Source: Xanthocytophaga flava
GTDB lineage: Bacteria > Bacteroidota > Bacteroidia > Cytophagales > 172606-1
Length of the DNA: 64,000 bases
NCBI GenBank assembly: GCA_030068525.1
Contig: JASJOS010000002.1
Coordinates: forward strand, 310,001 to 374,000
Reading direction: 5' to 3'
A program made the position numbers and the translations under genes. The notes beneath the pieces are model-generated. The model was given only the letters and a program-made list of their open reading frames with translations, did no database searches and was not told where the DNA came from. Position 1 is the first letter of the stretch, and every line of letters begins with the position of its first letter. Below are positions 1-64,000 of this stretch, one piece after another.

Positions 1-118
1 TTTCAAACCGTTTCTGTTTGCCTCCCAGAATAAAAATTCCTGCAACCAATATAATGATAGCCAAGAGTACGAACACTCCTACTACCACAGATCGTTTATT
101 GTTTTCTGCTGTTCCCAT
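1..118 (-). CDS. mlaD: MlaD/MCE-domain lipid-transport protein, N-terminus only
   Basis: Reading the minus strand from an ATG at 118-116 gives 39 codons that run off the window edge. A short polar N-terminus is followed by one long hydrophobic segment (residues about 10-31), the membrane anchor expected of an MCE/MlaD protein; the MCE domain itself lies outside the window. It starts 6 nt after the ATPase gene stop and is third in an mlaE-mlaF-mlaD order. In this family MlaD forms a hexameric lipid-binding ring docked on the MlaE permease in the inner membrane. The identification rests mainly on position and the anchor. Confidence 0.7.
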   Translation of the reverse strand, partial: MGTAENNKRSVVVGVFVLLAIIILVAGIFILGGKQKRFE

Positions 119-124
119 AGTTAG

Positions 125-895
125 TTAATCTGTAAAGTTATAATCATAAAAAGCTTTCACTCGTTCATCTTCTGTTGTAAATACCTCATCAAATGTGCCT
201 TGGCGCTGAAATTGCCCATCAAGCAGCATAACGATTCTGTCACCTGTGATTTTGGCACAGGTAAGGTCATGTGTAATGATAATAGAAGATGAATGAAACT
301 TTTGCTGAACCTCATTGATCAGGTTATTGATGTCCATACTGGTAATAGGATCAAGACCTGCTGTAGGTTCATCGTATAGCATAATTTCAGGTTTCAGAAT
401 CAATGTTCGAGCTATCCCAATGCGTTTGCGCTGGCCGCCTGATAGCTGGGATGGCATTTGATTGATTGTTTGAGATAGTCCTACATCTTCCAGGAGCTCT
501 TCTACACGTTGGTTAATTTCGTTTTCACTCAACTCTTTTTCATGGCGTCTTAACGGAAATTCCAGGTTTTCACGAACCGTCATACTATCATACAAGGCAC
601 TATTCTGAAAGGAGAATCCGATCTTTAAGCGCAGTGCATCCATTTCTTTTTCGTTTATACCCGTAATTTCATGGTTCAACACATTTACAGAGCCTTCATC
701 AGGTTGTAGCAGTCCTGCAATAATTTTAATTAAAACAGATTTTCCTGTCCCTGACCGCCCTAATACTACCAGATTTTCTCCCTGATATAAATCCATATCT
801 ACACCTTTGAGAACGTCCAGTTCTCCAAAGGATTTCTTCAAACCCTTGATCGTAATGACTTTATTCGTAGTATCTATTTTGATATTCTCTTTCAT
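125..895 (-). CDS. mlaF: ABC transporter ATPase of the MCE/Mla phospholipid system
   Basis: A 256-aa cytoplasmic ABC ATPase with Walker A GRSGTGKS near residue 46, signature LSGGQRKR near 151, Walker B IMLYDEPTAGLD near 170 and the switch histidine in IITHDL. Together with MlaE it would power lipid movement between the membranes. The gene lies 14 nt downstream of mlaE and 6 nt upstream of mlaD, so one transcript is likely. Length and motifs are normal for the family. Whether lipid moves towards or away from the outer membrane cannot be told from sequence. Confidence 0.9.
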   Translation of the reverse strand: MKENIKIDTTNKVITIKGLKKSFGELDVLKGVDMDLYQGENLVVLGRSGTGKSVLIKIIAGLLQPDEGSVNVLNHEITGINEKEMDALRLKIGFSFQNSALYDSMTVRENLEFPLRRHEKELSENEINQRVEELLEDVGLSQTINQMPSQLSGGQRKRIGIARTLILKPEIMLYDEPTAGLDPITSMDINNLINEVQQKFHSSSIIITHDLTCAKITGDRIVMLLDGQFQRQGTFDEVFTTEDERVKAFYDYNFTD

Positions 896-909
896 AGTTA
901 TTATATATC

Positions 910-1722
910 TTATCCACGTAAGGCATTCACTATCTGCAGTATCAATAGTTCCTCAATGAACACTAGAAACATAGATGTCACAACGGATGAATTGGCGGCT
1001 TTTCCTACACCTTCGGTTCCTTTTGAAGAATTGTACCCTTTGTAACAACCTACTATGCCTATTGTAAATCCGAATACAAATGCTTTTATGACTGATGAAA
1101 AAATGTCAAGGAAGGTGATGGCATCAAATACCTGATTGATATAACTCTTAAAGCTGGTTAGTTCATTGGCATGTATGTTTACATATCCCCCCATGAGTGC
1201 TACAATCATAGTATACATGGTTAGAGTAGGAATCATGAATGTAGTAGCCAATACCCGTGATACAACTAGAAACTTAAAAGGATTGACGGCTGATACTTCC
1301 ATAGCATCAATCTGTTCAGTTACCTTCATTGATCCAAGTTCCGCCCCGATATTTGAACCGACTCGTCCTGCTGCAATCAGGGCCGTAACCAGTGGTGCAA
1401 GTGCACGTACTATTGCTACTGCGATAAGAGCTGGAAGAAGCGCTGTTGCACCTAAGTCAGCAAGAGAAGGACGTGATTGATTGGTAAACACAATACCAAT
1501 GATGAATCCGGTAAGAGAAATTAATGGCAGAGAACGGACTCCAACCTGGAAACATTGATTTATAACCTCCTGCCATTCATAAGGAGGAAGAAATACTTCT
1601 TGAAAAAAACGAACGACAAAACGATAAACTTCTGCCAGATTAACAAAGATCTGATCCAGTTTGCGGGAGAGTACATATTTGTTGGCTTTTTCCAAGCCTT
1701 CTTTAGGAGCATCTGTATGCAT
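910..1722 (-). CDS. mlaE: MlaE-type permease of the lipid ABC transporter
   Basis: A 270-aa MlaE/YrbE-family permease. The amphipathic N-terminal helix with the PPYEW stretch, the central AAGRVGSNIGAELGSMKVTEQIDAM region and several hydrophobic segments are hallmarks of the family. It is the inner-membrane core of the MlaFED lipid transporter. It is the first gene of the operon; the ATG lies 38 nt downstream, on the minus strand, of an 8-bp inverted repeat (1760-1785) that could be a control site. Confidence 0.9.
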   Translation of the reverse strand: MHTDAPKEGLEKANKYVLSRKLDQIFVNLAEVYRFVVRFFQEVFLPPYEWQEVINQCFQVGVRSLPLISLTGFIIGIVFTNQSRPSLADLGATALLPALIAVAIVRALAPLVTALIAAGRVGSNIGAELGSMKVTEQIDAMEVSAVNPFKFLVVSRVLATTFMIPTLTMYTMIVALMGGYVNIHANELTSFKSYINQVFDAITFLDIFSSVIKAFVFGFTIGIVGCYKGYNSSKGTEGVGKAANSSVVTSMFLVFIEELLILQIVNALRG

Positions 1723-1759
1723 CTGTCTGGTTCTATAAGAATAAAAAAGTTACATATTA

Positions 1760-1785
1760 CTAGTGTCCAACCATATTGACACTAG
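1760..1785. promoter_or_regulatory. Inverted repeat upstream of mlaE
   Basis: CTAGTGTC and GACACTAG form perfect 8-bp arms separated by 10 nt, just upstream of mlaE. It could be a regulator site or a 5' UTR hairpin. The rest of the 1723-2002 gap holds nothing else I recognise. Confidence 0.35.
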
Positions 1786-2002
1786 CATAGAAAAAATCGT
1801 ACCTGTAGATTTTATAGATCAATTGTGGGTAAGAATGTACGGCCAATAATGCTTTCAGTTCTGTAAATATGCTTGTGATGATGCTATGCGGGGAAGAACT
1901 ATTGACTTTATATCAGAGAACACGGCCAGAATCTTTTTACCACTAAAAAATTACTTGTTTAGAGAAAAGATGGTAGCTAAAAAGAACTGACGGTGGACTA
2001 TC

Positions 2003-2050
2003 AAAAAAAATGCTGTTTGAATCAGAGAGTATGTCTGAGTTCAAACAGCA
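2003..2050 (-). terminator. Intrinsic terminator of the sigma/FecR/lipoprotein operon
   Basis: An 11-bp outer stem (TGCTGTTTGAA with TTCAAACAGCA) continues, after a single bulge, into a 5-bp TCAGA/TCTGA stem. On the minus strand it is followed by eight T. It lies 30 nt past the lipoprotein stop. Confidence 0.85.
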
Positions 2051-2079
2051 GGAAATAAGTATATTTTTTGTCTTGGGAA

Positions 2080-2310
2080 TTAGTGTTTTTTCTTTTGTTG
2101 GCCTGGGGCAAACGATTTTGCAGATTGGCTACCTGCGGCCTTCTTAGCTTGTCCCGGAGGCATTGGCTTGGCTGGAGCAGGTTTAGACTGTTGCACCACA
2201 GTAGTACGTTTTTCCACAACACAGGAAGTAAGTACAAGGGTTACAACTGTTAAAGTTAATAGGGTTCTGGTTAAATAAGTAAACATAGCTGGTTGTTTTT
2301 TCGTATTCAA
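2080..2310 (-). CDS. Small lipoprotein with a PPGQAKK...APGQQKK tail
   Basis: A 76-aa protein with a signal peptide ending in the lipobox LTSC, followed by a short basic, proline- and glutamine-rich tail containing MPPGQAKK, SAKSFAPGQ and a terminal KKKH. Small lipoproteins of this pattern recur in Bacteroidota, where some are labelled quinol oxidase subunit 4; nothing here supports an oxidase role. The gene is 32 nt downstream of the FecR gene and precedes a strong terminator, so it is the last gene of that operon and may be a target of the sigma factor. An internal Met at codon 9 is an alternative start. Function unknown. Confidence 0.7.
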   Translation of the reverse strand: MNTKKQPAMFTYLTRTLLTLTVVTLVLTSCVVEKRTTVVQQSKPAPAKPMPPGQAKKAAGSQSAKSFAPGQQKKKH

Positions 2311-2342
2311 TCAATTATATATTTTTTCTTTATCAATGAGAT

Positions 2343-3494
2343 TTAGTGTACAATCACTGCATTTTTAACATCTACTGTTACACGGGCAGTAGTACCAAAC
2401 ATATTACCGAGATTGTATTTATAATTAATGCTTTGACCTGGGATTAGGTGTTTAGGTATAGTAATAACTTTTGTTGGTTTTTCGGTTCCTTTCTTTGTAT
2501 AAATTCTGTAGATAAGCTCTATGTCCTTATAAGAAGCAATAGAAGCACGATTTGTTAAAGTTCCTTCTACAACTGTTTGGTTAAGACCATTTTTTTTCCA
2601 AGAGAATGTGTTCGTAATAAACTGTTTTGGTGAACGGATCTCATGCAGATAAGTAGCATTGTTTGACTCTGTCCACTGTAAAAAGCTCATACTAGCTACC
2701 GTTGACTGATTTAGTATTCTTTCCTGTTTTTTGAAAGTGGCTTTCTGTTTAGGTAGCAAAATTGTCTTTTTTGAATCATTCTTTGTCTCACTGAATTCAA
2801 CTTTACCCGTTACTACAGTAAGTTCGATAGTTTTATCATTCGTGTATGCTTTCAGATCAAAAGATGTTCCCAATACTTTCGTTTCGGTGCCTCCTGCCTG
2901 AATGATAAATGGTTTTGTCTTATCTTTTTCTATTACAAAGAACCCTTCACCAGATAATGTAACTCTTCGGTCACTTTTTCCAAAATCTGGCTTATAACTT
3001 ATTGTGCTGTATTTATTTAACCATATTTGACTACCGTCAGGCAAACGAATCTCTTTGACAGAATCAGTAGATTGATATGTTTGAACATCAATCTGGTTAG
3101 CTGTCTGAACAGATTTATTTGTGTTAACATATCCTGTAGTTGATGAAATAGCAGTGCTTTCAGTTGACAAGCTATCTTTTAAACCATAACCAACAGCTAA
3201 AACAAGTACTATTGCCGCAGCGGTTTGCCAGTAATATTGTTTATACCAAGGCCTTAATTCAATAACTTTTGTTTCATTCTGTAGCTTTGATTGGAAAGTA
3301 TTCCATTGATTATCTGTTTCCCAATCAATTTCTTCAGAGGAAGTTTCTGACAATTCCCATATAGTTTGAATGTCTTTTAACGTTTCCTGATGTTCAGGAT
3401 TCCTCTCTCTTGTTTTATATGCTACCTTTTCCTGTTCTGTCAATGGCTCGTTGGTCAGGTACTTTGCGAGTATTTGCCAAATGGTATTTGCCAT
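2343..3494 (-). CDS. FecR-family anti-sigma factor with an unusual C-terminal domain
   Basis: A 383-aa single-pass protein. Residues 1-85 form the cytoplasmic anti-sigma region, about 88-107 the membrane helix (TAAAIVLVLAVGYGL), and about 135-255 the periplasmic FecR domain (IRLPDGSQIWLNKYSTISY, GEGFFVIEKD, VLGTSFDLKAY). Such proteins hold an ECF sigma factor at the membrane until a signal arrives. The sigma gene is directly upstream (122 nt). Typical Bacteroidota FecR proteins end in a DUF4974 domain and sit next to susC; here the last 110 residues look instead like an FxLYD-type beta-sandwich (VEGTLTNRASIASYKDIELIYRI is the recognisable core), and no TonB receptor is adjacent. Confidence 0.85.
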   Translation of the reverse strand: MANTIWQILAKYLTNEPLTEQEKVAYKTRERNPEHQETLKDIQTIWELSETSSEEIDWETDNQWNTFQSKLQNETKVIELRPWYKQYYWQTAAAIVLVLAVGYGLKDSLSTESTAISSTTGYVNTNKSVQTANQIDVQTYQSTDSVKEIRLPDGSQIWLNKYSTISYKPDFGKSDRRVTLSGEGFFVIEKDKTKPFIIQAGGTETKVLGTSFDLKAYTNDKTIELTVVTGKVEFSETKNDSKKTILLPKQKATFKKQERILNQSTVASMSFLQWTESNNATYLHEIRSPKQFITNTFSWKKNGLNQTVVEGTLTNRASIASYKDIELIYRIYTKKGTEKPTKVITIPKHLIPGQSINYKYNLGNMFGTTARVTVDVKNAVIVH

Positions 3495-3615
3495 AGTCAG
3501 AATAAATGTTTTGCTGATTGTATGAGTAAAACAGTTGAGAAGAGATTTACCCCTAAAGAAAAGTGAAAAAAATATTTATTTTTTTTAGAGGGTTGATAGT
3601 CAATAGTATATGTCG

Positions 3616-4185
3616 TCATACTTTTTCTGTTATCCAACTGACAACCAAGAGAAGTATACTTATGAGAAATTCCTTGCTCAGATAAGGTTTGAGAGCAATT
3701 CGCAGTTTTTCCAGTGCTATACCCATTTGATTTTCAACGGTTTTGACTGAGAGATCAAGTTGTTCGGCAATCTGCTGATACTTAAGACCTTCTTGTCGTG
3801 AGAGCAAATAAATGACTTTGCATTTAGGTGGAAGGTTATCTATTGCCTGCTGTACTTTTTCATGAAGTTCATTAAACAACACTCTGTCTGTAGTATCATT
3901 GCTCACAAAGTCGTTGCTCTGCTGGATATATTGATGAATAGTGCGTTTTTTTTGGAATCTTTCTAAATGATTTAAGGAAACATGTGTAGTTGATTTATAG
4001 AGATAACTTCTGAGTTGTTCTCCCCAATCCAACTCTTCACGGTTTTTCCATAACTTTAAGAAGACTTCCTGTACAATATCCTGAGCCTGTTCTTTATCTC
4101 TTACAAATGTATAGGCCCAGCGACACAACTCCTTATGGTATTGTTTAAATAAAGTTTCTACGGCATCGGAATTTACTTTTTTCAT
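3616..4185 (-). CDS. ECF RNA polymerase sigma factor with a hydrophobic C-terminal tail
   Basis: From the ATG at 4185 the product is 189 aa. Region 2 is visible as LFKQYHKELCRWAYTFVRDKEQAQDIVQEVFLKLW in two parts, and region 4 as LPPKCKVIYLLSRQEGLKYQQIAEQL. A longer reading from 4302 adds 39 residues unlike any sigma factor, so the internal ATG was chosen. After region 4 the protein ends in a hydrophobic stretch (SILLLVVSWI) that could anchor it to the membrane or dock it on the anti-sigma factor. It is the first gene of the sigma-FecR-lipoprotein operon. The regulon cannot be read from this window. Confidence 0.85.
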   Translation of the reverse strand: MKKVNSDAVETLFKQYHKELCRWAYTFVRDKEQAQDIVQEVFLKLWKNREELDWGEQLRSYLYKSTTHVSLNHLERFQKKRTIHQYIQQSNDFVSNDTTDRVLFNELHEKVQQAIDNLPPKCKVIYLLSRQEGLKYQQIAEQLDLSVKTVENQMGIALEKLRIALKPYLSKEFLISILLLVVSWITEKV

Positions 4186-4634
4186 CTCTGTCAACTTCAA
4201 TATTCTACAAAGATGAAGAAAAAAAAGTATTGGAAATCTGCTGCTTATAATCCAGCTGTATTTACATAAATTAATCAGGTTATATTTTGAGTAGTATTGC
4301 AAACTTAGCCATATAATCTTTTAGTTTTTGGCTCATTCTATAAAAGGTTAGCTTGTGGGGATTTATATCTACATATGGTGTTTGCAATGATAGACCCATA
4401 GATAGGATATAAAATATAATGAACCAATGTTCCAGGAAAAGCCGAGGAAGAATCTCTTGAAGTGGTATAGAATTTGTTCCGATTTTAAATTACACTTTTT
4501 ACTTTTACAAGCTAACATTTTACACCCAGACAGTACTCAATTTATTCATAGGGTGAGAATTTTCTTTATCAGTAATATAGTCTGAGATCTATTTTGTATT
4601 CTTCTGTCAAGGTAGAAGATTAACATTCATTATT
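4186..4634. other. Divergent intergenic region
   Basis: 449 nt between the sigma gene (minus) and the histidine kinase (plus). It is AT-rich and must hold promoters for both. I see no convincing TTTG/TAnnTTTG pair, strong hairpin or small ORF. Confidence 0.5.
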
Positions 4635-7025
4635 ATGAGCATCCCTTCAGATATAAATCCCTTAAATACTTCAGAGAAAAAGCCTATTGAGAAAACAAAG
4701 CCATTACTTACTGTTTCATCAGAGGTTGTAACCTCACTGACAAGCCAGACAGAGACATTATTTGGTTTCGGAAGCTGGCAATGGATAGTAGAAACAGAGC
4801 AGATGGTTTGGTCTGACGGCCTGATGCATCTATTCGGATATGGACCAGAAACATTTGGCTCTAATTATAAAGATCTCTCATTTTTTACAGAACATTTGCA
4901 CCCTCTGGATAAGGAAAGAGCAATTAGTTACTTGGTGGAAGTAAAACAATTATCTGCCTGGATACCGTTAGAGGTCAGAATTCTAACTTTTGATGGAAAG
5001 CAGAAATGGATTTCTATCAAAGGACAAATTAGTCATATATATAGTACTCCAACATGGATTTGTCTGATAGAAGATATCACCTCACAGGTGACAAGTAGAC
5101 AACAGGAAGAAAAGGTAGTTAAAAGATTGCGTCAGCAAGAAAAGTTGTTTCAATGTGTAGAACATAATTTTCACTATGGAAGCCTGGAGTGGGATCTGGA
5201 TACAAATGAGGTAGTTTGGTCTGAGGGGATGATGTCTTTGATGGGTTATACACCAGAAACATTCGGTAATAATCCTTGTACACCTGATTTGTATTTATCT
5301 CATTTGCCAGCAGAGGATGTTCAGAAAACGACGGCAATGATAGACCATTATAAAACTACTCAAAACTTCATTCCTTTTGAGCAACGGGTCATAACCAGAG
5401 ATGGAAAAGAAAAAATTCTGGCAGGAGAATGGAGCATTAGCTCTGAAGAAAGAAAAGTAATATGTCTGCTACATGACATTACTCAGGAAAAGCAGAAAGA
5501 TATACAAATTGAGCAACAAGCCTGGGCACTGGAAAATATCTTTCGGAATACTCCCACCAGTATGTGTGTGCTGAAGGTAGTATATGATGAAGAAAAGCAG
5601 ATATCCGATTTAGTATATGTGTATGTCAGTCAAACTTTACAGGAGCAAACCAGACTTGCTGAAAGTGAATTGATAGGAAAAAGCATGTTGCAGTTATTTC
5701 CTGAGGTCAAGAATTCACACTTCTGGCTGGCTTATCAGCGGGTGCTTATAACAAAGGAATCTGAACGTTTTGAAGATTTCTATGAATTTGACGGCTATCA
5801 AAACTGGCTGGAAGGACAGGTTGCTTATTTGGACGACCATCATTTGTTGTCATCTTTTACGATAATCAATGATTTGAAGCAGATCCAGCAAGCGTTGGAG
5901 CATCAATCTGATTTGTTTGAAAGTGTAATTAATAATTCGCCAGTTTGTATCGTTTTATATAGAGCCATCCGAGATGCCTCTGGACAGATCATAGACTTTG
6001 TTCATGAATTATCAAATCCTGCCAACAGCTTGATAACTGGAAAAACAGAGGAAGAATTAATAGGAAAGTCATGGTTGACTCACTATCCGGAAAATAGGGT
6101 AAATGGCTTTTTTGATCTGTTTGTTTCTGTTGTAGAAACAGGCAGAACTGAACGAAAAACTTTTTTGTATGATGCACATGGCATAAAAGGTTGGTTTGAT
6201 GGAAATATTGTTAAACAGGGAGATGGTATACTGTTCACATACCAAGACATAACAGCTCTAACACAGCAGCAGCAACAAATCGAACAAACTAATCTGGAAT
6301 TGACACGGTCAAATACTGAACTGGAAAACTTTGCCTATGTAGCTTCTCATGATTTACAGGAACCATTACGAAAGGTTAAATCGTTTAGTAGCCTCTTAGT
6401 AAAGGAATACAGTACATTATTGGAAGGAAATGGCCAACTGTATATACAGCGTATGCAAATGGCTGTTGAACGCATGCAGACGCTGATCAATGATTTACTT
6501 GAATATTCCAGAGTTGGAAGATTGGAAGAGGGATACCAGCAAGTGAATCTGAATGAATTGATTACAAAAGTATGGATGCCTCTGAAGGAGGAAAAAGAGA
6601 ATACTGGAAAGCTGATAGAGTTTACTATAGATGAACTGCCAGAAATTCATTCTATCCCTTCTCAGATAAATCAGTTATTTGCTAACCTGTTAGGAAATGC
6701 CGTAAAATTTTCGAAGCCGGATGAACCGCTGACTATTCAAATTAGAAGGATGCCACTGACAGAGGAAGATAGAGGCAATCTACGGTTTGTCGAACAAACA
6801 GAGTATATCAAAATTGTTGTAGAAGATAATGGTATTGGGTTCGAACCTGAACACAAAGAGAGGATATTTGGTCTTTTTCAACGATTGCATGGCCGGAGTG
6901 AGTACGAAGGTTCAGGCATTGGACTGGCTATCTGCAAAAGGATTGTAGAAAATCACAAAGGATTTATGTATGCAGACAGTGAACCTGGAAAAGGGGCACA
7001 ATTTATTGTATTACTTCCGGCTTGA
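4635..7025 (+). CDS. Cytoplasmic multi-PAS sensor histidine kinase
   Basis: A 796-aa protein with no signal peptide or membrane helix, so probably cytoplasmic. Four PAS-type sensor modules span roughly residues 45-150, 170-285, 290-415 and 420-545; the first two are similar to each other (both carry a W-x-E/D...VWS-x-G-x-M segment followed by a YxPETFG element). A HisKA domain follows with the phosphoacceptor at His572 (ASHDLQEPLRKV), then a HATPase_c domain with NLLGNAVKFS, VEDNGIGF, FGLFQRLH and GSGIGLAICKRI. The kinase is of the phytochrome-like HWE-less HisKA type that often acts with an unlinked single-domain response regulator. No response regulator is adjacent. The ligand is unknown. 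Confidence 0.9.
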   Translation: MSIPSDINPLNTSEKKPIEKTKPLLTVSSEVVTSLTSQTETLFGFGSWQWIVETEQMVWSDGLMHLFGYGPETFGSNYKDLSFFTEHLHPLDKERAISYLVEVKQLSAWIPLEVRILTFDGKQKWISIKGQISHIYSTPTWICLIEDITSQVTSRQQEEKVVKRLRQQEKLFQCVEHNFHYGSLEWDLDTNEVVWSEGMMSLMGYTPETFGNNPCTPDLYLSHLPAEDVQKTTAMIDHYKTTQNFIPFEQRVITRDGKEKILAGEWSISSEERKVICLLHDITQEKQKDIQIEQQAWALENIFRNTPTSMCVLKVVYDEEKQISDLVYVYVSQTLQEQTRLAESELIGKSMLQLFPEVKNSHFWLAYQRVLITKESERFEDFYEFDGYQNWLEGQVAYLDDHHLLSSFTIINDLKQIQQALEHQSDLFESVINNSPVCIVLYRAIRDASGQIIDFVHELSNPANSLITGKTEEELIGKSWLTHYPENRVNGFFDLFVSVVETGRTERKTFLYDAHGIKGWFDGNIVKQGDGILFTYQDITALTQQQQQIEQTNLELTRSNTELENFAYVASHDLQEPLRKVKSFSSLLVKEYSTLLEGNGQLYIQRMQMAVERMQTLINDLLEYSRVGRLEEGYQQVNLNELITKVWMPLKEEKENTGKLIEFTIDELPEIHSIPSQINQLFANLLGNAVKFSKPDEPLTIQIRRMPLTEEDRGNLRFVEQTEYIKIVVEDNGIGFEPEHKERIFGLFQRLHGRSEYEGSGIGLAICKRIVENHKGFMYADSEPGKGAQFIVLLPA

Positions 7026-7026
7026 A

Positions 7027-7065
7027 ACATCACTATATGCTTTAGAGAAAAGCGTATAGTGATGT
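7027..7065. terminator. Hairpin between convergent genes
   Basis: ACATCACTATA pairs with TATAGTGATGT, and an inner GCTTT/AAAGC adds to the stem. It separates the kinase gene and the convergent membrane-protein gene. T-runs on either side are weak, so it would be a modest bidirectional terminator. Confidence 0.6.
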
Positions 7066-7069
7066 CTTA

Positions 7070-7807
7070 TCAGGCATACTGTCTTTGTATTTTTCTGCGG
7101 GCAGGTATTAATGTTTGTGCAATTGAAACCATATGCATAAATGCTGCAGAAGGAATAAATACAGAAAGTAAAAGTAAATAGGGCATTGTGCCAAACTGTG
7201 GTGCAAATGTATGCTCAAGGCCACAAAGCTCAGGACAAATTAATGTAGTCATGAAGACAAATGTCTCTACTGCCAGCAATCCTAAACCCAATATATTCCA
7301 TCCAACCAATGTTTGGGTAGACATAGTCTTTGAAATATATGCCATACATCCAACAACAGGAGCAGTGATGCCTATAAGAATGCTCAGATTATATCCTTCA
7401 AAAGTAGCGTGTGCAGGTATTACTCCCTGAACATAACTTCCATAAATTAATAATTCAACAGCAATTCGTAATGTCTGTCCATATACAGTCATTGGTTTGG
7501 GAAAATACATTACGAATACTTTAAATTTATTAGACAGGAAAAAGTAAGTAAGAAATCCTGTTATAGGCAACAGTACCAATACAGGAATACGCAAAGGTGA
7601 TTCCATGTCTGTCAAAATATTACTTGTAGACAACAAAGTAATATAACCTAACCAGCCAAGCACAGCCAGTATAGTATTGCGTTTCCATCTGCGAACTCTC
7701 TGGGAGTTTTCATTTCTTTTACGGAACGTAGCTTCCATCCCGTGTTGCCAGAATGCCAGCGTGGCAATCAATAAGGCAACAAATCCAACAGTAATCATAA
7801 TTTTCAA
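7070..7807 (-). CDS. Multi-pass membrane protein of unknown function
   Basis: A 245-aa protein with about seven hydrophobic segments: residues 3-20, 48-62, 74-92, 112-128, 138-156, 167-186 and 206-230. A basic loop (RKRNENSQRVRRWKR) follows the first helix, consistent with it facing the cytoplasm. I do not recognise the family; it resembles uncharacterised integral membrane proteins of Bacteroidota. It is a single gene, convergent with the kinase, with a long spacer upstream. A second Met at codon 4 is a possible start. Confidence 0.65.
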   Translation of the reverse strand: MKIMITVGFVALLIATLAFWQHGMEATFRKRNENSQRVRRWKRNTILAVLGWLGYITLLSTSNILTDMESPLRIPVLVLLPITGFLTYFFLSNKFKVFVMYFPKPMTVYGQTLRIAVELLIYGSYVQGVIPAHATFEGYNLSILIGITAPVVGCMAYISKTMSTQTLVGWNILGLGLLAVETFVFMTTLICPELCGLEHTFAPQFGTMPYLLLLSVFIPSAAFMHMVSIAQTLIPARRKIQRQYA

Positions 7808-7960
7808 AGTGTAGTTGTAGTATTAGAAAAATCTAGTATTCTATTAGTATCTATTTTCAACGTGAGGGAAATATCTACTATGCAAAAATACTTGCAATCT
7901 CCTTGCCATAATTTGCATTGTATTGATAATCAGTGCTGTGTATGTTTTTTGTGTTTTTTG

Positions 7961-7980
7961 TATGTCCGGTTCCGGACATA
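7961..7980. promoter_or_regulatory. Operator-like palindrome
   Basis: TATGTCCGG and CCGGACATA form perfect 9-bp arms around a central TT. The GC-rich core stands out in an AT-rich spacer and has the size of a dimeric regulator site. It lies about 155 nt upstream of the minus-strand membrane-protein gene. Confidence 0.5.
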
Positions 7981-8295
7981 TTTATACGATACTGAACGTA
8001 TCTGACAAAAAATAGCATGGGAGAGTTTCTAAGAACAGTGCAAAAATACGAAAAAAATGGATTAGATGCTAACAGCAATGATAGGATTGATCAGAATTTG
8101 ATCTTAAATGCACGAAAAAGGCTTTCAATTGACATTTACAAATAGTAGCAGAATCAGCCTTCATGTGTACCCCTATAGTATAAATGCCATAAATGCTATC
8201 ATTGAGCCGGAGTATTACAATTGATGTGCATTTTTATTCAATTCATAACGCTATCCAAACATTTGAAGATAGACAGGATTGAATACCTCTTGAGG

Positions 8296-8334
8296 ATCGT
8301 GTTGTTTTGTATCACTTATCGAAAACAACACGAT
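8296..8334 (+). promoter_or_regulatory. 13-bp stem-loop upstream of the barrel gene
   Basis: ATCGTGTTGTTTT and AAAACAACACGAT are perfect 13-bp arms with a 13-nt loop, ending 40 nt before the ATG at 8375. Neither side has a T-run, so it is more likely a 5' UTR structure or an operator than a terminator. Confidence 0.5.
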
Positions 8335-8374
8335 TCAAACTAGTTACATTCTAATCTTTTATCTAAAAACAACT

Positions 8375-8908
8375 ATGAAAACACGTTTCTTCTACCTGAC
8401 TCTTTTCCTATTAGTAGCAGGAATTTTTACATCTAAAGTTCAGGCCCAAGAGGTCGCAGGTACCAAATATCTGAATGCTGGGGTTGGGATAGGCAGTTTT
8501 AATGCAGGCGGAATTCCTTTGGGCGTATCATTTGAATACGGCTTGAAAAATAATATTAGTGTAGGGGCATTTTTTGATTATGCCCGTTACGGAGAGAATT
8601 ATGCCGGATATAAATGGCATTATACATTTTTATACTTTGGGGGGAGAGCATCTTATCATGCTAACGAATTGTTCGGAATTTCAAACGAAAAGTTAGATGT
8701 CTATGGAGGATTATCACTTGGATTCAGGAGTGTATCCTATAAAGACAATTCCGGATACTACAATGATTATTATAATCCATATACTAATAGCCTCATCTTA
8801 GGCCTTCATGCTGGTGCACGATATATGTTATCTGAAAAAGTAGGAGGATTTGCAGAGGTTGGATATGGGGTTGCTGCTTTACGTCTGGGTGTAACAGCTA
8901 AGTTTTAA
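8375..8908 (+). CDS. Outer-membrane beta-barrel protein
   Basis: A 177-aa protein with an N-terminal signal peptide (hydrophobic LTLFLLVAGIFT, cleavage likely after VQAQ). The mature part is rich in alternating aromatic and glycine residues (YLNAGVGIGSF, GVSFEYGLKNNISVGAFFDYARY, GGLSLGFRSVSY, GLHAGARYML, GFAEVGYGVAALRLGV), the pattern of a small eight-stranded outer-membrane barrel of the OmpA/OprF-like type. It sits alone, with its own upstream hairpin and a hairpin downstream. Specific role unknown. Confidence 0.75.
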   Translation: MKTRFFYLTLFLLVAGIFTSKVQAQEVAGTKYLNAGVGIGSFNAGGIPLGVSFEYGLKNNISVGAFFDYARYGENYAGYKWHYTFLYFGGRASYHANELFGISNEKLDVYGGLSLGFRSVSYKDNSGYYNDYYNPYTNSLILGLHAGARYMLSEKVGGFAEVGYGVAALRLGVTAKF

Positions 8909-8919
8909 TCTAAGATGAT

Positions 8920-8961
8920 TCACATACCTGATATTTCATGACAGAAGTGACGGGTATGTGA
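8920..8961 (+). terminator. Weak hairpin terminator
   Basis: TCACATACC pairs with GGTATGTGA across a 24-nt loop, starting 11 nt after the barrel-gene stop and followed by the T-rich GTTCTTT. The long loop makes the call tentative. Confidence 0.4.
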
Positions 8962-9000
8962 GTTCTTTAGGTGCTAAAAAGTGGTTATAAAAATACAACT

Positions 9001-9945
9001 ATGAAAAAAAGAATAGGTATTTGTGGGCTTATCCTCTTAGCAGGATGGCTTACAGCTGCTCGTCCGGGAGATGCACTGAGTGACCTGGGCATGAAGATGT
9101 ATGATGTTGAAACTGGTGTACTGGAAAATATAAAGAATGAAAGTGCCTGGTATTTTTCGTCGTCTTCAGCCATGCGCAAGATAGCACGTCAAATACCAGA
9201 GAGTGCCAGAGCAGAAGCTGTAAAGGCTTTAGGAAAGGTTGTCAGATCCTATGTAGAGTCGCCAGATTTTAAGAAGCAATATGTAGAGTGGCTAAAGAAC
9301 AAATATCCTGTTGATGCACCTACTGCTGCTGAAAGAGAACTTGAAAGCGGTGCAAGTTCAGAAGCAACAAAAGCTGCAATGAATGAACAAGTGGCTACAG
9401 CTCAGCAGATGTTTGCACAAATGCCTGCCTCATCACTGGCTATGGGACTTCAGGCTCAGATCCAACAGGCAGAGGGTGAAATAGCCTCTCTGGAAGGAGA
9501 AGAAAAAACTGCCAGGACAAAAGAAGTAGCAGCACAGAAAAAGATGCTGGCTATAGCTAAATCTAATCCGGAAGAGTTTAAAAAGCAGTATGTTGCTTAT
9601 ATGAACAAGTATATGGCAGGGGAAGTTACAAATAGGCTCACTGAAGATGAAGAACGAATGAAAGAAGCTCGTATCCATATGGAGAAACGGAAAAAGCAAC
9701 AGGCCGTTTTGGACGCCCATTCTGATATAAAGCCTGCACTTCGTAAACGCCTGCAAGACTTTATTGTATTATGCAACTCTGTAGACTTTACTGCCAAGCT
9801 GACCTCAATAGGGTATAAACAGGAGTTTGTCAATCCTGCCTATCAACGAAAGTCTTCCGAATGGAAAATGCTTTTCCGGATAGGTAAGACTGCTACACTA
9901 TCTGCACGTGATTTTGCTCAGGAATGGCTGTCTCAATTAAAATAA
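9001..9945 (+). CDS. Exported helical protein of unknown function
   Basis: From the ATG at 9001 the product is 314 aa; a GTG at 8971 would add ten residues in front of an otherwise normal signal peptide, so the ATG is preferred. After the signal sequence (GICGLILLAGWLTAA) the protein is almost entirely helical and charged, with repeated stretches of the type FKKQYVEWLKNKY and FKKQYVAYMNKYM. The region around residues 150-240 (EGEEKTARTKEVAAQKKM, EEERMKEARIHMEKRKKQ-like) is a probable coiled coil. I do not recognise a family. It ends at a perfect palindromic terminator. Confidence 0.65.
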   Translation: MKKRIGICGLILLAGWLTAARPGDALSDLGMKMYDVETGVLENIKNESAWYFSSSSAMRKIARQIPESARAEAVKALGKVVRSYVESPDFKKQYVEWLKNKYPVDAPTAAERELESGASSEATKAAMNEQVATAQQMFAQMPASSLAMGLQAQIQQAEGEIASLEGEEKTARTKEVAAQKKMLAIAKSNPEEFKKQYVAYMNKYMAGEVTNRLTEDEERMKEARIHMEKRKKQQAVLDAHSDIKPALRKRLQDFIVLCNSVDFTAKLTSIGYKQEFVNPAYQRKSSEWKMLFRIGKTATLSARDFAQEWLSQLK

Positions 9946-9982
9946 ATAATAAAAGGTACAGATATCTGTACCTTTTATTATT
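9945..9982. terminator. Perfect palindromic bidirectional terminator
   Basis: Two 19-nt arms centred on GATATC (GGTACAGATATCTGTACC core flanked by AAAA/TTTT) are fully complementary and give T-runs in both directions. It overlaps the stop codon at 9945 and serves the convergent gene ending at 10014. Confidence 0.85.
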
Positions 9983-10013
9983 TCAGGATTATTACTGCCC
10001 TTAGCTGGAAAAG

Positions 10014-12470
10014 TTAATGATTTTTGTTTTCCAGTTCAGAAACCTTCCGGGTATACTTTTGAAGTTCCTCAAATACGGACTGAATCTTAGCTTCATAGAG
10101 TTCTACCTGCTGAGTACGGTGCTGCAATTCATCATAGGTAGACTTCATTTCTTCCTCGTAGCAGGCTATCATTTCTGTATGCTCCTGCATTTCCAGTTCC
10201 ATAAGCGATTCTTTGGTAACATCTGTTGCCAGTTTGATGATTTTATAGAGGGTTCCTGTTGCATCTTTAAGTGGAATATAAGATGCCTGTAACCATACAG
10301 CTGAATGAGTTCTGGTATATCTTTTGAACCGGGCAGTATTAGGTTCTCCTGCTTTTAATTTATCCCAAAAATTAGAATATTCCTCACTTTCCGCATAGAC
10401 AGTATCTACAAACAAACGATGGTGTTTCCCTTTTATATCATTTGATTTATAATCCATCAGATGCAGAAAGTTCTCATTGGCATTGAGAATAGTTCCGCGT
10501 ATATCAAATTCTATGATCGCAAAAGTAGTATCAATACCTGTGAACATATTATTTAACTCCATCTCTTTTCGTCTTAGTTCTTCCTGAACGACCACCAGTT
10601 GGTCCAGCATTTCCCGTGTACTGCTTTCTTGTGCATTCATTTGCTCTGCTTTTATATGGCTTTCTTCCAGTAGATGCTGCATTTGTTCGGTTATCTGATA
10701 ATCTCTTAGTGTTGCCGCAATATTTTCAGCAATAGCCTTTACAAATTCAATTTCATAGGGTAGAATGGCGGAGAAGGATGCTATTTCAAGTATTCCTTTG
10801 ATTTCATTCTGTGTCTTTAAGGGTACAATAAGTAAAATACGGGGTGTGGCTTCTCCCAATCCGGAAGTTATACGTACATAGTTTTCCGGTATTTCTGTGA
10901 GATAGATAGTATTGCCTTCCAGAAACGCCTGCCCTGTTAACCCCTGACCTGGAAGGATAAATACTGGTTCTTCCGAATGTTTATTTCGATTGAATGCATG
11001 GCAAGCCATCAGTTCCAGTACTGCCTGTGAATCTTTTTGCTTTACTAAAAAGAGTGACCCCTGATTCGCTTTCAGATACCTGATAATAAAACTGAGGATA
11101 TTCCCGCTTAATTCTTTTATATTTTGATTGTTGCGCAGAATGGAAGAGATAGTTGTCAGGCCTTCTGTTTTCCATAATTGGATAGTGTGATCTTCCTGCA
11201 CCTTCTGCAACTGATTGCGCATATGAGTAAGTGAATGTCCAAGACGATCTTCAGGGTAAAGATTCGTAAGTGTAACACTTAGATTCCCTTTGGCTATCTC
11301 GTCAGAAAATAGGGTTTTTGTTTTCAGTGAGTCGACCATTTCACTTACTGAGCTACTAATTTGTCCTATCTCGTTGTTGCTTTTCAGATTTTCAGGAATA
11401 GAGACGATAATACCTCTGGCTACTTTTTCCAGAACATCTCTCAATGTATCAATGTATTGTACCTGCAATAAATTTTTGCGGATAAGAAGATAGGTAATGG
11501 CGACCATCGCACTGTTAGCAAACAATACAATCAATAATACCTGTAGGACCTCTCCTGACAGACACATTGCTAATGTAAACTTTGTTGGGGATACCAGCGT
11601 AACAGCTTTCCAATAATTCTTCGCATTTGAAAGAATTCCATTACTGGTTGCTTGCTGGGCAATCATATTTCTTTTATCAGAAGATGCCTGATGAATCAAT
11701 GCATTTTCATCTGCCTGGTAAAGAAGCTCTGGTTGTTTTTTAAAGAAGAGGTCACGATCTATGGCTGTTAATTTTTCATTGTGTGCACCATACAGGAGTA
11801 TCTGAGCTTGAGGGTCTTTCTTCTGTAGTTCGGTTTCAGCATCCTTGCGAATCTTTTCAGCTGTTTTTTGCCAATTGGCAAATGTATACCATACACCAAT
11901 CATCTCACCTTCCGGATTTCTGACAGGAACTGCAAAAGCAATACCTTGTCCGGATGATTTATACAATTGTGCAACTGTTGGATCTACTATAAGGTCTGAA
12001 TGCCAGACATCATTAGTAGTGGTACTTTTTAAAGCTCCTCTGAACCAGTCTGTGTTGTACATATTACTGCCAATAAGACTAGTTGAAGGCAATGGAGTGT
12101 TCTGGGAGTTTTTGGTATTGACGGCAATTACATTACCTTCCATATTACAAAGCAGCAATAGATCATAAATGGATTGGTACTGCATCATTTGATTCATGAA
12201 TTCTTCCAGTCTACTATTTGCCTGAGGATTTACCACAGCTTCCGTTAGAAGCGAATTGTAGGCAAATGCCTTATTATTCATCTGACAAGCATACAGAGAT
12301 TGGTCTATTTTATCCAGAACAGTCTGAGAGGCAACACGGGCAGTAACCTTCTTTGCCTGGTTTTCTGATTCAATGATTTTATGGGTAAAATAATAAAATA
12401 GAGTAATGAGCATACCGGCTATAATGGTGCACATACCCAGATACAGGCGTGTAAATAAACGTTGATTCAT
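10014..12470 (-). CDS. Membrane-bound Cache-HAMP-GAF-PAS sensor without an output domain
   Basis: An 818-aa protein. A membrane helix at about 10-28 is followed by a periplasmic double-Cache-like sensor (about 35-305; YDLLLLCNMEGNVIAVN, TDWFRGALKS), a second helix near 308-330, a HAMP-like linker, a GAF domain (about 440-590; GQGLTGQAFLEGNTIYLTEIP, ILLIVPLK), a coiled coil, a PAS domain (about 645-765; TTFAIIEFDIRGTILNANENF) and a long C-terminal coiled coil. No histidine kinase, GGDEF, EAL, phosphatase or methyl-accepting hairpin is present. The downstream-half architecture matches the neighbouring gene at 12722, so the two are paralogs. It may act by coiled-coil contact with a partner. Ligand and partner are unknown. 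Confidence 0.8.
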   Translation of the reverse strand: MNQRLFTRLYLGMCTIIAGMLITLFYYFTHKIIESENQAKKVTARVASQTVLDKIDQSLYACQMNNKAFAYNSLLTEAVVNPQANSRLEEFMNQMMQYQSIYDLLLLCNMEGNVIAVNTKNSQNTPLPSTSLIGSNMYNTDWFRGALKSTTTNDVWHSDLIVDPTVAQLYKSSGQGIAFAVPVRNPEGEMIGVWYTFANWQKTAEKIRKDAETELQKKDPQAQILLYGAHNEKLTAIDRDLFFKKQPELLYQADENALIHQASSDKRNMIAQQATSNGILSNAKNYWKAVTLVSPTKFTLAMCLSGEVLQVLLIVLFANSAMVAITYLLIRKNLLQVQYIDTLRDVLEKVARGIIVSIPENLKSNNEIGQISSSVSEMVDSLKTKTLFSDEIAKGNLSVTLTNLYPEDRLGHSLTHMRNQLQKVQEDHTIQLWKTEGLTTISSILRNNQNIKELSGNILSFIIRYLKANQGSLFLVKQKDSQAVLELMACHAFNRNKHSEEPVFILPGQGLTGQAFLEGNTIYLTEIPENYVRITSGLGEATPRILLIVPLKTQNEIKGILEIASFSAILPYEIEFVKAIAENIAATLRDYQITEQMQHLLEESHIKAEQMNAQESSTREMLDQLVVVQEELRRKEMELNNMFTGIDTTFAIIEFDIRGTILNANENFLHLMDYKSNDIKGKHHRLFVDTVYAESEEYSNFWDKLKAGEPNTARFKRYTRTHSAVWLQASYIPLKDATGTLYKIIKLATDVTKESLMELEMQEHTEMIACYEEEMKSTYDELQHRTQQVELYEAKIQSVFEELQKYTRKVSELENKNH

Positions 12471-12670
12471 ACAACATATCTATGTTGATTAATAAGATTT
12501 ATTAGCTGGTTTAGCCCAGTCTATTTTAACAACAATCGTGGCGTCACATAGAAAGAACTATGTGATAGATGAAACAAAATAATCTGTTGGTTCCCCAGTC
12601 AGATAATAGGTTAATCGGTTTGTTTCAAATCAAACTTTTAATGCTGCTCGTCAGTTGTACTTTATAAATC

Positions 12671-12700
12671 AATAGGTAAGCTTGTATGAATCAACCTATT
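12671..12700 (-). terminator. Possible weak terminator
   Basis: AATAGGT and ACCTATT form 7-bp arms with a 16-nt loop, 22 nt past the stop of the upstream sensor gene on the minus strand. There is no clear T-run. Between here and 12470 there is also a TCACATA/TATGTGA repeat (12544-12565), a possible regulator site for the next gene. Confidence 0.3.
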
Positions 12701-12721
12701 CATAGAATGGATTGAAATATA

Positions 12722-14830
12722 CTATGCGGTTGTCAGACCGTTTCTTAGTTTTTCATTTTCAGTTTCCAGTAATGTAATTTGTTCGAGGTATCGTCTTTCT
12801 TTGTCAACCATTTCTTCGTGTTTAGCCGACATTTCTTCTAATGTATTGCGCATTTCCTGCTCATATACTTCTATCATTTCCATACGTTCTATATTTTCCA
12901 ACTGAAGTCTATGTTCTGCCGTAATGTCTGTTGCCAGTTTGATCACCTTATATATTTGCTCCGATTTGTTTTTCAGTGGTACATAGGATGCATGCAGCCA
13001 TACCTCAGATTGATTTTTGGCTATTCGTTTAAATTTACCGGATTGGATTTGACCTAGCCGTAGTTTATGCCAGAAAGATTCATAGTCCTGCTTCGCTGAC
13101 GAGTCATCTGGCATAAATATCTGATGAGGTTTACCTTTGATATCTTCCAGTGAATAATCCATTAATTGCAGAAAGTTTTCATTGGCATTAATGATTGTTC
13201 CATTGGTATCATACTCTATCATACCAAACGTAGAGTTGATGCCTTGCAAAAGATTATTGGTTTCTTGTTGGTTACGTTGTAGTTCTTCCTGAGTAGCTAC
13301 CAGTTCTTCCATACTCTGACGCATTTCTTCTTCCTGTGCACGCATTTGTTCTGACAGTTCCTTACTTTCATCCAGCAATTTGGCTGTATTTTCTGTCGCT
13401 TTAGCTGCAGCAAAAGAGACTGCAATATTTTCGGTAATCCGCTCTACAAAATGAATCTCGTGAGGTTGGAAAAGTTTAAATGAGGCCAATTCCAAGATAC
13501 CATATACAATCTGTTCATGTTTTAAAGGCACAACAAGAATGTTGTTGGGATTGGCATCACCCAGGCCAGATGTGATTCGAACATAATTTTGTGGAATCTC
13601 CTTTAAATAAATGGTCTCTGCTTCCTGCCATGCTTGTCCTGCCAGGCCTTCTCCCTGGCGAATCTGTTTGGACAAATATTTTTTGCGATTAAACGCATAG
13701 GCAGCCTTTAAATCCAGATAGGGATTATGTTCATCACTATCATTAACCATAAATAACACACCTTGATTGGCCCCGATATATTTGATTAACTCTGCCAGAA
13801 TGCGGTCAGATAAGATAAGTAAATCACTTTCTCTACGAAGAATAGTATTCAGATGATTTAATCCTTCATTAGTCCAGTTGCGTTTTTCATCGTTTTCTTT
13901 CACAGTTTTCATGTGCTGCTGCATTCTTAGCAATTCGCCAACCAGATTCTCTTCATTCAGATTCTTGTTTTCCTGTGTTAAGCCTTCCCACTCCACATTT
14001 CCTGAACCTTGTGTAACATTTTTAACAAAGCTAGTTGCCTTTCTCAGATTAGTGATTGTTGTTTCAATTAGTTCAACTGTATATTCATTTGTCTTTGTGC
14101 CAGGATCAAAAAGATATTTTCGGTTACTCTCACTCCAGTCTTTTAAAATCTTCTTACGTCTTATTTCTTCCTTTTTAAAGTAGTTAGCTATCCAGAGTAA
14201 TGCAGGCAATCCCAGAAGAATAGAAAAGATCTGAATCCATGTGTTCTCTAGTGTCGCTTTGTCGTATTCCTGTTGGGTTTCTTTGAGTATCGTATTTTCA
14301 AATGCTTTTAGGTGTGCTTCCAGGCGTTTGCCAATATTCTCAGATTTAATGTTATTATTGGATTGAAGCATTGAAGTAACTTCCTGTATACTGTCAATCC
14401 GGACTTGTGCAATAATCGTTTTGCTGAATTCCTGATAAGCTGTTACTGAATCACGAGTTATTTCTGCTAAAGCAAGCAAAGAGTCAATACTGGATGAATA
14501 ATATGGAAGACTCTTCTGCTGTGTAGTAAGAGCATTTACCAGATTGGTATAGGCCGACTGACTAGTAGCAATATTGGTTTCTAATCGTTGTAGATGATAG
14601 TCTTCTTTGGTAAAGGCGAACGTAAGTATCTCTTTATCCAGATTATACAGGCCACTTGAAATAAATTCATTGAAAAATTCTGATGATTTATAGGATTGTT
14701 CTTGGAGAACAATATTTTTTGACATTATTTGGCGGTTGCGGAAAAACAATAGTGCTGAACATAGCAATAAAGTCGCCACAAAAGCGATGGATAAGATAAC
14801 GCCATGTTTTCGTATAAAATGCAGTAGCAT
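12722..14830 (-). CDS. Membrane-bound GAF-PAS sensor, paralog of the next gene
   Basis: From the ATG at 14830 the product is 702 aa; a TTG at 14881 would add 17 residues before a normal membrane helix and is less likely. Helices at about 12-30 and 200-218 enclose a mostly helical periplasmic domain of four-helix-bundle (CHASE3-like) appearance. A linker, a GAF domain (about 325-480; RQGEGLAGQAWQEAETIYLKEIPQNYVRI in two parts, NILVVPLKHEQ), a coiled coil, a PAS domain (about 535-650; STFGMIEYDTNGTIINANENF) and a C-terminal coiled coil follow. From GAF to C-terminus it closely matches the 10014 gene, but the sensor half differs. No kinase or other catalytic domain is present. Confidence 0.8.
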   Translation of the reverse strand: MLLHFIRKHGVILSIAFVATLLLCSALLFFRNRQIMSKNIVLQEQSYKSSEFFNEFISSGLYNLDKEILTFAFTKEDYHLQRLETNIATSQSAYTNLVNALTTQQKSLPYYSSSIDSLLALAEITRDSVTAYQEFSKTIIAQVRIDSIQEVTSMLQSNNNIKSENIGKRLEAHLKAFENTILKETQQEYDKATLENTWIQIFSILLGLPALLWIANYFKKEEIRRKKILKDWSESNRKYLFDPGTKTNEYTVELIETTITNLRKATSFVKNVTQGSGNVEWEGLTQENKNLNEENLVGELLRMQQHMKTVKENDEKRNWTNEGLNHLNTILRRESDLLILSDRILAELIKYIGANQGVLFMVNDSDEHNPYLDLKAAYAFNRKKYLSKQIRQGEGLAGQAWQEAETIYLKEIPQNYVRITSGLGDANPNNILVVPLKHEQIVYGILELASFKLFQPHEIHFVERITENIAVSFAAAKATENTAKLLDESKELSEQMRAQEEEMRQSMEELVATQEELQRNQQETNNLLQGINSTFGMIEYDTNGTIINANENFLQLMDYSLEDIKGKPHQIFMPDDSSAKQDYESFWHKLRLGQIQSGKFKRIAKNQSEVWLHASYVPLKNKSEQIYKVIKLATDITAEHRLQLENIERMEMIEVYEQEMRNTLEEMSAKHEEMVDKERRYLEQITLLETENEKLRNGLTTA

Positions 14831-15233
14831 AACTCGGGAAGAAAAAATATGAATAGTTGCTCTTAAATTTCGTATAAGCAAATATAGAATGGCAGATGTG
14901 AATAAGATTTCGTTAAAAATAGATTATGGCACAGATGTAAGATTCTTGATTCTTGTCAGAAGCCCTATTTTTTGACTGATTCTGATAGCTTTAAAAAATC
15001 TCGCAGCAACCTGATTAGAAAAGCCTCTGATACCCCTGTAAGGCTGTTATTTTTACAATATTATTTATGGATGTATAATTCTTTTTAATATGGACAGTAG
15101 AGAAGAGTGATGTATTGAAAAAGTGTCATATAGACAAGTTACAGTCCTATTGTAAGATTATCAGGAGTTTTACCACGATTATTACTAAAAAATTGACAAC
15201 AGATAAATTTTAAACTTAAACTTTATTACACAC
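14831..15233. other. Divergent intergenic region
   Basis: 403 nt, AT-rich, between the sensor gene (minus) and the FGGY kinase (plus). It should carry both promoters; I see no convincing consensus pair, hairpin or small ORF. Confidence 0.5.
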
Positions 15234-16712
15234 ATGTACCTGCTAGGTTACGATATTGGGAGTTCTTTTATTAAGGCGTCTATCATAGATATTGAAACAG
15301 GAAAGTTAGTTGCTGCTGCCTCTGCACCTTCCGCAGAGATGCCTATGATTGCTCATAAGCCCGGTTGGGCAGAACAAGAGCCTGCTATGTGGTGGGAAAA
15401 TGCAAAGGATGCTACCCGGCAACTAACTCAGAAAGCTAATCTGAAAGAGGTAAAAGCCATTGGAATTTCTTATCAGATGCATGGACTGGTAGCAGTGGAT
15501 AGAAACCATGAAGTACTCAGACCATCTATTATATGGTGTGATAGTCGTGCTGTTGAGATTGGTGATACTGCTTTTGCTCAATTAGGCAAAGAGAATGCAT
15601 TAACCCATTTATTTAATTCTCCTGGTAACTTTACAGCTTCAAAGTTGCGGTGGGTACAGCAAAATGAACCACAAGTATACGAACGTATACATAAATTTAT
15701 GCTCCCTGGAGATTATCTGGCACTATGCCTAACAGGTGAAGCAACTACCACAGCTTCTGGTTTATCAGAAGGAATCTTATGGGATTTTCAGAACGAAAGA
15801 CCTGCGGATCTGTTACTTGATCTATATGGTATTTCACCTAGTTTGATCCCTACAATTGTTCCAACTTTTGCACCTCAGGGATATGTAACATCAAAAATAG
15901 CTGATGAGTTGGGTTTTACAGCTGGGATTCCCGTTTCATATAGAGCAGGAGATCAACCTAACAATGCTCTTTCATTGAACGTGCTGGAGCCAGGAGAGAT
16001 AGCTGCCACAGCGGGTACGTCCGGTGTCGTATATGGAATTACCGATCAGAAAGAGTACGATTCTGCTTCTCGTGTAAATTCCTTCTTACACGTAAATCAT
16101 ACCTCACAGCTTCCAAGATACGGTACCTTACTTTGTATTAATGGAACAGGTATCTTAAATAGCTGGTTGCGTAAAAATACTGCCAGTGGACTTACCTATG
16201 ATCAGATCAATCAATTGGCAGCTTCCGTTCCCGTGGGTAGTGATGGATTAGTAACATTACCATTTGGAAATGGAGCTGAACGTGTACTGGAGAATAAACT
16301 GGTAGGAGCTTCTGTACAGAATCTTAACTTTAATAATCATACACAGGCTCATTTGTTGCGTTCTGCTCAGGAAGGAATTGTATTTGCCTTGAATTATGGT
16401 GTAGATGTAATGAAAACACTGGGTGTCAAACCGCGTATTGTTCGGGCTGGAGATGCGAATATGTTTTTAAGTCCTTTGTTTGGAGAAGCTTTTTCTACCA
16501 TTACTGGTGCTGTTGTTGAATTGTACAATACAGATGGAGCCCAAGGAGCTGCACGGGCTGCAGGTGTAGGCGCTGGGATTTACAAGAGTTATAGAGAAGC
16601 TTGTCAAAGTTTGAAAACTACCCGTATTATAGAGCCCAATGTTGCTTTAAAAGATGCCTATGAACAAGCATATCTCCAATGGCTGAAAGCTTTGGAACGT
16701 ATGTTGCACTAA
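15234..16712 (+). CDS. xylB: FGGY-family carbohydrate kinase, probable xylulokinase
   Basis: A 492-aa cytoplasmic sugar kinase of normal length. The N-terminal phosphate-binding loop GYDIGSSFIKASIID, the MHGLVAVD segment, SIIWCDSRA, the AGDQPNNAL region with its catalytic-type aspartate, and the second ATPase motif TAGTSGVVYG all fit the FGGY family. The closest type I can name is xylulokinase (D-xylulose to xylulose 5-phosphate), but FGGY specificities overlap. No xylose isomerase, transporter or sugar regulator is next to it, so it stands alone between its own spacer and a strong terminator. Confidence 0.8.
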   Translation: MYLLGYDIGSSFIKASIIDIETGKLVAAASAPSAEMPMIAHKPGWAEQEPAMWWENAKDATRQLTQKANLKEVKAIGISYQMHGLVAVDRNHEVLRPSIIWCDSRAVEIGDTAFAQLGKENALTHLFNSPGNFTASKLRWVQQNEPQVYERIHKFMLPGDYLALCLTGEATTTASGLSEGILWDFQNERPADLLLDLYGISPSLIPTIVPTFAPQGYVTSKIADELGFTAGIPVSYRAGDQPNNALSLNVLEPGEIAATAGTSGVVYGITDQKEYDSASRVNSFLHVNHTSQLPRYGTLLCINGTGILNSWLRKNTASGLTYDQINQLAASVPVGSDGLVTLPFGNGAERVLENKLVGASVQNLNFNNHTQAHLLRSAQEGIVFALNYGVDVMKTLGVKPRIVRAGDANMFLSPLFGEAFSTITGAVVELYNTDGAQGAARAAGVGAGIYKSYREACQSLKTTRIIEPNVALKDAYEQAYLQWLKALERMLH

Positions 16713-16722
16713 TGCCAAAGAG

Positions 16723-16772
16723 ACAAACAAAAAGACTCTCCGATATCAATATCAGAGAGTCTTTTTGTTTGT
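16723..16772. terminator. Strong bidirectional terminator
   Basis: Two fully complementary 18-nt arms (ACAAACAAAAAGACTCTC and its complement) plus an inner GATAT/ATATC stem, with A- and T-runs on both flanks. It separates the convergent kinase and M16 protease genes. Confidence 0.9.
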
Positions 16773-16781
16773 AGGAGCCTA

Positions 16782-19745
16782 TTATTTATTGGTAGTCTTC
16801 TTGTCTTTTTTCTCTTTCTTCCCCTTAGGGGCAGGAGATTCTTTTTCCGGATTACCTGAAGTTTCAGAGGCAGCAGGTGCACTCAGTTGAGACTCTGCAG
16901 CAGGTTTTACTACTTCGCCTTTAGTATCCAGTTCAACTACTTCATATCCTAGTTTTTCCAGTCCGGTTTTAATACGTTCTTTGTCGCCAACCACTAGTAT
17001 ATTCATTTTAGCAGGATTGACATACTGTTTTGCCAACGCATTAATATCTGATTGATTGATACCTGCTAATATTTTGCTTTGTTCTTCTACATACGATGGC
17101 TTTAAATTATATTGTACGATTCGATTTAGGAAACGTGCTTTCTGAATTCCTGTCTCATATTGTAATGCATCGCGCTGTCCAATAGAGCTTTTCAGGAATG
17201 TCAATTCGCTTTCTGTGATTCCGGTATTTGAATAGTTGGTAATTTCTTTCATTACTTCTGCTACGGCACTATCAGAAGCTGCCGCTTTAACACCAGAGCT
17301 AAATGTAAATCTCCCTCCATTTTCATCAGAATCAAAAGAGGTACGTGCTCCATATGTCCATCCTTTATCTTCACGCAGATTCAGATTGACACGGCTGTTA
17401 AATGCACCTCCTAAGGGATAGTTCATCAAAGTAGCTTTGTAAAAATCACCTGTTGGATTATAAGTAAGATCTGTTACATATCCAACACGGATTTCCGATT
17501 GTGCTGCTTTCGGAATATCTACCAGGAAAAGCTTTGTTTTTTCAATAGGCGCCGCTTTGGTCAGAGTCGGCAACTTCACCTCTTTGGCTTCCCACTGATT
17601 CAAAAATGCCAGTTTGGGCTCAACTTCTGCCTGGTTAATATCCCCAACTACTACCAGATTGGTAACTGATGGTGAGAAGTTAGCTTTATAGAAATCTTTT
17701 ACATCCTCTAATGTGATGGTACCTACTGTTTCAGCAGTTCCATATACAGGAATTGCTTTGATGTGTTTTGATCCATATAAGGTTTTATTATACACATCAT
17801 TTGCTACTGCCTGCGGTTGGGTTGATTGTACTTTGATACTCTCCAATTGTTGTTTTTTTAAGCGGTCAAAGTCATCCTGGTTGAATTTAGGATGATAGAG
17901 TTTTTCCTGAAGTAAGGCTAATGTCTTATCAAGGTTTTTCTTTAATGTTTCAACATAGATAGTAGTACCTTCTTCGCCCGCTCCAAAAGAAATAAAACTT
18001 CCCAGTTTATCCAGTTCACTGGCAATTTCTTCTGATGTATACTTCTCAGTATCTTCATTGAGCATAGAAGCAGTAAGAGAAGCAACCCCGGCTTTGGAAA
18101 GATTATTGGCTGAAAGCTGATGTCCTCCTTTGATATTGAACAGTAATGTTACTGTTGGGATTTCGTCATTCTGCGTTCCAATAATCTTTAAACCATTGTT
18201 TAGTTGTTTTTGCCATACAGGGGGAACCTTTACAATAGGGTTAGCTCCTGAACCTGGCTTTTGGCCACGGTCAAATGTGTCTTTGGCTTTTTTATAGGTA
18301 AGGCCTGTGTATCCATAATCAGGTGCTTTGTATCCTTCTTTTGAGATAGTGTAATTATCGACAGCTGCTACGATATCCGCTTTGCCTTTAGGATAAGCAC
18401 TCAATATTACAGCCGCTTTACCTTTAATATATTTGCTATATGCCTGCATTACCGATTCTTTTGTCACAGACCGGTAGTTTTTTAATTCTACTCCAATGTA
18501 ATTGGGATTGCCTTTAAAAGTTTGATAGGATGCCAGTTGTGATACTTTTCCTGCTACACTGTTAAGACCATTAATTGTTTGTGATTCATTTTTAGCAATA
18601 AAGCGGGCAATGTCATCATCTGTTACACCTCGCTTTTCAAATTCTGCCAATGACTCCCGTATGGTTTTTTCCATATCCTTTAATGTTTGGGTAGGATAAG
18701 GGATAACTGTAAGCGTAAATTCACCTGATAGCTCACTGGCTGAGTTTACAGCTGAGCTTTGAACTGCTTTCTGAGCTTTTTCAAAATTTTTATAGAAAAT
18801 AGAATTTTTACCCTGTCCCAAAATTTCAGCCAGACAATCCAATGACGCTTCTTCCGAGCTGTATCTTGCAGGAACTGGAAAAATCATCCGTAGCATTGGT
18901 AATTTGATATAGTTGTCTTCATAAGATGTATATCTATCCTGGGTCAATGCTGGAACAGGTAGCTTGAGGTTTTTTACTTCTGGGCCACGGGGAATGGAGC
19001 CAAAGTACTTTTCAACCAGTTTAACAACATCTTTAGTAGTTACATCTCCTCCAACTGTGACAGTAGCATTGTTAGGACCATACCAGCGTAGAAAGAAGTT
19101 TTTAAGGTCGTTTACATTGACACGATCCAAGTCTTCTACATATCCGATGGTAAGCCATGAATAAGGGTGGCCATAGGGGTACAATGCTTTAGATGTATAT
19201 TCATATGTAAGTCCATAAGGGCGGTTATCGTAATTTTGGCCTCTTTCATTTTTTACAGTAGCCCGCTGAATTTCGAATTTTTTCTGAGTGACAGCATCCA
19301 ATAGAAAACCCATCCGATCTGCTTCCAGCCACAACGCTGTTTCGAGTTTATTGCTGGGAAGGGTTTCAAAATAGTTGGTGCGATCCCGGTTGGTTGTTCC
19401 ATTCAATGTTCCACCTGATTCTGTTACAACTTTAAAGTGTTCTTCATCTGCCACATGGTCAGATCCCTGAAACATCATGTGTTCAAAAAAGTGAGCAAAA
19501 CCTGACTTTCCAATTTCCTCACGGGCTGAACCTACATGATAGGTAACATCTACATGTACAATCGGATCTGAGTGATCTTCGTGTACAACAAGTGTTAAAC
19601 CATTTGGTAATACATATTTTTCATATGGGATTACAATCTCACCTGGTTTTTTACTGACTTTCTCAATGAGTTTTGATTGACCGAATATAGGTGGTGTAGT
19701 TACCAGTAAGCAGAATAGTCCTGCCAGAATATGGCGTTTCTTCAT
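16782..19745 (-). CDS. Tandem M16-family zinc metalloprotease
   Basis: A 987-aa exported protease with a signal peptide ending near TPPIFGQ. The first M16 half has the inverted zinc motif HFFEH in GFAHFFEHMMFQGS (near residue 84) and the distal glutamate in KNERGQ. The second half (from about 510, VTLLFNIKGGHQLSANNLSKAG) keeps the fold but lacks HxxEH, as expected for a fused active/inactive pair that folds as one clamshell. The last 35 residues are a low-complexity Pro/Glu/Lys tail (PKGKKEKKDKKTTNK). It probably degrades peptides in the periplasm. It is a single gene with a long free upstream region. Confidence 0.9.
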   Translation of the reverse strand: MKKRHILAGLFCLLVTTPPIFGQSKLIEKVSKKPGEIVIPYEKYVLPNGLTLVVHEDHSDPIVHVDVTYHVGSAREEIGKSGFAHFFEHMMFQGSDHVADEEHFKVVTESGGTLNGTTNRDRTNYFETLPSNKLETALWLEADRMGFLLDAVTQKKFEIQRATVKNERGQNYDNRPYGLTYEYTSKALYPYGHPYSWLTIGYVEDLDRVNVNDLKNFFLRWYGPNNATVTVGGDVTTKDVVKLVEKYFGSIPRGPEVKNLKLPVPALTQDRYTSYEDNYIKLPMLRMIFPVPARYSSEEASLDCLAEILGQGKNSIFYKNFEKAQKAVQSSAVNSASELSGEFTLTVIPYPTQTLKDMEKTIRESLAEFEKRGVTDDDIARFIAKNESQTINGLNSVAGKVSQLASYQTFKGNPNYIGVELKNYRSVTKESVMQAYSKYIKGKAAVILSAYPKGKADIVAAVDNYTISKEGYKAPDYGYTGLTYKKAKDTFDRGQKPGSGANPIVKVPPVWQKQLNNGLKIIGTQNDEIPTVTLLFNIKGGHQLSANNLSKAGVASLTASMLNEDTEKYTSEEIASELDKLGSFISFGAGEEGTTIYVETLKKNLDKTLALLQEKLYHPKFNQDDFDRLKKQQLESIKVQSTQPQAVANDVYNKTLYGSKHIKAIPVYGTAETVGTITLEDVKDFYKANFSPSVTNLVVVGDINQAEVEPKLAFLNQWEAKEVKLPTLTKAAPIEKTKLFLVDIPKAAQSEIRVGYVTDLTYNPTGDFYKATLMNYPLGGAFNSRVNLNLREDKGWTYGARTSFDSDENGGRFTFSSGVKAAASDSAVAEVMKEITNYSNTGITESELTFLKSSIGQRDALQYETGIQKARFLNRIVQYNLKPSYVEEQSKILAGINQSDINALAKQYVNPAKMNILVVGDKERIKTGLEKLGYEVVELDTKGEVVKPAAESQLSAPAASETSGNPEKESPAPKGKKEKKDKKTTNK

Positions 19746-20118
19746 AATAAAGTGGTTTTAAGTAAGAGATAAAGTATTGTTTTCAAATATATATAAGTGG
19801 AACTGTATTTTTATAATTAAACCAATGTTTACACTATTAGTTTACTACGTATTCCTAAAATGTGCCTTTGAAATGCTCCAGAGAGTTATTTTGGCTTATT
19901 GAATACAAAAAAAAGTGAATTTTCTTCTGTAATGAAAAGAAAGTTGATGAAAGGTAGTCAGGTGAGCACAACTATATTTTTAGAGTACTTTTCTTGACTT
20001 CTAAATAGTGTTATTCATTGGGTACCAGAGGCAAAAAACAACTAGTAGTATATTTTTATTTAACAAAAGGAAGAAAGTATATGATTATAAAAGTTTTTTA
20101 ACAAAAATGTATTTATAA
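19746..20118. other. Intergenic region before the sulfatase locus
   Basis: 373 nt of very AT-rich DNA upstream of the divergent protease gene and of the locus promoter candidate. Nothing else is recognised. Confidence 0.5.
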
Positions 20119-20150
20119 TTTGGAAATATAAAATCCAGATGTAATATTTG
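20119..20150 (+). promoter_or_regulatory. Candidate Bacteroidota-type promoter of the sulfatase locus
   Basis: TTTG at 20119-20122 is followed after 20 nt by AATATTTG at 20143-20150, one mismatch from the fixed positions of the TAnnTTTG -7 element. This gives a start site near 20157 and a leader RNA of roughly 380 nt. The match is imperfect, so this is an inference. Confidence 0.35.
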
Positions 20151-20192
20151 TCTATAGAATTACTAGACAAATCAATTCCCACCAAATTGATT
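20146..20192 (+). promoter_or_regulatory. Two overlapping inverted repeats at the putative transcription start
   Basis: ATTTGTCTA (20146-20154) and TAGACAAAT (20164-20172) are perfect 9-bp arms; AATCAATT (20170-20177) and AATTGATT (20185-20192) are perfect 8-bp arms that share two bases with the first repeat. They overlap the -7 element, so they could be an operator or mutually exclusive RNA hairpins at the 5' end. Confidence 0.5.
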
Positions 20193-20252
20193 TTATCAGA
20201 GTAGGTTCCCAAACCAGCCAATAATTAATTGGATGATAAAATTTTAATGTAA

Positions 20253-20348
20253 ATGGTTATGAAAAAGGATTCACTTCACACGCAATTCTTATCCGGGAGT
20301 TTGATAGCATTTTTCCAAATGCCTTGTTGTTGTTGTACCTGCTTGTAA
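20253..20348 (+). CDS. Poly-cysteine leader peptide of the sulfatase locus
   Basis: An ATG at 20253 (or the in-frame ATG at 20259) opens a 31- or 29-codon ORF that ends MPCCCCTCL-stop. Four consecutive TGT codons (20325-20336), one ACC and one TGC (20340-20342) place five cysteines in the last seven residues. Just before them GCATTT/AAATGC (20307-20322) can form a small hairpin. The ORF lies 191 nt upstream of the first gene of a sulfur-ester locus, in a structured leader. Poly-cysteine leader ORFs are known in mycobacteria as cysteine-responsive attenuators; by analogy, ribosomes would stall on the Cys codons when charged tRNA-Cys is scarce and raise expression downstream. The ORF is seen directly; the control role is inference. 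Confidence 0.7.
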   Translation: MVMKKDSLHTQFLSGSLIAFFQMPCCCCTCL

Positions 20349-20430
20349 TCTAATCAAAAGCATTATTCTTTTCCTGAGCATATAGTTTTGCCTTCTTCGT
20401 CTGGCCCTGTGTCAGAAAAGTTACCTGTTC

Positions 20431-20515
20431 CCATATACCGCTTATATGGCTAGAGGAAGCACTTTGTCTTCTAAATCGAGTTTTGGTGGAATTCTTTAGA
20501 AGATAGGTGCTTTCC
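20431..20515 (+). promoter_or_regulatory. Structured leader RNA between poly-Cys ORF and first gene
   Basis: Two stems are visible: CCATATA/TATATGG at 20431-20449, and a long hairpin whose stems are AGCAC/GTGCT (20458-20462, 20507-20511) and TCTTCTAAA/TTTAGAAGA (20467-20475, 20495-20503). The long hairpin ends 28 nt before the ATG at 20540. No T-run follows, so it is not a plain intrinsic terminator; translational control or Rho-dependent attenuation is possible. Confidence 0.5.
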
Positions 20516-20539
20516 ATAGCCGCCAACTGATACAAAATT

Positions 20540-21472
20540 ATGAAATCCTCTAAAGTTTTCTCTATCATTTTTGTCCTGGTTTTTTTAGGACAAATCGTCA
20601 TCGCGCAGGACGCCGCTAAAAATAAAGTTGTGATCACAGGAGTTCGTTTTGCTTATCCGTTAGTTGAAAAATGGATAAAGCAATACCAGCAGACTAATCC
20701 CAATTCACAAATTACAATAGAGGCGAGAACAACTACAGATCCTTCCCAATATGATGTATTAATTGAGGCATATGAACCGGAAGCTTCTATAAAAGAAAGT
20801 CGGGAATACGTTTATATTGCACGCTATGCATTACTGCCCTTTGCGAATGCGAGTTCTGCTTTTGCAAAAACATATTCAGACAAAGGCCTAACCACTGAAT
20901 TAATCAAACAGTTTTACTTTAATGATATTTATGCAGACAAGAAGAATGAGAAAAAGGTAGAGATACCTTATACAATCTATACTCGTCTGCAAAAAGCAGG
21001 AGCTCCTGTTACGTTTGCCCGCTACTTTGGGTTTGAACAAGCAAACATCAAAGGTAAAGCCATCGCTGGTGCAGATGAACATCTGGTGAAGGCTTTATTA
21101 AAAGACTCAACAGGGGTTTCTTATAGTACGCCAGGTTTAATTTTCAATCTTCAGACCCGCAAACCAATTGATGGCTTAACTGTATTGCCAGTAGATATCG
21201 ATGGTAACAAACGTGTGAGTGCTGATGAGAAATTCTATGACAATCTGGATATTGTGTTACAAAAACTGGAAGCAGCTGAATTAAAAAATGTTCCGATTGA
21301 GTATATCCACCTGTCTGTCCTGAAAAACAATACAAATCCTGAAGCTGTAAAATTCCTGAAATGGGTGTTTGAGCATGGACAGGATAACCTACATGAGTTT
21401 GGGTTTCTAAAACCAGATGCCAAACGTTTTCAGCAGGAAAAAGATCACCTTCAACAACTAGGTCTCAACTAA
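20540..21472 (+). CDS. Exported periplasmic binding protein (PstS/sulfate-binding-like)
   Basis: A 310-aa protein with a signal peptide cleaved near IVIAQ. The mature part has a type-2 periplasmic binding-protein look, close to PstS-like or extracellular solute-binding domains (VVITGVRFAYPLVEKWIKQYQQ, then a C-terminal EAVKFLKWVFEHGQDNL element typical of PstS-like proteins). There is no lipobox, so it should be soluble in the periplasm. No ABC permease or ATPase is in the locus. It is the first structural gene behind the poly-Cys leader and lies 35 nt before susC. An oxyanion ligand such as sulfate is plausible by context but not shown. Confidence 0.7.
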   Translation: MKSSKVFSIIFVLVFLGQIVIAQDAAKNKVVITGVRFAYPLVEKWIKQYQQTNPNSQITIEARTTTDPSQYDVLIEAYEPEASIKESREYVYIARYALLPFANASSAFAKTYSDKGLTTELIKQFYFNDIYADKKNEKKVEIPYTIYTRLQKAGAPVTFARYFGFEQANIKGKAIAGADEHLVKALLKDSTGVSYSTPGLIFNLQTRKPIDGLTVLPVDIDGNKRVSADEKFYDNLDIVLQKLEAAELKNVPIEYIHLSVLKNNTNPEAVKFLKWVFEHGQDNLHEFGFLKPDAKRFQQEKDHLQQLGLN

Positions 21473-21507
21473 CAACCCCTCTATTTAACATACCTAAATA
21501 CGATTTC

Positions 21508-24500
21508 ATGAAAAAACATCTACTAGTCGTAGCATTCCTTATGCTAGCGATAGGGACCGCTTTTGCCCAAAATATAAAAGGAGTCATCAAAGATGAAGCT
21601 GGTCAGCCATTACCTGGTGCCAGTGTTGTAATTAAAGGAACTAAAGAATATGTGGTTTCAACGGCTGATGGTCAGTTCAATATAAAAGCGCAAAAAGAAT
21701 TTCCTTTTACACTAACGGTAACATTAGTTGGTTTTAAAACGCAGGATGTTGAGGTGTATGAACTTTCTGAGGAAGCACTCGAAGTGAATTTGAAAACAGA
21801 CAATATACTGGATGAGGTAGTTGTCATTGGCTATGGTGAGCAAAAACGAAAAGACATTACAGGTTCTATTTCGTCTGTGCCTACAGAAATTAAAACACAG
21901 CCTGTAGTTTCTGTAGAGCGACTTTTACAAGGATCTGTAGCTGGGGCCATAGTAACGCAGACATCAGGACAACCAGGTGGTGGGGTAAGTGTGCAAATTC
22001 GGGGAAACAACTCTATCACAGCAGGAAGTGATCCATTGTATGTAATTGATGGTTTTCCAATCAATAATGATTACTCTCTTACCGACGCAGGCGTTACGGA
22101 TGGTTCAAAAATTAACCCACTTTCTTCTATCAATACAACCGATATTGAATCTATTGATGTATTGAAAGATGCTTCTGCAACAGCTATTTATGGTTCGCGT
22201 GGTGCCAATGGAGTTGTGATTATTACCACAAAAACAGGCTCGAAAGATAAATCATCTATTAATTATGATGGATATTATGGTGTACAAGAAGTCATCCGGA
22301 CTATTCCTTTATTAAATGCAGGACAATGGTGGTCATTGCGGAAGGATGCAGCTGCTAATTCTGGAAAAACAGTTTCATTACCTTCAACAATTGGGTATTC
22401 GTTAGATACTACGGGTGATGGAACAGATTGGCAGGCAGCAGCTTTTCGGAAAGCTATCATTCAGAGCCATAGCTTATCTATTTTATCTGGCTCAGAGAAA
22501 ACTCGTCTGGCAGTTTCTGGTAATTACCTAAAGCAGGATGGAATTTTGCAGAATACAGATTTTACACGATTATCAGCAAGAATCAATCTGGATCATGAAT
22601 ATAGCAAGAAATTTAGAATCTTTGGTAGCATTACAGCTTCTAATACAAAGGCTCAGGTGGCACCTGCTGCTATTGTGGGTAATCTGCTGTTAACTCCGCC
22701 TTCCTTACCTGTTTATAAAGATGATGGAACATTTGTAATAAATAGTCCATTTGAGTCTGCATTACAGAACCCAATTAACTCACTATATAATCAGTTGAAT
22801 GAAACACGTACCAACCGGTTTTTAGGGAGCTTATCTGGTGAGTATACTATTCTCGAAGGACTAAAAGCGAAAGTACTGGTTGGGGCTGATGTAGTTGATA
22901 ATAAACAAAACAGATATCTGCCTAGCTCCACCGCAGAAGGCCAGAGTTTACAGGGATTGGCTACAGTGGGAACAATGTTTACTTCAAGCTGGCTGAACGA
23001 GAACACATTAAGCTATGATAAACAAATAGGCACCCGTAACAGAGTTAGTGCTATCGTAGGTTTTACCGCACAGCAATCTGATTCCAAAGGCGCTGTAGCT
23101 GAAGCTGCAGGATTTGCAACGGATGCATTTGAGTACAACAACCTGGGAACTGGAATTACTAACCGTACACCTCGTTCGTCTGCTAATAAATGGTCACTGG
23201 CTTCTTATCTGGGTCGTATCAATTATGTATTGGATGAAAAATATCTGGCTACATTTACCTTACGTGCTGATGGATCATCTCGTTTTGGTGAAGGAAACAA
23301 ATGGGGATATTTCCCTTCTGCTGCTTTGGGATGGAATGTGAGTAGTGAAAGCTTTATGCGTCAGTTCCCAAAAGTTAGTCTTTTAAAAGTAAGAGGTAGC
23401 GCAGGGATAACAGGTAATCAAAGTATTCCGCCTTACCAGTCACTTTCTCAACTTAGCTATTTCCGGTATAGCTTCTCAAATACTACTGTTTCCGGTTATG
23501 CTCCTGCAACCGTTCCGAATCCAAACTTAGGATGGGAAAAGACATTTCAGGTGGACTTTGGGATTGATTTAGGTTTGTTCAATAACCGGATCAATATCAC
23601 TGCTGACTATTACTACAAAAAGACAACAGATTTATTATTGAGTCGTACGGTTCCGGGTACTTCTGGACTCTCAGATTTCTATAATGGACAGGCTTCCACT
23701 ATTTATCAGAATATTGGTGCTGTATCTAACAAAGGCATTGAGTTGTATATCAATTCGCAGAACCTGACAGGAGATCTGAAATGGAATACAATATTTGTAT
23801 ACTCCAAAAATAGCAACAAAATTCTAAGTCTGGGTGATGGCGTTAATCAGATTATCCCAGTGATTTCTTCACCTTCTATTGCCAAAGTGGGATATCCTTT
23901 AGGTTCATTCATTGTATATAAGACAGACGGGATTATTCAAGAAGGAGATGTTGCCCTTACTCCACAGGCAAATAAAAGTCCAGGTGGTCAGAAATACAAA
24001 GATATCAATGGGGATGGGGTGATTACACAAGCAGGGGATCGTATTGTAATTGCAAATCAGCCTGGTTTTGTAGCAGGCCTTACTAATACATTTTCTTACA
24101 AAGGATTTGATCTGGCTGTATTCTTTCAGGCTTCTATTGGGGGTAAGCTTTACAATGCCAACCGTGCCAATCTGGAGTTGGGTACTGGTTATACAAACGG
24201 TTCAACTGTATTGTTGGATCGCTGGACACCAACAAATACCAATACCGATGTGAAAGCTGCCTATCAGGACCCTGCGATTACTATCTCTGACCGGTTTATT
24301 GAAGATGCTACCTATTATCGTCTGAAAAACATTTCATTTGGATACACTCTGCCTAAGACTCTATTGTCTAAAGCAAAGATTCAGAATCTTAGAATTTATG
24401 TGTCTGCACAGAATGCCTTTACATGGACTAATTATACAGGTTATGATCCGGAAGTTAGTTTGAATGGACAAAGTCTGATCAACAAGGGTGTAGATTCTGG

Positions 24501-24552
24501 AGTATATCCTAATAACAAATCCTATCAGATCGGGCTATCCTTATCACTTTGA
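21508..24552 (+). CDS. SusC/RagA-type TonB-dependent outer-membrane transporter
   Basis: A 1014-aa SusC-family protein: signal peptide to about residue 20 (ends AFAQ), a carboxypeptidase-regulatory-like domain (about 21-105; IKGVIKDEAGQPLPGASVVI), the SusC signature EVVVIGYGEQKRKDITGSIS at the plug entry, plug elements IRGNNSITAGSDPLYVIDG and ATAIYGSRGANGVVIITTK, and a 22-strand-type barrel ending in YQIGLSLSL. It is shorter-normal for the family and forms a lidded import complex with the SusD gene 46 nt downstream. Energy comes from TonB-ExbBD encoded elsewhere. The surrounding sulfatases suggest a sulfated substrate. Confidence 0.93.
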   Translation: MKKHLLVVAFLMLAIGTAFAQNIKGVIKDEAGQPLPGASVVIKGTKEYVVSTADGQFNIKAQKEFPFTLTVTLVGFKTQDVEVYELSEEALEVNLKTDNILDEVVVIGYGEQKRKDITGSISSVPTEIKTQPVVSVERLLQGSVAGAIVTQTSGQPGGGVSVQIRGNNSITAGSDPLYVIDGFPINNDYSLTDAGVTDGSKINPLSSINTTDIESIDVLKDASATAIYGSRGANGVVIITTKTGSKDKSSINYDGYYGVQEVIRTIPLLNAGQWWSLRKDAAANSGKTVSLPSTIGYSLDTTGDGTDWQAAAFRKAIIQSHSLSILSGSEKTRLAVSGNYLKQDGILQNTDFTRLSARINLDHEYSKKFRIFGSITASNTKAQVAPAAIVGNLLLTPPSLPVYKDDGTFVINSPFESALQNPINSLYNQLNETRTNRFLGSLSGEYTILEGLKAKVLVGADVVDNKQNRYLPSSTAEGQSLQGLATVGTMFTSSWLNENTLSYDKQIGTRNRVSAIVGFTAQQSDSKGAVAEAAGFATDAFEYNNLGTGITNRTPRSSANKWSLASYLGRINYVLDEKYLATFTLRADGSSRFGEGNKWGYFPSAALGWNVSSESFMRQFPKVSLLKVRGSAGITGNQSIPPYQSLSQLSYFRYSFSNTTVSGYAPATVPNPNLGWEKTFQVDFGIDLGLFNNRINITADYYYKKTTDLLLSRTVPGTSGLSDFYNGQASTIYQNIGAVSNKGIELYINSQNLTGDLKWNTIFVYSKNSNKILSLGDGVNQIIPVISSPSIAKVGYPLGSFIVYKTDGIIQEGDVALTPQANKSPGGQKYKDINGDGVITQAGDRIVIANQPGFVAGLTNTFSYKGFDLAVFFQASIGGKLYNANRANLELGTGYTNGSTVLLDRWTPTNTNTDVKAAYQDPAITISDRFIEDATYYRLKNISFGYTLPKTLLSKAKIQNLRIYVSAQNAFTWTNYTGYDPEVSLNGQSLINKGVDSGVYPNNKSYQIGLSLSL

Positions 24553-24598
24553 TCTGGCTGAATAATCTTATTCATGTAAAATAAAATTGAATTGACTC

Positions 24599-26167
24599 AT
24601 GAGACTCATTATATATTCTACCCTTACACTATTATTATTGATTACAGGAGCCTGCAAGGATTTTTTGTCAGAAGATCCTGAATCCTTGATTTCTGAGGAT
24701 CAATATTACAAAACCCAGGCAGATGCGATTAATGGGATTAATGCTGTATACTTCCTTCTTAACTCAGGTGGAAGTAGCATTCAGACACCCTATAATACAT
24801 TATTTAACACTGGAATGAATATGGCAGGAGATGATGAAGATCCAGGTCCGGGTGCTACCAATCCGGATGTTCGTTCGCTGGCGGTATTGGCTCATTCATC
24901 TACTAACCTGAGGATTTACGAAATCTGGCAACAACATTATGCTGCTATAAAGAAAGCAAACGTTGCACTGGATAAAATTCCTTCAATCGATTTTGATGCT
25001 GCGCTGAAGAGCCGTTTGTTGGGTGAAGCTAAATTTTTGAGAGCTTTGTATTACTTCAATCTGGTTCGGTTATATGGAGATGTACCATTGATTACTGAAT
25101 ACCAAAAGTATGTAAATGCTGCTGATTATGCTATTGCCAAGTCACCATCTACAGAAGTATATGCACAGATTGAAAAGGATTTGCAGGAAGCAGCTGAAGT
25201 GCTACCAGCGTCTTATACAGCTCCGGATGTAGGAAGAGCCACACAAGGAGCTGCCAAAGCGTTGCTGGCTAAAGTATATCTCACTAAAGCATCACTACCA
25301 CTTAATATAACAGCACATTATGCAGATGCTGTAGCCAAAGCTGAAGAGGTGTTATCTGCTACAGATGGAGGAACAGGAAATTATGGCTATGATCTGTTTG
25401 CAAACTATGCAGATGTCTTTTTGCCTGCTACTAAAAATGGAAAAGAACATATCTTTTCTGCTCAGTTTAAGTCTAATGCTCAGGGACAAGGAAACAACGA
25501 AAATCCACGTACTATTCTGAGCGGGGTGCCAGGACTGTCGGGCAACTATGCCCATATGGTTCGTTATTATACCAATGGCGATGATAAGTATTTCAGTATT
25601 TATAAGTTGTATAAACCCAATGATAAACGCAGAAATGCAACGTTTGTAACCTACTTTACAAGCCCTTCCAATGGAAGAAAATATGCATTACCTCTTGCAA
25701 ATACAGCGGTTCCTAATGATTCAACCCCATTTTATCATAAGATGTGGGATCCTAATTCAACATCTGTAACCAGTGAGTCTGCAGCTAATGTTGCTATCAT
25801 TCGTTATGCAGAGCTTTTGCTGATCCATGCGGAAGCAGAGAATGAAGCTAATGGTCCTACTGCAAAAGCTTACAAATCTCTGAACAGAGTCCGGAACAGG
25901 GCTGGTCTTGCTAATTTGACAGAAGGCTTAACTAAGGATCAGTTTCGTGATTCTTTGTATCTGGATCGCCGATTGGAAGTAGTGTTTGAATATCAGCGCT
26001 GGTTCGATCTGATTCGTCAGAAAGATGGAGCTGGAAACAGCACTTTTGTATCCAACTTACACAAAGTAGGAAAGACAAATGCAACAGATAAACATCGGCT
26101 TTATCCAATTCCGCAATCAGAAATTGATAACAATGCGTTGCTGGAACAAAATGAACTGTGGAAATAG
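24599..26167 (+). CDS. SusD/RagB-type surface lipoprotein
   Basis: A 522-aa lipoprotein with lipobox TGAC at residues 16-19, followed by DFLSEDPESLISEDQYY, the usual SusD opening. SusD elements include the helical FLRALYYFNLVRLYGDVPLIT stretch, GAAKALLAKVYLTKAS, YAELLLIHAEAENE and the C-terminal LYPIPQSEIDNN. It caps the SusC barrel and captures substrate at the cell surface. It is followed by a 12-bp hairpin that may lower expression of the genes beyond. Confidence 0.93.
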   Translation: MRLIIYSTLTLLLLITGACKDFLSEDPESLISEDQYYKTQADAINGINAVYFLLNSGGSSIQTPYNTLFNTGMNMAGDDEDPGPGATNPDVRSLAVLAHSSTNLRIYEIWQQHYAAIKKANVALDKIPSIDFDAALKSRLLGEAKFLRALYYFNLVRLYGDVPLITEYQKYVNAADYAIAKSPSTEVYAQIEKDLQEAAEVLPASYTAPDVGRATQGAAKALLAKVYLTKASLPLNITAHYADAVAKAEEVLSATDGGTGNYGYDLFANYADVFLPATKNGKEHIFSAQFKSNAQGQGNNENPRTILSGVPGLSGNYAHMVRYYTNGDDKYFSIYKLYKPNDKRRNATFVTYFTSPSNGRKYALPLANTAVPNDSTPFYHKMWDPNSTSVTSESAANVAIIRYAELLLIHAEAENEANGPTAKAYKSLNRVRNRAGLANLTEGLTKDQFRDSLYLDRRLEVVFEYQRWFDLIRQKDGAGNSTFVSNLHKVGKTNATDKHRLYPIPQSEIDNNALLEQNELWK

Positions 26168-26205
26168 AATAATATAACTATATACATAACAAGAAGCTAT
26201 AATTC

Positions 26206-26251
26206 ATAACCGGGAAAACTACCTAGTAAGAAATGTTACTTTCCCGGTTAT
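26206..26251 (+). promoter_or_regulatory. 12-bp hairpin after susD
   Basis: ATAACCGGGAAA and TTTCCCGGTTAT are perfect arms, with an inner AGTAA/TTACT, starting 39 nt past the susD stop. No T-run follows. It may be a partial terminator or RNA-stability element that separates high SusCD expression from the enzymes. A second stem, TTCCGTTTAA with TTAAACcGGAA (26329-26353), lies directly before the next ATG. Confidence 0.5.
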
Positions 26252-26346
26252 CAAAACCTCTTCAGTTTATTCGAAACAAGTTGATAGAGGTTGTGAATCC
26301 CATATATATTAAAGGAGGTGCCACCAGCTTCCGTTTAAACCCTTAA
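26233..26346 (+). CDS. Possible 37-codon small ORF between susD and sulfatase
   Basis: An ATG at 26233 opens 37 codons ending ...GGATSFRLNP-stop, 14 nt before the sulfatase ATG. It contains AAAGGAGGTG (26311-26320), a perfect match to the 16S rRNA 3' end complement, which is unusual in this phylum. It could be a leader peptide or chance. The start lies inside the 26206-26251 hairpin, which argues for caution. Confidence 0.25.
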   Translation: MLLSRLSKPLQFIRNKLIEVVNPIYIKGGATSFRLNP

Positions 26347-26359
26347 ACCGGAAATTCCT

Positions 26360-28690
26360 ATGATCACTTCTCTACCTGCTTCCAGATATGTTATAGTACT
26401 TTTATTTGGTATTATAACAGCATCTTTTAGTACCAATACCTTTGCCCAATATGATCCTGTACAGCCTTATAAAGGTAAAACAGGGAGAAACCTTGTTGAG
26501 ACACAACAATGGTGGCCTGACAAAAAGAAAGCACCCGAAGGTGCTCCTAATGTGGTTTGGATACTTCTGGATGATGTGGGTTTTGGAGCTGTCAGCACAT
26601 TTGGTGGATTGATCCGCACGCCAAACCTGGATTCGCTGGCAAATAATGGCCTTCGATATACTAACTTTCACACTACAGCCATTTGTTCCCCTACTCGTGC
26701 AGCCCTGTTAACAGGGCGTAACTCCCACTCTGTACATATGGGGCTATTCCCTAATACTGCTATTGGAACTCCAGGGTATGATGGGTATATGCCTTTTGAA
26801 AAAGCTACCATTGCTGAAATTTTACGTGAAAACGGCTACAATACCTATGCAGTGGGCAAATGGCATCTTACACCAATATCAGATGCAACAGTGGCAGGAC
26901 CATTTAACCGCTGGCCAACAGGAAGAGGCTTTGATCATTATTACGGATTTTTAGGTGGCTCGACTGATCAGTGGCATCCTGTCTTATGGGAAGATACTCG
27001 CAAAGTAGAGCCTGAAACAGATGGCAAACATTTTACAACCCGTATAGCTGACAAAGCCATTCAATATATTGCAGAACAAAAATCTGTTGAAGCCGACAAA
27101 CCATTTTTCCTCTACTTCGCTCCAGGTGCCGGGCATGCACCACATCATGTTGCCAAAGAATGGAGGGACCAGTATAAAGGTAAATTTGATCAGGGATGGG
27201 ATAAATATCGTGAAGAGGTTCTTGCCCGACAGATCAAACTGGGAGTGGTACCAAAAGGTACACAGCTACCACCTCGTAATGCAAGTATTAAAGACTGGAA
27301 TGCACTTTCTGCTGATGAGAAGAAATTATATGCCCGCTTTATGGAAGTATATGCCGGATTTTTATCCCACACAGATTATGAAATTGGTCGTGTTGTTCAG
27401 TATTTGAAAGAAATTGGACAGCTGGACAATACATTGGTCATTGTATCTATAGGAGATAATGGAGCCAGCAAGGAAGGGACTTTTGTGGGGGTTGTGAATA
27501 CAAACGACCCTTCACAAACAGAAGAACAACGGTTACAGGACAATATTAAAAATATAGACCTGATTGGTACAGAAGCTTCACGACCTAACTACCCACTGGG
27601 TTGGGCACAGGCAACCAATACTCCTTTCAAACATTGGAAGCAGGATGCTAACTCAGAAGGTGGTACACGTAATCCTCTTATTGTTTTCTATCCGAAAGGC
27701 ATTAAAGAAAAAGGAGGGTTCCGGGATCAGTATACGCATCTGATTGATATTCTACCTACTACGATAGAACTGACAGGTACTCAAATTCCTACTATTATTA
27801 ACGGCTATCGTCAGGAACCTATTGAAGGGACAAGCCTTGCCTATAGTATCAACAATGTACAAGCTCCTTCCCGACATTTGGTGCAACACTATGAGATTAT
27901 GGGTTCACGTGCTATTTACAGAGATGGCTGGAAAGCAGGCACCCTTCATAAGAAAGGAGAAGACTTTGCTAATGATAAATGGGAGCTGTATCACATTAGT
28001 GAAGATTATAATGAACTGAATAACCTGGCTGAAAAGAATCCTGAAAAGCTAAAAGAACTACAAGATCTTTTTGATAGCGAAGCTGCCAAATACAATATCT
28101 ATCCATTGAAAGATGGTACAGAAAAACAACTAGACTATTCTGCTTTGTATGTAGGAAACGGTGCGTCAAAGGTGATCTATTACCCAGAAGCTTCCCAGTT
28201 GTTTGGTGTTACCAGTCCAATAGCCCCAAACAAATCCTACAGTATTACAGCAGATGCCGAGATATCGAAAAATACACAGGGTGTATTGTTTGCATTAGGA
28301 GGAAGGTTTGGTGGGGTAAGTCTCTTTGTGAAACAAGGCAAGGTTCAGGTAGCCAACAATACAGGAACTCAACTGACTCATTTGGTTTCCAGCAAACCAT
28401 TGCCAACAGGTAAGGTAACACTAAAGTATGTACTTATTTACAAAGAGGCAAAAGATCCTAATGACCCTGCCGGAACACAGCAACTCTACATCAATGATGT
28501 GAAAGTAGCAGAATCTCCTATTGCAAAAGCGCAGGCTGGTATCCGAAACTATGATGAGATCAATGTTGGCAAAGATCTGATTACCCCTGTCTCCAATCAA
28601 TATACAGTACCCTATGCATTTACCGGAAAGCTAACAAAAGTGATTGTTGAAAGTGGTATTACTACAGCTGCATCATTGGGAAACAAATAA
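26360..28690 (+). CDS. Exported arylsulfatase (AtsA-like) with C-terminal beta-sandwich
   Basis: A 776-aa family S1 sulfatase. A signal peptide ends near TFAQ, then metal-binding NVVWILLDDVGFG opens the alkaline-phosphatase fold. The formylglycine motif is CSPTR at Cys109 (CSPTRAALLTGR), and the second signature is AVGKWHLTP. The distal metal site is SIGDNGASKEG. Residues after about 570 form a beta-sandwich with a LamG-like look, as in long AtsA-type enzymes. It would hydrolyse sulfate monoesters in the periplasm after Cys-to-formylglycine conversion. The next gene is a close paralog with the same layout, so the pair arose by tandem duplication. Confidence 0.92.
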   Translation: MITSLPASRYVIVLLFGIITASFSTNTFAQYDPVQPYKGKTGRNLVETQQWWPDKKKAPEGAPNVVWILLDDVGFGAVSTFGGLIRTPNLDSLANNGLRYTNFHTTAICSPTRAALLTGRNSHSVHMGLFPNTAIGTPGYDGYMPFEKATIAEILRENGYNTYAVGKWHLTPISDATVAGPFNRWPTGRGFDHYYGFLGGSTDQWHPVLWEDTRKVEPETDGKHFTTRIADKAIQYIAEQKSVEADKPFFLYFAPGAGHAPHHVAKEWRDQYKGKFDQGWDKYREEVLARQIKLGVVPKGTQLPPRNASIKDWNALSADEKKLYARFMEVYAGFLSHTDYEIGRVVQYLKEIGQLDNTLVIVSIGDNGASKEGTFVGVVNTNDPSQTEEQRLQDNIKNIDLIGTEASRPNYPLGWAQATNTPFKHWKQDANSEGGTRNPLIVFYPKGIKEKGGFRDQYTHLIDILPTTIELTGTQIPTIINGYRQEPIEGTSLAYSINNVQAPSRHLVQHYEIMGSRAIYRDGWKAGTLHKKGEDFANDKWELYHISEDYNELNNLAEKNPEKLKELQDLFDSEAAKYNIYPLKDGTEKQLDYSALYVGNGASKVIYYPEASQLFGVTSPIAPNKSYSITADAEISKNTQGVLFALGGRFGGVSLFVKQGKVQVANNTGTQLTHLVSSKPLPTGKVTLKYVLIYKEAKDPNDPAGTQQLYINDVKVAESPIAKAQAGIRNYDEINVGKDLITPVSNQYTVPYAFTGKLTKVIVESGITTAASLGNK

Positions 28691-28730
28691 ACTACCAGAG
28701 CTACTAATCATTGGAAAACTGAAAAATGCT

Positions 28731-31028
28731 ATGAGAGATTTGTTGCAGATAGTAAAGAGATCACTTGTACTTACCTATTTAATGGGAATATATAGCTTGT
28801 CTTTAGTGGCTCAGCATGATCCTGTACAACCTTATCAGGGGAAAATCGGAAAGACATTACGTGAAACCACTCTTTGGGTGCCTGAAAAAGAAAAGGCACC
28901 CAAAGATGCACCCAATGTAATCTGGATATTATTGGACGATGTAGGGTTTGGGGCATCATCTGCTTTTGGTGGATTAATTGAAACACCTACGATTGACGCA
29001 TTAGCCAATAATGGATTACGTTATACAAATTTTCATACTACAGGATTATGTACCCCTACACGTGCAGCCTTATTGACTGGGCGTAATGCACATAGTGTAG
29101 GTATGGGACACCATGCAGATTTCAGTATTGGAGCACCTGGTTATTCTGGTGAAATACCTTTTGAAGCAGGAACAGTAGCTGAAATATTCCGGGAGAATGG
29201 CTATAACACGTATGCATTAGGCAAATGGCATTCCACACATCCTGATATTGCTACGGCTGCAGGTCCATACAACAGATGGCCAACAGGAAGGGGATTTGAT
29301 CATTTTTATGGATTTGTAGGTGGGTCAACTGATCAATGGCATCCTCAGCTTGTGGAAGAGAATAACCCAATTAATATTGAACCCAACACCCACCACCTTA
29401 ATGAATTGCTAACTAATAAGGCCATTTCATATATCGCCAATCAAAAGTCTGCTGATGCAGAAAAACCATTCTTTCTCTATTTTGCTCCAGGTGCAACACA
29501 TGCACCACATCAGGTTGCCAAAGAATGGAGTGATCGGTATAGAGGCAAATTTGATCAGGGATGGGATAGTTATCGTGAAGCTGTATTTAAACGTCAGCAG
29601 GCATTGGGATTATTACCCAAGAACGCAGTTCTTCCTCCACGTCAGACGGGGGTAGAAGCATGGGAAACCCTGACTGCGGATGATAAGAAAGTATTTGCTC
29701 GTTTTATGGAAGTGTATGCTGGATTTTTATCCTATACTGATTATGAGATTGGGCGTATTGTGTCTTATCTCAAACAAAACGACCTGTTGAACAACACCTT
29801 AATCGTGTTAATGATTGGAGACAATGGTGGCAGCAAGGAAGGAACTTATACAGGAACAATCGGCTTTGCAGACAAATCCCAGGGCGAAGATATTAGTTTT
29901 CTGCTAAGCCAGTACGATAAGATTGGGACTGAATATACGGCTCCTAATTATCCTTTGGGATGGTCTCAGGCAACCAATACACCGTTTCGTTACTGGAAAA
30001 GTGATGTGAATGCAGAAGGGGCTAGTCATAATCCGTTAATTCTGTATTATCCCAATCGTATAAAAGAAAAAGGGCTTCGTACGCAGTATAGCCACGTAGT
30101 AGATATACTTCCTACTACAATAGAACTGACAGGCATAAAAATTCCTGATTTTATTAACGGTTACCAGCAAAGGCCTATTCAGGGTATTAGTCTGGTTTAT
30201 TCTATTGCCGACGCCAAAGCTGCCACCAGACATACCATTCAGTATTACGAACTGCACGGAGGGCGATCTATCTACAAGGATGGCTGGAAAGCTTCTGTGT
30301 ATCATCCCCGCAATATGTTTGGTGAAGCAAAGGTCACAGACATAAACTTTAATCCTCCTGATTTCAGTCAGGATCGTTGGGAACTCTATAATCTGAATGA
30401 AGACTGGACAGAAACCAAAGATCTGGCAGCCAGTAATCCACAGAAGCTGGAAGAACTGAAAGCTTTGTTTGACAGGGAGGCAGAAGTAAATAAAGTATAT
30501 CCTCTCCGAAATTTTAAGGAAGGTGTTGTTGCCCCAGAGGTTCATGCCAAAACTGTTATCTATCAGGGTACTACCACAAAAACACGGGTACCTGTTGGGA
30601 AAGGTAGTGTCAGCATCATATCTGCAATTGAACTGCCAAAACAAAATGCAGAAGGAGTCATTTTTGCCAATGGAGGGCTGCAGGGAGGAACAAGTTTATA
30701 CATTCTGAATGGAAAGCTCCACTACACACTTACTGATGGGATCAAAGAAGTTACACTGACTTCTACAACGCCATTGGTAGCTGGCAAAAATACAATCAGG
30801 ATAGACTTTACAAATACGTCTGCTGTTGTATTGTCTGTGAATAATCAGCATGCTGCCGAACAATCAATAGCTTCTAAAACGAAATACCTCGCTTCTATAG
30901 CTTCTGAAGGTATTAGTGTAGGAAAAGACCTCAATGCACCTGTCAGCAAAGTGTATCCGGGACCTTATCCTTTTACCGGAATAGTATCAAAGATTGTCAT
31001 CGAGCAAAAAGTAGAACCTACAAACTAA
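28731..31028 (+). CDS. Exported arylsulfatase, tandem paralog of the preceding gene
   Basis: From the ATG at 28731 the product is 765 aa with a normal signal peptide (LTYLMGIYSLSLVAQ); a longer frame begins inside the upstream gene and would spoil it. The formylglycine motif is CTPTR at Cys107, the metal-binding start is NVIWILLDDVGFGASS, and GKWHSTHPD replaces the usual GKWHL. The distal site is MIGDNGGSKEG. The C-terminal 200 residues are a beta-sandwich like that of the paralog. It lies 40 nt downstream. The Ser-for-Leu next to the active-site GKWH suggests a changed substrate pocket (inference). Confidence 0.92.
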   Translation: MRDLLQIVKRSLVLTYLMGIYSLSLVAQHDPVQPYQGKIGKTLRETTLWVPEKEKAPKDAPNVIWILLDDVGFGASSAFGGLIETPTIDALANNGLRYTNFHTTGLCTPTRAALLTGRNAHSVGMGHHADFSIGAPGYSGEIPFEAGTVAEIFRENGYNTYALGKWHSTHPDIATAAGPYNRWPTGRGFDHFYGFVGGSTDQWHPQLVEENNPINIEPNTHHLNELLTNKAISYIANQKSADAEKPFFLYFAPGATHAPHQVAKEWSDRYRGKFDQGWDSYREAVFKRQQALGLLPKNAVLPPRQTGVEAWETLTADDKKVFARFMEVYAGFLSYTDYEIGRIVSYLKQNDLLNNTLIVLMIGDNGGSKEGTYTGTIGFADKSQGEDISFLLSQYDKIGTEYTAPNYPLGWSQATNTPFRYWKSDVNAEGASHNPLILYYPNRIKEKGLRTQYSHVVDILPTTIELTGIKIPDFINGYQQRPIQGISLVYSIADAKAATRHTIQYYELHGGRSIYKDGWKASVYHPRNMFGEAKVTDINFNPPDFSQDRWELYNLNEDWTETKDLAASNPQKLEELKALFDREAEVNKVYPLRNFKEGVVAPEVHAKTVIYQGTTTKTRVPVGKGSVSIISAIELPKQNAEGVIFANGGLQGGTSLYILNGKLHYTLTDGIKEVTLTSTTPLVAGKNTIRIDFTNTSAVVLSVNNQHAAEQSIASKTKYLASIASEGISVGKDLNAPVSKVYPGPYPFTGIVSKIVIEQKVEPTN

Positions 31029-31086
31029 AGAGAGAGTCATAAAAAAAATATTTACTACCAATCATTTATTATCAGCTACCTGACAC

Positions 31087-31212
31087 ATGATAACATCAAA
31101 AGACATTCAAATTCTTCTTAAAAAGATTGGGGTTAGTATCCTGGTCTTTGCTGTTCCTCTAACTATAATCGGGGGAGGCATTTTTCTTCTTACTCTATTT
31201 TTAAACCATTAA
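31087..31212 (+). CDS. 41-aa single-helix membrane peptide
   Basis: An ATG at 31087 opens 41 codons ending LLTLFLNH-stop, in the 194-nt gap between the second sulfatase and the desaturase. A basic N-terminus (KDIQILLKK) is followed by one hydrophobic helix (about residues 15-37). It is 10 nt before the desaturase ATG, so translational coupling is likely. The clean charge pattern and position argue that it is real; it could be a small partner of the desaturase. Function unknown. Confidence 0.6.
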   Translation: MITSKDIQILLKKIGVSILVFAVPLTIIGGGIFLLTLFLNH

Positions 31213-31222
31213 ACACATAGTC

Positions 31223-32317
31223 ATGTCTCTAGATCACTCCTTAGCTAAAAAGATTACACGTGATGCACTGATTAGCCTCTGCTTATATGCATTGCCTGTC
31301 TTTGCACTGATTTTTTATTATGCGTTTACAGGCGAAAGACCCTGGGAAAATCCGGTAAAAGATTACGCACAGGTAAGTGCTCCTGCTTTTCTAAAGTTTC
31401 TGGAACCTGTTTTTCGCAACCTGAAATCATGGGGATTGATAGCTATTGCTTTGGGATTAGGTGTGTTGGAGTTTGTTGCAGGTTTATATGATAATAAATG
31501 GACTCCAACCGAGCGGAAAATTGACATTGTGTGTTTTCTGGTACCAAAACTTTTGCTTCCTTCCATAACCGGGTTTTTTAGTCTGAAACTGCTTCCATTA
31601 GTGTTGCCAGATGCTGCTAACACATTCTCATGGGTTCCGTTTTGGGGTGGTTTTTTTGTGATAGCTGTAGCCGATGACCTGACTCAGTATTGGTATCACA
31701 GACTGCATCATCAGCTTCCGTTTTTATGGCGTTTTCATCGTACACACCATTCAGCTCCTTATATGGGAATGGCAATGAATAGTCGTCAGAATTTTATTTA
31801 TACTGTGTTTTTCTCACAGATTTATTTGACTGCAACACTGGTATATCTGGGACTAGGCTATCAGGCATTGTTTGTAACTGTCCTTAAATCATTGATTACC
31901 TTGTCCGCTCATTCCAGTATTCCCTGGGATAAGCCTTTCTACAAATACAGAATCCTGCATCCTATAGCATGGGTATTGGAAAGACTGATTTCTACGCCTG
32001 CTACTCACCATGCACACCATGCCGATACAGCAGATGACGGAATTGGATATTATAAAGGAAATTTTGGTAATATGTTCTTCTTGTGGGATGTGATTTTTAA
32101 GACAGGTATCATCACCCGTCAGTATCCTACTTCCTATGGGATCAAGTTTTATAAAGAAGAAGAGTGGTATGCACAGTTCCTATGGCCTATTTTTAAATCC
32201 AAAAAAGAAGGAAGTGAACTTTCTGCTAATGGACCTGAAGTAGGAGATGATCCTGCCCTGGTAGATGAAACTCAGTTAAAGCCAGAACTAGCAACAGCCA
32301 AGTTAACAACCGCATAA
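31223..32317 (+). CDS. Sterol desaturase / fatty-acid hydroxylase-family di-iron membrane enzyme
   Basis: A 364-aa integral membrane protein with hydrophobic segments near 18-35, 65-85, 105-125, 135-150 and 190-215. The histidine boxes are HRLHH in YHRLHHQ, HRTHH in HRTHHSAP and the late HHAHH in ATHHAHHADTADD, which bind the di-iron centre. Such enzymes use oxygen to hydroxylate or desaturate lipids and sterols. The last 40 residues are a polar, acidic tail. Its place among sulfatases is unusual: it could act on a lipid or alkyl moiety freed by desulfation (inference). A canonical terminator follows directly. Confidence 0.88.
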   Translation: MSLDHSLAKKITRDALISLCLYALPVFALIFYYAFTGERPWENPVKDYAQVSAPAFLKFLEPVFRNLKSWGLIAIALGLGVLEFVAGLYDNKWTPTERKIDIVCFLVPKLLLPSITGFFSLKLLPLVLPDAANTFSWVPFWGGFFVIAVADDLTQYWYHRLHHQLPFLWRFHRTHHSAPYMGMAMNSRQNFIYTVFFSQIYLTATLVYLGLGYQALFVTVLKSLITLSAHSSIPWDKPFYKYRILHPIAWVLERLISTPATHHAHHADTADDGIGYYKGNFGNMFFLWDVIFKTGIITRQYPTSYGIKFYKEEEWYAQFLWPIFKSKKEGSELSANGPEVGDDPALVDETQLKPELATAKLTTA

Positions 32318-32328
32318 TTGAGCCGCTG

Positions 32329-32378
32329 GCTACCGACAACATTCTTTACCAGAATGAGGTCGGTAGCTTTTCTTGTTT
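32329..32378 (+). terminator. Intrinsic terminator inside the sulfatase locus
   Basis: GCTACCGAC/GTCGGTAGC with an inner ATTCT/AGAAT stem is followed by TTTTCTTGTTTT, 11 nt past the desaturase stop. It is the clearest sign that the locus is made of at least two transcription units. Confidence 0.85.
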
Positions 32379-32427
32379 TCCTAACCTTCAGAAACCGCCA
32401 TTTACTTAAATCTCATATATAAATAGG

Positions 32428-32952
32428 ATGCTAATGGCACTCAATAGATTTAAAAGTCGAATGAAACGAGATTTGTACGCCGGCTCACTGCTAATGGGCT
32501 CTCTGCTGGGTTTATGTTTTGTCATAACGGCATTTGCTATTTTTCAGGATACGCAAGGATCGCATCAAATCGATCCAAAAACCAAAACAGAGGTTTTGAA
32601 AGTATTGGATCAGTACCTGGAAACTTTTAATGCAAAGGATCTGAAAGCATGGGAGAGTACATATCAGTTTCCTCACTATCGTCTGGCTAGTGGAAAAATG
32701 TCTGTATTAGAAAATGCGGGACTTCGCGATTCTATACAGGTGTTTGGTACACTCCAGAAGCAGGGATGGCATCACAGTATCTGGAATCACCGGAATATTG
32801 TACATGCCTCAGAAGACAAAGTACATGTAGACACACAGTTTACCCGCTATCGGGCGGATGGGAGCAAGATAGGAAGTTATGAGTCGCTCTATGTTCTGAC
32901 AAAAGAAAACGGTCGTTGGGGAGTAAAGCTCCGATCCAGTTATGCCGAATAG
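32428..32952 (+). CDS. Membrane-anchored or exported NTF2/SnoaL-like protein
   Basis: A 174-aa protein with a basic N-terminus and one hydrophobic stretch (LLMGSLLGLCFVITAFAIF) that is a signal anchor or signal peptide. The rest has the length and pattern of an NTF2/SnoaL-like cone (VLKVLDQYLETFNAKDLKAWEST near residues 53-75, then beta strands ending WGVKLRSSYAE). This fold binds or converts small hydrophobic molecules. Starts at 32434 and 32461 are also possible. It is the first gene after the internal terminator and 20 nt before the next sulfatase. Specific function unknown. Confidence 0.65.
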   Translation: MLMALNRFKSRMKRDLYAGSLLMGSLLGLCFVITAFAIFQDTQGSHQIDPKTKTEVLKVLDQYLETFNAKDLKAWESTYQFPHYRLASGKMSVLENAGLRDSIQVFGTLQKQGWHHSIWNHRNIVHASEDKVHVDTQFTRYRADGSKIGSYESLYVLTKENGRWGVKLRSSYAE

Positions 32953-32972
32953 ATATGTAAAAACAAACCATA

Positions 32973-34610
32973 ATGAAACATCTCTATACCTATATTACAT
33001 TCAGTATACTCCTTGTATTGTATGTATCCGCCTATGGAACAGGAGTAAGTAAGCCTAAGCCCGCAAAACCCAATATTGTGTTGATTCTGGTTGACGATAT
33101 GGGGTTTTCAGATATTGGAGCCTATGGTTCGGAAATTCCTACCCCAAACCTGGATAAGCTGGCCAACAATGGAGTACGCTTTACACAGTTTTACAATACA
33201 TCCCGTTGCTGTCCAACACGTGCTGCATTGCAATCCGGAGTGTATCCGCACCAGGCAGGAGTAGGTAGCATGAATGGTAACCTGGGTACACCTGCTTATC
33301 AGGGATATTTGAATAAAAATATCATCACCATTGCCGAAGGATTAAAGACGCAAGGATATACAACTCTCATGTCTGGAAAATGGCACATAGGAAATACTCC
33401 AGAACAGTGGCCGGGAGCTCGCGGATATGATAAGTATTTTGCCTTGATAGGAGGAACCAGCCATCAATTTTATCCTCATCCCTACAAGCTGGCTGAACTA
33501 AATTTTTTTGTGAAGAATGGTCAGAAGCTGGAATCATATACTACAGATAAGAAACCAGACTCCTATTACCTGACAGATGAATTTACAGATCAGGCTTTGG
33601 GATTTTTGGACGAAACAAAAAATACCAACAAACCTTTTTTCCTTTTCACAGCTTACAATGCGCCTCACTTTCCTATACAGGCACGCAAGGAAGATATTGA
33701 AAAGTATAAAGGCAAATATATGCAGGGATGGGATGTAGTCCGCACAGAACGTTATAAACGTTTAGTGAATATGGGAGTTATTCGTCCGGAATGGAAATTG
33801 TCTCCCAGAGACACCCTGATTCCCGGATGGGACCAACTCCGCCAGACAGAAAAAGAAGCATGGGATCTGAAAATGGCTGTATATGCCGCTATGATAGATC
33901 GGCTAGACTATAACATTGGTCGTATTCTGACTAAATTAACTGAACTTGGAGTAGACAAGAATACCTATATATTCTTTCTTTCTGACAATGGTGCCAGTCA
34001 TGAATATGCTTTTTCAGCAAAGTCACAGACTCCGGAGGTGGCTTCGCTGGTAAAACCTCTGACAGCAGATAATCCGCAATCATATGTTTCCTATGAATAT
34101 AACTGGGCGAATGTAAGCAATACACCTTTCCGTTCTTTCAAACACTGGGAGCATGAAGGGGGTATCAGTACACCTTTTATTGCCTATGCTCCAGGAAAAA
34201 TTCAGGCGGGAGGATTGGTACCTGCACCAGCTCATGTGATAGATATTCAGCCTACCATCTTTGATCTGGCTGGAGTAAAGTATCCGCAGACTTATAAAGG
34301 TAACACGCTGATCAGTCAGGAAGGAATATCTTTCAAATCAGCCCTGGATGGCAAGGAGTGGACAGGAAATGATATCATATTCTGGGAGCATCAAGGCAAT
34401 CGGGCCGTGCGTCAGGGTGACTGGAAGATTGTTTCGTTTTACCCTGAGAATAAGTGGGAGCTATACAATATAAAGGAAGACAGAACAGAATTACACAATC
34501 TTGCATCTTCCAATCCCGCTAAACTACAGGAGCTGATAAACTTATACAATGCATGGGCAAAGCGTGCAGGAGTAGTAGAATGGGAAACGCTGGTGAAGAA
34601 GACGCCATAA
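32973..34610 (+). CDS. Exported arylsulfatase with a CCPTR formylglycine motif
   Basis: A 545-aa S1 sulfatase with a signal peptide (SILLVLYVSAYG). NIVLILVDDMGFSDIGAYG supplies metal ligands, and the formylglycine site is Cys79 in C-C-P-T-R, with a second cysteine in the X position. TLMSGKWHIGN, FFLSDNGASHEY and the C-terminal RAVRQGDWKIVSF complete the fold. It is AtsA-like and closely resembles the sulfatase at 50833. The 5' sequence AAACAAACCATAATG is nearly repeated before the next gene, suggesting a shared type of translation start. Confidence 0.92.
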   Translation: MKHLYTYITFSILLVLYVSAYGTGVSKPKPAKPNIVLILVDDMGFSDIGAYGSEIPTPNLDKLANNGVRFTQFYNTSRCCPTRAALQSGVYPHQAGVGSMNGNLGTPAYQGYLNKNIITIAEGLKTQGYTTLMSGKWHIGNTPEQWPGARGYDKYFALIGGTSHQFYPHPYKLAELNFFVKNGQKLESYTTDKKPDSYYLTDEFTDQALGFLDETKNTNKPFFLFTAYNAPHFPIQARKEDIEKYKGKYMQGWDVVRTERYKRLVNMGVIRPEWKLSPRDTLIPGWDQLRQTEKEAWDLKMAVYAAMIDRLDYNIGRILTKLTELGVDKNTYIFFLSDNGASHEYAFSAKSQTPEVASLVKPLTADNPQSYVSYEYNWANVSNTPFRSFKHWEHEGGISTPFIAYAPGKIQAGGLVPAPAHVIDIQPTIFDLAGVKYPQTYKGNTLISQEGISFKSALDGKEWTGNDIIFWEHQGNRAVRQGDWKIVSFYPENKWELYNIKEDRTELHNLASSNPAKLQELINLYNAWAKRAGVVEWETLVKKTP

Positions 34611-34657
34611 GCCAGTGCTGTCTTACATACAATCCATAGTATACAAAACAAACCACA

Positions 34658-36259
34658 ATGAAACCTTTTCTTATACATTATCCTCTTTCTATGAAAGAGG
34701 TATACTTGTTTCTGATCATCAGTCTTGTTCTCTGTGCTTGTACAAGTGGTAAACGGAGTAACTATTCTGATGAAAAGCAACCCAACATTGTCTTTCTTTT
34801 TGCAGATGACTTTGGAAATAATGTTCCTTCTGTTAATGGCAATAAATGGGTAAGCACTCCGCATATTGATGCCATTGCCAAAGGAGGCGTTCGCTTCAGA
34901 CAAAACTACGTAACGGCTCCAATCTGCTGTGCTTCCCGTGCCGGATTACTTACAGGGCGGTATCAACAACGTTTTGGCTCCGAAAATCACTTGCATTATC
35001 CTTATAACTCTGCTTATGCAGGAGATGGTGGACTGGACTATCTGAAAAAGTTGGGTATTGATTCGCTGGATGTAAAAACACAGGGTATCCCGGAAAGTGA
35101 ATTAAATATAGCCCAGATCCTGAAACAGAACGGTTATACTACAGGTATTATTGGAAAATGGCATGCCGGCTTTTATGATGGCTATCGTCCCCATCAACGA
35201 GGATTTGATTATAGCTGGGGTTGGTATGGAGGCTCTTCTTTGTACTATACTGATTCATCAGATGTGAACTTTGTGACATTTAAGGATGAAAACGGACTAT
35301 ATCATCATTATCCTTCTTCAACAGGAAAATATCAGTGGCAACGAGACCCTATTGCTACAGGAATATTCCGTAATGGCAAACTGGTTGATGAAAAAGAATA
35401 CCAGACCTATGCCATTGCCCGTGAAGCTGAAGCTTTTCTGGAAAAGAACAAAGACAACCCCTTTTTTCTGTATGTACCTTTTGGGGCTATTCATACACCA
35501 CTACAGGCTGTAACAAAAGATTATAAACAGTTAGATAAAATCCGTGATCCACAACAGAAAGTACTGCTGGCAATGGTACTTGGATTGGATGAGGCTGTAG
35601 GACGTATCACACAGAAACTCAAAGAACTTGGTCTGGAAGAAAATACCATTGTAGTATTCTCCGGTGACAATGGTTCTACGTATCACAGTCTCAAACCCGG
35701 AGAAAAGGGTGAAGGAAAAACAGTGTATGATGGAACATATGAAAATCTGAATCTGCCCTTCAAAGGAGGAAAGCTCACACATTATGAAGGCGGTATTCGT
35801 ACTCCTCTTTTTATTAAATGGCCTGGCAAGATCGAACCGGGTAGTGTATACGAACATCCAGTTTCTACCCTGGATCTGCTACCTACCTTTGTTGCAGCAA
35901 CAAAGACAAAGTTGCCTGCTAACCGGAAATACGATGGAGTAGACTTATGGCCATTTATTTCAGGAGATAATCCTGAAAGTCCGCATCCTGTCTTATTCTG
36001 GCGCAATGGATTTGTAAAGACCATTCGTAAGGGAGACTATAAGCTATTGGAAAATGACAGAGACAAAACTGTTTTTCTATATGATCTGAAAAAAGATCCT
36101 TGTGAACAAACCGATCTGGCTACACAGCTTCCTGCTGTGGTCAATGAATTGCGTCATGATTTTGCCCAATGGGAAAAAGAACTTTCCCCTCCTCGGTGGA
36201 AAAGTCCGAAGGTTACTGAAATACTCGTAGATGGTAAGTTAGTTTCCTTTCAACCTTAA
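34658..36259 (+). CDS. Sulfatase lipoprotein with a CCASR formylglycine motif
   Basis: A 533-aa sulfatase with lipobox LCAC (near residue 26), so it is membrane-anchored rather than free. NIVFLFADDFGNNVPSVNG opens the fold; the formylglycine site is Cys90 in C-C-A-S-R, followed by GLLTGRYQQRFGSENH. IIGKWHAGFYDG, FSGDNGSTYHS and FKGGKLTHYEGGIRTPLF give the remaining active-site elements. The Ala in place of Pro is an accepted variant. A Met at codon 12 (34691) would give a shorter signal peptide. It resembles the sulfatase at 40448. Confidence 0.9.
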   Translation: MKPFLIHYPLSMKEVYLFLIISLVLCACTSGKRSNYSDEKQPNIVFLFADDFGNNVPSVNGNKWVSTPHIDAIAKGGVRFRQNYVTAPICCASRAGLLTGRYQQRFGSENHLHYPYNSAYAGDGGLDYLKKLGIDSLDVKTQGIPESELNIAQILKQNGYTTGIIGKWHAGFYDGYRPHQRGFDYSWGWYGGSSLYYTDSSDVNFVTFKDENGLYHHYPSSTGKYQWQRDPIATGIFRNGKLVDEKEYQTYAIAREAEAFLEKNKDNPFFLYVPFGAIHTPLQAVTKDYKQLDKIRDPQQKVLLAMVLGLDEAVGRITQKLKELGLEENTIVVFSGDNGSTYHSLKPGEKGEGKTVYDGTYENLNLPFKGGKLTHYEGGIRTPLFIKWPGKIEPGSVYEHPVSTLDLLPTFVAATKTKLPANRKYDGVDLWPFISGDNPESPHPVLFWRNGFVKTIRKGDYKLLENDRDKTVFLYDLKKDPCEQTDLATQLPAVVNELRHDFAQWEKELSPPRWKSPKVTEILVDGKLVSFQP

Positions 36260-36286
36260 CCTATTGTATATCCTTACATTCCTGAC

Positions 36287-37701
36287 ATGAAAACATCCTT
36301 TTTTCGAAAGTTTTGTTTCCTGGCATTCATTGTCTTTGCTGGGAACTTATCACTGACATATGCTCAGTCTAAACCTAAATACAATGTTTTGTTTATAGCA
36401 GTTGATGATCTGAATAATGAGTTGGGCTGCTATGGAAGTAAAGAAGTAAAATCACCTAACATCGACCGACTGGCAAAACAAGGAGTCCGATTTGATCGTG
36501 CCTATACACAGTTTCCCCTTTGTAGTCCCAGCCGATCTTCTCTACTGACAGGGCAGAGACCAGACGTGACAGGAATTTATGAACTGCAAACACACTTTCG
36601 CAAAAATCTTCCGGATGTAGTAACACTGCCACAGCTTTTTATGAATAACCATTATTATAGTGCTCGTGTAGGAAAGATATACCATTATGGCGTTCCTGGT
36701 CAAATAGGTACCAATGGATTGGATGACTCCTTGTCCTGGCACCACCGCGTCAATCCGAAAGGTCGGGATAAAGTAGCAGAATCGACAATCAAAAATCTTA
36801 CGCCTGACCGAAACCTGGGAAGTGCTTTGTCGTGGCGGCAGATGAAGGTTCAGATGAGGAACAGACAGATGGCCTGATTGCTACAGAAGCGATTAAACTG
36901 CTGGAAGAAAAGAAAAACGCACCTTTCTTTCTGGCAGTAGGATTCTTCAGACCTCATACACCTTATGTAGCACCTAAGAAATATTTTGATCTGTACTCTC
37001 CTGAGAAAGTTACCTTGGCTAAAGAAAAGGAAAATGATTTAGAGGACATACCTGAGCCGGCACTTTTTACAAAACCTTCACACTGGGGCCTGAATGAAGC
37101 AGACAGACGTGAAGCCCAACGGGCTTATTATGCCGTTATTTCCTTTATGGATGCACAAGTAGGTAAAGTATTGGATGCATTGGATCGGTTGAAACTCAGA
37201 GATAATACAATTGTAGTTCTCTGGAGTGATCATGGATACAATTTGGGGCAGCATGGACAGTGGATGAAACAGAGTTTGTTTGAAAATTCGGCACGAGTGC
37301 CTTTGATTATCTCTGTTCCTGGTGGTGTAAAAGGAAAAGCTTCTCTCCGCACAGTAGAGCTAATAGATCTGTATCCTACACTGGCACAACTCTGTGAATT
37401 GACTCCTCCGGCAGACTTACAGGGTAAAAGTTTAGTGCCGTTGTTGAAAAATCCCAACGCTACCTGGGACAAACCTGCCTATACACAGGTGAGACGTGGA
37501 GACATAATGGGGCGCAGTGTGCGTACAGAACGATATCGATATACGGAATGGGATGAAGGCAGACAAGGAGTCGAATTATATGACCATCAGACTGATCCGG
37601 ATGAATTTAATAATCTGGCAAAACAAAGTTCCCATGCAGCTACAGTAAAAGAACTGGCTGAGTTACTTCACAAAGGTTACGCTCTCAAAAACAAATCCTG
37701 A
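36287..37701 (+). pseudogene. Frameshifted iduronate-2-sulfatase-like sulfatase
   Basis: Two overlapping frames together encode one sulfatase of 471 aa, close to the 480-aa paralog downstream. Frame 1 (36287 on) has a signal peptide, [17 protein letters not shown], Cys79 in CSPSR and GKIYHYG, and stays family-like up to GSALSW. Frame 2 resumes with [19 protein letters not shown] and continues through [25 protein letters not shown] and the C-terminus. The switch falls at TCGTGGCGGCA (36830-36840): restoring one G to give TGGGCG would join the frames exactly. There is no slippery heptamer, so this is a one-base deletion or a sequencing error rather than programmed frameshifting. If real, the enzyme is inactive. 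Confidence 0.85.
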
Positions 37702-37709
37702 TAAGAGCT

Positions 37710-39152
37710 ATGAAGATATCATATTTTGTTGGCAGAGTACTAGGTTTGGTTACTCTGCTGATCTCCTGTAATGTATTTGCACAACAGGGAAAGAAATCCG
37801 GAAAGCTTAATGTATTGCTGATTTACGCAGATGATTATAATACCAAGTCAGGATACAATGGACATCCCATTGTACAGACCCCTAATCTGGATAAACTGGC
37901 TGCCCGGTCTGTTAACTTTAAAAATGCGTACTGTCAGTATCCTTTGTGTAGCCCGTCGAGGACGTCATTGTTGAGTGGTAAGAGACCTGCTACCACTGGA
38001 ATACGGGATAATAATACTCCTCCCCGTACGCATTTACAATCTACTGTTTTTCTGCCGCAGTTATTTAAACAGAACGGCTACTATACTGCACAGATTGGTA
38101 AGATTTTCCATTCTCAACGATTTGTAAAAGATGGGGTACCACAAGGTGACTTCAATATAGACACTGCCAGTTGGTCATTTCAGTACAATGAACTGGTTGA
38201 TGTAAAAGATCCCGAAGTAATCCGTCTGGCACATGATCCAAAGACATCGCCTGCCCGTAGTGCCAATCAGGAATGGGCTATTCTGAATGTAGCAGATGAG
38301 CAAACCGGAGATGGATTAGTGGCTACCAAAGCTCTGGCTATTCTGGAACAGCGGGTAAAATCCAATACACCATTTTTTATTGCAACAGGCTTTCGCCGAC
38401 CTCATGCGCCATATGATGTGCCAAAGAAGTATTTTGATCTGTACAACAATGCTTCAATAAAAGTACCGACTTCTCCGGCCAATGATCTGGATGATATTCC
38501 ACCTATTGCGCTGACGAAAATTGATCCACTGACGGATCAGGAAACTATAGATAAAATTAAAGGCTACTATGCCAGTATCTCCTTTATGGACGCACAGGTA
38601 GGTAAACTGCTGCAAAAGCTGGATGAATACAAACTATGGGACAATACTATTGTGATTTTTCTGGGAGATCATGGCTATCATAATGGAGAACACAGAGGAC
38701 TATGGCATAAACAAACCCAGTTTGAAGAAGCCACACATGGAAACTTACTTTTGTATACACCACAGGCAGTGAAAGGAAAGGAAGCTAAAGGATTTATTGA
38801 ATATGTAGATGTTTATCCGACCATTGCCGAACTGGCTGGTTTGAAAGCTCCTTCGGATCTGGAAGGGAAAAGTTTTGTGCCCTTGCTGAATGCTCCTGAA
38901 AAAAAGTGGAAACAGGCTGTATTTTCAGAGGTTGTGCATGAAGGGGTACTGGGCAAGAGTGTACGTACAGAACAGTATCGATATACAGAGTGGGGTACAG
39001 ATAAAGTGGAGTTATATGATTTGCAGAAAGATCCCAATGAATTTACCAATCTGGCTGGAAAATCTGCTTATAGCACCATTCAGCAGCAGCTTAAACAGAC
39101 GTTGGATAAAGGATGGAAAACTGTAAAGCTGATTTCTGCCAATACTCGATGA
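37710..39152 (+). CDS. Exported iduronate-2-sulfatase-like sulfatase
   Basis: A 480-aa S1 sulfatase of the iduronate-2-sulfatase type. After the signal peptide (LLISCNVFAQ), LNVLLIYADDYNTKSGYNG opens the fold; the formylglycine site is Cys80 in CSPSR (CSPSRTSLLSGKRP). GKIFHSQRF replaces the GKWH of other classes, as usual here. [34 protein letters not shown] and ELYDLQKDPNEFTNLA are typical. It lies 8 nt after the frameshifted paralog, so it may cover for the lost copy. Activity on sulfated uronates is a family-level guess. Confidence 0.92.
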   Translation: MKISYFVGRVLGLVTLLISCNVFAQQGKKSGKLNVLLIYADDYNTKSGYNGHPIVQTPNLDKLAARSVNFKNAYCQYPLCSPSRTSLLSGKRPATTGIRDNNTPPRTHLQSTVFLPQLFKQNGYYTAQIGKIFHSQRFVKDGVPQGDFNIDTASWSFQYNELVDVKDPEVIRLAHDPKTSPARSANQEWAILNVADEQTGDGLVATKALAILEQRVKSNTPFFIATGFRRPHAPYDVPKKYFDLYNNASIKVPTSPANDLDDIPPIALTKIDPLTDQETIDKIKGYYASISFMDAQVGKLLQKLDEYKLWDNTIVIFLGDHGYHNGEHRGLWHKQTQFEEATHGNLLLYTPQAVKGKEAKGFIEYVDVYPTIAELAGLKAPSDLEGKSFVPLLNAPEKKWKQAVFSEVVHEGVLGKSVRTEQYRYTEWGTDKVELYDLQKDPNEFTNLAGKSAYSTIQQQLKQTLDKGWKTVKLISANTR

Positions 39153-39159
39153 ATTATCT

Positions 39160-40446
39160 ATGAGAAATACTACACTCAAACAACATTTGTTATATCTATG
39201 GATTTGTATGATTGGAGCATATACACAAGTTGTGAATGCCCAATCTACAGATCCTTTTCAGGGAGAGAAACTATATGCAGATGTAAAGAAATATGTTTCA
39301 TTTGGTATTCATCGTACGGCTTCAGAGGGTGATATTGAAACCTCTACCTGGATACAAAAGAAGCTTGAGGTAAATGGTTTTCAGACTTCTTTTACCTATT
39401 TTCCTGTAAAGCAATTTTTTCTGGAGAAGGCGGCAGTGGATATCAAAGGTCATTCTGTAGAGGCTTTTCCTCTCTGGTATGTGAAAGATCCGGCGGTAAA
39501 AGTAAAAAGCGAGGTTGTCGATTTGATTGGCAATGCAAAGACAGACATCCGGCATAAAGTTGCATTGGTCCGGTTGCCTCCGGGTGGACAAATCACAAAA
39601 TCCATTATTCAATCTCTGGACTCTGTAGTCAATGCAGGTGCACAGGCAATCATTGCTATCTCCACCAATAAAGTAGGAGAGATCGTAGCTTATAATACCA
39701 CCAGGGATCTGCAACCCTGGAAAGTGCCTGTGGTGATAATAGCTCCTAAAGATTCTGTACATATACTAAAGGTGGTTGCTCAGAAAACACCTGTTACCTT
39801 GTCAATAAAAGGTACAATCAAAGCTGTACAGGCGCGAAGTGTACTAGGTAAGATTGGTTCGGGAGAAAAATATGTGATTATCTCTACACCGATTAGCGGA
39901 TGGTTTACCTGTGGTGGTGAACGAGGTCCTGGAGTAGCTATTTTTAATGCATTGGCAGAATGGATTAGTAAACAGAATTTGCCTTATACCTTTCTTTTTA
40001 CAGCTAACTCTGGACATGAACTAGATAATACAGGAGCCCATGTATTTATTGGCCAATACGCTCCCAAGCCAGAAGATGTGCACCTATGGCTACACTTGGG
40101 GGCTGGTATCGCTACCCGTGAGTGGAAATCCTCTTTCTTGGGAGGAACCAAACTAAATACGGTAGATCCATTGAGAAATATCATGTATAGTGAAAATATG
40201 GAGGCCAGTATTCTGGCCGGATTTGAAGGGCAGCCAGGAAAAAGATGGAAAGTCAAAGATCAGGCGTTAGGAGAATTAAGTGTGGTTTCGGCACATGGAT
40301 ACAAACGTTTCTTTGGTATTGCCTATGGGCACACCTTTCATCATATGCCTTCCGATGATGAAACCACAACTTCACCACAGCTTCTGGAAGAGATTGCACA
40401 TTCCATTCAAAAAACACTCGAATTAGAACTTCAGCTTTCCAAATAA
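39160..40446 (+). CDS. Exported M28-peptidase-fold protein with altered metal ligands
   Basis: A 428-aa protein with a signal peptide ending near QVVNAQ. It follows the M28 aminopeptidase plan: an N-terminal part (SFGIHRTASEGDIETSTWIQKKLEVNGF in two blocks), an inserted PA-like domain (about 100-225), then a catalytic-like half. The usual metal ligands are not intact: the His-x-Asp segment reads TPISGWFTCGGERGPG, and the Glu-Glu segment reads SGHELDNTG (His286-Glu287). The late GHTFHHMPSDDE is kept. It may be a binding protein, use a changed metal site, or act on something other than peptides. It sits 7 nt after one sulfatase and 1 nt before another, so it is firmly in the operon. Confidence 0.7.
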   Translation: MRNTTLKQHLLYLWICMIGAYTQVVNAQSTDPFQGEKLYADVKKYVSFGIHRTASEGDIETSTWIQKKLEVNGFQTSFTYFPVKQFFLEKAAVDIKGHSVEAFPLWYVKDPAVKVKSEVVDLIGNAKTDIRHKVALVRLPPGGQITKSIIQSLDSVVNAGAQAIIAISTNKVGEIVAYNTTRDLQPWKVPVVIIAPKDSVHILKVVAQKTPVTLSIKGTIKAVQARSVLGKIGSGEKYVIISTPISGWFTCGGERGPGVAIFNALAEWISKQNLPYTFLFTANSGHELDNTGAHVFIGQYAPKPEDVHLWLHLGAGIATREWKSSFLGGTKLNTVDPLRNIMYSENMEASILAGFEGQPGKRWKVKDQALGELSVVSAHGYKRFFGIAYGHTFHHMPSDDETTTSPQLLEEIAHSIQKTLELELQLSK

Positions 40447-40447
40447 T

Positions 40448-42097
40448 ATGACCTCACCTGTAATACAACCTCGCTCAAAACGATCAAAAACCCTTCGACG
40501 AATTGGGATGATAGGTATAGGACTAGCCATACTTCTGGGATATCTGTTATATCCGTTGACCTCCCATAACTTCGATCTACCTGTTGATAAAAAAGCTATT
40601 CAGGAAAAGAATAATTTTCTGGCTACTCCCATTGCTTCCCGGCCTGTGACACGTCAACCTAATATTGTGGTATTAGTAGCCGATGATCTAGGCAAGACAG
40701 ATATTTCCTTATATGGAAATAAAATTGTGAAGACATCGGCTATTGATAGTCTGGCTGCTCAAGGCGTAACCTTTACAGAAGGATATGTTACAGCTGCGAT
40801 CTGTAGTCCTTCCCGTGCCGGATTGCTTACAGGTCGTTATCAGCAACGCTTTGGACATGAATTACAACCTGTGAATCGCTACCCGAAAAATCGGATGCAG
40901 CAACTGCTTGCAGGGTTATTTATTGATAAGCAACAATTAGAGTTTGCCAATAATACAAGTATCCCTACACCTGAAAACGTAGCTCGGCAGGGATTACCGC
41001 TGGGCGAGATTACAATAGCCGATTTGCTTAGGAAAAACGGATATGCGACAGGCATCATTGGAAAATGGCATCTGGGTAGCAATGAAGATTTTCTGCCACT
41101 AAAGCGAGGTTTTGATTACCATTATGGTTTTTATGAAGCATTTGCCTGGTATACAGATACGACAAGTCCTGGCTTGGTGAATGTTCATCACAAAGGTGTG
41201 ATGGATTCACATATCTGGGATTTAGGTGGACAAGGCAATTCTCTTGTCCGAAGAGGAAATGAAATTATACATACCAAAGACTATTTGACTAACCAGCTAG
41301 CAGAAGAAGCTGTACAGTTTATTGATCAACATCGTGAGAAACCATTTTTTCTATATGTCCCATTCAATGCTCCACATACTCCCTTTCAAGCCTACAAAAA
41401 GGATATAGAAAAATACGAAGCACAAGGAGTCGATCGGAATAAAGCTGTGTATTATGCCATGATTGAGTACTTGGATCGGGCTATTGGAAAGATACACCAA
41501 AAGATCAAAGATGCAGGTCTGGAAGACAATACCCTAATTGTGTTTTTGAGTGACAATGGTGGGGCTACCTATACTGATGCTACCAGCAATGCTCCTTTGA
41601 AAGGAGGCAAATTGTCACTGTATGAAGGTGGAATCAATGTGCCTTACGTTGTTAAATGGAAAGGACATATTCCGGAAGGAATTACAGATAACAGACCTGT
41701 TAGTTCACTGGACATTTTTGCTACAGCTTCTGCTGTTTCAGGTTCTGCATTGCCAGCCGGACGAAAATATGATGGGGTCAATTTGATTCCTTTTCTTGCT
41801 AAACCAGATTCTGCGACTCCACATGAGACTTTATTCTGGCGTGCCGGTTCAAATAAATCCGTTCGTAAAGGTGAATGGAAGCTGGTAATCAATGAAAAAG
41901 ATAATATTACTGCCTTGTATAATCTGATCAAGGACAAAGAAGAAAAACACAATCTGGCGGCTTCCTATCCTGAGAAGGTAAAAGACCTGCAAAAGACATT
42001 AAATGAGTGGGAGAAAGGACTAGTGAAGCCATTATGGCCCAGCACTGGTTATTATCGGAACGAATTTGATGGAGTGGAAGATCGATATAATTTATAA
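40448..42097 (+). CDS. Membrane-anchored sulfatase with CSPSR motif
   Basis: A 549-aa sulfatase that starts 1 nt after the M28-like stop. A basic N-terminus and one hydrophobic helix (about 20-40; MIGIGLAILLGYLLYPL) without a clear cleavage site suggest an uncleaved anchor. NIVVLVADDLGKTDISLYG starts the catalytic fold; the formylglycine site is Cys119 in CSPSR (CSPSRAGLLTGRYQQRFGHE). GIIGKWHLGSN, FLSDNGGATYTDA and LKGGKLSLYEGGINVPYVVKW match the 34658 sulfatase, a likely relative. Residues 130-175 hold an insertion before the GKWH motif. Confidence 0.91.
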   Translation: MTSPVIQPRSKRSKTLRRIGMIGIGLAILLGYLLYPLTSHNFDLPVDKKAIQEKNNFLATPIASRPVTRQPNIVVLVADDLGKTDISLYGNKIVKTSAIDSLAAQGVTFTEGYVTAAICSPSRAGLLTGRYQQRFGHELQPVNRYPKNRMQQLLAGLFIDKQQLEFANNTSIPTPENVARQGLPLGEITIADLLRKNGYATGIIGKWHLGSNEDFLPLKRGFDYHYGFYEAFAWYTDTTSPGLVNVHHKGVMDSHIWDLGGQGNSLVRRGNEIIHTKDYLTNQLAEEAVQFIDQHREKPFFLYVPFNAPHTPFQAYKKDIEKYEAQGVDRNKAVYYAMIEYLDRAIGKIHQKIKDAGLEDNTLIVFLSDNGGATYTDATSNAPLKGGKLSLYEGGINVPYVVKWKGHIPEGITDNRPVSSLDIFATASAVSGSALPAGRKYDGVNLIPFLAKPDSATPHETLFWRAGSNKSVRKGEWKLVINEKDNITALYNLIKDKEEKHNLAASYPEKVKDLQKTLNEWEKGLVKPLWPSTGYYRNEFDGVEDRYNL

Positions 42098-42119
42098 CTA
42101 TTTTATATTTAGTTAAGAC

Positions 42120-43943
42120 ATGAGTAACCTGAAAAATATCCTATGTGTGTTGCTTGTTATAGTAACACTGACTGTACAGGCACAAAAACAAACCGACCGA
42201 CCGAACATTCTCTGGATTGTAAGTGAAGACAATACAACGCTACTGCATTGTTATGGAGATGAATTTGCAACAACTCCTAACCTGGATAAACTAGCTAAAG
42301 AGGGTGTTCGATATACGAATGCTTTTTCTACCGCACCTGTATGTGCCCCCTCCCGATTTACACTCATTACAGGTATGTATCCACCTGCTATGGGCACAGA
42401 ACATATGCGTAGTACGTATCCAGTACCTGACTTTGTGAAGTTTTTTCCAAGATATCTGCGTGACGCAGGGTATTATACCACTAACAATGCAAAAAAAGAT
42501 TACAATACAGTAGACCAACTGGAGACATGGGATGAATCCAGTGATAAGGCTTCGTATAAAAACAGGAAAGCCGGACAGCCTTTTTTTGCTGTTTTTAATC
42601 TGAATGTGTCTCATGAGAGTTCTATTCATCGGTATAAAGATTCTCTGCATCATGATCCAAATAAAGTTCCACTTCCACCTTATCATCCGCCTACCACTGA
42701 ATTTAAACATGACTGGGCTCAATACTATGACCAGATTGAGGCAATGGATGCACAAGCTGGTAAGTTACTCCAACAACTGAAAGAGGAAGGTTTAGATGAA
42801 AATACCATTGTATTTTATTACAGTGACAATGGAGGTGTATTAGGTCGCAGCAAACGCTTTATGTATGAATCGGGGCTACATATTCCTTTGATTATTCGTT
42901 TTCCAAAGAAGTATGCCCATCTGGCATCAGGTAAGGCTGGTACTTCAACGGATCGCCTGGTTACATTTCTGGATTTTGCACCTACCATTCTTAGTTTATT
43001 AAATATTCCAGTACCGGAATATCTGCAAGGACAAGCTTTTTTAGGTGGGCAGCAAAAAGCTCCCCGACAATATGCTTTTACTTTTCGGGGACGTATGGAT
43101 GAATGTATCGATATGGTTAGATCTGTTCGGGATAAGAAATACCACTACATCCGTAACTATTTGCCGCATAAAATCTATGGTCAGCATCTGGATTATTTGT
43201 GGAAAGCCCCTTCAATGCAATCTTGGGAAAGGGAATACAAGGCAGGTCGTTTAAATGAAGTACAATCCCGTTTCTGGCTCCCCAAGCCTGCTGAGGAACT
43301 CTATGACATAGAAGACGATCCTCATAATATCACTAATCTGGCTTCTCAGCCCCAGTATGAAAAAGTATTGCTTCGCTTTCGGGAAGCCAATCAGAAATAC
43401 ATAAAGGAGAGTAAGGATGTTGGATTTATACCTGAAGCTATTCTATCACGAAAAGCAACGCAGGGACCATTGTATACCTATGCTCGCACCGATGATTTTT
43501 CACTGGATAAGATTCAGGAAACAGCAGATTGGGCATCCTCACGTAATCTTAAATACAAAGATGGACTTATTAAGCGTCTCACAGATGCTGATCCGGTTGT
43601 GAAATATTGGGCTGCTACAGGATGTGTTGTACTGAAAGAAGCTGGTGCAGCAGCAAAGGTGCAGTTAACTGCATTATTAAATGATGCAGAACCTGCAGTA
43701 CAGATTGCAGCTGCTGAAGCCTTGTTTCATACAGGTGAAAAGGATAGTGCTATCAAGACCCTGATTAAAAGCCTGGAAGACCCGAATGAATTTGTGCGAT
43801 TACAAGCGTTAAATGTTTTGCAAACATTTGGACAAGATGCTATACCTGCTATTCCTGTTGCAAAAAAACTGATTCCTGAAAAGCCTGCAGATACTTATGA
43901 TGTCCGTGCTGCCAGGAATTTTACAGAGGCGTTTGTTCGCTGA
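42120..43943 (+). CDS. Sulfamidase-like sulfatase with C-terminal HEAT repeats
   Basis: A 607-aa exported sulfatase. The opening NILWIVSEDNTTLLHCYGD is typical of the heparan N-sulfatase (sulfamidase) branch, and the formylglycine site is Cys75 in CAPSR. FYYSDNGGVLGRSKRFMYESGLHIPLII carries the second half of the active site in two blocks. After about residue 470 the chain turns into HEAT-like repeats (DADPVVKYWAATGCVVL, DAEPAVQIAAAEALF, DPNEFVRLQALNVL), a scaffold for protein or glycan contact. It ends shortly before a 17-bp inverted repeat. Confidence 0.88.
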   Translation: MSNLKNILCVLLVIVTLTVQAQKQTDRPNILWIVSEDNTTLLHCYGDEFATTPNLDKLAKEGVRYTNAFSTAPVCAPSRFTLITGMYPPAMGTEHMRSTYPVPDFVKFFPRYLRDAGYYTTNNAKKDYNTVDQLETWDESSDKASYKNRKAGQPFFAVFNLNVSHESSIHRYKDSLHHDPNKVPLPPYHPPTTEFKHDWAQYYDQIEAMDAQAGKLLQQLKEEGLDENTIVFYYSDNGGVLGRSKRFMYESGLHIPLIIRFPKKYAHLASGKAGTSTDRLVTFLDFAPTILSLLNIPVPEYLQGQAFLGGQQKAPRQYAFTFRGRMDECIDMVRSVRDKKYHYIRNYLPHKIYGQHLDYLWKAPSMQSWEREYKAGRLNEVQSRFWLPKPAEELYDIEDDPHNITNLASQPQYEKVLLRFREANQKYIKESKDVGFIPEAILSRKATQGPLYTYARTDDFSLDKIQETADWASSRNLKYKDGLIKRLTDADPVVKYWAATGCVVLKEAGAAAKVQLTALLNDAEPAVQIAAAEALFHTGEKDSAIKTLIKSLEDPNEFVRLQALNVLQTFGQDAIPAIPVAKKLIPEKPADTYDVRAARNFTEAFVR

Positions 43944-44322
43944 AAGAATGGATTGATAAGCGTCTGTCTGTAATTGTTCTTTCTTGTGATTTTTATTTCC
44001 AATTAACTCAAATAAAATTCTTTTGGGATGATTGGAAATAAAAATCATACTCTTACATTTGTCTATGGATTTACTAGAGTTTTATTGCTATCAAACAAAA
44101 GTTTTAGTAGCCAGGCATTTATACTGCAGATTATTATGTATCTGTCTCTCTCTGCCATACTATTTCATGTATCACAAACATACAATATAGTTTTTCTAAT
44201 AGTATTATTTATCAAACTGGTTCAGCTTATAGAAGTCAAGTTTTGGCAGTAACAGATAGACCTCTATTCAAGGTGCAACAAACAGAAAAGCTATTAAACT
44301 GATCCATACCACTTACATCCTG
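43944..44322. other. Spacer with a 17-bp inverted repeat
   Basis: 379 nt between two sulfatase genes, the longest gap in the locus. It holds the repeat at 43987-44047. A 74-codon hydrophobic frame (44028-44252) was not called because it begins inside the repeat arm and has no recognisable features. Confidence 0.5.
43987..44047. repeat. Long inverted repeat in the sulfatase locus
   Basis: TGATTTTTATTTCCAAT and ATTGGAAATAAAAATCA are perfect 17-bp arms around a 27-nt loop that can itself fold. It starts 44 nt past the upstream stop. No T-run follows on the plus strand, so it may be a processing or stability hairpin, or the remains of a small mobile element. Confidence 0.55.
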
Positions 44323-45750
44323 ATGAAACAATCTTTACTGATCTTTTTCGGTAGTACAATCATAGTATTAGGGCTAGGTTTACTATCTTTCACAAATGAA
44401 GAAAAAAGACCTGACAAAGCTTCTCATCCTAATATTGTCCTGATCTTGGCCGATGACCTGGGTTACGGGGATCTATCTTCCTATGGACAAACACAGTGGC
44501 AAACACCTAATATTGATAAACTGGCTGCACAAGGTGCTAAACTTACCGATTTTTATACTCCCACACCGTATTGTGCACCAACGCGTGCTTCATTGCTAAC
44601 AGGCAGGTATCCTATACGTCATAGAATGACTGCCAATCCTAATCCGGAAAAGGTGAGAGCTAGTTTTCAGACATACAGAGGAGGAGATGATGTAGGGATT
44701 GCGGATAATGAACTACTTCTGAGTGAAGTTCTTAAATCAGCTGGATATGCCACAAAGATCATTGGAAAGTGGCATCTGGGGCATAAACCACAGTTTTTTC
44801 CTAGCCGTCATGGATTTGATGAGTATTATGGTATCCCATACTCCAATGATATGCGTCCGGTTGTGTTAATGGAAAACGATAAAGTAATTGAATACCCAGT
44901 ATTACAAACTAGTATTACAAAACGCTATACACAAAAAGCACTGGAGTTTATTGACAAAAATAAGGATAAGCCTTTTTTTCTTTATCTGCCCCATGCAATG
45001 CCTCACAAACCAATGGCAGTATCAGAAGAGTTTTATACACCTGATACCAAAGGTGATCTGTATGCTGATGCTGTTCGGGAACTGGATTGGTCTGTAGGCG
45101 AGGTAATGAAAAAGTTGCAGGAACACCATCTGGAAGAAAATACAATTGTGATCTTTCTATCAGACAATGGTCCCTGGTTTGGAGGAAGTTCAGGAGGATT
45201 ACGTGGTATGAAAACTCAGAATTGGGAGGGAGGGATACGAGTACCTTTTGTTGTGCAATGGAAGGGACATATAAAGCCTGGACATGTATCCAAAGAGCCA
45301 GCTGGAGTAATAGATGTATTTCCTACTCTGACAAAGCTGGCAGGTATACCATTATCCAAAGATCATGTACTGGATGGAAAAGACATTTTTCCTTTGTTCG
45401 TATCCAATACGAAAACACCGCACGATGCACTGTTTTCCTTTTATACGGATAAATTGTATACTGTACGTAGTGGCAAATGGAAGTTACATATACATTCTCC
45501 TGAGTCAGCACAGTTACCCTCAGATTCAACTTGGATAGATCCTCGTAGCCCTGATGGCGTGACTATCATCGCTCCTTTTGAACAGGCAAAAGCCAATCAG
45601 TTTCCTGGCTTGAAAACAGGAGATCCTGCAGGAGAGGGACTCTTATTTGATCTGGAAAAAGATCCATCTGAACAGAAAAATGTAGCAGCCTCCTATCCGG
45701 ATATTGTAGAGAAGCTGCGTAAAAAAGCATCTGTTTATTCCTTTCAATGA
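44323..45750 (+). CDS. Exported arylsulfatase A-like sulfatase
   Basis: A 475-aa sulfatase. The N-terminal helix (LLIFFGSTIIVLGLGLLSF) is a signal peptide or anchor. NIVLILADDLGYGDLSSYG gives the first metal ligands, the formylglycine site is Cys84 in CAPTR (CAPTRASLLTGRYPIRHRM), and IIGKWHLGHKPQF and FLSDNGPWFGGSSGG follow. The element MKTQNWEGGIRVPFVVQW and the YTVRSGKWKLH terminus place it in the arylsulfatase A/N-acetylgalactosamine-6-sulfatase branch. The next gene, 33 nt on, is a TonB-dependent barrel. Confidence 0.92.
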   Translation: MKQSLLIFFGSTIIVLGLGLLSFTNEEKRPDKASHPNIVLILADDLGYGDLSSYGQTQWQTPNIDKLAAQGAKLTDFYTPTPYCAPTRASLLTGRYPIRHRMTANPNPEKVRASFQTYRGGDDVGIADNELLLSEVLKSAGYATKIIGKWHLGHKPQFFPSRHGFDEYYGIPYSNDMRPVVLMENDKVIEYPVLQTSITKRYTQKALEFIDKNKDKPFFLYLPHAMPHKPMAVSEEFYTPDTKGDLYADAVRELDWSVGEVMKKLQEHHLEENTIVIFLSDNGPWFGGSSGGLRGMKTQNWEGGIRVPFVVQWKGHIKPGHVSKEPAGVIDVFPTLTKLAGIPLSKDHVLDGKDIFPLFVSNTKTPHDALFSFYTDKLYTVRSGKWKLHIHSPESAQLPSDSTWIDPRSPDGVTIIAPFEQAKANQFPGLKTGDPAGEGLLFDLEKDPSEQKNVAASYPDIVEKLRKKASVYSFQ

Positions 45751-45783
45751 ATAGAATACCTGGTATAACTAATCTGTCAGAAC

Positions 45784-48252
45784 ATGATACCTGATATATA
45801 CAAAAAAGTATTTTATATAGGATTTTTACTTGTACTCCTTTTACAGGAAACAGTAGCACAGACGTCTATTCAGGGTAGTGTAGTAGACAAAAACAAATTA
45901 CATCCTCTGGAGTTCTCAACTGTTACATTGCATCGTTTACAAGACAGTTCAATGGTCGCTGGAACAGCTGCTGATGCAAAAGGAACATTTACTCTTACAG
46001 ACATAAAAGCTGGAAGATATTATATGATTGTACAGTTTTTGGGCTATAAACCTTTTAAGGTACCTCCTATAACTATATCAGGAGATAAAGTCTATACTAT
46101 AGGCCAGATTGCCCTGGAAGCTAGTCCTGCTTTACTGAATGAGATCATTATTAAAGGAGAAAAAGCAGCTACTTATCATCATATTGATAAACAGGTGTAC
46201 AATGCTGCACAATTTCAGTCTGCTCAGGGAGGAACAGCTACAGATGTACTGAAAAATCTTCCCTCTATATCTGTTAATAGTGAAGGTGATATCACGATGA
46301 GGGGTTCTTCCAGTTTCATTGTATTATTGGATGGAAAACCAGTTCAGTCTGATCCTGGGATTATACTGAATCAACTTCCTGCCAATACCATAGAAAATGT
46401 GGAAGTTATTACTACTCCTTCATCCAAATATGATCCGGATGGAAAATCAGGTATCATCAATATTACCACTAAAAAAGGGGCAACAGATGGTTATTACATT
46501 CTGACAAATGCTCAGATAGGCTTGCCTAGTGTACAGGACTATGGCAATGAAAACAGGCCTGTCCGTTTTGGAGGAGATGTAACTGCCAACTACAAAAAAG
46601 CGAAGTGGAATGTGTCGTTGGGTGCCAATTACAAACGTGATGATATTGCCGGGTACCGGGATGGAGAAGCTAAAACATATTTGAATACTATCTATACAAC
46701 ATTCCCTTCTTTGGGAGAAAGAAGTTATTATTCCTATTCTTATTCTGTAAAAGGAGTGGCTTCGTATCAGATCAGTCCTTCCAATACACTTGAAGCTGGT
46801 TTCTATGCAGGCAAAAAAAGTCAGTTTCGGAAGGCTGACATCCTTTATAAACAGCAACGAAGCAACGAAGCAACAGGAGAGCTGCTAAATTCATTTGATT
46901 ACTTCAATCAGAATCTGCGTGAACGCAGAGGAGATTTTGTTGTTTCGAATCTGGACTATTCTCATCTGTTTTCCGATAAATCTGTATTGACAGTATCTGC
47001 TCTGTATGAGAAAACCATTCTGGGTGGACCTACAAACAACAAAGATGTAAATCCAGAGTTGCATTCTCAATTATATAACCAGGCGGTTATGGATGAAAGC
47101 AATCCGTTGGATGGATTTCGATTTAAAACAGATTATAGTAAGTCAATTGGGAAAAAAGGAAAATTTGAAGGCGGATATCAGTATCGGTATTTATTGCATA
47201 AAGGAGATTTTACATACAGAGAATACAACCCCTCTTCCAAAACCTGGTCGGTACGGGAAGATTTGAGCAATGAGGTGAAACTGATCCGACATATTCATTC
47301 TCTTTATGGACAGTATTCTGCTGAGATAGGCAAACTCAGCTATACAGCTGGATTACGAACGGAGTTTATTGATCGTACATTAGATGATAAGAGTACCTCT
47401 ACACCCTATACTTTTAATAGGGTTAACCTGTTTCCTTCTGCTAATTTGCTCTATACTATCACAAAGGACTTTAAATTGAAAGCAGGATATAGTCGCCGGA
47501 TTGTACATACTACTTCCAATATGATGAACCCTTTTCCGGCGAGAAGGCATTCTGAAGTACTGGAAGTAGGTGATCCTAAACTACTACCTGAATACATAGA
47601 CCTGGCAGAGATAGGAGTTGTTAAAAATATAGGATTTCATTCTGTCTTTGCGAATATATATTACCGGGGTGTACAACATGTGATTAACCGTGTCAATACT
47701 GTTTACAATGACACCATTCTCATTCGTACATATACTAATGCTGGCAATGCTACATCATATGGTATTGAAGCAGGTCTGGATTTGAAACTTGCTGAATGGT
47801 GGACTTTTTTTGCTGGAGGAAATGTATACCAGTATGCCATTCGGGGTGGAGTATTTAATACAGCTGTGAAAACAAACAGCATTAATTATTCTGTCAATGG
47901 AAACACTACTATCAGAGTTCTTCCTTCTCTTACTTTCCAGGTAAATGTAAACTATACTTCCCGCACGGTGACAGCTCAGGGAGAAGACTCTCGTTTTCTG
48001 ATACCCAGTGCTACACTAAAGAAAACCTTGTGGAAAGGCCAGGGGAGTGTAAGTCTGCAATGGCAGAATATAGATTTAGGCATGTTAGGTTCTAATGAAC
48101 AGAGACTGACAACACATGGTAGCAATTTTTATACATCTACCAATTATATTCAGGAAGTAGATGTGTTTCGACTTAATTTCAGTTATCAGTTTAATAAGCT
48201 AAGCAAAAAACTGAAATTTACAGAAAGTGAATTTGGAGAAAAGGAATTTTAG
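45784..48252 (+). CDS. TonB-dependent outer-membrane beta-barrel protein (non-SusC)
   Basis: An 822-aa outer-membrane receptor with a signal peptide (GFLLVLLLQETVAQ), a carboxypeptidase-regulatory-like domain (about 28-110; SIQGSVVDKNKLHPLEFSTV), a plug (about 120-235; TATDVLKNLPSISVNSEGDITMRG and VEVITTPSSKYDPDGKSGIINITTKK in parts) and a barrel of the outer-membrane beta-barrel family (PF14905-like). It lacks the SusC signature and has no SusD partner. It may import a second sulfur source or a cofactor. It sits between a sulfatase and the multiheme cytochrome. Confidence 0.88.
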   Translation: MIPDIYKKVFYIGFLLVLLLQETVAQTSIQGSVVDKNKLHPLEFSTVTLHRLQDSSMVAGTAADAKGTFTLTDIKAGRYYMIVQFLGYKPFKVPPITISGDKVYTIGQIALEASPALLNEIIIKGEKAATYHHIDKQVYNAAQFQSAQGGTATDVLKNLPSISVNSEGDITMRGSSSFIVLLDGKPVQSDPGIILNQLPANTIENVEVITTPSSKYDPDGKSGIINITTKKGATDGYYILTNAQIGLPSVQDYGNENRPVRFGGDVTANYKKAKWNVSLGANYKRDDIAGYRDGEAKTYLNTIYTTFPSLGERSYYSYSYSVKGVASYQISPSNTLEAGFYAGKKSQFRKADILYKQQRSNEATGELLNSFDYFNQNLRERRGDFVVSNLDYSHLFSDKSVLTVSALYEKTILGGPTNNKDVNPELHSQLYNQAVMDESNPLDGFRFKTDYSKSIGKKGKFEGGYQYRYLLHKGDFTYREYNPSSKTWSVREDLSNEVKLIRHIHSLYGQYSAEIGKLSYTAGLRTEFIDRTLDDKSTSTPYTFNRVNLFPSANLLYTITKDFKLKAGYSRRIVHTTSNMMNPFPARRHSEVLEVGDPKLLPEYIDLAEIGVVKNIGFHSVFANIYYRGVQHVINRVNTVYNDTILIRTYTNAGNATSYGIEAGLDLKLAEWWTFFAGGNVYQYAIRGGVFNTAVKTNSINYSVNGNTTIRVLPSLTFQVNVNYTSRTVTAQGEDSRFLIPSATLKKTLWKGQGSVSLQWQNIDLGMLGSNEQRLTTHGSNFYTSTNYIQEVDVFRLNFSYQFNKLSKKLKFTESEFGEKEF

Positions 48253-48335
48253 CACAAGGATTCTCTGAAAGGATCTATAATTAGATGGAGATATATAATT
48301 CTATATCCTTGTGTGAATGAAATACAGGAAAACCA

Positions 48336-50741
48336 ATGCGCAAAACGAGTAAGAAAGAAACGGAAACAGAGTTTACAAGCAAACCTACAAAGAACTTAAC
48401 AAATAAAAGTAGCTTGTCTTCCCGAAAAACTTTGTGGATAGGAATAGCAGCTATTGTATTAAGTGTTGGCTATTCCTTTTTCTTGATAAGCTGTTCACAG
48501 AAGGAGAATGCAGAACAAGCTGATACTGCCACTAATAGTGTATCTCTGACAACCTATGTTGGTAGTAAACAATGTCAAAGCTGTCATGCTGAGCAACAAA
48601 CACAGTGGAATTCTTCACATCATGCCCAAGCTATTCAGGAAGCCAATGCACAAACTGTGTTGGGAAATTTTAATCAGGCTACTTTCAGGTATAATACTAT
48701 CCAGAGTCGTTTCTATAAAAAGGGAAATGATTACTTTATCGAAACCGATGGACCAGACGGTAAACTGACTGAATACAAGGTAAGTTACACATTTGGTGTA
48801 TACCCACTTCAACAATATCTGGTTCAGTTTCCGGGAGGGCGTATGCAGGCTATTCCCATTGCCTGGGATTCACGCAAGAAAGAGGAGGGCGGACAGAGAT
48901 GGTTTCATATGTATCCGGACGAAAAAATTGATTTCAAGGATCAGCTTCACTGGACTGGGCCTTACCAGAACTGGAATATGATGTGTGCAGAATGCCATTC
49001 GACCGCACTGAAGAAAAACTGGGACCCTGAACAAAATGCATATCATACCGAATGGAAAGAGTTGAGTGTAGGATGTGAATCTTGTCATGGACCTGCGTCC
49101 GGGCATATTGAATGGAGTAAAGCAGCTTCAAAGGAAACAGATGCCAAAAAAGGCTTTGCTTTTAGTCTTCGGTCCGGCTGGTCTAGTGACTGGCAATTTG
49201 CAGATAATGCTCCTATTGCGCATCGGGTTAAAGGACCTAATTCGGCTATTGAAAATGTATGTGCTGCCTGCCATGCGCGTAGTAGTCAGCTGACAGATGG
49301 ATGGAATGCTTCTCCTGCAGATGAATTTACCCAACATCATAATCCTGCGGTTTTGACAGAACCTTTATTCTGGGCTACAGGTGAGCAACACGATGAAGTA
49401 TATGTCTGGAATACATTTCATGCAAGTAAGATGTATGCTAATGGGGTGACCTGTGTAGATTGTCACAATGCACATACAGGTAAGCTTCTGGCTTCTGACA
49501 ATTCACTATGTGGACGTTGTCATAGTCCGGCAGTCTTTGATACACCCAAGCACCATTTTCATCAGACGGCTACGGCTGGCGCTTCCTGTGTAAGTTGTCA
49601 TATGCCCACCCGTACCTATATGGGTGTAGACGAACGTCGTGATCACAGCTTTCAGGTGCCACGTCCGGATCTGAGCATGACTACACAAAGCCCGAATGCC
49701 TGTGTGTCGTGTCATACAACAAAGAACAATCAGTGGGCTGCAAAAGCACTTGACAAATGGTATGGCAATGAGTGGAGACAAAGACCTCATTGGGCAAATA
49801 CCTTCCACCAGGCTTCTTCCGGAAAACCCAATGCAGATCAGGCACTAATGACGCTGGCAAAGGATACAAAACAATCTGCTATTGTTAGAGCTAGTTCGCT
49901 CTCTTTGTTACGAAGAGAAGCAAGGCCAGAAGTTATAGCTCTGGCACAGCTCCTAATGCAGGATGCTGCACCAAAAGTACGTTCAGAAGCTGTCAAACTG
50001 CTTGAGACAGTAGAACCAGGAGAACGGTGGCGATTAGCCAATGCATTGCTGGATGATGCCAATCGTATGGTTCGCATGGAAACGGTAGCTATACTGGCTG
50101 ATATGCCAGCAGAGCAATTGAATGATACTGATCGCCAGCGATGGGGCAGAGCGTTGGGGGAGTATGAACAATCTTTGCGTTTACATTCTGATTTTCCATC
50201 CAATTCTTCGCAGCTTGGTGTTTTGTACTTGCGTCAGCAACGGTGGAACGAAGCTCGTAGCTGGTTGCTCAAAGCTATCGAACTGGATCGGAAATTTGAA
50301 GCAGGGTATGTAAACCTGGCAGACTATTATCGTTTAACGAAAAATGATGTGCTGGCTGTAGAGACATTGAATAAGGGATTGGAGTTTGTTCCTAAAGGAG
50401 CTGACCTGCGTTATGCACTGGCATTGACCTATGTTCGTCTGGGAGATGTAAACCAGGCACTTCCTTTACTAAAAGAAGCAATTCGTCTCTCTCCAGATAA
50501 TGTGCAATATGCCTATGTTTACGCAGTAGCTTTACATGATAAAGCGGGACCCCTACAAGGGATTGCAGCTTTAAAACAGGCTTTACAGCATCTGCCTAAC
50601 AATGGAGATTTGCTTAGCTTGTTGGTGGAATGGCTGATTGAAACCCGAAACTTTGCAGAAGCACGATCATACAGTGAGCAATATGCAGGTTTATATCCTA
50701 ATGATCCAGCTATTGCCCGCTGGAAACAGATAATTCCATAA
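48336..50741 (+). CDS. Octaheme cytochrome c fused to HEAT and TPR repeats
   Basis: An 801-aa protein with an N-terminal hydrophobic helix ending LISCS, so either an anchor or a lipoprotein signal. Eight CXXCH heme-binding motifs start at Cys80, 217, 247, 309, 373, 392, 418 and 456. The region resembles the cytochrome c554/HAO-like multiheme domain. From about 500 there are HEAT-like repeats (AIVRASSLSLLRREARPEV, VRSEAVKLLETVEPGERW) and from about 605 TPR units ending near 795. It should carry electrons in the periplasm on a protein scaffold. No partner oxidoreductase is present. A redox role linked to sulfur or to the oxygenase is a guess. Confidence 0.85.
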   Translation: MRKTSKKETETEFTSKPTKNLTNKSSLSSRKTLWIGIAAIVLSVGYSFFLISCSQKENAEQADTATNSVSLTTYVGSKQCQSCHAEQQTQWNSSHHAQAIQEANAQTVLGNFNQATFRYNTIQSRFYKKGNDYFIETDGPDGKLTEYKVSYTFGVYPLQQYLVQFPGGRMQAIPIAWDSRKKEEGGQRWFHMYPDEKIDFKDQLHWTGPYQNWNMMCAECHSTALKKNWDPEQNAYHTEWKELSVGCESCHGPASGHIEWSKAASKETDAKKGFAFSLRSGWSSDWQFADNAPIAHRVKGPNSAIENVCAACHARSSQLTDGWNASPADEFTQHHNPAVLTEPLFWATGEQHDEVYVWNTFHASKMYANGVTCVDCHNAHTGKLLASDNSLCGRCHSPAVFDTPKHHFHQTATAGASCVSCHMPTRTYMGVDERRDHSFQVPRPDLSMTTQSPNACVSCHTTKNNQWAAKALDKWYGNEWRQRPHWANTFHQASSGKPNADQALMTLAKDTKQSAIVRASSLSLLRREARPEVIALAQLLMQDAAPKVRSEAVKLLETVEPGERWRLANALLDDANRMVRMETVAILADMPAEQLNDTDRQRWGRALGEYEQSLRLHSDFPSNSSQLGVLYLRQQRWNEARSWLLKAIELDRKFEAGYVNLADYYRLTKNDVLAVETLNKGLEFVPKGADLRYALALTYVRLGDVNQALPLLKEAIRLSPDNVQYAYVYAVALHDKAGPLQGIAALKQALQHLPNNGDLLSLLVEWLIETRNFAEARSYSEQYAGLYPNDPAIARWKQIIP

Positions 50742-50832
50742 TCTATCCTATCGATGACAAATTTTACTTAGAAGCAAACATCTCTACAATACATCCACAA
50801 CCTCTTATTAATCTAATTTATGGTAGTTCATT

Positions 50833-52473
50833 ATGAAGAAATTCTTTTTTTCTCTGGTATTTGCCCTGACAGCTATGTCTCTGGCAGTTGCACAGAAATC
50901 GGCTAGGCCGAACATTATACTAATTATGGTCGATGACATGGGGTATTCGGATATTGGTTCCTATGGTTCTGAGATCCAAACCCCTAACCTGGATAAGCTA
51001 GCTAATGAAGGCATTCGTTTTCGGGAGTTTTACAATAATTCTATTTGTGCCCCAACCCGTGCTTCTCTGATGACCGGGCAATACCAGCACAAGGCAGGTG
51101 TGGGATATTTTGATGTGAATCTGGGATTGCCTGCCTATCAGGGATATCTGAACAAGGAGTCGCTGACACTGGCCGAGGTGCTGAAACAAAATGGGTATAG
51201 TACTCTTATGTCAGGTAAATGGCATCTGGGACAGGATAGTCTTGCCTGGCCTAATCAGCGGGGATTTGAGCAGTTTTATGGCTTTGTATCAGGTGCCAGC
51301 AACTATTTTGACATTGGCAAATATGGACAGGCTCCTCCTGTTGTACTAATTAAAAATAACAAAAAACTGAAGCTGAAAGAAGGTGAATATCTGACCAATA
51401 CAATCACAGATAATGCCATTGAATTTTTAAAAGATCAAAATAAGACCAATAAGCCATTCTTCCTGTATCTGGCATTCAATGCACCTCACTGGCCGTTACA
51501 GGCATTGCCTGAGGATATTGAGAAGTACAAAGGAAAATATGATATTGGTTGGGATTCATTGAGAGTACAACGACTGGCCCGCCAGAGAGAACTGGGCATA
51601 TTGCAACCCAATCAAAATATAGCAGAACGTGATCCGGAAGTGCCTCTCTGGGATAATCTAACCTATGATCAAAAGCAACTTTGGAAAGCCAAAATGGAAG
51701 TATATGCAGCGATGCTGGATCGGGTAGATCAGAGTATAGGTCGTGTACTAAATACCTTGAAAGAGCTGAAAAAGGATGACAATACGTTAATTGTCTTTAT
51801 TTCGGACAATGGGGCTCAGGGAGGATTTGCAGGTATTGGTCGTAAACCACAGCGTAATACAGGTCCTATTGGTTCACCAGGGTCGTATGACTATCAGGAG
51901 CAAAACTGGGCATATGTATCGAATACTCCTTTACGCCAATACAAAAACAATATGCATGAAGGCGGTATTAGCTCTCCCTTTATTGCCTGGCTTCCTAAAC
52001 AGATTAAAGCCGGTTCATTGGTAAAAGGAACAGGACATCTGATTGATCTGGCTCCAACCTTTTATGAATTGGCAGGAGCTAAATATCCTGCTACTTATAA
52101 TGGGGTAACAGCCAATCAGCTAGCGGGAAAAAGCCTTGTACCTGTATTGACGGGAAAAGCTTCAGAAGTAAACCGTGGAGAGCCATTATTCTGGGAACGT
52201 GCTGGTAACAGGGCTGTACATAAAGGAAAATGGAAGATTGTTTCCACCTTCCCAGCTTATCAGTGGGAACTATACGATCTGGAGAGTGACCGTGGCGAGA
52301 CCAAAAATGTAGCAGCTCAAAATCCACAAATAGTAAATGAACTGTCGGCTGATTATGGTAAGTGGGCTGAAAAGACAGGTGTAGTAGACTATGATAAAAT
52401 AAAACCTGCTCAACCAATGGTGATTCCTGGGCAAAGTCCAGCCTCAGCACAGGCTCAAAGGAATGCTCAGTAA
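50833..52473 (+). CDS. Exported arylsulfatase, paralog of the 32973 gene
   Basis: A 546-aa sulfatase with a signal peptide (FALTAMSLAVAQ). NIILIMVDDMGYSDIGSYG, the formylglycine site Cys72 in CAPTR (CAPTRASLMTGQYQHKAG), TLMSGKWHLGQ, FISDNGAQGG and MHEGGISSPFIAW are all intact. It aligns along its length with the 32973 sulfatase, including the GNRAVHKGKWKIVSTFP terminus, but has CAPTR instead of CCPTR. The final 20 residues are a Gln/Ala-rich tail (PGQSPASAQAQRNAQ). Confidence 0.92.
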   Translation: MKKFFFSLVFALTAMSLAVAQKSARPNIILIMVDDMGYSDIGSYGSEIQTPNLDKLANEGIRFREFYNNSICAPTRASLMTGQYQHKAGVGYFDVNLGLPAYQGYLNKESLTLAEVLKQNGYSTLMSGKWHLGQDSLAWPNQRGFEQFYGFVSGASNYFDIGKYGQAPPVVLIKNNKKLKLKEGEYLTNTITDNAIEFLKDQNKTNKPFFLYLAFNAPHWPLQALPEDIEKYKGKYDIGWDSLRVQRLARQRELGILQPNQNIAERDPEVPLWDNLTYDQKQLWKAKMEVYAAMLDRVDQSIGRVLNTLKELKKDDNTLIVFISDNGAQGGFAGIGRKPQRNTGPIGSPGSYDYQEQNWAYVSNTPLRQYKNNMHEGGISSPFIAWLPKQIKAGSLVKGTGHLIDLAPTFYELAGAKYPATYNGVTANQLAGKSLVPVLTGKASEVNRGEPLFWERAGNRAVHKGKWKIVSTFPAYQWELYDLESDRGETKNVAAQNPQIVNELSADYGKWAEKTGVVDYDKIKPAQPMVIPGQSPASAQAQRNAQ

Positions 52474-52498
52474 AAATATTTTTTATGAATGTTTATAT

Positions 52499-52536
52499 AC
52501 TACCTGATTTTTATAGTTATATAGGAGTCAGGTAGT
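52499..52536 (+). terminator. Probable terminator after the last sulfatase
   Basis: ACTACCTGA/TCAGGTAGT with an inner TATA/TATA, 25 nt past the stop and followed by TGCATTTT. The next gene may have its own promoter. Confidence 0.55.
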
Positions 52537-52594
52537 TGCATTTTACCTCCTTTTCGCATACCATTGTTATTTCCTTATTTAACACTGCAACTTT

Positions 52595-53254
52595 ATGAAA
52601 AAACATTTTCTACTTTGGTTAACCTATTCCTTATTTGGGATAGTTCCCTCTCTTGTACAAGCACAAAAGACTACTAATTATGATCTGGCATCACTTCTGG
52701 AACAAAAAAAACTAACTGTATATAATCGTACAATCTATTTATCAGATGATAAGATGGCTGTTAAGTTGAATGAGAAAGATCGGGAGGGCATAGTCTGGCT
52801 GAATGGTATTACTTTTGGTAATGGAACAATAGAAATAGACCTTAAGGGAAAAGATGTATTACAACGTAGTTTTTTAGGGGTTGTCTTTCATGGAGTAAAT
52901 GACTCAACTTATGACGCTGTTTATTTCCGCCCATTTAATTTTCATGCAAAGGACTCTATACGTAGAATCCATGCTGTACAGTATATCAGCCATCCGGTAT
53001 ATACATGGTCTAAACTAAGGGAAGAGCGAAATGGAGTTTATGAAAAAGCTGTTATTTCTCCTCCAGATCCTAATAACTGGTTTCATGCCCGCATAGAGGT
53101 GGTAGGTGAGACAGTGCAGGTCTATGTAAACGATGTCAAAACTGCCTCTCTTACGATCAAGAAGCTTAATGATCGCAAGGACGGAAAAATTGGGTTATGG
53201 GTAGGTGATGGCTCTGATGGAGAGTTTAAGAATCTGAAAATAACGAGACGATAA
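52595..53254 (+). CDS. Exported concanavalin/LamG-like domain protein
   Basis: A 219-aa protein with a signal peptide (LLWLTYSLFGIVPSLVQAQ). The rest is a beta-sandwich of the LamG/concanavalin (DUF1080-like) type: GIVWLNGITFGNGTIEIDLKG, FLGVVFHGVNDSTYDAVYFRPF, NNWFHARIEVVGETVQVYVND and GKIGLWVGDGSDGEFKNLKI. Such domains usually bind carbohydrates. It resembles the extra C-terminal domains of the two large sulfatases at 26360 and 28731, so it may act beside them. It is the last gene of the locus; its stop overlaps the terminator. Confidence 0.75.
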   Translation: MKKHFLLWLTYSLFGIVPSLVQAQKTTNYDLASLLEQKKLTVYNRTIYLSDDKMAVKLNEKDREGIVWLNGITFGNGTIEIDLKGKDVLQRSFLGVVFHGVNDSTYDAVYFRPFNFHAKDSIRRIHAVQYISHPVYTWSKLREERNGVYEKAVISPPDPNNWFHARIEVVGETVQVYVNDVKTASLTIKKLNDRKDGKIGLWVGDGSDGEFKNLKITRR

Positions 53255-53293
53255 TACAAAAGGAGAACCACGGAAGGTTCTCCTTTTGTATTA
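53252..53293. terminator. Strong terminator closing the sulfatase locus
   Basis: An 18-bp perfect stem (TAATACAAAAGGAGAACC and its complement) with a 6-nt loop and A/T flanks. It starts at the stop codon of the LamG-like gene. Confidence 0.9.
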
Positions 53294-53388
53294 GTGTTAT
53301 CTACACAAATGATAACACAACCATACTATCTGTAGTTCAGACACTTTTCTCCGTAATTGGGCTACTTCTGACAAAAATTACTTTTTCA

Positions 53389-53406
53389 ATTTTGTATCCG
53401 CAAAAT
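53389..53406. promoter_or_regulatory. Inverted repeat upstream of the SDR gene
   Basis: ATTTTG and CAAAAT are separated by 6 nt, 27 nt before the SDR ATG. It could be an operator for the adjacent AraC-type regulator. Confidence 0.3.
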
Positions 53407-53432
53407 GAGTTCTAACTTATAAAGTGGATTAT

Positions 53433-54266
53433 ATGAATACTGAAAAACAAAAAGTATGGTTTATTACAGGTACTTCCAAAGGTCTTGGATTACAGCTAAC
53501 TAAACTTGTTCTATCTATAGGGGATAAGGTGGCTGCTGCTACACGGGATGTAGAGGCGTTGAAAAAGAAAGTAGGCACAAATACAGAGAATCTTTTTCCG
53601 GTAGAGTTGGATATCACGTCTGATAAAGATGTAAAAGAAGCTATTAATCGTGTAGTACAGGAGTTTGGTCGAATAGATGTAGCCGTTAATAATGCTGGAT
53701 ATTCTTTGGTAGGAAGTATGGAAGAAATGTCAGATGAAGAGTTTAGAAAAACAATGGATGTCAATCTATTTGGCACTGTGAATGTGATACGGAATGTCAT
53801 GCCTTATTTGAGAAAGCAGCAATCCGGCCATATAATTAATATTTCTTCCAATGCCGGATATGTTGGATTTGAGAAGGCCAGCAGTTACAATGCCGCCAAG
53901 TTTGGTATAGTAGGTCTTTCAGAGGCTTTGGCACAGGAGGTAAAAGGGTTTGGAGTTCATATAACTGTTGTAGCGCCAGGCCAGTTCAGGACGGAGTTTA
54001 TGGACTCTATTATGTATGTTAAAAACAGGATTGCTGTATATGGTGTAGATGAAGCGGAGAAGATGTGGTCTCAGTTTAGCGGACAGCAACAGGGTGATCC
54101 TGAAAAGCTGGTTCAGATCCTTGTTAACCTGAGCCGTATGGAACAGCCACCTGTTCGGTTGCTGGTAGGGCCTGACACATATGAACTGGTAACAAAGCAG
54201 CGTAAGATAGAAGAAGCAAATTTTGAGAAATGGAAAGATCTGACGCTTTCTACCAATTTTGATTAA
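53433..54266 (+). CDS. Short-chain dehydrogenase/reductase
   Basis: From the ATG at 53433 the product is 277 aa; a GTG nine bases earlier is the alternative. It has the classical SDR pattern: TGTSKGLG for cofactor binding, ELDITSD, NNAGYS, and the catalytic Ser (ISSNAG) with YNAAK. It is a cytoplasmic NAD(P)-dependent oxidoreductase; the substrate cannot be read. The AraC-type regulator 38 nt downstream is on the same strand, a common pairing in which the regulator controls the reductase. Confidence 0.9.
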   Translation: MNTEKQKVWFITGTSKGLGLQLTKLVLSIGDKVAAATRDVEALKKKVGTNTENLFPVELDITSDKDVKEAINRVVQEFGRIDVAVNNAGYSLVGSMEEMSDEEFRKTMDVNLFGTVNVIRNVMPYLRKQQSGHIINISSNAGYVGFEKASSYNAAKFGIVGLSEALAQEVKGFGVHITVVAPGQFRTEFMDSIMYVKNRIAVYGVDEAEKMWSQFSGQQQGDPEKLVQILVNLSRMEQPPVRLLVGPDTYELVTKQRKIEEANFEKWKDLTLSTNFD

Positions 54267-54304
54267 TTTTTTCTGAAAGAGTGGTCTTCCCTACTGTATA
54301 TACT

Positions 54305-55216
54305 ATGAAACCTTATAGCATCCAATCCATTGCCCAATTGCATAAGCTACTGAAGCTACCCAGCCCCAGGCATCCATTAATCAGCATTATGGATTTTGAG
54401 GACATTACCTGCTTTGATGATAGTGCATTGGAAGCTATTGCCTATAATTTTTATTGTATTGCTATCAAGAAAAACTTTGAGGGGAAAATGAGGTACGGCC
54501 AACGCCACTATGATTTTGATAGAGGTGTAATGACATTTTTTGCCCCCAAGCAAGTAGTAGTAACGGAAATACGAGATGACTGGCAGCTTGAAGGGCAGTG
54601 GCTGGTATTCCATCCAGACTTTATTCAAGGCTATTCATTGGCTAGCGAAATTCATCAGTTTGGCTTTTTCTCTTATGCAGTAAATGAAGCTTTGCACTTG
54701 TCAGAAGATGAAGAACATATTATTAAGCGATTGTTTGAAGATATCAGACGGGAATATTCTGCTATGGTAGACCGTTTTTCTCAAGATGTGATTATCAAAC
54801 AACTGGAACTGTTATTGAGTTATTGCAATCGCTTTTATCATCGACAGTTTTTAACCCGAAAGCAGGGGAGTGACAGTCTGCTCATCGGTTTTGAAAATCT
54901 GCTTGATTCTTATTTTGAGAATGGAGATGCTGAGGCACATGGTTTGCCAGGAGTGAGTTATTTTGCTGATCGGTTAAACATATCACGTAATTACCTGAGT
55001 GATATGTTACGGGTTATCACTGGACAAAGTGCACAACAACATATTCAGCAAAAGGTAATAGAGAAAGCAAAAGAACTATTAACTCTTTCTGAACTAAGTG
55101 TGGCTGAGATTGCCTATCAACTGGGATTTGAGTATCCACAATCCTTGCACAAACTCTTTAAAAAGAAGACTGATCTATCCCCGCTCGAATTTCGTCAGCA
55201 AGTCAGATCAAAATGA
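54305..55216 (+). CDS. AraC-family transcriptional regulator
   Basis: From the ATG at 54305 the product is 303 aa; the GTG at 54281 is less likely. The N-terminal 190 residues are a variable cupin-like sensor domain. The C-terminal 100 hold the two helix-turn-helix units, with YFADRLNISRNYLSDMLR and VAEIAYQLGFEYPQSLHKLFKK. It probably regulates the SDR gene upstream, with which it may be co-transcribed. The ligand is unknown. Confidence 0.9.
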   Translation: MKPYSIQSIAQLHKLLKLPSPRHPLISIMDFEDITCFDDSALEAIAYNFYCIAIKKNFEGKMRYGQRHYDFDRGVMTFFAPKQVVVTEIRDDWQLEGQWLVFHPDFIQGYSLASEIHQFGFFSYAVNEALHLSEDEEHIIKRLFEDIRREYSAMVDRFSQDVIIKQLELLLSYCNRFYHRQFLTRKQGSDSLLIGFENLLDSYFENGDAEAHGLPGVSYFADRLNISRNYLSDMLRVITGQSAQQHIQQKVIEKAKELLTLSELSVAEIAYQLGFEYPQSLHKLFKKKTDLSPLEFRQQVRSK

Positions 55217-55282
55217 GTAAGTCTGTAACCTATGAGATTAGTTTGAGTACAATGATACATCTCATACCTCTCTGTTAACCAG

Positions 55283-55315
55283 AAACCTTTCTTTCCAAAA
55301 CAGAAAGGTTTTTTC
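55283..55315 (+). terminator. Intrinsic terminator after the AraC gene
   Basis: AAACCTTTCT/AGAAAGGTTT with a 9-nt loop, followed by TTTTCATTTT, 67 nt past the stop. Confidence 0.8.
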
Positions 55316-55445
55316 ATTTTGAAAAAGATGTAGTTGCTTCTATATCTATGATTATTGTTTATATGTGTTGATAGACAGTTAGTTATCTGTGTACTAGTTA
55401 ATTTGGCAAGAGGTTTGGATATAGATTGTCAAAACAGAATACAAT

Positions 55446-55811
55446 ATGAAATCTATTATTCCGCTACTTGCCTTATGGCAAAGTGTACCTTCCCAATCCG
55501 AGAAGAAAAAAGAAATAATCAGTCAGTCAGATCGTGAAAATATCTATACGCTTATTCAGGAGTTGGCCGATCAAACGAAAGTATTTGCTTTATCCTATCA
55601 TTTTAAAGATGTGAGACGGTGTTTCATGGTAGCGGAAGATTTGTTACAACATTCTGATATTCAAATACGAAGTGCTGTCAGCAATGTGTATCTGTACTCT
55701 TTGTCTACCTTACTGGATGAGAACAATTCACTTTCATCTGTACTTCGGTCATTATTGCTTCCTCAGCTTCGCAAAGAATACTACAGACAATTACAGGCTT
55801 CTCTTCCATAA
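55446..55811 (+). CDS. Small helical protein, DUF7674-like
   Basis: A 121-aa soluble helical protein. The stretch VRRCFMVAEDLLQHSDIQIRSAVSNVYLYSLSTLLD (in two blocks) and the end LLLPQLRKEYYRQLQ resemble an uncharacterised Bacteroidota family (DUF7674-like, from memory). Function unknown. It is 6 nt before the GNAT gene, so the two are probably co-transcribed. Confidence 0.65.
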   Translation: MKSIIPLLALWQSVPSQSEKKKEIISQSDRENIYTLIQELADQTKVFALSYHFKDVRRCFMVAEDLLQHSDIQIRSAVSNVYLYSLSTLLDENNSLSSVLRSLLLPQLRKEYYRQLQASLP

Positions 55812-55817
55812 TATAAG

Positions 55818-56405
55818 ATGATCAGAAGCCAATTGAATTTAACTAAAATAGAAATGAATACTGAATTTAAGATAGAAATAGCCTCAATGAAACATATAGG
55901 ATATGCTGAGTTGATCTGCCAAACCATGGAAACCAGTGCGTTAGCCAGAGGAACAGGTATTTCCAAAAGATTACCTACAGATATAATACACAAAATGGAA
56001 GCAGGCAAAGCCTTTATTGCTACCCATAGAAATGGCGATTGGGCTGGGTTCGGATATTTTGAAGTATGGGACAACGGAAAATCTGTTTCTAACTCAGGTT
56101 TAATTGTAGCTCCTCACTATCGGAATAAAGGCATTGCTGAAGCACTCAAAAGAAGACTGTTTAGGCGCTGCCGTCAGCTGTTTCCGCATGCAAAGATATT
56201 TAGCATTACAACCACCAAGACAGTAATGAAAATCAATTCACGATTAGGTTTTAAACCTATGCCCTTTGGGGATCTTACCGCAGATATACAATACTGGAAA
56301 GGATGCCAGTCCTGTTGCAACTATGATATTCTACAACGTACAAACTGTAAATTATGTCTTTGCACCGGTATGGTATTTGATCCGGCAGAATCGCTGGAAC
56401 AATAA
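55818..56405 (+). CDS. GNAT-family N-acetyltransferase with a Cys-rich C-terminus
   Basis: A 195-aa GNAT. The acetyl-CoA site is VAPHYRNKGIAEALKRRLFRR, and the N-terminal MKHIGYAELICQTMETSALARGTGISKR block resembles the N-acetylglutamate-synthase-like GNATs seen near arginine genes in Bacteroidota. The C-terminus carries CQSCCNYDILQRTNCKLCLC, seven cysteines in 20 residues, which could bind a metal. No arginine gene is nearby, so the substrate is uncertain. An ATG at 55854 would shorten it by 12 residues and may be the true start. Confidence 0.75.
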   Translation: MIRSQLNLTKIEMNTEFKIEIASMKHIGYAELICQTMETSALARGTGISKRLPTDIIHKMEAGKAFIATHRNGDWAGFGYFEVWDNGKSVSNSGLIVAPHYRNKGIAEALKRRLFRRCRQLFPHAKIFSITTTKTVMKINSRLGFKPMPFGDLTADIQYWKGCQSCCNYDILQRTNCKLCLCTGMVFDPAESLEQ

Positions 56406-56408
56406 ATA

Positions 56409-56432
56409 AGGGAGAGCAATATTACCCTCCCT
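56409..56432. terminator. Short hairpin between convergent genes
   Basis: AGGGAG and CTCCCT form a 6-bp stem with a 12-nt loop between the GNAT and the convergent dipeptidase gene. Confidence 0.4.
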
Positions 56433-56438
56433 GTTGTC

Positions 56439-57818
56439 TCATTTACTCATCTCTGCATAGTGTTTGTAAAACAATCCTATGGTTTCAATGCCTTTCAGGT
56501 AGTTAAACACACCATAATGCTCATTTGGAGAGTGGATAGCATCGCTGTCCAGACCAAATCCCATCAGCACCGTTTTCAATCCCAGTTCTTTTTCAAACAA
56601 GGCTACAATAGGTATACTGCCACCACCACGGGTTGGAACTGGCTTTTTACCCCATGCCTCTTCAAATGCCTTGCTGGCTGCTTTGAATGCAGTAGAGTCA
56701 GTAGGTGTTACAGCCGGATGACCGCCATGATGAGGACGGACTTGTACCTTAACAGTTTTAGGCGCTATACTTTCAAAATGTTTCTGGAATAATTCTGTAA
56801 TCTCATCCGGAGTCTGATTAGGTACCAGGCGCATACTGATTTTCGCAAATGCTTTCGATGGTAGAACAGTTTTGGCTCCTTCACCTATGTAGCCACCCCA
56901 AATACCGTTTACATCCAGTGTAGGACGAATACCTGTACGCTCAATGGTGGTATAACCTGCTTCACCAAATACATCGTCAATACCCAGGTCTTTCTTATAT
57001 GCTTCCAGATCAAATGGTGCCTGATTAAGTTCTGCCCGTTGTTCGGCTGTCAGTTCTATCACATTGTCATAGAAGTTTGGAATTGTAATGTGCCCATTGG
57101 CATCTTTCAGTGAGGTAATCATCTGGCACAATACGTTGATTGGATTATCTACCCCGCCACCATATACTCCGCTATGCAGATCCCGGTTAGGGCCTGTTAC
57201 CTCTACCTCCACATAACTCAGTCCCCGTAAACCTACTTCCAGTGAAGGTGTATCATTGGCAATGATGCTGGTATCAGAGATTAGAATGACATCCGCTTTC
57301 AGTTTGTCCTTGTGGGCTGTGACGAAAGATTCCAAATTTTTAGACCCTACTTCCTCTTCTCCTTCAATCATGATTTTGAGATTGCAAGGCAGAGAATCGG
57401 TTTGTAACATCACCTCCAGCGCCTTGATATGCATATACACCTGACCTTTGTCATCACAGGCACCACGCGCAAAGATAGCCCCATCGGGATGCAAGGCAGT
57501 TTTCTGAATGACTGGCTCAAAAGGAGGGGAGTTCCAGAGATTAATCGGATCAGCAGGCTGTACATCATAGTGACCATATACCAACACAGTAGGTAGTTTA
57601 AAATCTATGATCTTTTCTGCATAGACAATGGGATTGCCAGCGGTTTCGCATAGTTCAACAAAGTCAGCTCCGGCTGTTTCCAGTTGTGTTTTGGCAAAAT
57701 TAGCGGCACGGCGTATATCATCCTTGTATTTACTGTCTGCAGATACAGACGGAATACGCAGCCAGTCAATCAATTCTGTTAAAAAGCGATTTTTATGTTG
57801 TTCAATATAGGCATTCAT
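56439..57818 (-). CDS. M20-family dipeptidase
   Basis: A 459-aa cytosolic metallopeptidase of normal length. Zinc ligands and catalytic residues are in YGHYDVQPADP, ARGACDDKGQ and EGEEEVGS; the DLHSGVYGG and TRGGGSIPIV segments belong to the dimerisation and substrate regions, and the final ligand lies in IHSPNEHYG. It is CNDP-like, so it hydrolyses dipeptides or related amides. The binding-protein gene upstream ends 27 nt before it on the same strand, suggesting a shared transcript. Confidence 0.9.
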   Translation of the reverse strand: MNAYIEQHKNRFLTELIDWLRIPSVSADSKYKDDIRRAANFAKTQLETAGADFVELCETAGNPIVYAEKIIDFKLPTVLVYGHYDVQPADPINLWNSPPFEPVIQKTALHPDGAIFARGACDDKGQVYMHIKALEVMLQTDSLPCNLKIMIEGEEEVGSKNLESFVTAHKDKLKADVILISDTSIIANDTPSLEVGLRGLSYVEVEVTGPNRDLHSGVYGGGVDNPINVLCQMITSLKDANGHITIPNFYDNVIELTAEQRAELNQAPFDLEAYKKDLGIDDVFGEAGYTTIERTGIRPTLDVNGIWGGYIGEGAKTVLPSKAFAKISMRLVPNQTPDEITELFQKHFESIAPKTVKVQVRPHHGGHPAVTPTDSTAFKAASKAFEEAWGKKPVPTRGGGSIPIVALFEKELGLKTVLMGFGLDSDAIHSPNEHYGVFNYLKGIETIGLFYKHYAEMSK

Positions 57819-57845
57819 AGGTAATACAGATGATGTTAGTAGTTG

Positions 57846-58526
57846 TTACAATAATATATTCTGGAACCAGCGCTGATACATCGTATCATAAATGCCGTTT
57901 TGTTTTAATTCGTCAAGAATCGTGTTGATGGTGTCCTTGAGTGGGTGGTTATCCTTCTGTAACGCAATAGCATACGATGACTCTGTATCTGGCAGAATGA
58001 AGCTAACCGAAAGGGTAGGGTGTTTCTCAACAAAAGCGCCTGCAATGGAAGTATCGTCTACCAGATAATCGAAGGCTCCCTCCTGTAATTGGGTATATAA
58101 ATCATCGTTACTGTCTGATGTATATACCGAGAGGGGGTTAAGGTATTGTCGGATGTAGTCTTCTGCTTCTGTGGCAATGCGTACACCTGCTTTCTTTTGA
58201 GATAGTTTTTCTATACTGTCTAATAGTCCATCTTTACGACTGACCACCCCAAGATGGAAGTCAAGATACGAGTTGGTGAAACCCAATACTTTCTTGCGGG
58301 ATTCTGTTACAGTGACAGCAGAGCAGACTATATCTACTTCTTTCTGTTCGAGTTTTTCGAGAATGTCTTTCCACAAAATAATTTTATACTCCAGATGGCA
58401 ATTGAGTTTTTGGGCTATGCATTGCAAAAGATCTACTTCAAAACCTTCGAACTGCCCTGAGCGTATATCTGTGTGTAAAGGAACAGGAGCTGCGTGGTCT
58501 AACCCAACGTGTAGAACGGATTTCAT
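57846..58526 (-). CDS. Type-2 periplasmic-binding-protein-fold protein without signal peptide
   Basis: A 226-aa protein of the SBP_bac_3 (polar amino-acid binding) fold: GQFEGFEVDLLQCIAQKLN, EQKEVDIVCSAVTVTESRKK, LQEGAFDYLVDDTSIAGAF and ALQKDNHPLKDTINTILDEL. It begins directly at the first strand (MKSVLHVGLDHAAP) with no signal peptide or lipobox, so it should stay in the cytoplasm. No ABC transporter genes are near. Together with the dipeptidase downstream it could be an intracellular amino-acid or peptide binder or sensor. An upstream missed start is possible but the 75-nt gap leaves little room. Confidence 0.75.
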   Translation of the reverse strand: MKSVLHVGLDHAAPVPLHTDIRSGQFEGFEVDLLQCIAQKLNCHLEYKIILWKDILEKLEQKEVDIVCSAVTVTESRKKVLGFTNSYLDFHLGVVSRKDGLLDSIEKLSQKKAGVRIATEAEDYIRQYLNPLSVYTSDSNDDLYTQLQEGAFDYLVDDTSIAGAFVEKHPTLSVSFILPDTESSYAIALQKDNHPLKDTINTILDELKQNGIYDTMYQRWFQNILL

Positions 58527-58533
58527 GACAGTA

Positions 58534-58584
58534 AAAAAATATGAGATGTGAACGTCTCAGAACTTTAGCGATTCTGTGACGTTC
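58534..58584 (-). terminator. Probable terminator after tyrS
   Basis: GAACGTC/GACGTTC and inner CAGAA/TTCTG with one mismatch between them, 18 nt past the tyrS stop. A run of seven T lies 8-10 nt beyond the stem on the minus strand. Confidence 0.5.
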
Positions 58585-58601
58585 GTATAAAAGCTGGATG
58601 A

Positions 58602-59924
58602 TTAATTAATAGTTACCAGGCAATAGTCTTTTCCTTTTTGAATCAGAAGATATTTGTTCTGAAGTAATGGGAAATCTACAGCCTGAGCAGGGTCTGATAC
58701 TTTGAGTTTATTAATACTTACACCATTTCCCTGAATCAACTTACGTGCATCTCCTTTGGACTGGAATAATGGCTTTTCATTTGCACTTTTCTGCTTTTCT
58801 GCAACCGCAAATACAAAATCCAGTACATTGGGAGTATTGGTCAGTTCCTCTTTGGATAACTGAGCTTTGGCTACTCCCTCAAATACTTCCAGTAACGTTT
58901 GTTCGTCAGTTTTAGTCAGGATGTCAGTGGTATTCTTGCCAAACAAAATTTCAGATGCTTCTACTGCCTTCTGATAATCTTCTTCAGAGTGTACCATACA
59001 GGTAATCTCTTTGGCCAGAGTTTTCTGTAGTAATCGTTTTCCTGGATCTTGTGCATGTTCTGCTTCCAGAGTTTCGATCACTTCTTTATCCAATAACGTA
59101 AATACACGAATCAAACGCTTTACTTCTTCATCCGATACGTTCAGCCAGAACTGATAGAACTTATACGGAGAGGTTTTGGCTGGATCTAACCACACGTTTC
59201 CTCCTTCGCTTTTTCCAAACTTTTGTCCATCGGCCTTAGTTACCAGAGGAGCTGTTAACGCATAGGCTTTGCCATTGTCAATACGTCCGATTAGTTCTGT
59301 ACCTGTTGTAATATTACCCCACTGATCAGAACCACCCATCTGTAATCGTACTCCTTTGTTTTTATATAACCAGTAAAAATCATATCCCTGTAGTAACTGA
59401 TAAGAAAACTCTGTGAATGAGATTCCTTCCTTGCCTTCTCCTAAACGGTTTTTAACAGAATCTTTGGACATCATATAGTTTACAGTCAGGTGTTTGCCCA
59501 CTGTACGCAGAAATTCCAGAAATCCAATTTCTTTAAACCAGTCGTAGTTGTTTACCATTTCAGCGGCATTGTCACCTGTAAACTTCAGAAACTTTTCCAG
59601 TTGCTTTCTGATTCCTGCCTGGTTAGCTTGTAATGTGTCCTCATCCAGCAGATTCCGTTCTTTAGACTTACCTGAAGGATCTCCAATCATACCTGTCGCT
59701 CCTCCTACAAGGGCATATGGTTTGTGACCTGCTCGCTGGAAGTGAACCAGAAGCATAATGGTTGCCAGGTTTCCGATATGTAAAGATGCTGCTGTCGGAT
59801 CAAATCCAATATATCCACCTGTCATTTCTTTGGCTAGTTGCTCATCAGTACCAGGCATTTTATCATGGAGCATGCCACGCCATTGTAATTCTTCAATAAA
59901 ATTAATTTTTGCGTCTTTATTCAT
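58602..59924 (-). CDS. tyrS: Tyrosyl-tRNA synthetase
   Basis: A 440-aa class I synthetase of normal length that charges tRNA-Tyr with tyrosine. The HIGH-type motif is HIGN in [12 protein letters not shown], and the KMSKS-type motif is KFGKS in [11 protein letters not shown]. Tyrosine-binding elements YDFYWLYKN and GGSDQWGNI are intact. The C-terminal 80 residues form the S4-like RNA-binding domain ([17 protein letters not shown]). No T-box or other leader is visible upstream; the 277-nt spacer to 60201 shows nothing else. Confidence 0.96.
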
Positions 59925-60201
59925 GAGTCTTAAGTAGAATTCCGGAACAAAGTTAAAAGGAAATTGTTTTTACAAAGGGGGAGTTGCTCTATTTACTGAA
60001 AAAATCTATAGGTATAATTTTTTTGTGACAGTTTAAAGTACAAATGCCAATGATGAATAGGATAACTAAGATGAGCAGACTGTAGTAATATAAACAAATC
60101 AATAAAGCGAAATAAATTAGGATTATATCTCTGTTTTTTGGGATGTAAGGCATAATTTTTTGCTCTTATAGATGTAGTTTCTCACTTATTCCACATCAGT
60201 T

Positions 60202-60543
60202 ATGGCTATACAGAATTTAAACACCCTGGTAGAATCACTAGCCAGATGTATTCATGGCTGTGAGCGTTGCGCAACAGGTTGCCTGAATGAAGCAGATACG
60301 CCTTTGGTACGCACATGTATTGCTACTGCACTGGATTGTGCAGATGCTTGTTCACTGACGTTGAAATTAATTTCAAGAGAATCAAAGCATTGGAACCATT
60401 TATTGCAATTATGTGTGCATATTTGTAAGGATTGTGAAAAAGAGTGTGGAAAACATTCTCTTGAATATTGTAGAGAATGTGCTGAAATTTGTCATTATTG
60501 TGCAGAGACCTGTGAGCAATATATGACCGTAGTAGTCTTATAA
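60202..60543 (+). CDS. Four-helix-bundle copper-binding-type protein (DUF326)
   Basis: A 113-aa, Cys-rich helical protein. Cysteines recur with helical spacing (CIHGCERCATGC, CIATALDCADAC, CVHICKDCEKEC, CRECAEICHYCAETC), the pattern of the DUF326 family whose known members store copper(I) inside a four-helix bundle. There is no signal peptide, so it acts in the cytosol. It lies 45 nt before the HPF gene. A copper role is family knowledge, not shown here. Confidence 0.88.
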   Translation: MAIQNLNTLVESLARCIHGCERCATGCLNEADTPLVRTCIATALDCADACSLTLKLISRESKHWNHLLQLCVHICKDCEKECGKHSLEYCRECAEICHYCAETCEQYMTVVVL

Positions 60544-60588
60544 CAGCATTTATACCGAGCAAACAAAAGAGATACTTATTCTATTTTT

Positions 60589-60867
60589 ATGAAAATTGAT
60601 ATTCATATGCTGAATTTTGAGGCAGATGATGAATTTCTGAATCGTATTTATAACCGCATCAAATCCCTGAATAACTATTCGGAACTTTTTACAAATGCAG
60701 AGGTCTTCCTGAAAAAGGAACAGAACTCAGAAGAATTTAATTTAGAGATTCGTTTACATGGCAGAGCTACAGACATTTCTGCCAATACTCAATTGGGAAG
60801 TTTTGATGATGCACTGGAATCTACTTATGAGAAGATTTTGAACGAACTTAAAAAGCGTAATAAATAA
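60589..60867 (+). CDS. hpf: Ribosome hibernation-promoting factor (HPF/RaiA family)
   Basis: A 92-aa short-form HPF/YfiA protein, with the beta-alpha fold visible in NAEVFLKKEQNSEEFNLEIRLHG (two strands) and the C-terminal helix FDDALESTYEKILNELKKR. The family binds the decoding centre of the small ribosomal subunit and silences ribosomes in stationary phase. It is followed by a hairpin terminator. Confidence 0.8.
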   Translation: MKIDIHMLNFEADDEFLNRIYNRIKSLNNYSELFTNAEVFLKKEQNSEEFNLEIRLHGRATDISANTQLGSFDDALESTYEKILNELKKRNK

Positions 60868-60893
60868 CTTATACCAGAATTGTAACATACGAA

Positions 60894-60929
60894 CTCATCT
60901 GTTTTCTCATTTTATAGAAAATAGGTGAG
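60894..60929 (+). terminator. Probable terminator after hpf
   Basis: CTCATCT/AGGTGAG (one G-U pair) plus inner TTTTCT/AGAAAA, followed by the T-rich CTTGTTTGTTATTTT. Confidence 0.55.
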
Positions 60930-61043
60930 CTTGTTTGTTATTTTATACACATTCTACAAAACTTACACCTGTTACCCTCCTGGCTTTCCTATACTAGGAT
61001 ACCTTCTTGTAATTAGCTCTATTAAGGGTAAAATGCCCGAGCT

Positions 61044-62522
61044 ATGAATATTGAACAGAGAAACAACATATTAAGCAAAGCCAGAATTCTTAAGAATCTG
61101 AAGCGATACGATTTGGCAGAAGCTGAATTAAGGAGACTCCTTGTTGATGATCCTGAAGATGCAGAAGTATTAAAAGTACTTGCCATAAAGGAAATAGAGC
61201 AACAGAGATATTATGAAGCACAAAAGTATGTTTCACAGTTAGCAGGATTGGTAATCAATGATGCCTACGTCCACTATCTTCAGGCTATTCTTCATTTAAC
61301 CCTTCAGAAAAATACTGAAGCTGAAAAATCCATTCGTGAGGCATTAACACTACAGCCCGAAGAACCCATCTATTATGGAATACTCGCGGAAACTTTTGTT
61401 TTCCAAAAAAATTGGGAACAAGTATTACTTGTGACAGCATCCGGACTGACATTTGATGCAGACAATCTTCATTGCCTTTTATTACGTGCTTGGGCACTAA
61501 GTCATAATGATAGGAGAGAAGAAGCCGAAGAAGTAGTGAAAAAACTTCTCTCACTAGGTCCTGATCAATCGGAAGTAATATGTTACATAGGTAAGATTCT
61601 ATATACACAAAAGCGGTTTGATGAAGCCTATTCCTATTTCCAGAATGCCTTGCAGTTAGATCCTTCTAATGAGGAGGCAAGAGTATATGCTTTAACTATC
61701 CGAAAGCATCAAAACTGGCTTTTCCGTAACGTAACTTCTCACATAATCAAATTACCTTATCTATTTGGTATATTACCCAAATGGGGCAGGTGGCTAATCC
61801 GGTTAAGTGTAGGGGCGGGATGTTTTTATTTGTTGCAGGGGTATGGATTGTGGATACAAATTATTTGTGCCTGTATTATGGCAATCTCAGTGAAGATGCA
61901 GCTATCGTTATATTTCTCTCCACTGATTTTATTGCTTACAAAGGTCTCAGATCAGCTTATAGTTGATGACCCGGAGAGTAAACGATTAGCTCAGGGAGGA
62001 AAAGAGCCTACTGGAATAGTGATACCTGAAAGCTTCTTATGTATTGTATCATTTGTGGTTTTATCCTGCTGGATATGGGGTGGCCCTGCTTTGGGTATTA
62101 TCGTAACCTCTGGCATTTTAGTAGTAGGTGTGCTAAGTATATTTACACTATTCAGAAAGAAAGTGTTTAAAACCAATCCTCAGAAAGAAGCAATCCGAAA
62201 GCAGGAAAAGGAGGCATTTGAACAAAGGAGAGAAGAGCAGAAAGCGGAATGGAAAGAAACCAAAGCAGAGATAAAGCAGGAATGGCAGACTGCTAAAGAT
62301 GAATTTAAGCGGGACATGGAAAAAGTTCGGGAAGAACGTGAGCAACGTAATAAGGAAAGAGAGGCCAGATGGCAACAGGCAGAAGGTACAAGAAAGCAAA
62401 ATCGTCCCCAAAAAAGTATTCTGCGTACTATCGGAAATGTATTTGCCTGGTTAGTAATTATTAAAGTAAGTATGTATATTCTGGTATTGCTAGGAATAGG
62501 ACTAGCTTCTCTCTTTTCCTAA
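61044..62522 (+). CDS. TPR-repeat membrane protein with coiled coil
   Basis: A 492-aa protein. Residues about 5-220 are TPR repeats (RYDLAEAELRRLLVDDPEDAEV, RFDEAYSYFQNALQLDPSNEEA). Hydrophobic segments lie near 245-300 and 335-372. A highly charged coiled coil (about 380-460) is followed by a final helix (about 470-490; IIKVSMYILVLLGIGLASL). There is no signal peptide, so the TPRs probably face the cytoplasm. The family is unknown to me; a scaffolding role is likely from the repeats. It stands alone. Confidence 0.75.
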   Translation: MNIEQRNNILSKARILKNLKRYDLAEAELRRLLVDDPEDAEVLKVLAIKEIEQQRYYEAQKYVSQLAGLVINDAYVHYLQAILHLTLQKNTEAEKSIREALTLQPEEPIYYGILAETFVFQKNWEQVLLVTASGLTFDADNLHCLLLRAWALSHNDRREEAEEVVKKLLSLGPDQSEVICYIGKILYTQKRFDEAYSYFQNALQLDPSNEEARVYALTIRKHQNWLFRNVTSHIIKLPYLFGILPKWGRWLIRLSVGAGCFYLLQGYGLWIQIICACIMAISVKMQLSLYFSPLILLLTKVSDQLIVDDPESKRLAQGGKEPTGIVIPESFLCIVSFVVLSCWIWGGPALGIIVTSGILVVGVLSIFTLFRKKVFKTNPQKEAIRKQEKEAFEQRREEQKAEWKETKAEIKQEWQTAKDEFKRDMEKVREEREQRNKEREARWQQAEGTRKQNRPQKSILRTIGNVFAWLVIIKVSMYILVLLGIGLASLFS

Positions 62523-62543
62523 ATAAGAACAGAGATTTATGTG

Positions 62544-62593
62544 AAAAAAAGGTATATTCTGTTTATTTGAATAGATCAGAAATAGAATATACC
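62544..62593 (-). terminator. Intrinsic terminator of the redoxin operon
   Basis: GGTATATTCT/AGAATATACC stem with a run of seven T on the minus strand; GTTTT on the other side may also serve the convergent TPR gene. Confidence 0.8.
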
Positions 62594-62613
62594 GTTTTAA
62601 TCTACAACCAAGG

Positions 62614-63219
62614 TTATTGTTTTTGTATCGTACATCCAACAGGACGTTTTTCTGCATAGGAAAGGTTCTTCCGATTGACTGCAGCTGTAATAGCGTCTCT
62701 TAGATAAAACGCAGTAGCTTCCTGAGCCACTTGAGGATTATCGTCGATCGCGCCTCTGTATTTTAAAATAAAGTTTCCTTCTCCTGTATTCTGTAATACA
62801 AAGACTTCCGGATTTTTGGTGGCTTTAAATTGCAATGCTACTTTTTGTTCCTTATCCGCAAGGTATGGTACTACTGCATTTTTTTCTTTTGCCCATTTTG
62901 CCATTTCTTCTATTGAGTCATCGAGATGGTCCAACGACGTATTGGAGTTTATCAGAAGAAACTGTGCTCCTTTTCCCTGATATTGAGAGATCAGGTTTTG
63001 GATACGTTCTTCATAAAGTTTGGCAAAAGGACAGTAATTGCTTGTGAAAATCAGTACAATCGCCTTTTCATTCTTGTAGTCTGACAATGAAATGGAATTA
63101 TGGTTAATCGCATTGATTAACGTAAAATTCTCAATCTTGCCAGGTGTTTGAGCAGAGGCCATTATAGCAAGCAACAGGGCTGCTTTCAGTGTTAATATAA
63201 AACTACGTAGAGATTTCAC
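62614..63219 (-). CDS. Exported thioredoxin-fold protein (redoxin/AhpC-TSA-like)
   Basis: A 201-aa protein with a signal peptide (LTLKAALLLAIMASAQ). The thioredoxin fold opens with IENFTLINAINHNSISLSDYK, and the redox site is SNYCPFAKLYEERI, with one cysteine in the CPFA form instead of CXXC. NPEVFVLQN holds the usual cis-proline position. Single-Cys redoxins like this may act as peroxidases or thiol proteins. It overlaps the PPTase gene by 17 nt and so is translated with it. Confidence 0.8.
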   Translation of the reverse strand: MKSLRSFILTLKAALLLAIMASAQTPGKIENFTLINAINHNSISLSDYKNEKAIVLIFTSNYCPFAKLYEERIQNLISQYQGKGAQFLLINSNTSLDHLDDSIEEMAKWAKEKNAVVPYLADKEQKVALQFKATKNPEVFVLQNTGEGNFILKYRGAIDDNPQVAQEATAFYLRDAITAAVNRKNLSYAEKRPVGCTIQKQ

Positions 63220-63856
63220 CTTTAAAAGTATAAGCCACTATAAAACTAGTAATTTTCTGATAAAAGATTGTATACGAAGTGTTGTGTGTATCTGCCTTAA
63301 CGGTACCAAATAATGTACCATTTTCGTATATATCAAAATTTTCTACATAAATCTGATCTCTGAAACTTAATTGGCGCTGGCTATACAACTTATATAGAGC
63401 TTCTTTGGCACACCAGTAGACACAATATTTCTCAATATTATCCTGTGCATGCTCATATTCCTGTAGTGATAAAACTCTGGGGATTATTCTACGCATTTTT
63501 TCTTTAACCGGTTCAATATCAATTCCGACTGGAGAACTTTTGTGCAGAATAGCTGCCGCATATTTTTCAGTATGGCTTACCGACACATAGTATTCATGTT
63601 CGACCAACAGTGGACGCCCCTGCCAGTTTTTTAATATACCCTGATAGGGTTTTCCCCAATGATGTAATAAATATTGTACAAGTATTCGGGAAGCGAGGGT
63701 TTGTTTGCGGCGTCCTTCATGGCTAATGCTTAACAAATAAGCTGTATCATGTTCGTTGGGATGCCAGAGATGATATAATTCTTCCAGTGTTTCGTTGATC
63801 TCCCATATCCCCCAGATACAGCTATCATTTATACATTCATTTTTGGACAAAGGCAT
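63203..63856 (-). CDS. Sfp-type 4'-phosphopantetheinyl transferase
   Basis: A 217-aa protein that transfers phosphopantetheine from CoA to carrier proteins. The family motifs are YVSVSHTEKYAAA, GIDIEPV with the Mg-binding acidic pair, and WCAKEALYKLY. It is the usual length for the Sfp group. No polyketide, peptide-synthetase or fatty-acid genes are in view, so the carrier-protein target is unknown; it may serve as the main holo-ACP synthase. The upstream 144 nt to the window end shows nothing recognisable. Confidence 0.88.
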   Translation of the reverse strand: MPLSKNECINDSCIWGIWEINETLEELYHLWHPNEHDTAYLLSISHEGRRKQTLASRILVQYLLHHWGKPYQGILKNWQGRPLLVEHEYYVSVSHTEKYAAAILHKSSPVGIDIEPVKEKMRRIIPRVLSLQEYEHAQDNIEKYCVYWCAKEALYKLYSQRQLSFRDQIYVENFDIYENGTLFGTVKADTHNTSYTIFYQKITSFIVAYTFKGEIST

Positions 63857-64000
63857 ATAGATGGTAAGAAGAGGGCTAAAAACACGAATGTGCTACTTTT
63901 TCCTCAGAAAAAAACAGTGTATACAATAACTTGATAGCCAAATATGAATAAAGGAACATTTTCGGGGTAAAAATACTTATACTTACGATTTGTGGCATAA

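Follow-up and report, generated by a model that had tools for sequence, protein, structure and literature searches.

A cysteine-codon-rich leader ORF ahead of a SusCD/sulfatase operon in Xanthocytophaga flava: a probable cysteine-responsive attenuator that follows a SAM-I riboswitch in many relatives

A short open reading frame (ORF) that ends in a run of cysteine codons, just ahead of an operon for organic sulfur uptake, raises the question of whether it encodes a leader peptide through which the supply of cysteine would set the expression of the operon. The ORF lies in the window, which is the whole stretch of 64,000 nucleotides analyzed here (Xanthocytophaga flava, contig JASJOS010000002.1), and the features discussed below are listed in Table 1. 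It opens with an ATG at 20253, its Cys codons stand at 20325-20336 and 20340-20342, five of its last seven codons are Cys, and 191 nt (20349-20539) separate its stop from the 310-aa gene at 20540. Both the codon count and the distance had been given in a preliminary description of this DNA, and both agree with the coordinates and the sequence. A second ATG in the same frame, at 20259 (MKKDS...), is just as likely to be the start, by analogy with the leaders of relatives, which begin with MKT....

Table 1 Features of the window around the leader ORF and in the operon that follows it.
Feature	Position	Strand	Basis or remark
Operator-like palindrome TTTGTCTATAGAATTACTAGA, promoter-proximal	20147..20167	+	Perfect match of TTTGTCTATNNANTTANTAGA
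Hairpin H1, loop CCCACCA	20169..20193 (arms 20169-20177 / 20185-20193)	+	9 bp, perfect; MFE fold
Stem P0	20190..20242 (arms 20190-20198 / 20234-20242)	+	9 bp, perfect; alignment
Leader ORF MVMKKDSLHTQFLSGSLIAFFQMPCCCCTCL	20253..20348	+	Sequence reading; stop 20346-20348
Cys codons TGTTGTTGTTGT-ACC-TGC	20325..20342	+	Sister species (L005) has TGTTGCTGTTGT-ACC-TGT, two synonymous changes
Hairpin H3, apical TTTGGTGG	20447..20526	+	MFE -36.6 kcal/mol, z -6.3
TTTGGTGG in H3	20482..20489	+	8-bp complement of CCACCAAA at 20179-20186 (H1 loop)
First gene, 310 aa, possible solute-binding protein, weakly PstS-like	20540..21472	+	Sub-cutoff NCBIfam match
SusC-type TonB-dependent receptor	21508..24552	+	Pfam
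SusD-type lipoprotein	24599..26167	+	Pfam
Sulfatase	26360..28690	+	PF00884
Sulfatase	28731..31028	+	PF00884; scanned from 28731, listed ORF start 28644
Sulfatase	32973..34610	+	PF00884

A leader of this kind is expected to be a short ORF upstream of an operon, to have Cys codons clustered close to its stop, and to precede genes concerned with sulfur or cysteine supply, and all of these features were found here. The SusC, SusD and sulfatase genes that the preliminary description had read downstream were recovered by Pfam. The first gene gave no match in the Pfam search, only a weak PstS-like match below the cut-off in NCBIfam, and three weak matches of no evident meaning among solved structures. 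About ten sulfatase-like genes are clustered at 26360-52473, four of them confirmed by Pfam and the others recognized by eye; the cluster also includes a multiheme-type protein at 48336 and another TonB-type receptor at 45784, both likewise recognized by eye. One sulfatase-like gene (by eye, 36287-37701) is seemingly split into overlapping frames (36287-36877 and 36832-37701), which appears to be a frameshift or a sequencing error.

Runs of this kind were searched for in the 9.5-Mb genome of the organism itself, where the pattern TGYTGYTGYTGY occurs 100 times and its reversed form 18 times. Eighty-nine distinct TGYTGYTGYTGY frames were inspected, leaving out the window's own site, the one at 6263-6277 of the window, which is antisense within a 796-aa ORF, and the L002 place, antisense within a 240-aa ORF. 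Only 4 of the 89 frames were free of overlap with long ORFs, and one of these (L185) proved to be a short ORF that opens with ATG and carries the run C-terminally; three more C-terminal Cys runs (L178, L218, and L221) lie across long ORFs. Exact TGYTGYTGYTGYACNTGY was found twice elsewhere in this genome, both times overlapped by long ORFs. The intergenic L185 ORF (G000:C16:79548) ends with MASGIFTCTGPQLVCCCCHH and is followed after approximately 230 nt by an RND efflux adaptor gene; it may be either a leader or a product of chance.

Homologues of the first gene were found in 20 of 194 genomes of the order, and a scan of the genome contigs gave 76 loci, from which L073 and L088 were dropped because their upstream sequence was too short. 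In the remaining 74 loci, we counted as a leader any ATG-started ORF within 450 nt upstream that had at least 3 Cys in 6 of its last 12 codons. Such an ORF was present on the sense strand at 48 of the 74 loci, versus 1 of 74 on the antisense strand and 38 of 3700 dinucleotide shuffles (1.0%). At stricter thresholds, 27 sense loci versus no antisense locus had at least 4 Cys, and 11 versus 0 had 5. Dyadobacter accounts for 27 of the 74 loci, 22 of them with a leader, and 26 of the remaining 47 loci have one; this second set includes Ohtaekwangia, Parachryseolinea, Chryseolinea, Chryseosolibacter, and Pseudochryseolinea, as well as Chitinophaga, Solitalea, Bacteroides luti, Paludibacter, and uncultured Bacteroidales. 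The other 26 of the 74 homologous loci had no leader by this definition, and three of these, all Dyadobacter, carry a two-Cys tail recognized by eye. The preliminary description had held that homologous loci without a Cys-rich ORF would speak against a leader, and that a chance origin was very unlikely; the first did not turn out to be the general case, and the second is borne out by the counts. Although short ORFs with a TGY run do arise by chance, as L185 may illustrate, the conservation of the ORF against the antisense, shuffle and codon-class controls leaves a fortuitous Cys run with next to no probability.

The signal was found to reside in the Cys reading frame. With the same definition, TGY codons gave 48 of the 74 loci, the other two frames of the repeat gave 1 (GYT) and 3 (YTG), and ten further control codon classes gave between 0 and 6. 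These counts bear on the idea that the (TGY)n tract is an RNA or DNA repeat whose reading frame is incidental, an idea to which the GU-rich composition of the tract and the complementary GCAACA that follows it in six Chryseolinea-type metY leaders lend some colour. However, besides the near absence of the other two frames, many tails are interrupted by other codons and yet keep their Cys (MCMCCCCACCC, CWCPCCC), which makes an incidental frame very improbable. The comparison thus suggests a signal at the level of codons, and we reject a signal at the level of the repeat.

The remainder of the peptide changes readily. Between the window and the sister species, nine codons of the leader differ: five nonsynonymous and two synonymous changes fall outside the Cys codons, and the two within them are both synonymous. 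When 68 related pairs, which are not independent of one another, were pooled, codons with Cys on either side showed 73 synonymous and 68 nonsynonymous changes, versus 218 and 608 for the other codons. Conservation of the Cys codons across homologous loci, with drift in the rest of the peptide, is a further mark of this kind of leader; synonymous drift with retention of the Cys run had been proposed beforehand as a check, and it is what the alignments display, the body of the peptide turning over around a retained run. The same data weigh on the possibility that the ORF codes for a small Cys-rich protein with a function of its own in metal or thiol binding, rather than for a regulatory leader. 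An ATG-to-stop ORF does recur in many species, and several Bacteroidales versions have an N-terminal IYY motif in common, but the body differs between families and drifts between sister species, the Cys residues cluster at the C-terminus, and, in the riboswitch sets described below, the ORF accompanies sulfur genes and is absent before metH. A functional small protein is, in our estimate, highly improbable.

In relatives, the leader was often found behind a second regulatory element. In 6 of the 16 relatives given to Rfam, the SAM-I riboswitch (RF00162) was detected immediately ahead of the leader, as full matches above the gathering score, whereas the window gave no match to any Rfam family, SAM-I included, at or above the gathering score over its whole length, and none at E<=1 between 19700 and 20700. 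Likewise, no aptamer match was found in the Dyadobacter loci searched (L006 and L051), although the leader is present in them and in the window. The association was then counted from the side of the riboswitch. Six genomes, which contain 27 SAM-I switches, were not blindly chosen: four were those of loci with the tandem, one that of a locus (L033) almost identical to one of these, and one that of L035, which has no match at its binding-protein locus. In this set, all 21 switches located before genes other than metH are followed by a leader with C-terminal Cys, 19 with at least 3 Cys in 6 codons and two with 2, and the downstream genes are metY (6), binding protein (5), PhyH (4), sulfatase (3), and others (3). 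No Cys leader was found before metH (0 of 6).

A less biased sample consisted of 39 genomes drawn evenly from the order, of which 29 carry 64 switches, all of them used. A leader with at least 3 Cys follows 19 of the 64 switches, in 16 genomes. It was found at 13 of the 18 metY switches (11 of 15 assigned by the script pattern and 2 of 3 assigned by eye, namely L357, L376, and L386), with 2 Cys at two more, and at none of the 18 metH switches, one of which has 2 scattered Cys. In a sample of the class, comprising 42 further switches among the matches listed, the leader was present at 3 of 4 metY genes assigned by pattern, 0 of 9 metH genes, and 1 of 29 unassigned genes, several of them metY-like by eye; 50 order and class switches were fetched from among the matches listed. 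Finally, among the best-scoring 30 matches of a phylum sample, none of 21 metY switches had at least 3 Cys, and 2-Cys tails without the tandem were seen in 2 of 21, so that the tandem is limited to a clade. In all these counts, the scan took the best of all ATG-started ORFs within 175 nt behind the switch, and 2-Cys tails also arise this way without a tandem.

In relatives, this kind of leader stands before metY and before genes of PAPS reductase, cysteine desulfurase, sulfatase, TonB receptor, and PhyH dioxygenase, but it is absent before metH. A family search with representatives of the downstream genes returned OAH sulfhydrylase, cysteine desulfurase, PAPS reductase, PhyH, sulfatase, and TonB receptor, several scores falling below whole-protein cut-offs because the sequences searched were fragments. 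The genome of X. flava itself has five SAM-I switches, located before a cysteine desulfurase (leader ...GRMCCY), a YceI gene (...SECC), an unassigned region, metY, and one further gene; no Cys run was found behind the switch of its metY (L265). At the desulfurase locus (L267, G000:C7:160279-160382), the riboswitch is followed by the leader MLKTTYYPTCGRMCCY and then by the gene, and a near-identical leader occurs in the sister species (L388). In three metY leaders located after SAM-I switches (L359, L361, and L381), seven Cys codons stand in succession.

The two elements lie close together, the leader starting 7-11 nt after the aptamer in 14 of the 21 tandems of the six genomes and 7-14 nt after it in 15 of the 19 of the even sample. 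At such a distance, the P1 helix of the SAM-bound aptamer would be expected to hinder initiation on the leader. We propose, tentatively and at barely less than an even chance, that Cytophagales and near kin have a composite RNA device with two inputs, in which SAM would gate translation of the leader and the charging of tRNA-Cys would decide whether the ribosome stalls. This device would mark genes that import sulfur (metY, PAPS reductase, desulfurase, SusCD/sulfatases, and PhyH) and omit metH, which serves methyl transfer only; the window would represent a derived form that has lost the SAM input and kept the cysteine input. Alternatively, the leader and the SAM-I switch may both be real but independent of each other, their spacing reflecting mere compactness, and the leader may protect the mRNA or block Rho instead of switching hairpins. 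Such independence fits the leaders without an aptamer match in the window and in the two Dyadobacter loci, and no shared terminator/antiterminator was found in the binding-protein-type (SBP-type) and metY sets; in actinobacteria, moreover, there is a precedent for Cys leaders without terminators, for which Rho has been suggested in the portion of the source available (PMC1262725). The few nucleotides that separate the leader start from the 3' end of the aptamer in most tandems make independence less likely, yet not impossible, and we regard it as a real possibility some way below an even chance.

Upstream of the leader, the operator-like palindrome points to a first layer of control. Perfect matches of its pattern occur at two places only in the genome, the leader site and positions 44058-44078 of the window, upstream of a sulfatase gene at 44323 (PF00884). 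Two copies have one mismatch: L229, on the same contig approximately 65 kb before the leader, precedes a sulfatase-like gene recognized by eye, and L228 lies inside a coding sequence. Given control counts of 3 and 6, against 5 and 7, for the operator pattern, weight can be attached to its best matches only. Ahead of the leader, the Dyadobacter loci shown and most Chryseolinea-type relatives (not L035 and L063) have a similar motif, and a similar element was also seen before some other tandems, including those of PhyH, and not before the metY genes examined. The distribution of these copies makes a sulfatase regulon a candidate.

Several RNA structures are predicted on either side of the leader. 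H1 and its loop are present in most Chryseolinea-type relatives (not L047), and P0 encloses the place that the SAM-I aptamer occupies in relatives, the aptamer itself being absent from the window. The hairpin between the leader and the first gene, H3, is common to the window and the Chryseolinea-type relatives: in nine sequences, it has 19 pairs, of which 7 are changed on both sides, and 92.3% of its cells are paired versus 32-47% in slid controls. Its covariation score is 0.320 versus 0.203 in shuffles, none of 500 shuffles reaching 0.320; these figures are flattered by the fact that the alignment also served to predict the structure. Alignment A2 excludes L005 and L033, which are near-identical. 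The apical loop of H3 is complementary to the loop of H1, and this relationship extends to other loci, CCACC being found upstream of GGTGG at 43 of the 74 loci versus 71 of 3700 shuffles. The CCACC box lies near the inferred transcript start and GGTGG in the H3 loop; in Dyadobacter, GGTGG is located inside the leader ORF and is conserved despite different encoded residues. However, GGTGG was not found in several tandems that have CCACC, so that this pairing is not the whole story. In the Chitinophaga locus L077, the CCACC/GGTGG complementarity reaches 13 bp, by eye.

How a stalled ribosome would be read out was examined next to these structures. Terminator-like hairpins with U-tracts followed the leader in 15 of 49 leader-gene intervals versus 40 of 196 shuffles, and in 6 of 22 of the metY set versus 47 of 220 shuffles, without clear enrichment in either, and on these counts intrinsic termination was set aside as a general read-out. 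The shuffles used for terminators and for CCACC/GGTGG were made with two-base blocks, which are cruder than the dinucleotide shuffles used for leader counts and Cys pairing. Pairing of the Cys codons with the RNA downstream of the leader did not in general exceed chance and was likewise set aside (mean z -0.26 for 49 SBP-type and -0.77 for 22 metY-type leaders). RCARCA complements were found in 2 of 49 SBP-type leaders versus 49 of 980 shuffles, and in 7 of 22 metY-type leaders versus 38 of 440; six of these seven are, by eye, Chryseolinea-type metY leaders. GCAACA is located downstream of the metY leader in 6 of 6 Chryseolinea-type genomes (L239, L243, L248, L252, L249, and L257); it is complementary to the Cys codons and may form a hairpin with them. 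Read-out through Rho, mRNA stability or translation is possible.

We conclude, with a probability of about 0.78, that the ORF at 20253-20348 encodes a cysteine-responsive leader peptide, that is, an attenuator. This reading draws on what can be seen in the sequence: the ORF itself, its conservation, its codon specificity, the tandem in relatives, the places of the operator, and the hairpin. We infer from them translation and stalling, the direction of the response, gating by SAM, and a role for H3. Transcription would start under an operator common to other sulfatase genes, and a ribosome would translate the leader at the head of the operon mRNA. When charged tRNA-Cys is scarce, the ribosome would stall on the Cys codons, expression of the binding-protein/SusCD/sulfatase operon would rise, and organic sulfur would be fetched; when cysteine is plentiful, the ribosome would complete the leader and depart, and expression would fall. 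Where a SAM-I aptamer immediately precedes the leader, as in many relatives, its P1 helix mostly lies 7-11 nt from the leader start, and bound SAM would impede translation of the leader, so that aptamer and leader together would signal a shortage of both SAM and cysteine.

In actinobacteria, poly-Cys short ORFs, leaderless in mycobacteria, are reportedly cysteine-responsive attenuators, going by the title of Canestrari 2020 (cited in PMC13236596 and PMC9094748). The leader of X. flava is not of the leaderless type: a conserved promoter/operator precedes the ORF by approximately 100 nt and structured RNA separates the two, the start sites being inferred. In actinobacterial cys operons, the available part of Seliverstov 2005 (PMC1262725) describes short ORFs ahead of cysteine genes in which Cys codons cluster close to the stop, with no conserved terminator. 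The leaders described here resemble these in their short ORF, in the Cys run near the stop, and in a read-out that is not clear from terminators. They differ in phylum and in targets, which are SusCD, sulfatase, metY, PhyH, and cysteine desulfurase genes, and also in not being leaderless, in often standing directly after a SAM-I aptamer, and in the presence of the operator and H3.

Within the phylum, leader-peptide attenuation has been proposed for amino-acid operons of Flavobacterium psychrophilum (PMC9723704), and short ORFs within long 5' UTRs have been described in B. thetaiotaomicron (PMC7366714), but the available portions of these two sources name no cysteine leader, sulfur-gene target or SAM switch. 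In Rhodobacterales, the uORFC-8-2 motif upstream of cysS has conserved tandem Cys codons and is attributed to ribosome-mediated attenuation; as the accessible text presents it, it differs in having two Cys codons in a stem with an intrinsic terminator, in its cysteinyl-tRNA synthetase target, and in belonging to alphaproteobacteria (PMC8632094). For M. tuberculosis, the excerpts of PMC11260477 describe a single mRNA on which a B12 riboswitch and a translated uORF work jointly; there, however, the ligand is B12 and not SAM, the PPE2 uORF is coupled by stop/start overlap, and these excerpts describe no run of amino-acid codons. Among the literature matches listed, which include few subscription papers and were in part available as excerpts, neither a Cys leader nor a tandem of SAM switch and Cys leader in Bacteroidota was found, in line with the suggestion of the preliminary description that a poly-Cys leader on a SusCD operon of this phylum would be new. 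The kind of element is known; what is new in Bacteroidota, as far as these literature searches show, is the cysteine leader with its targets and with the tandem.

Taken together, the conserved Cys leader on these organosulfur uptake genes most probably acts as a cysteine-responsive attenuator, and many relatives have it in tandem with the SAM-I riboswitch. Beyond the preliminary description, the analysis has brought to light the SAM-I switch upstream in many relatives, the sulfatase-associated operator, and the conserved hairpin between the leader and the gene. The presence of the leader before metY and its absence before metH make a sharp prediction, directly testable in culturable Dyadobacter or Chryseolinea. 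If the reading is true, a leader peptide that senses cysteine would govern the uptake of organic sulfur across the outer membrane in Bacteroidota and, together with the SAM switch, would allow these bacteria to discriminate, at the RNA level, a need for sulfur from a need for methyl groups.
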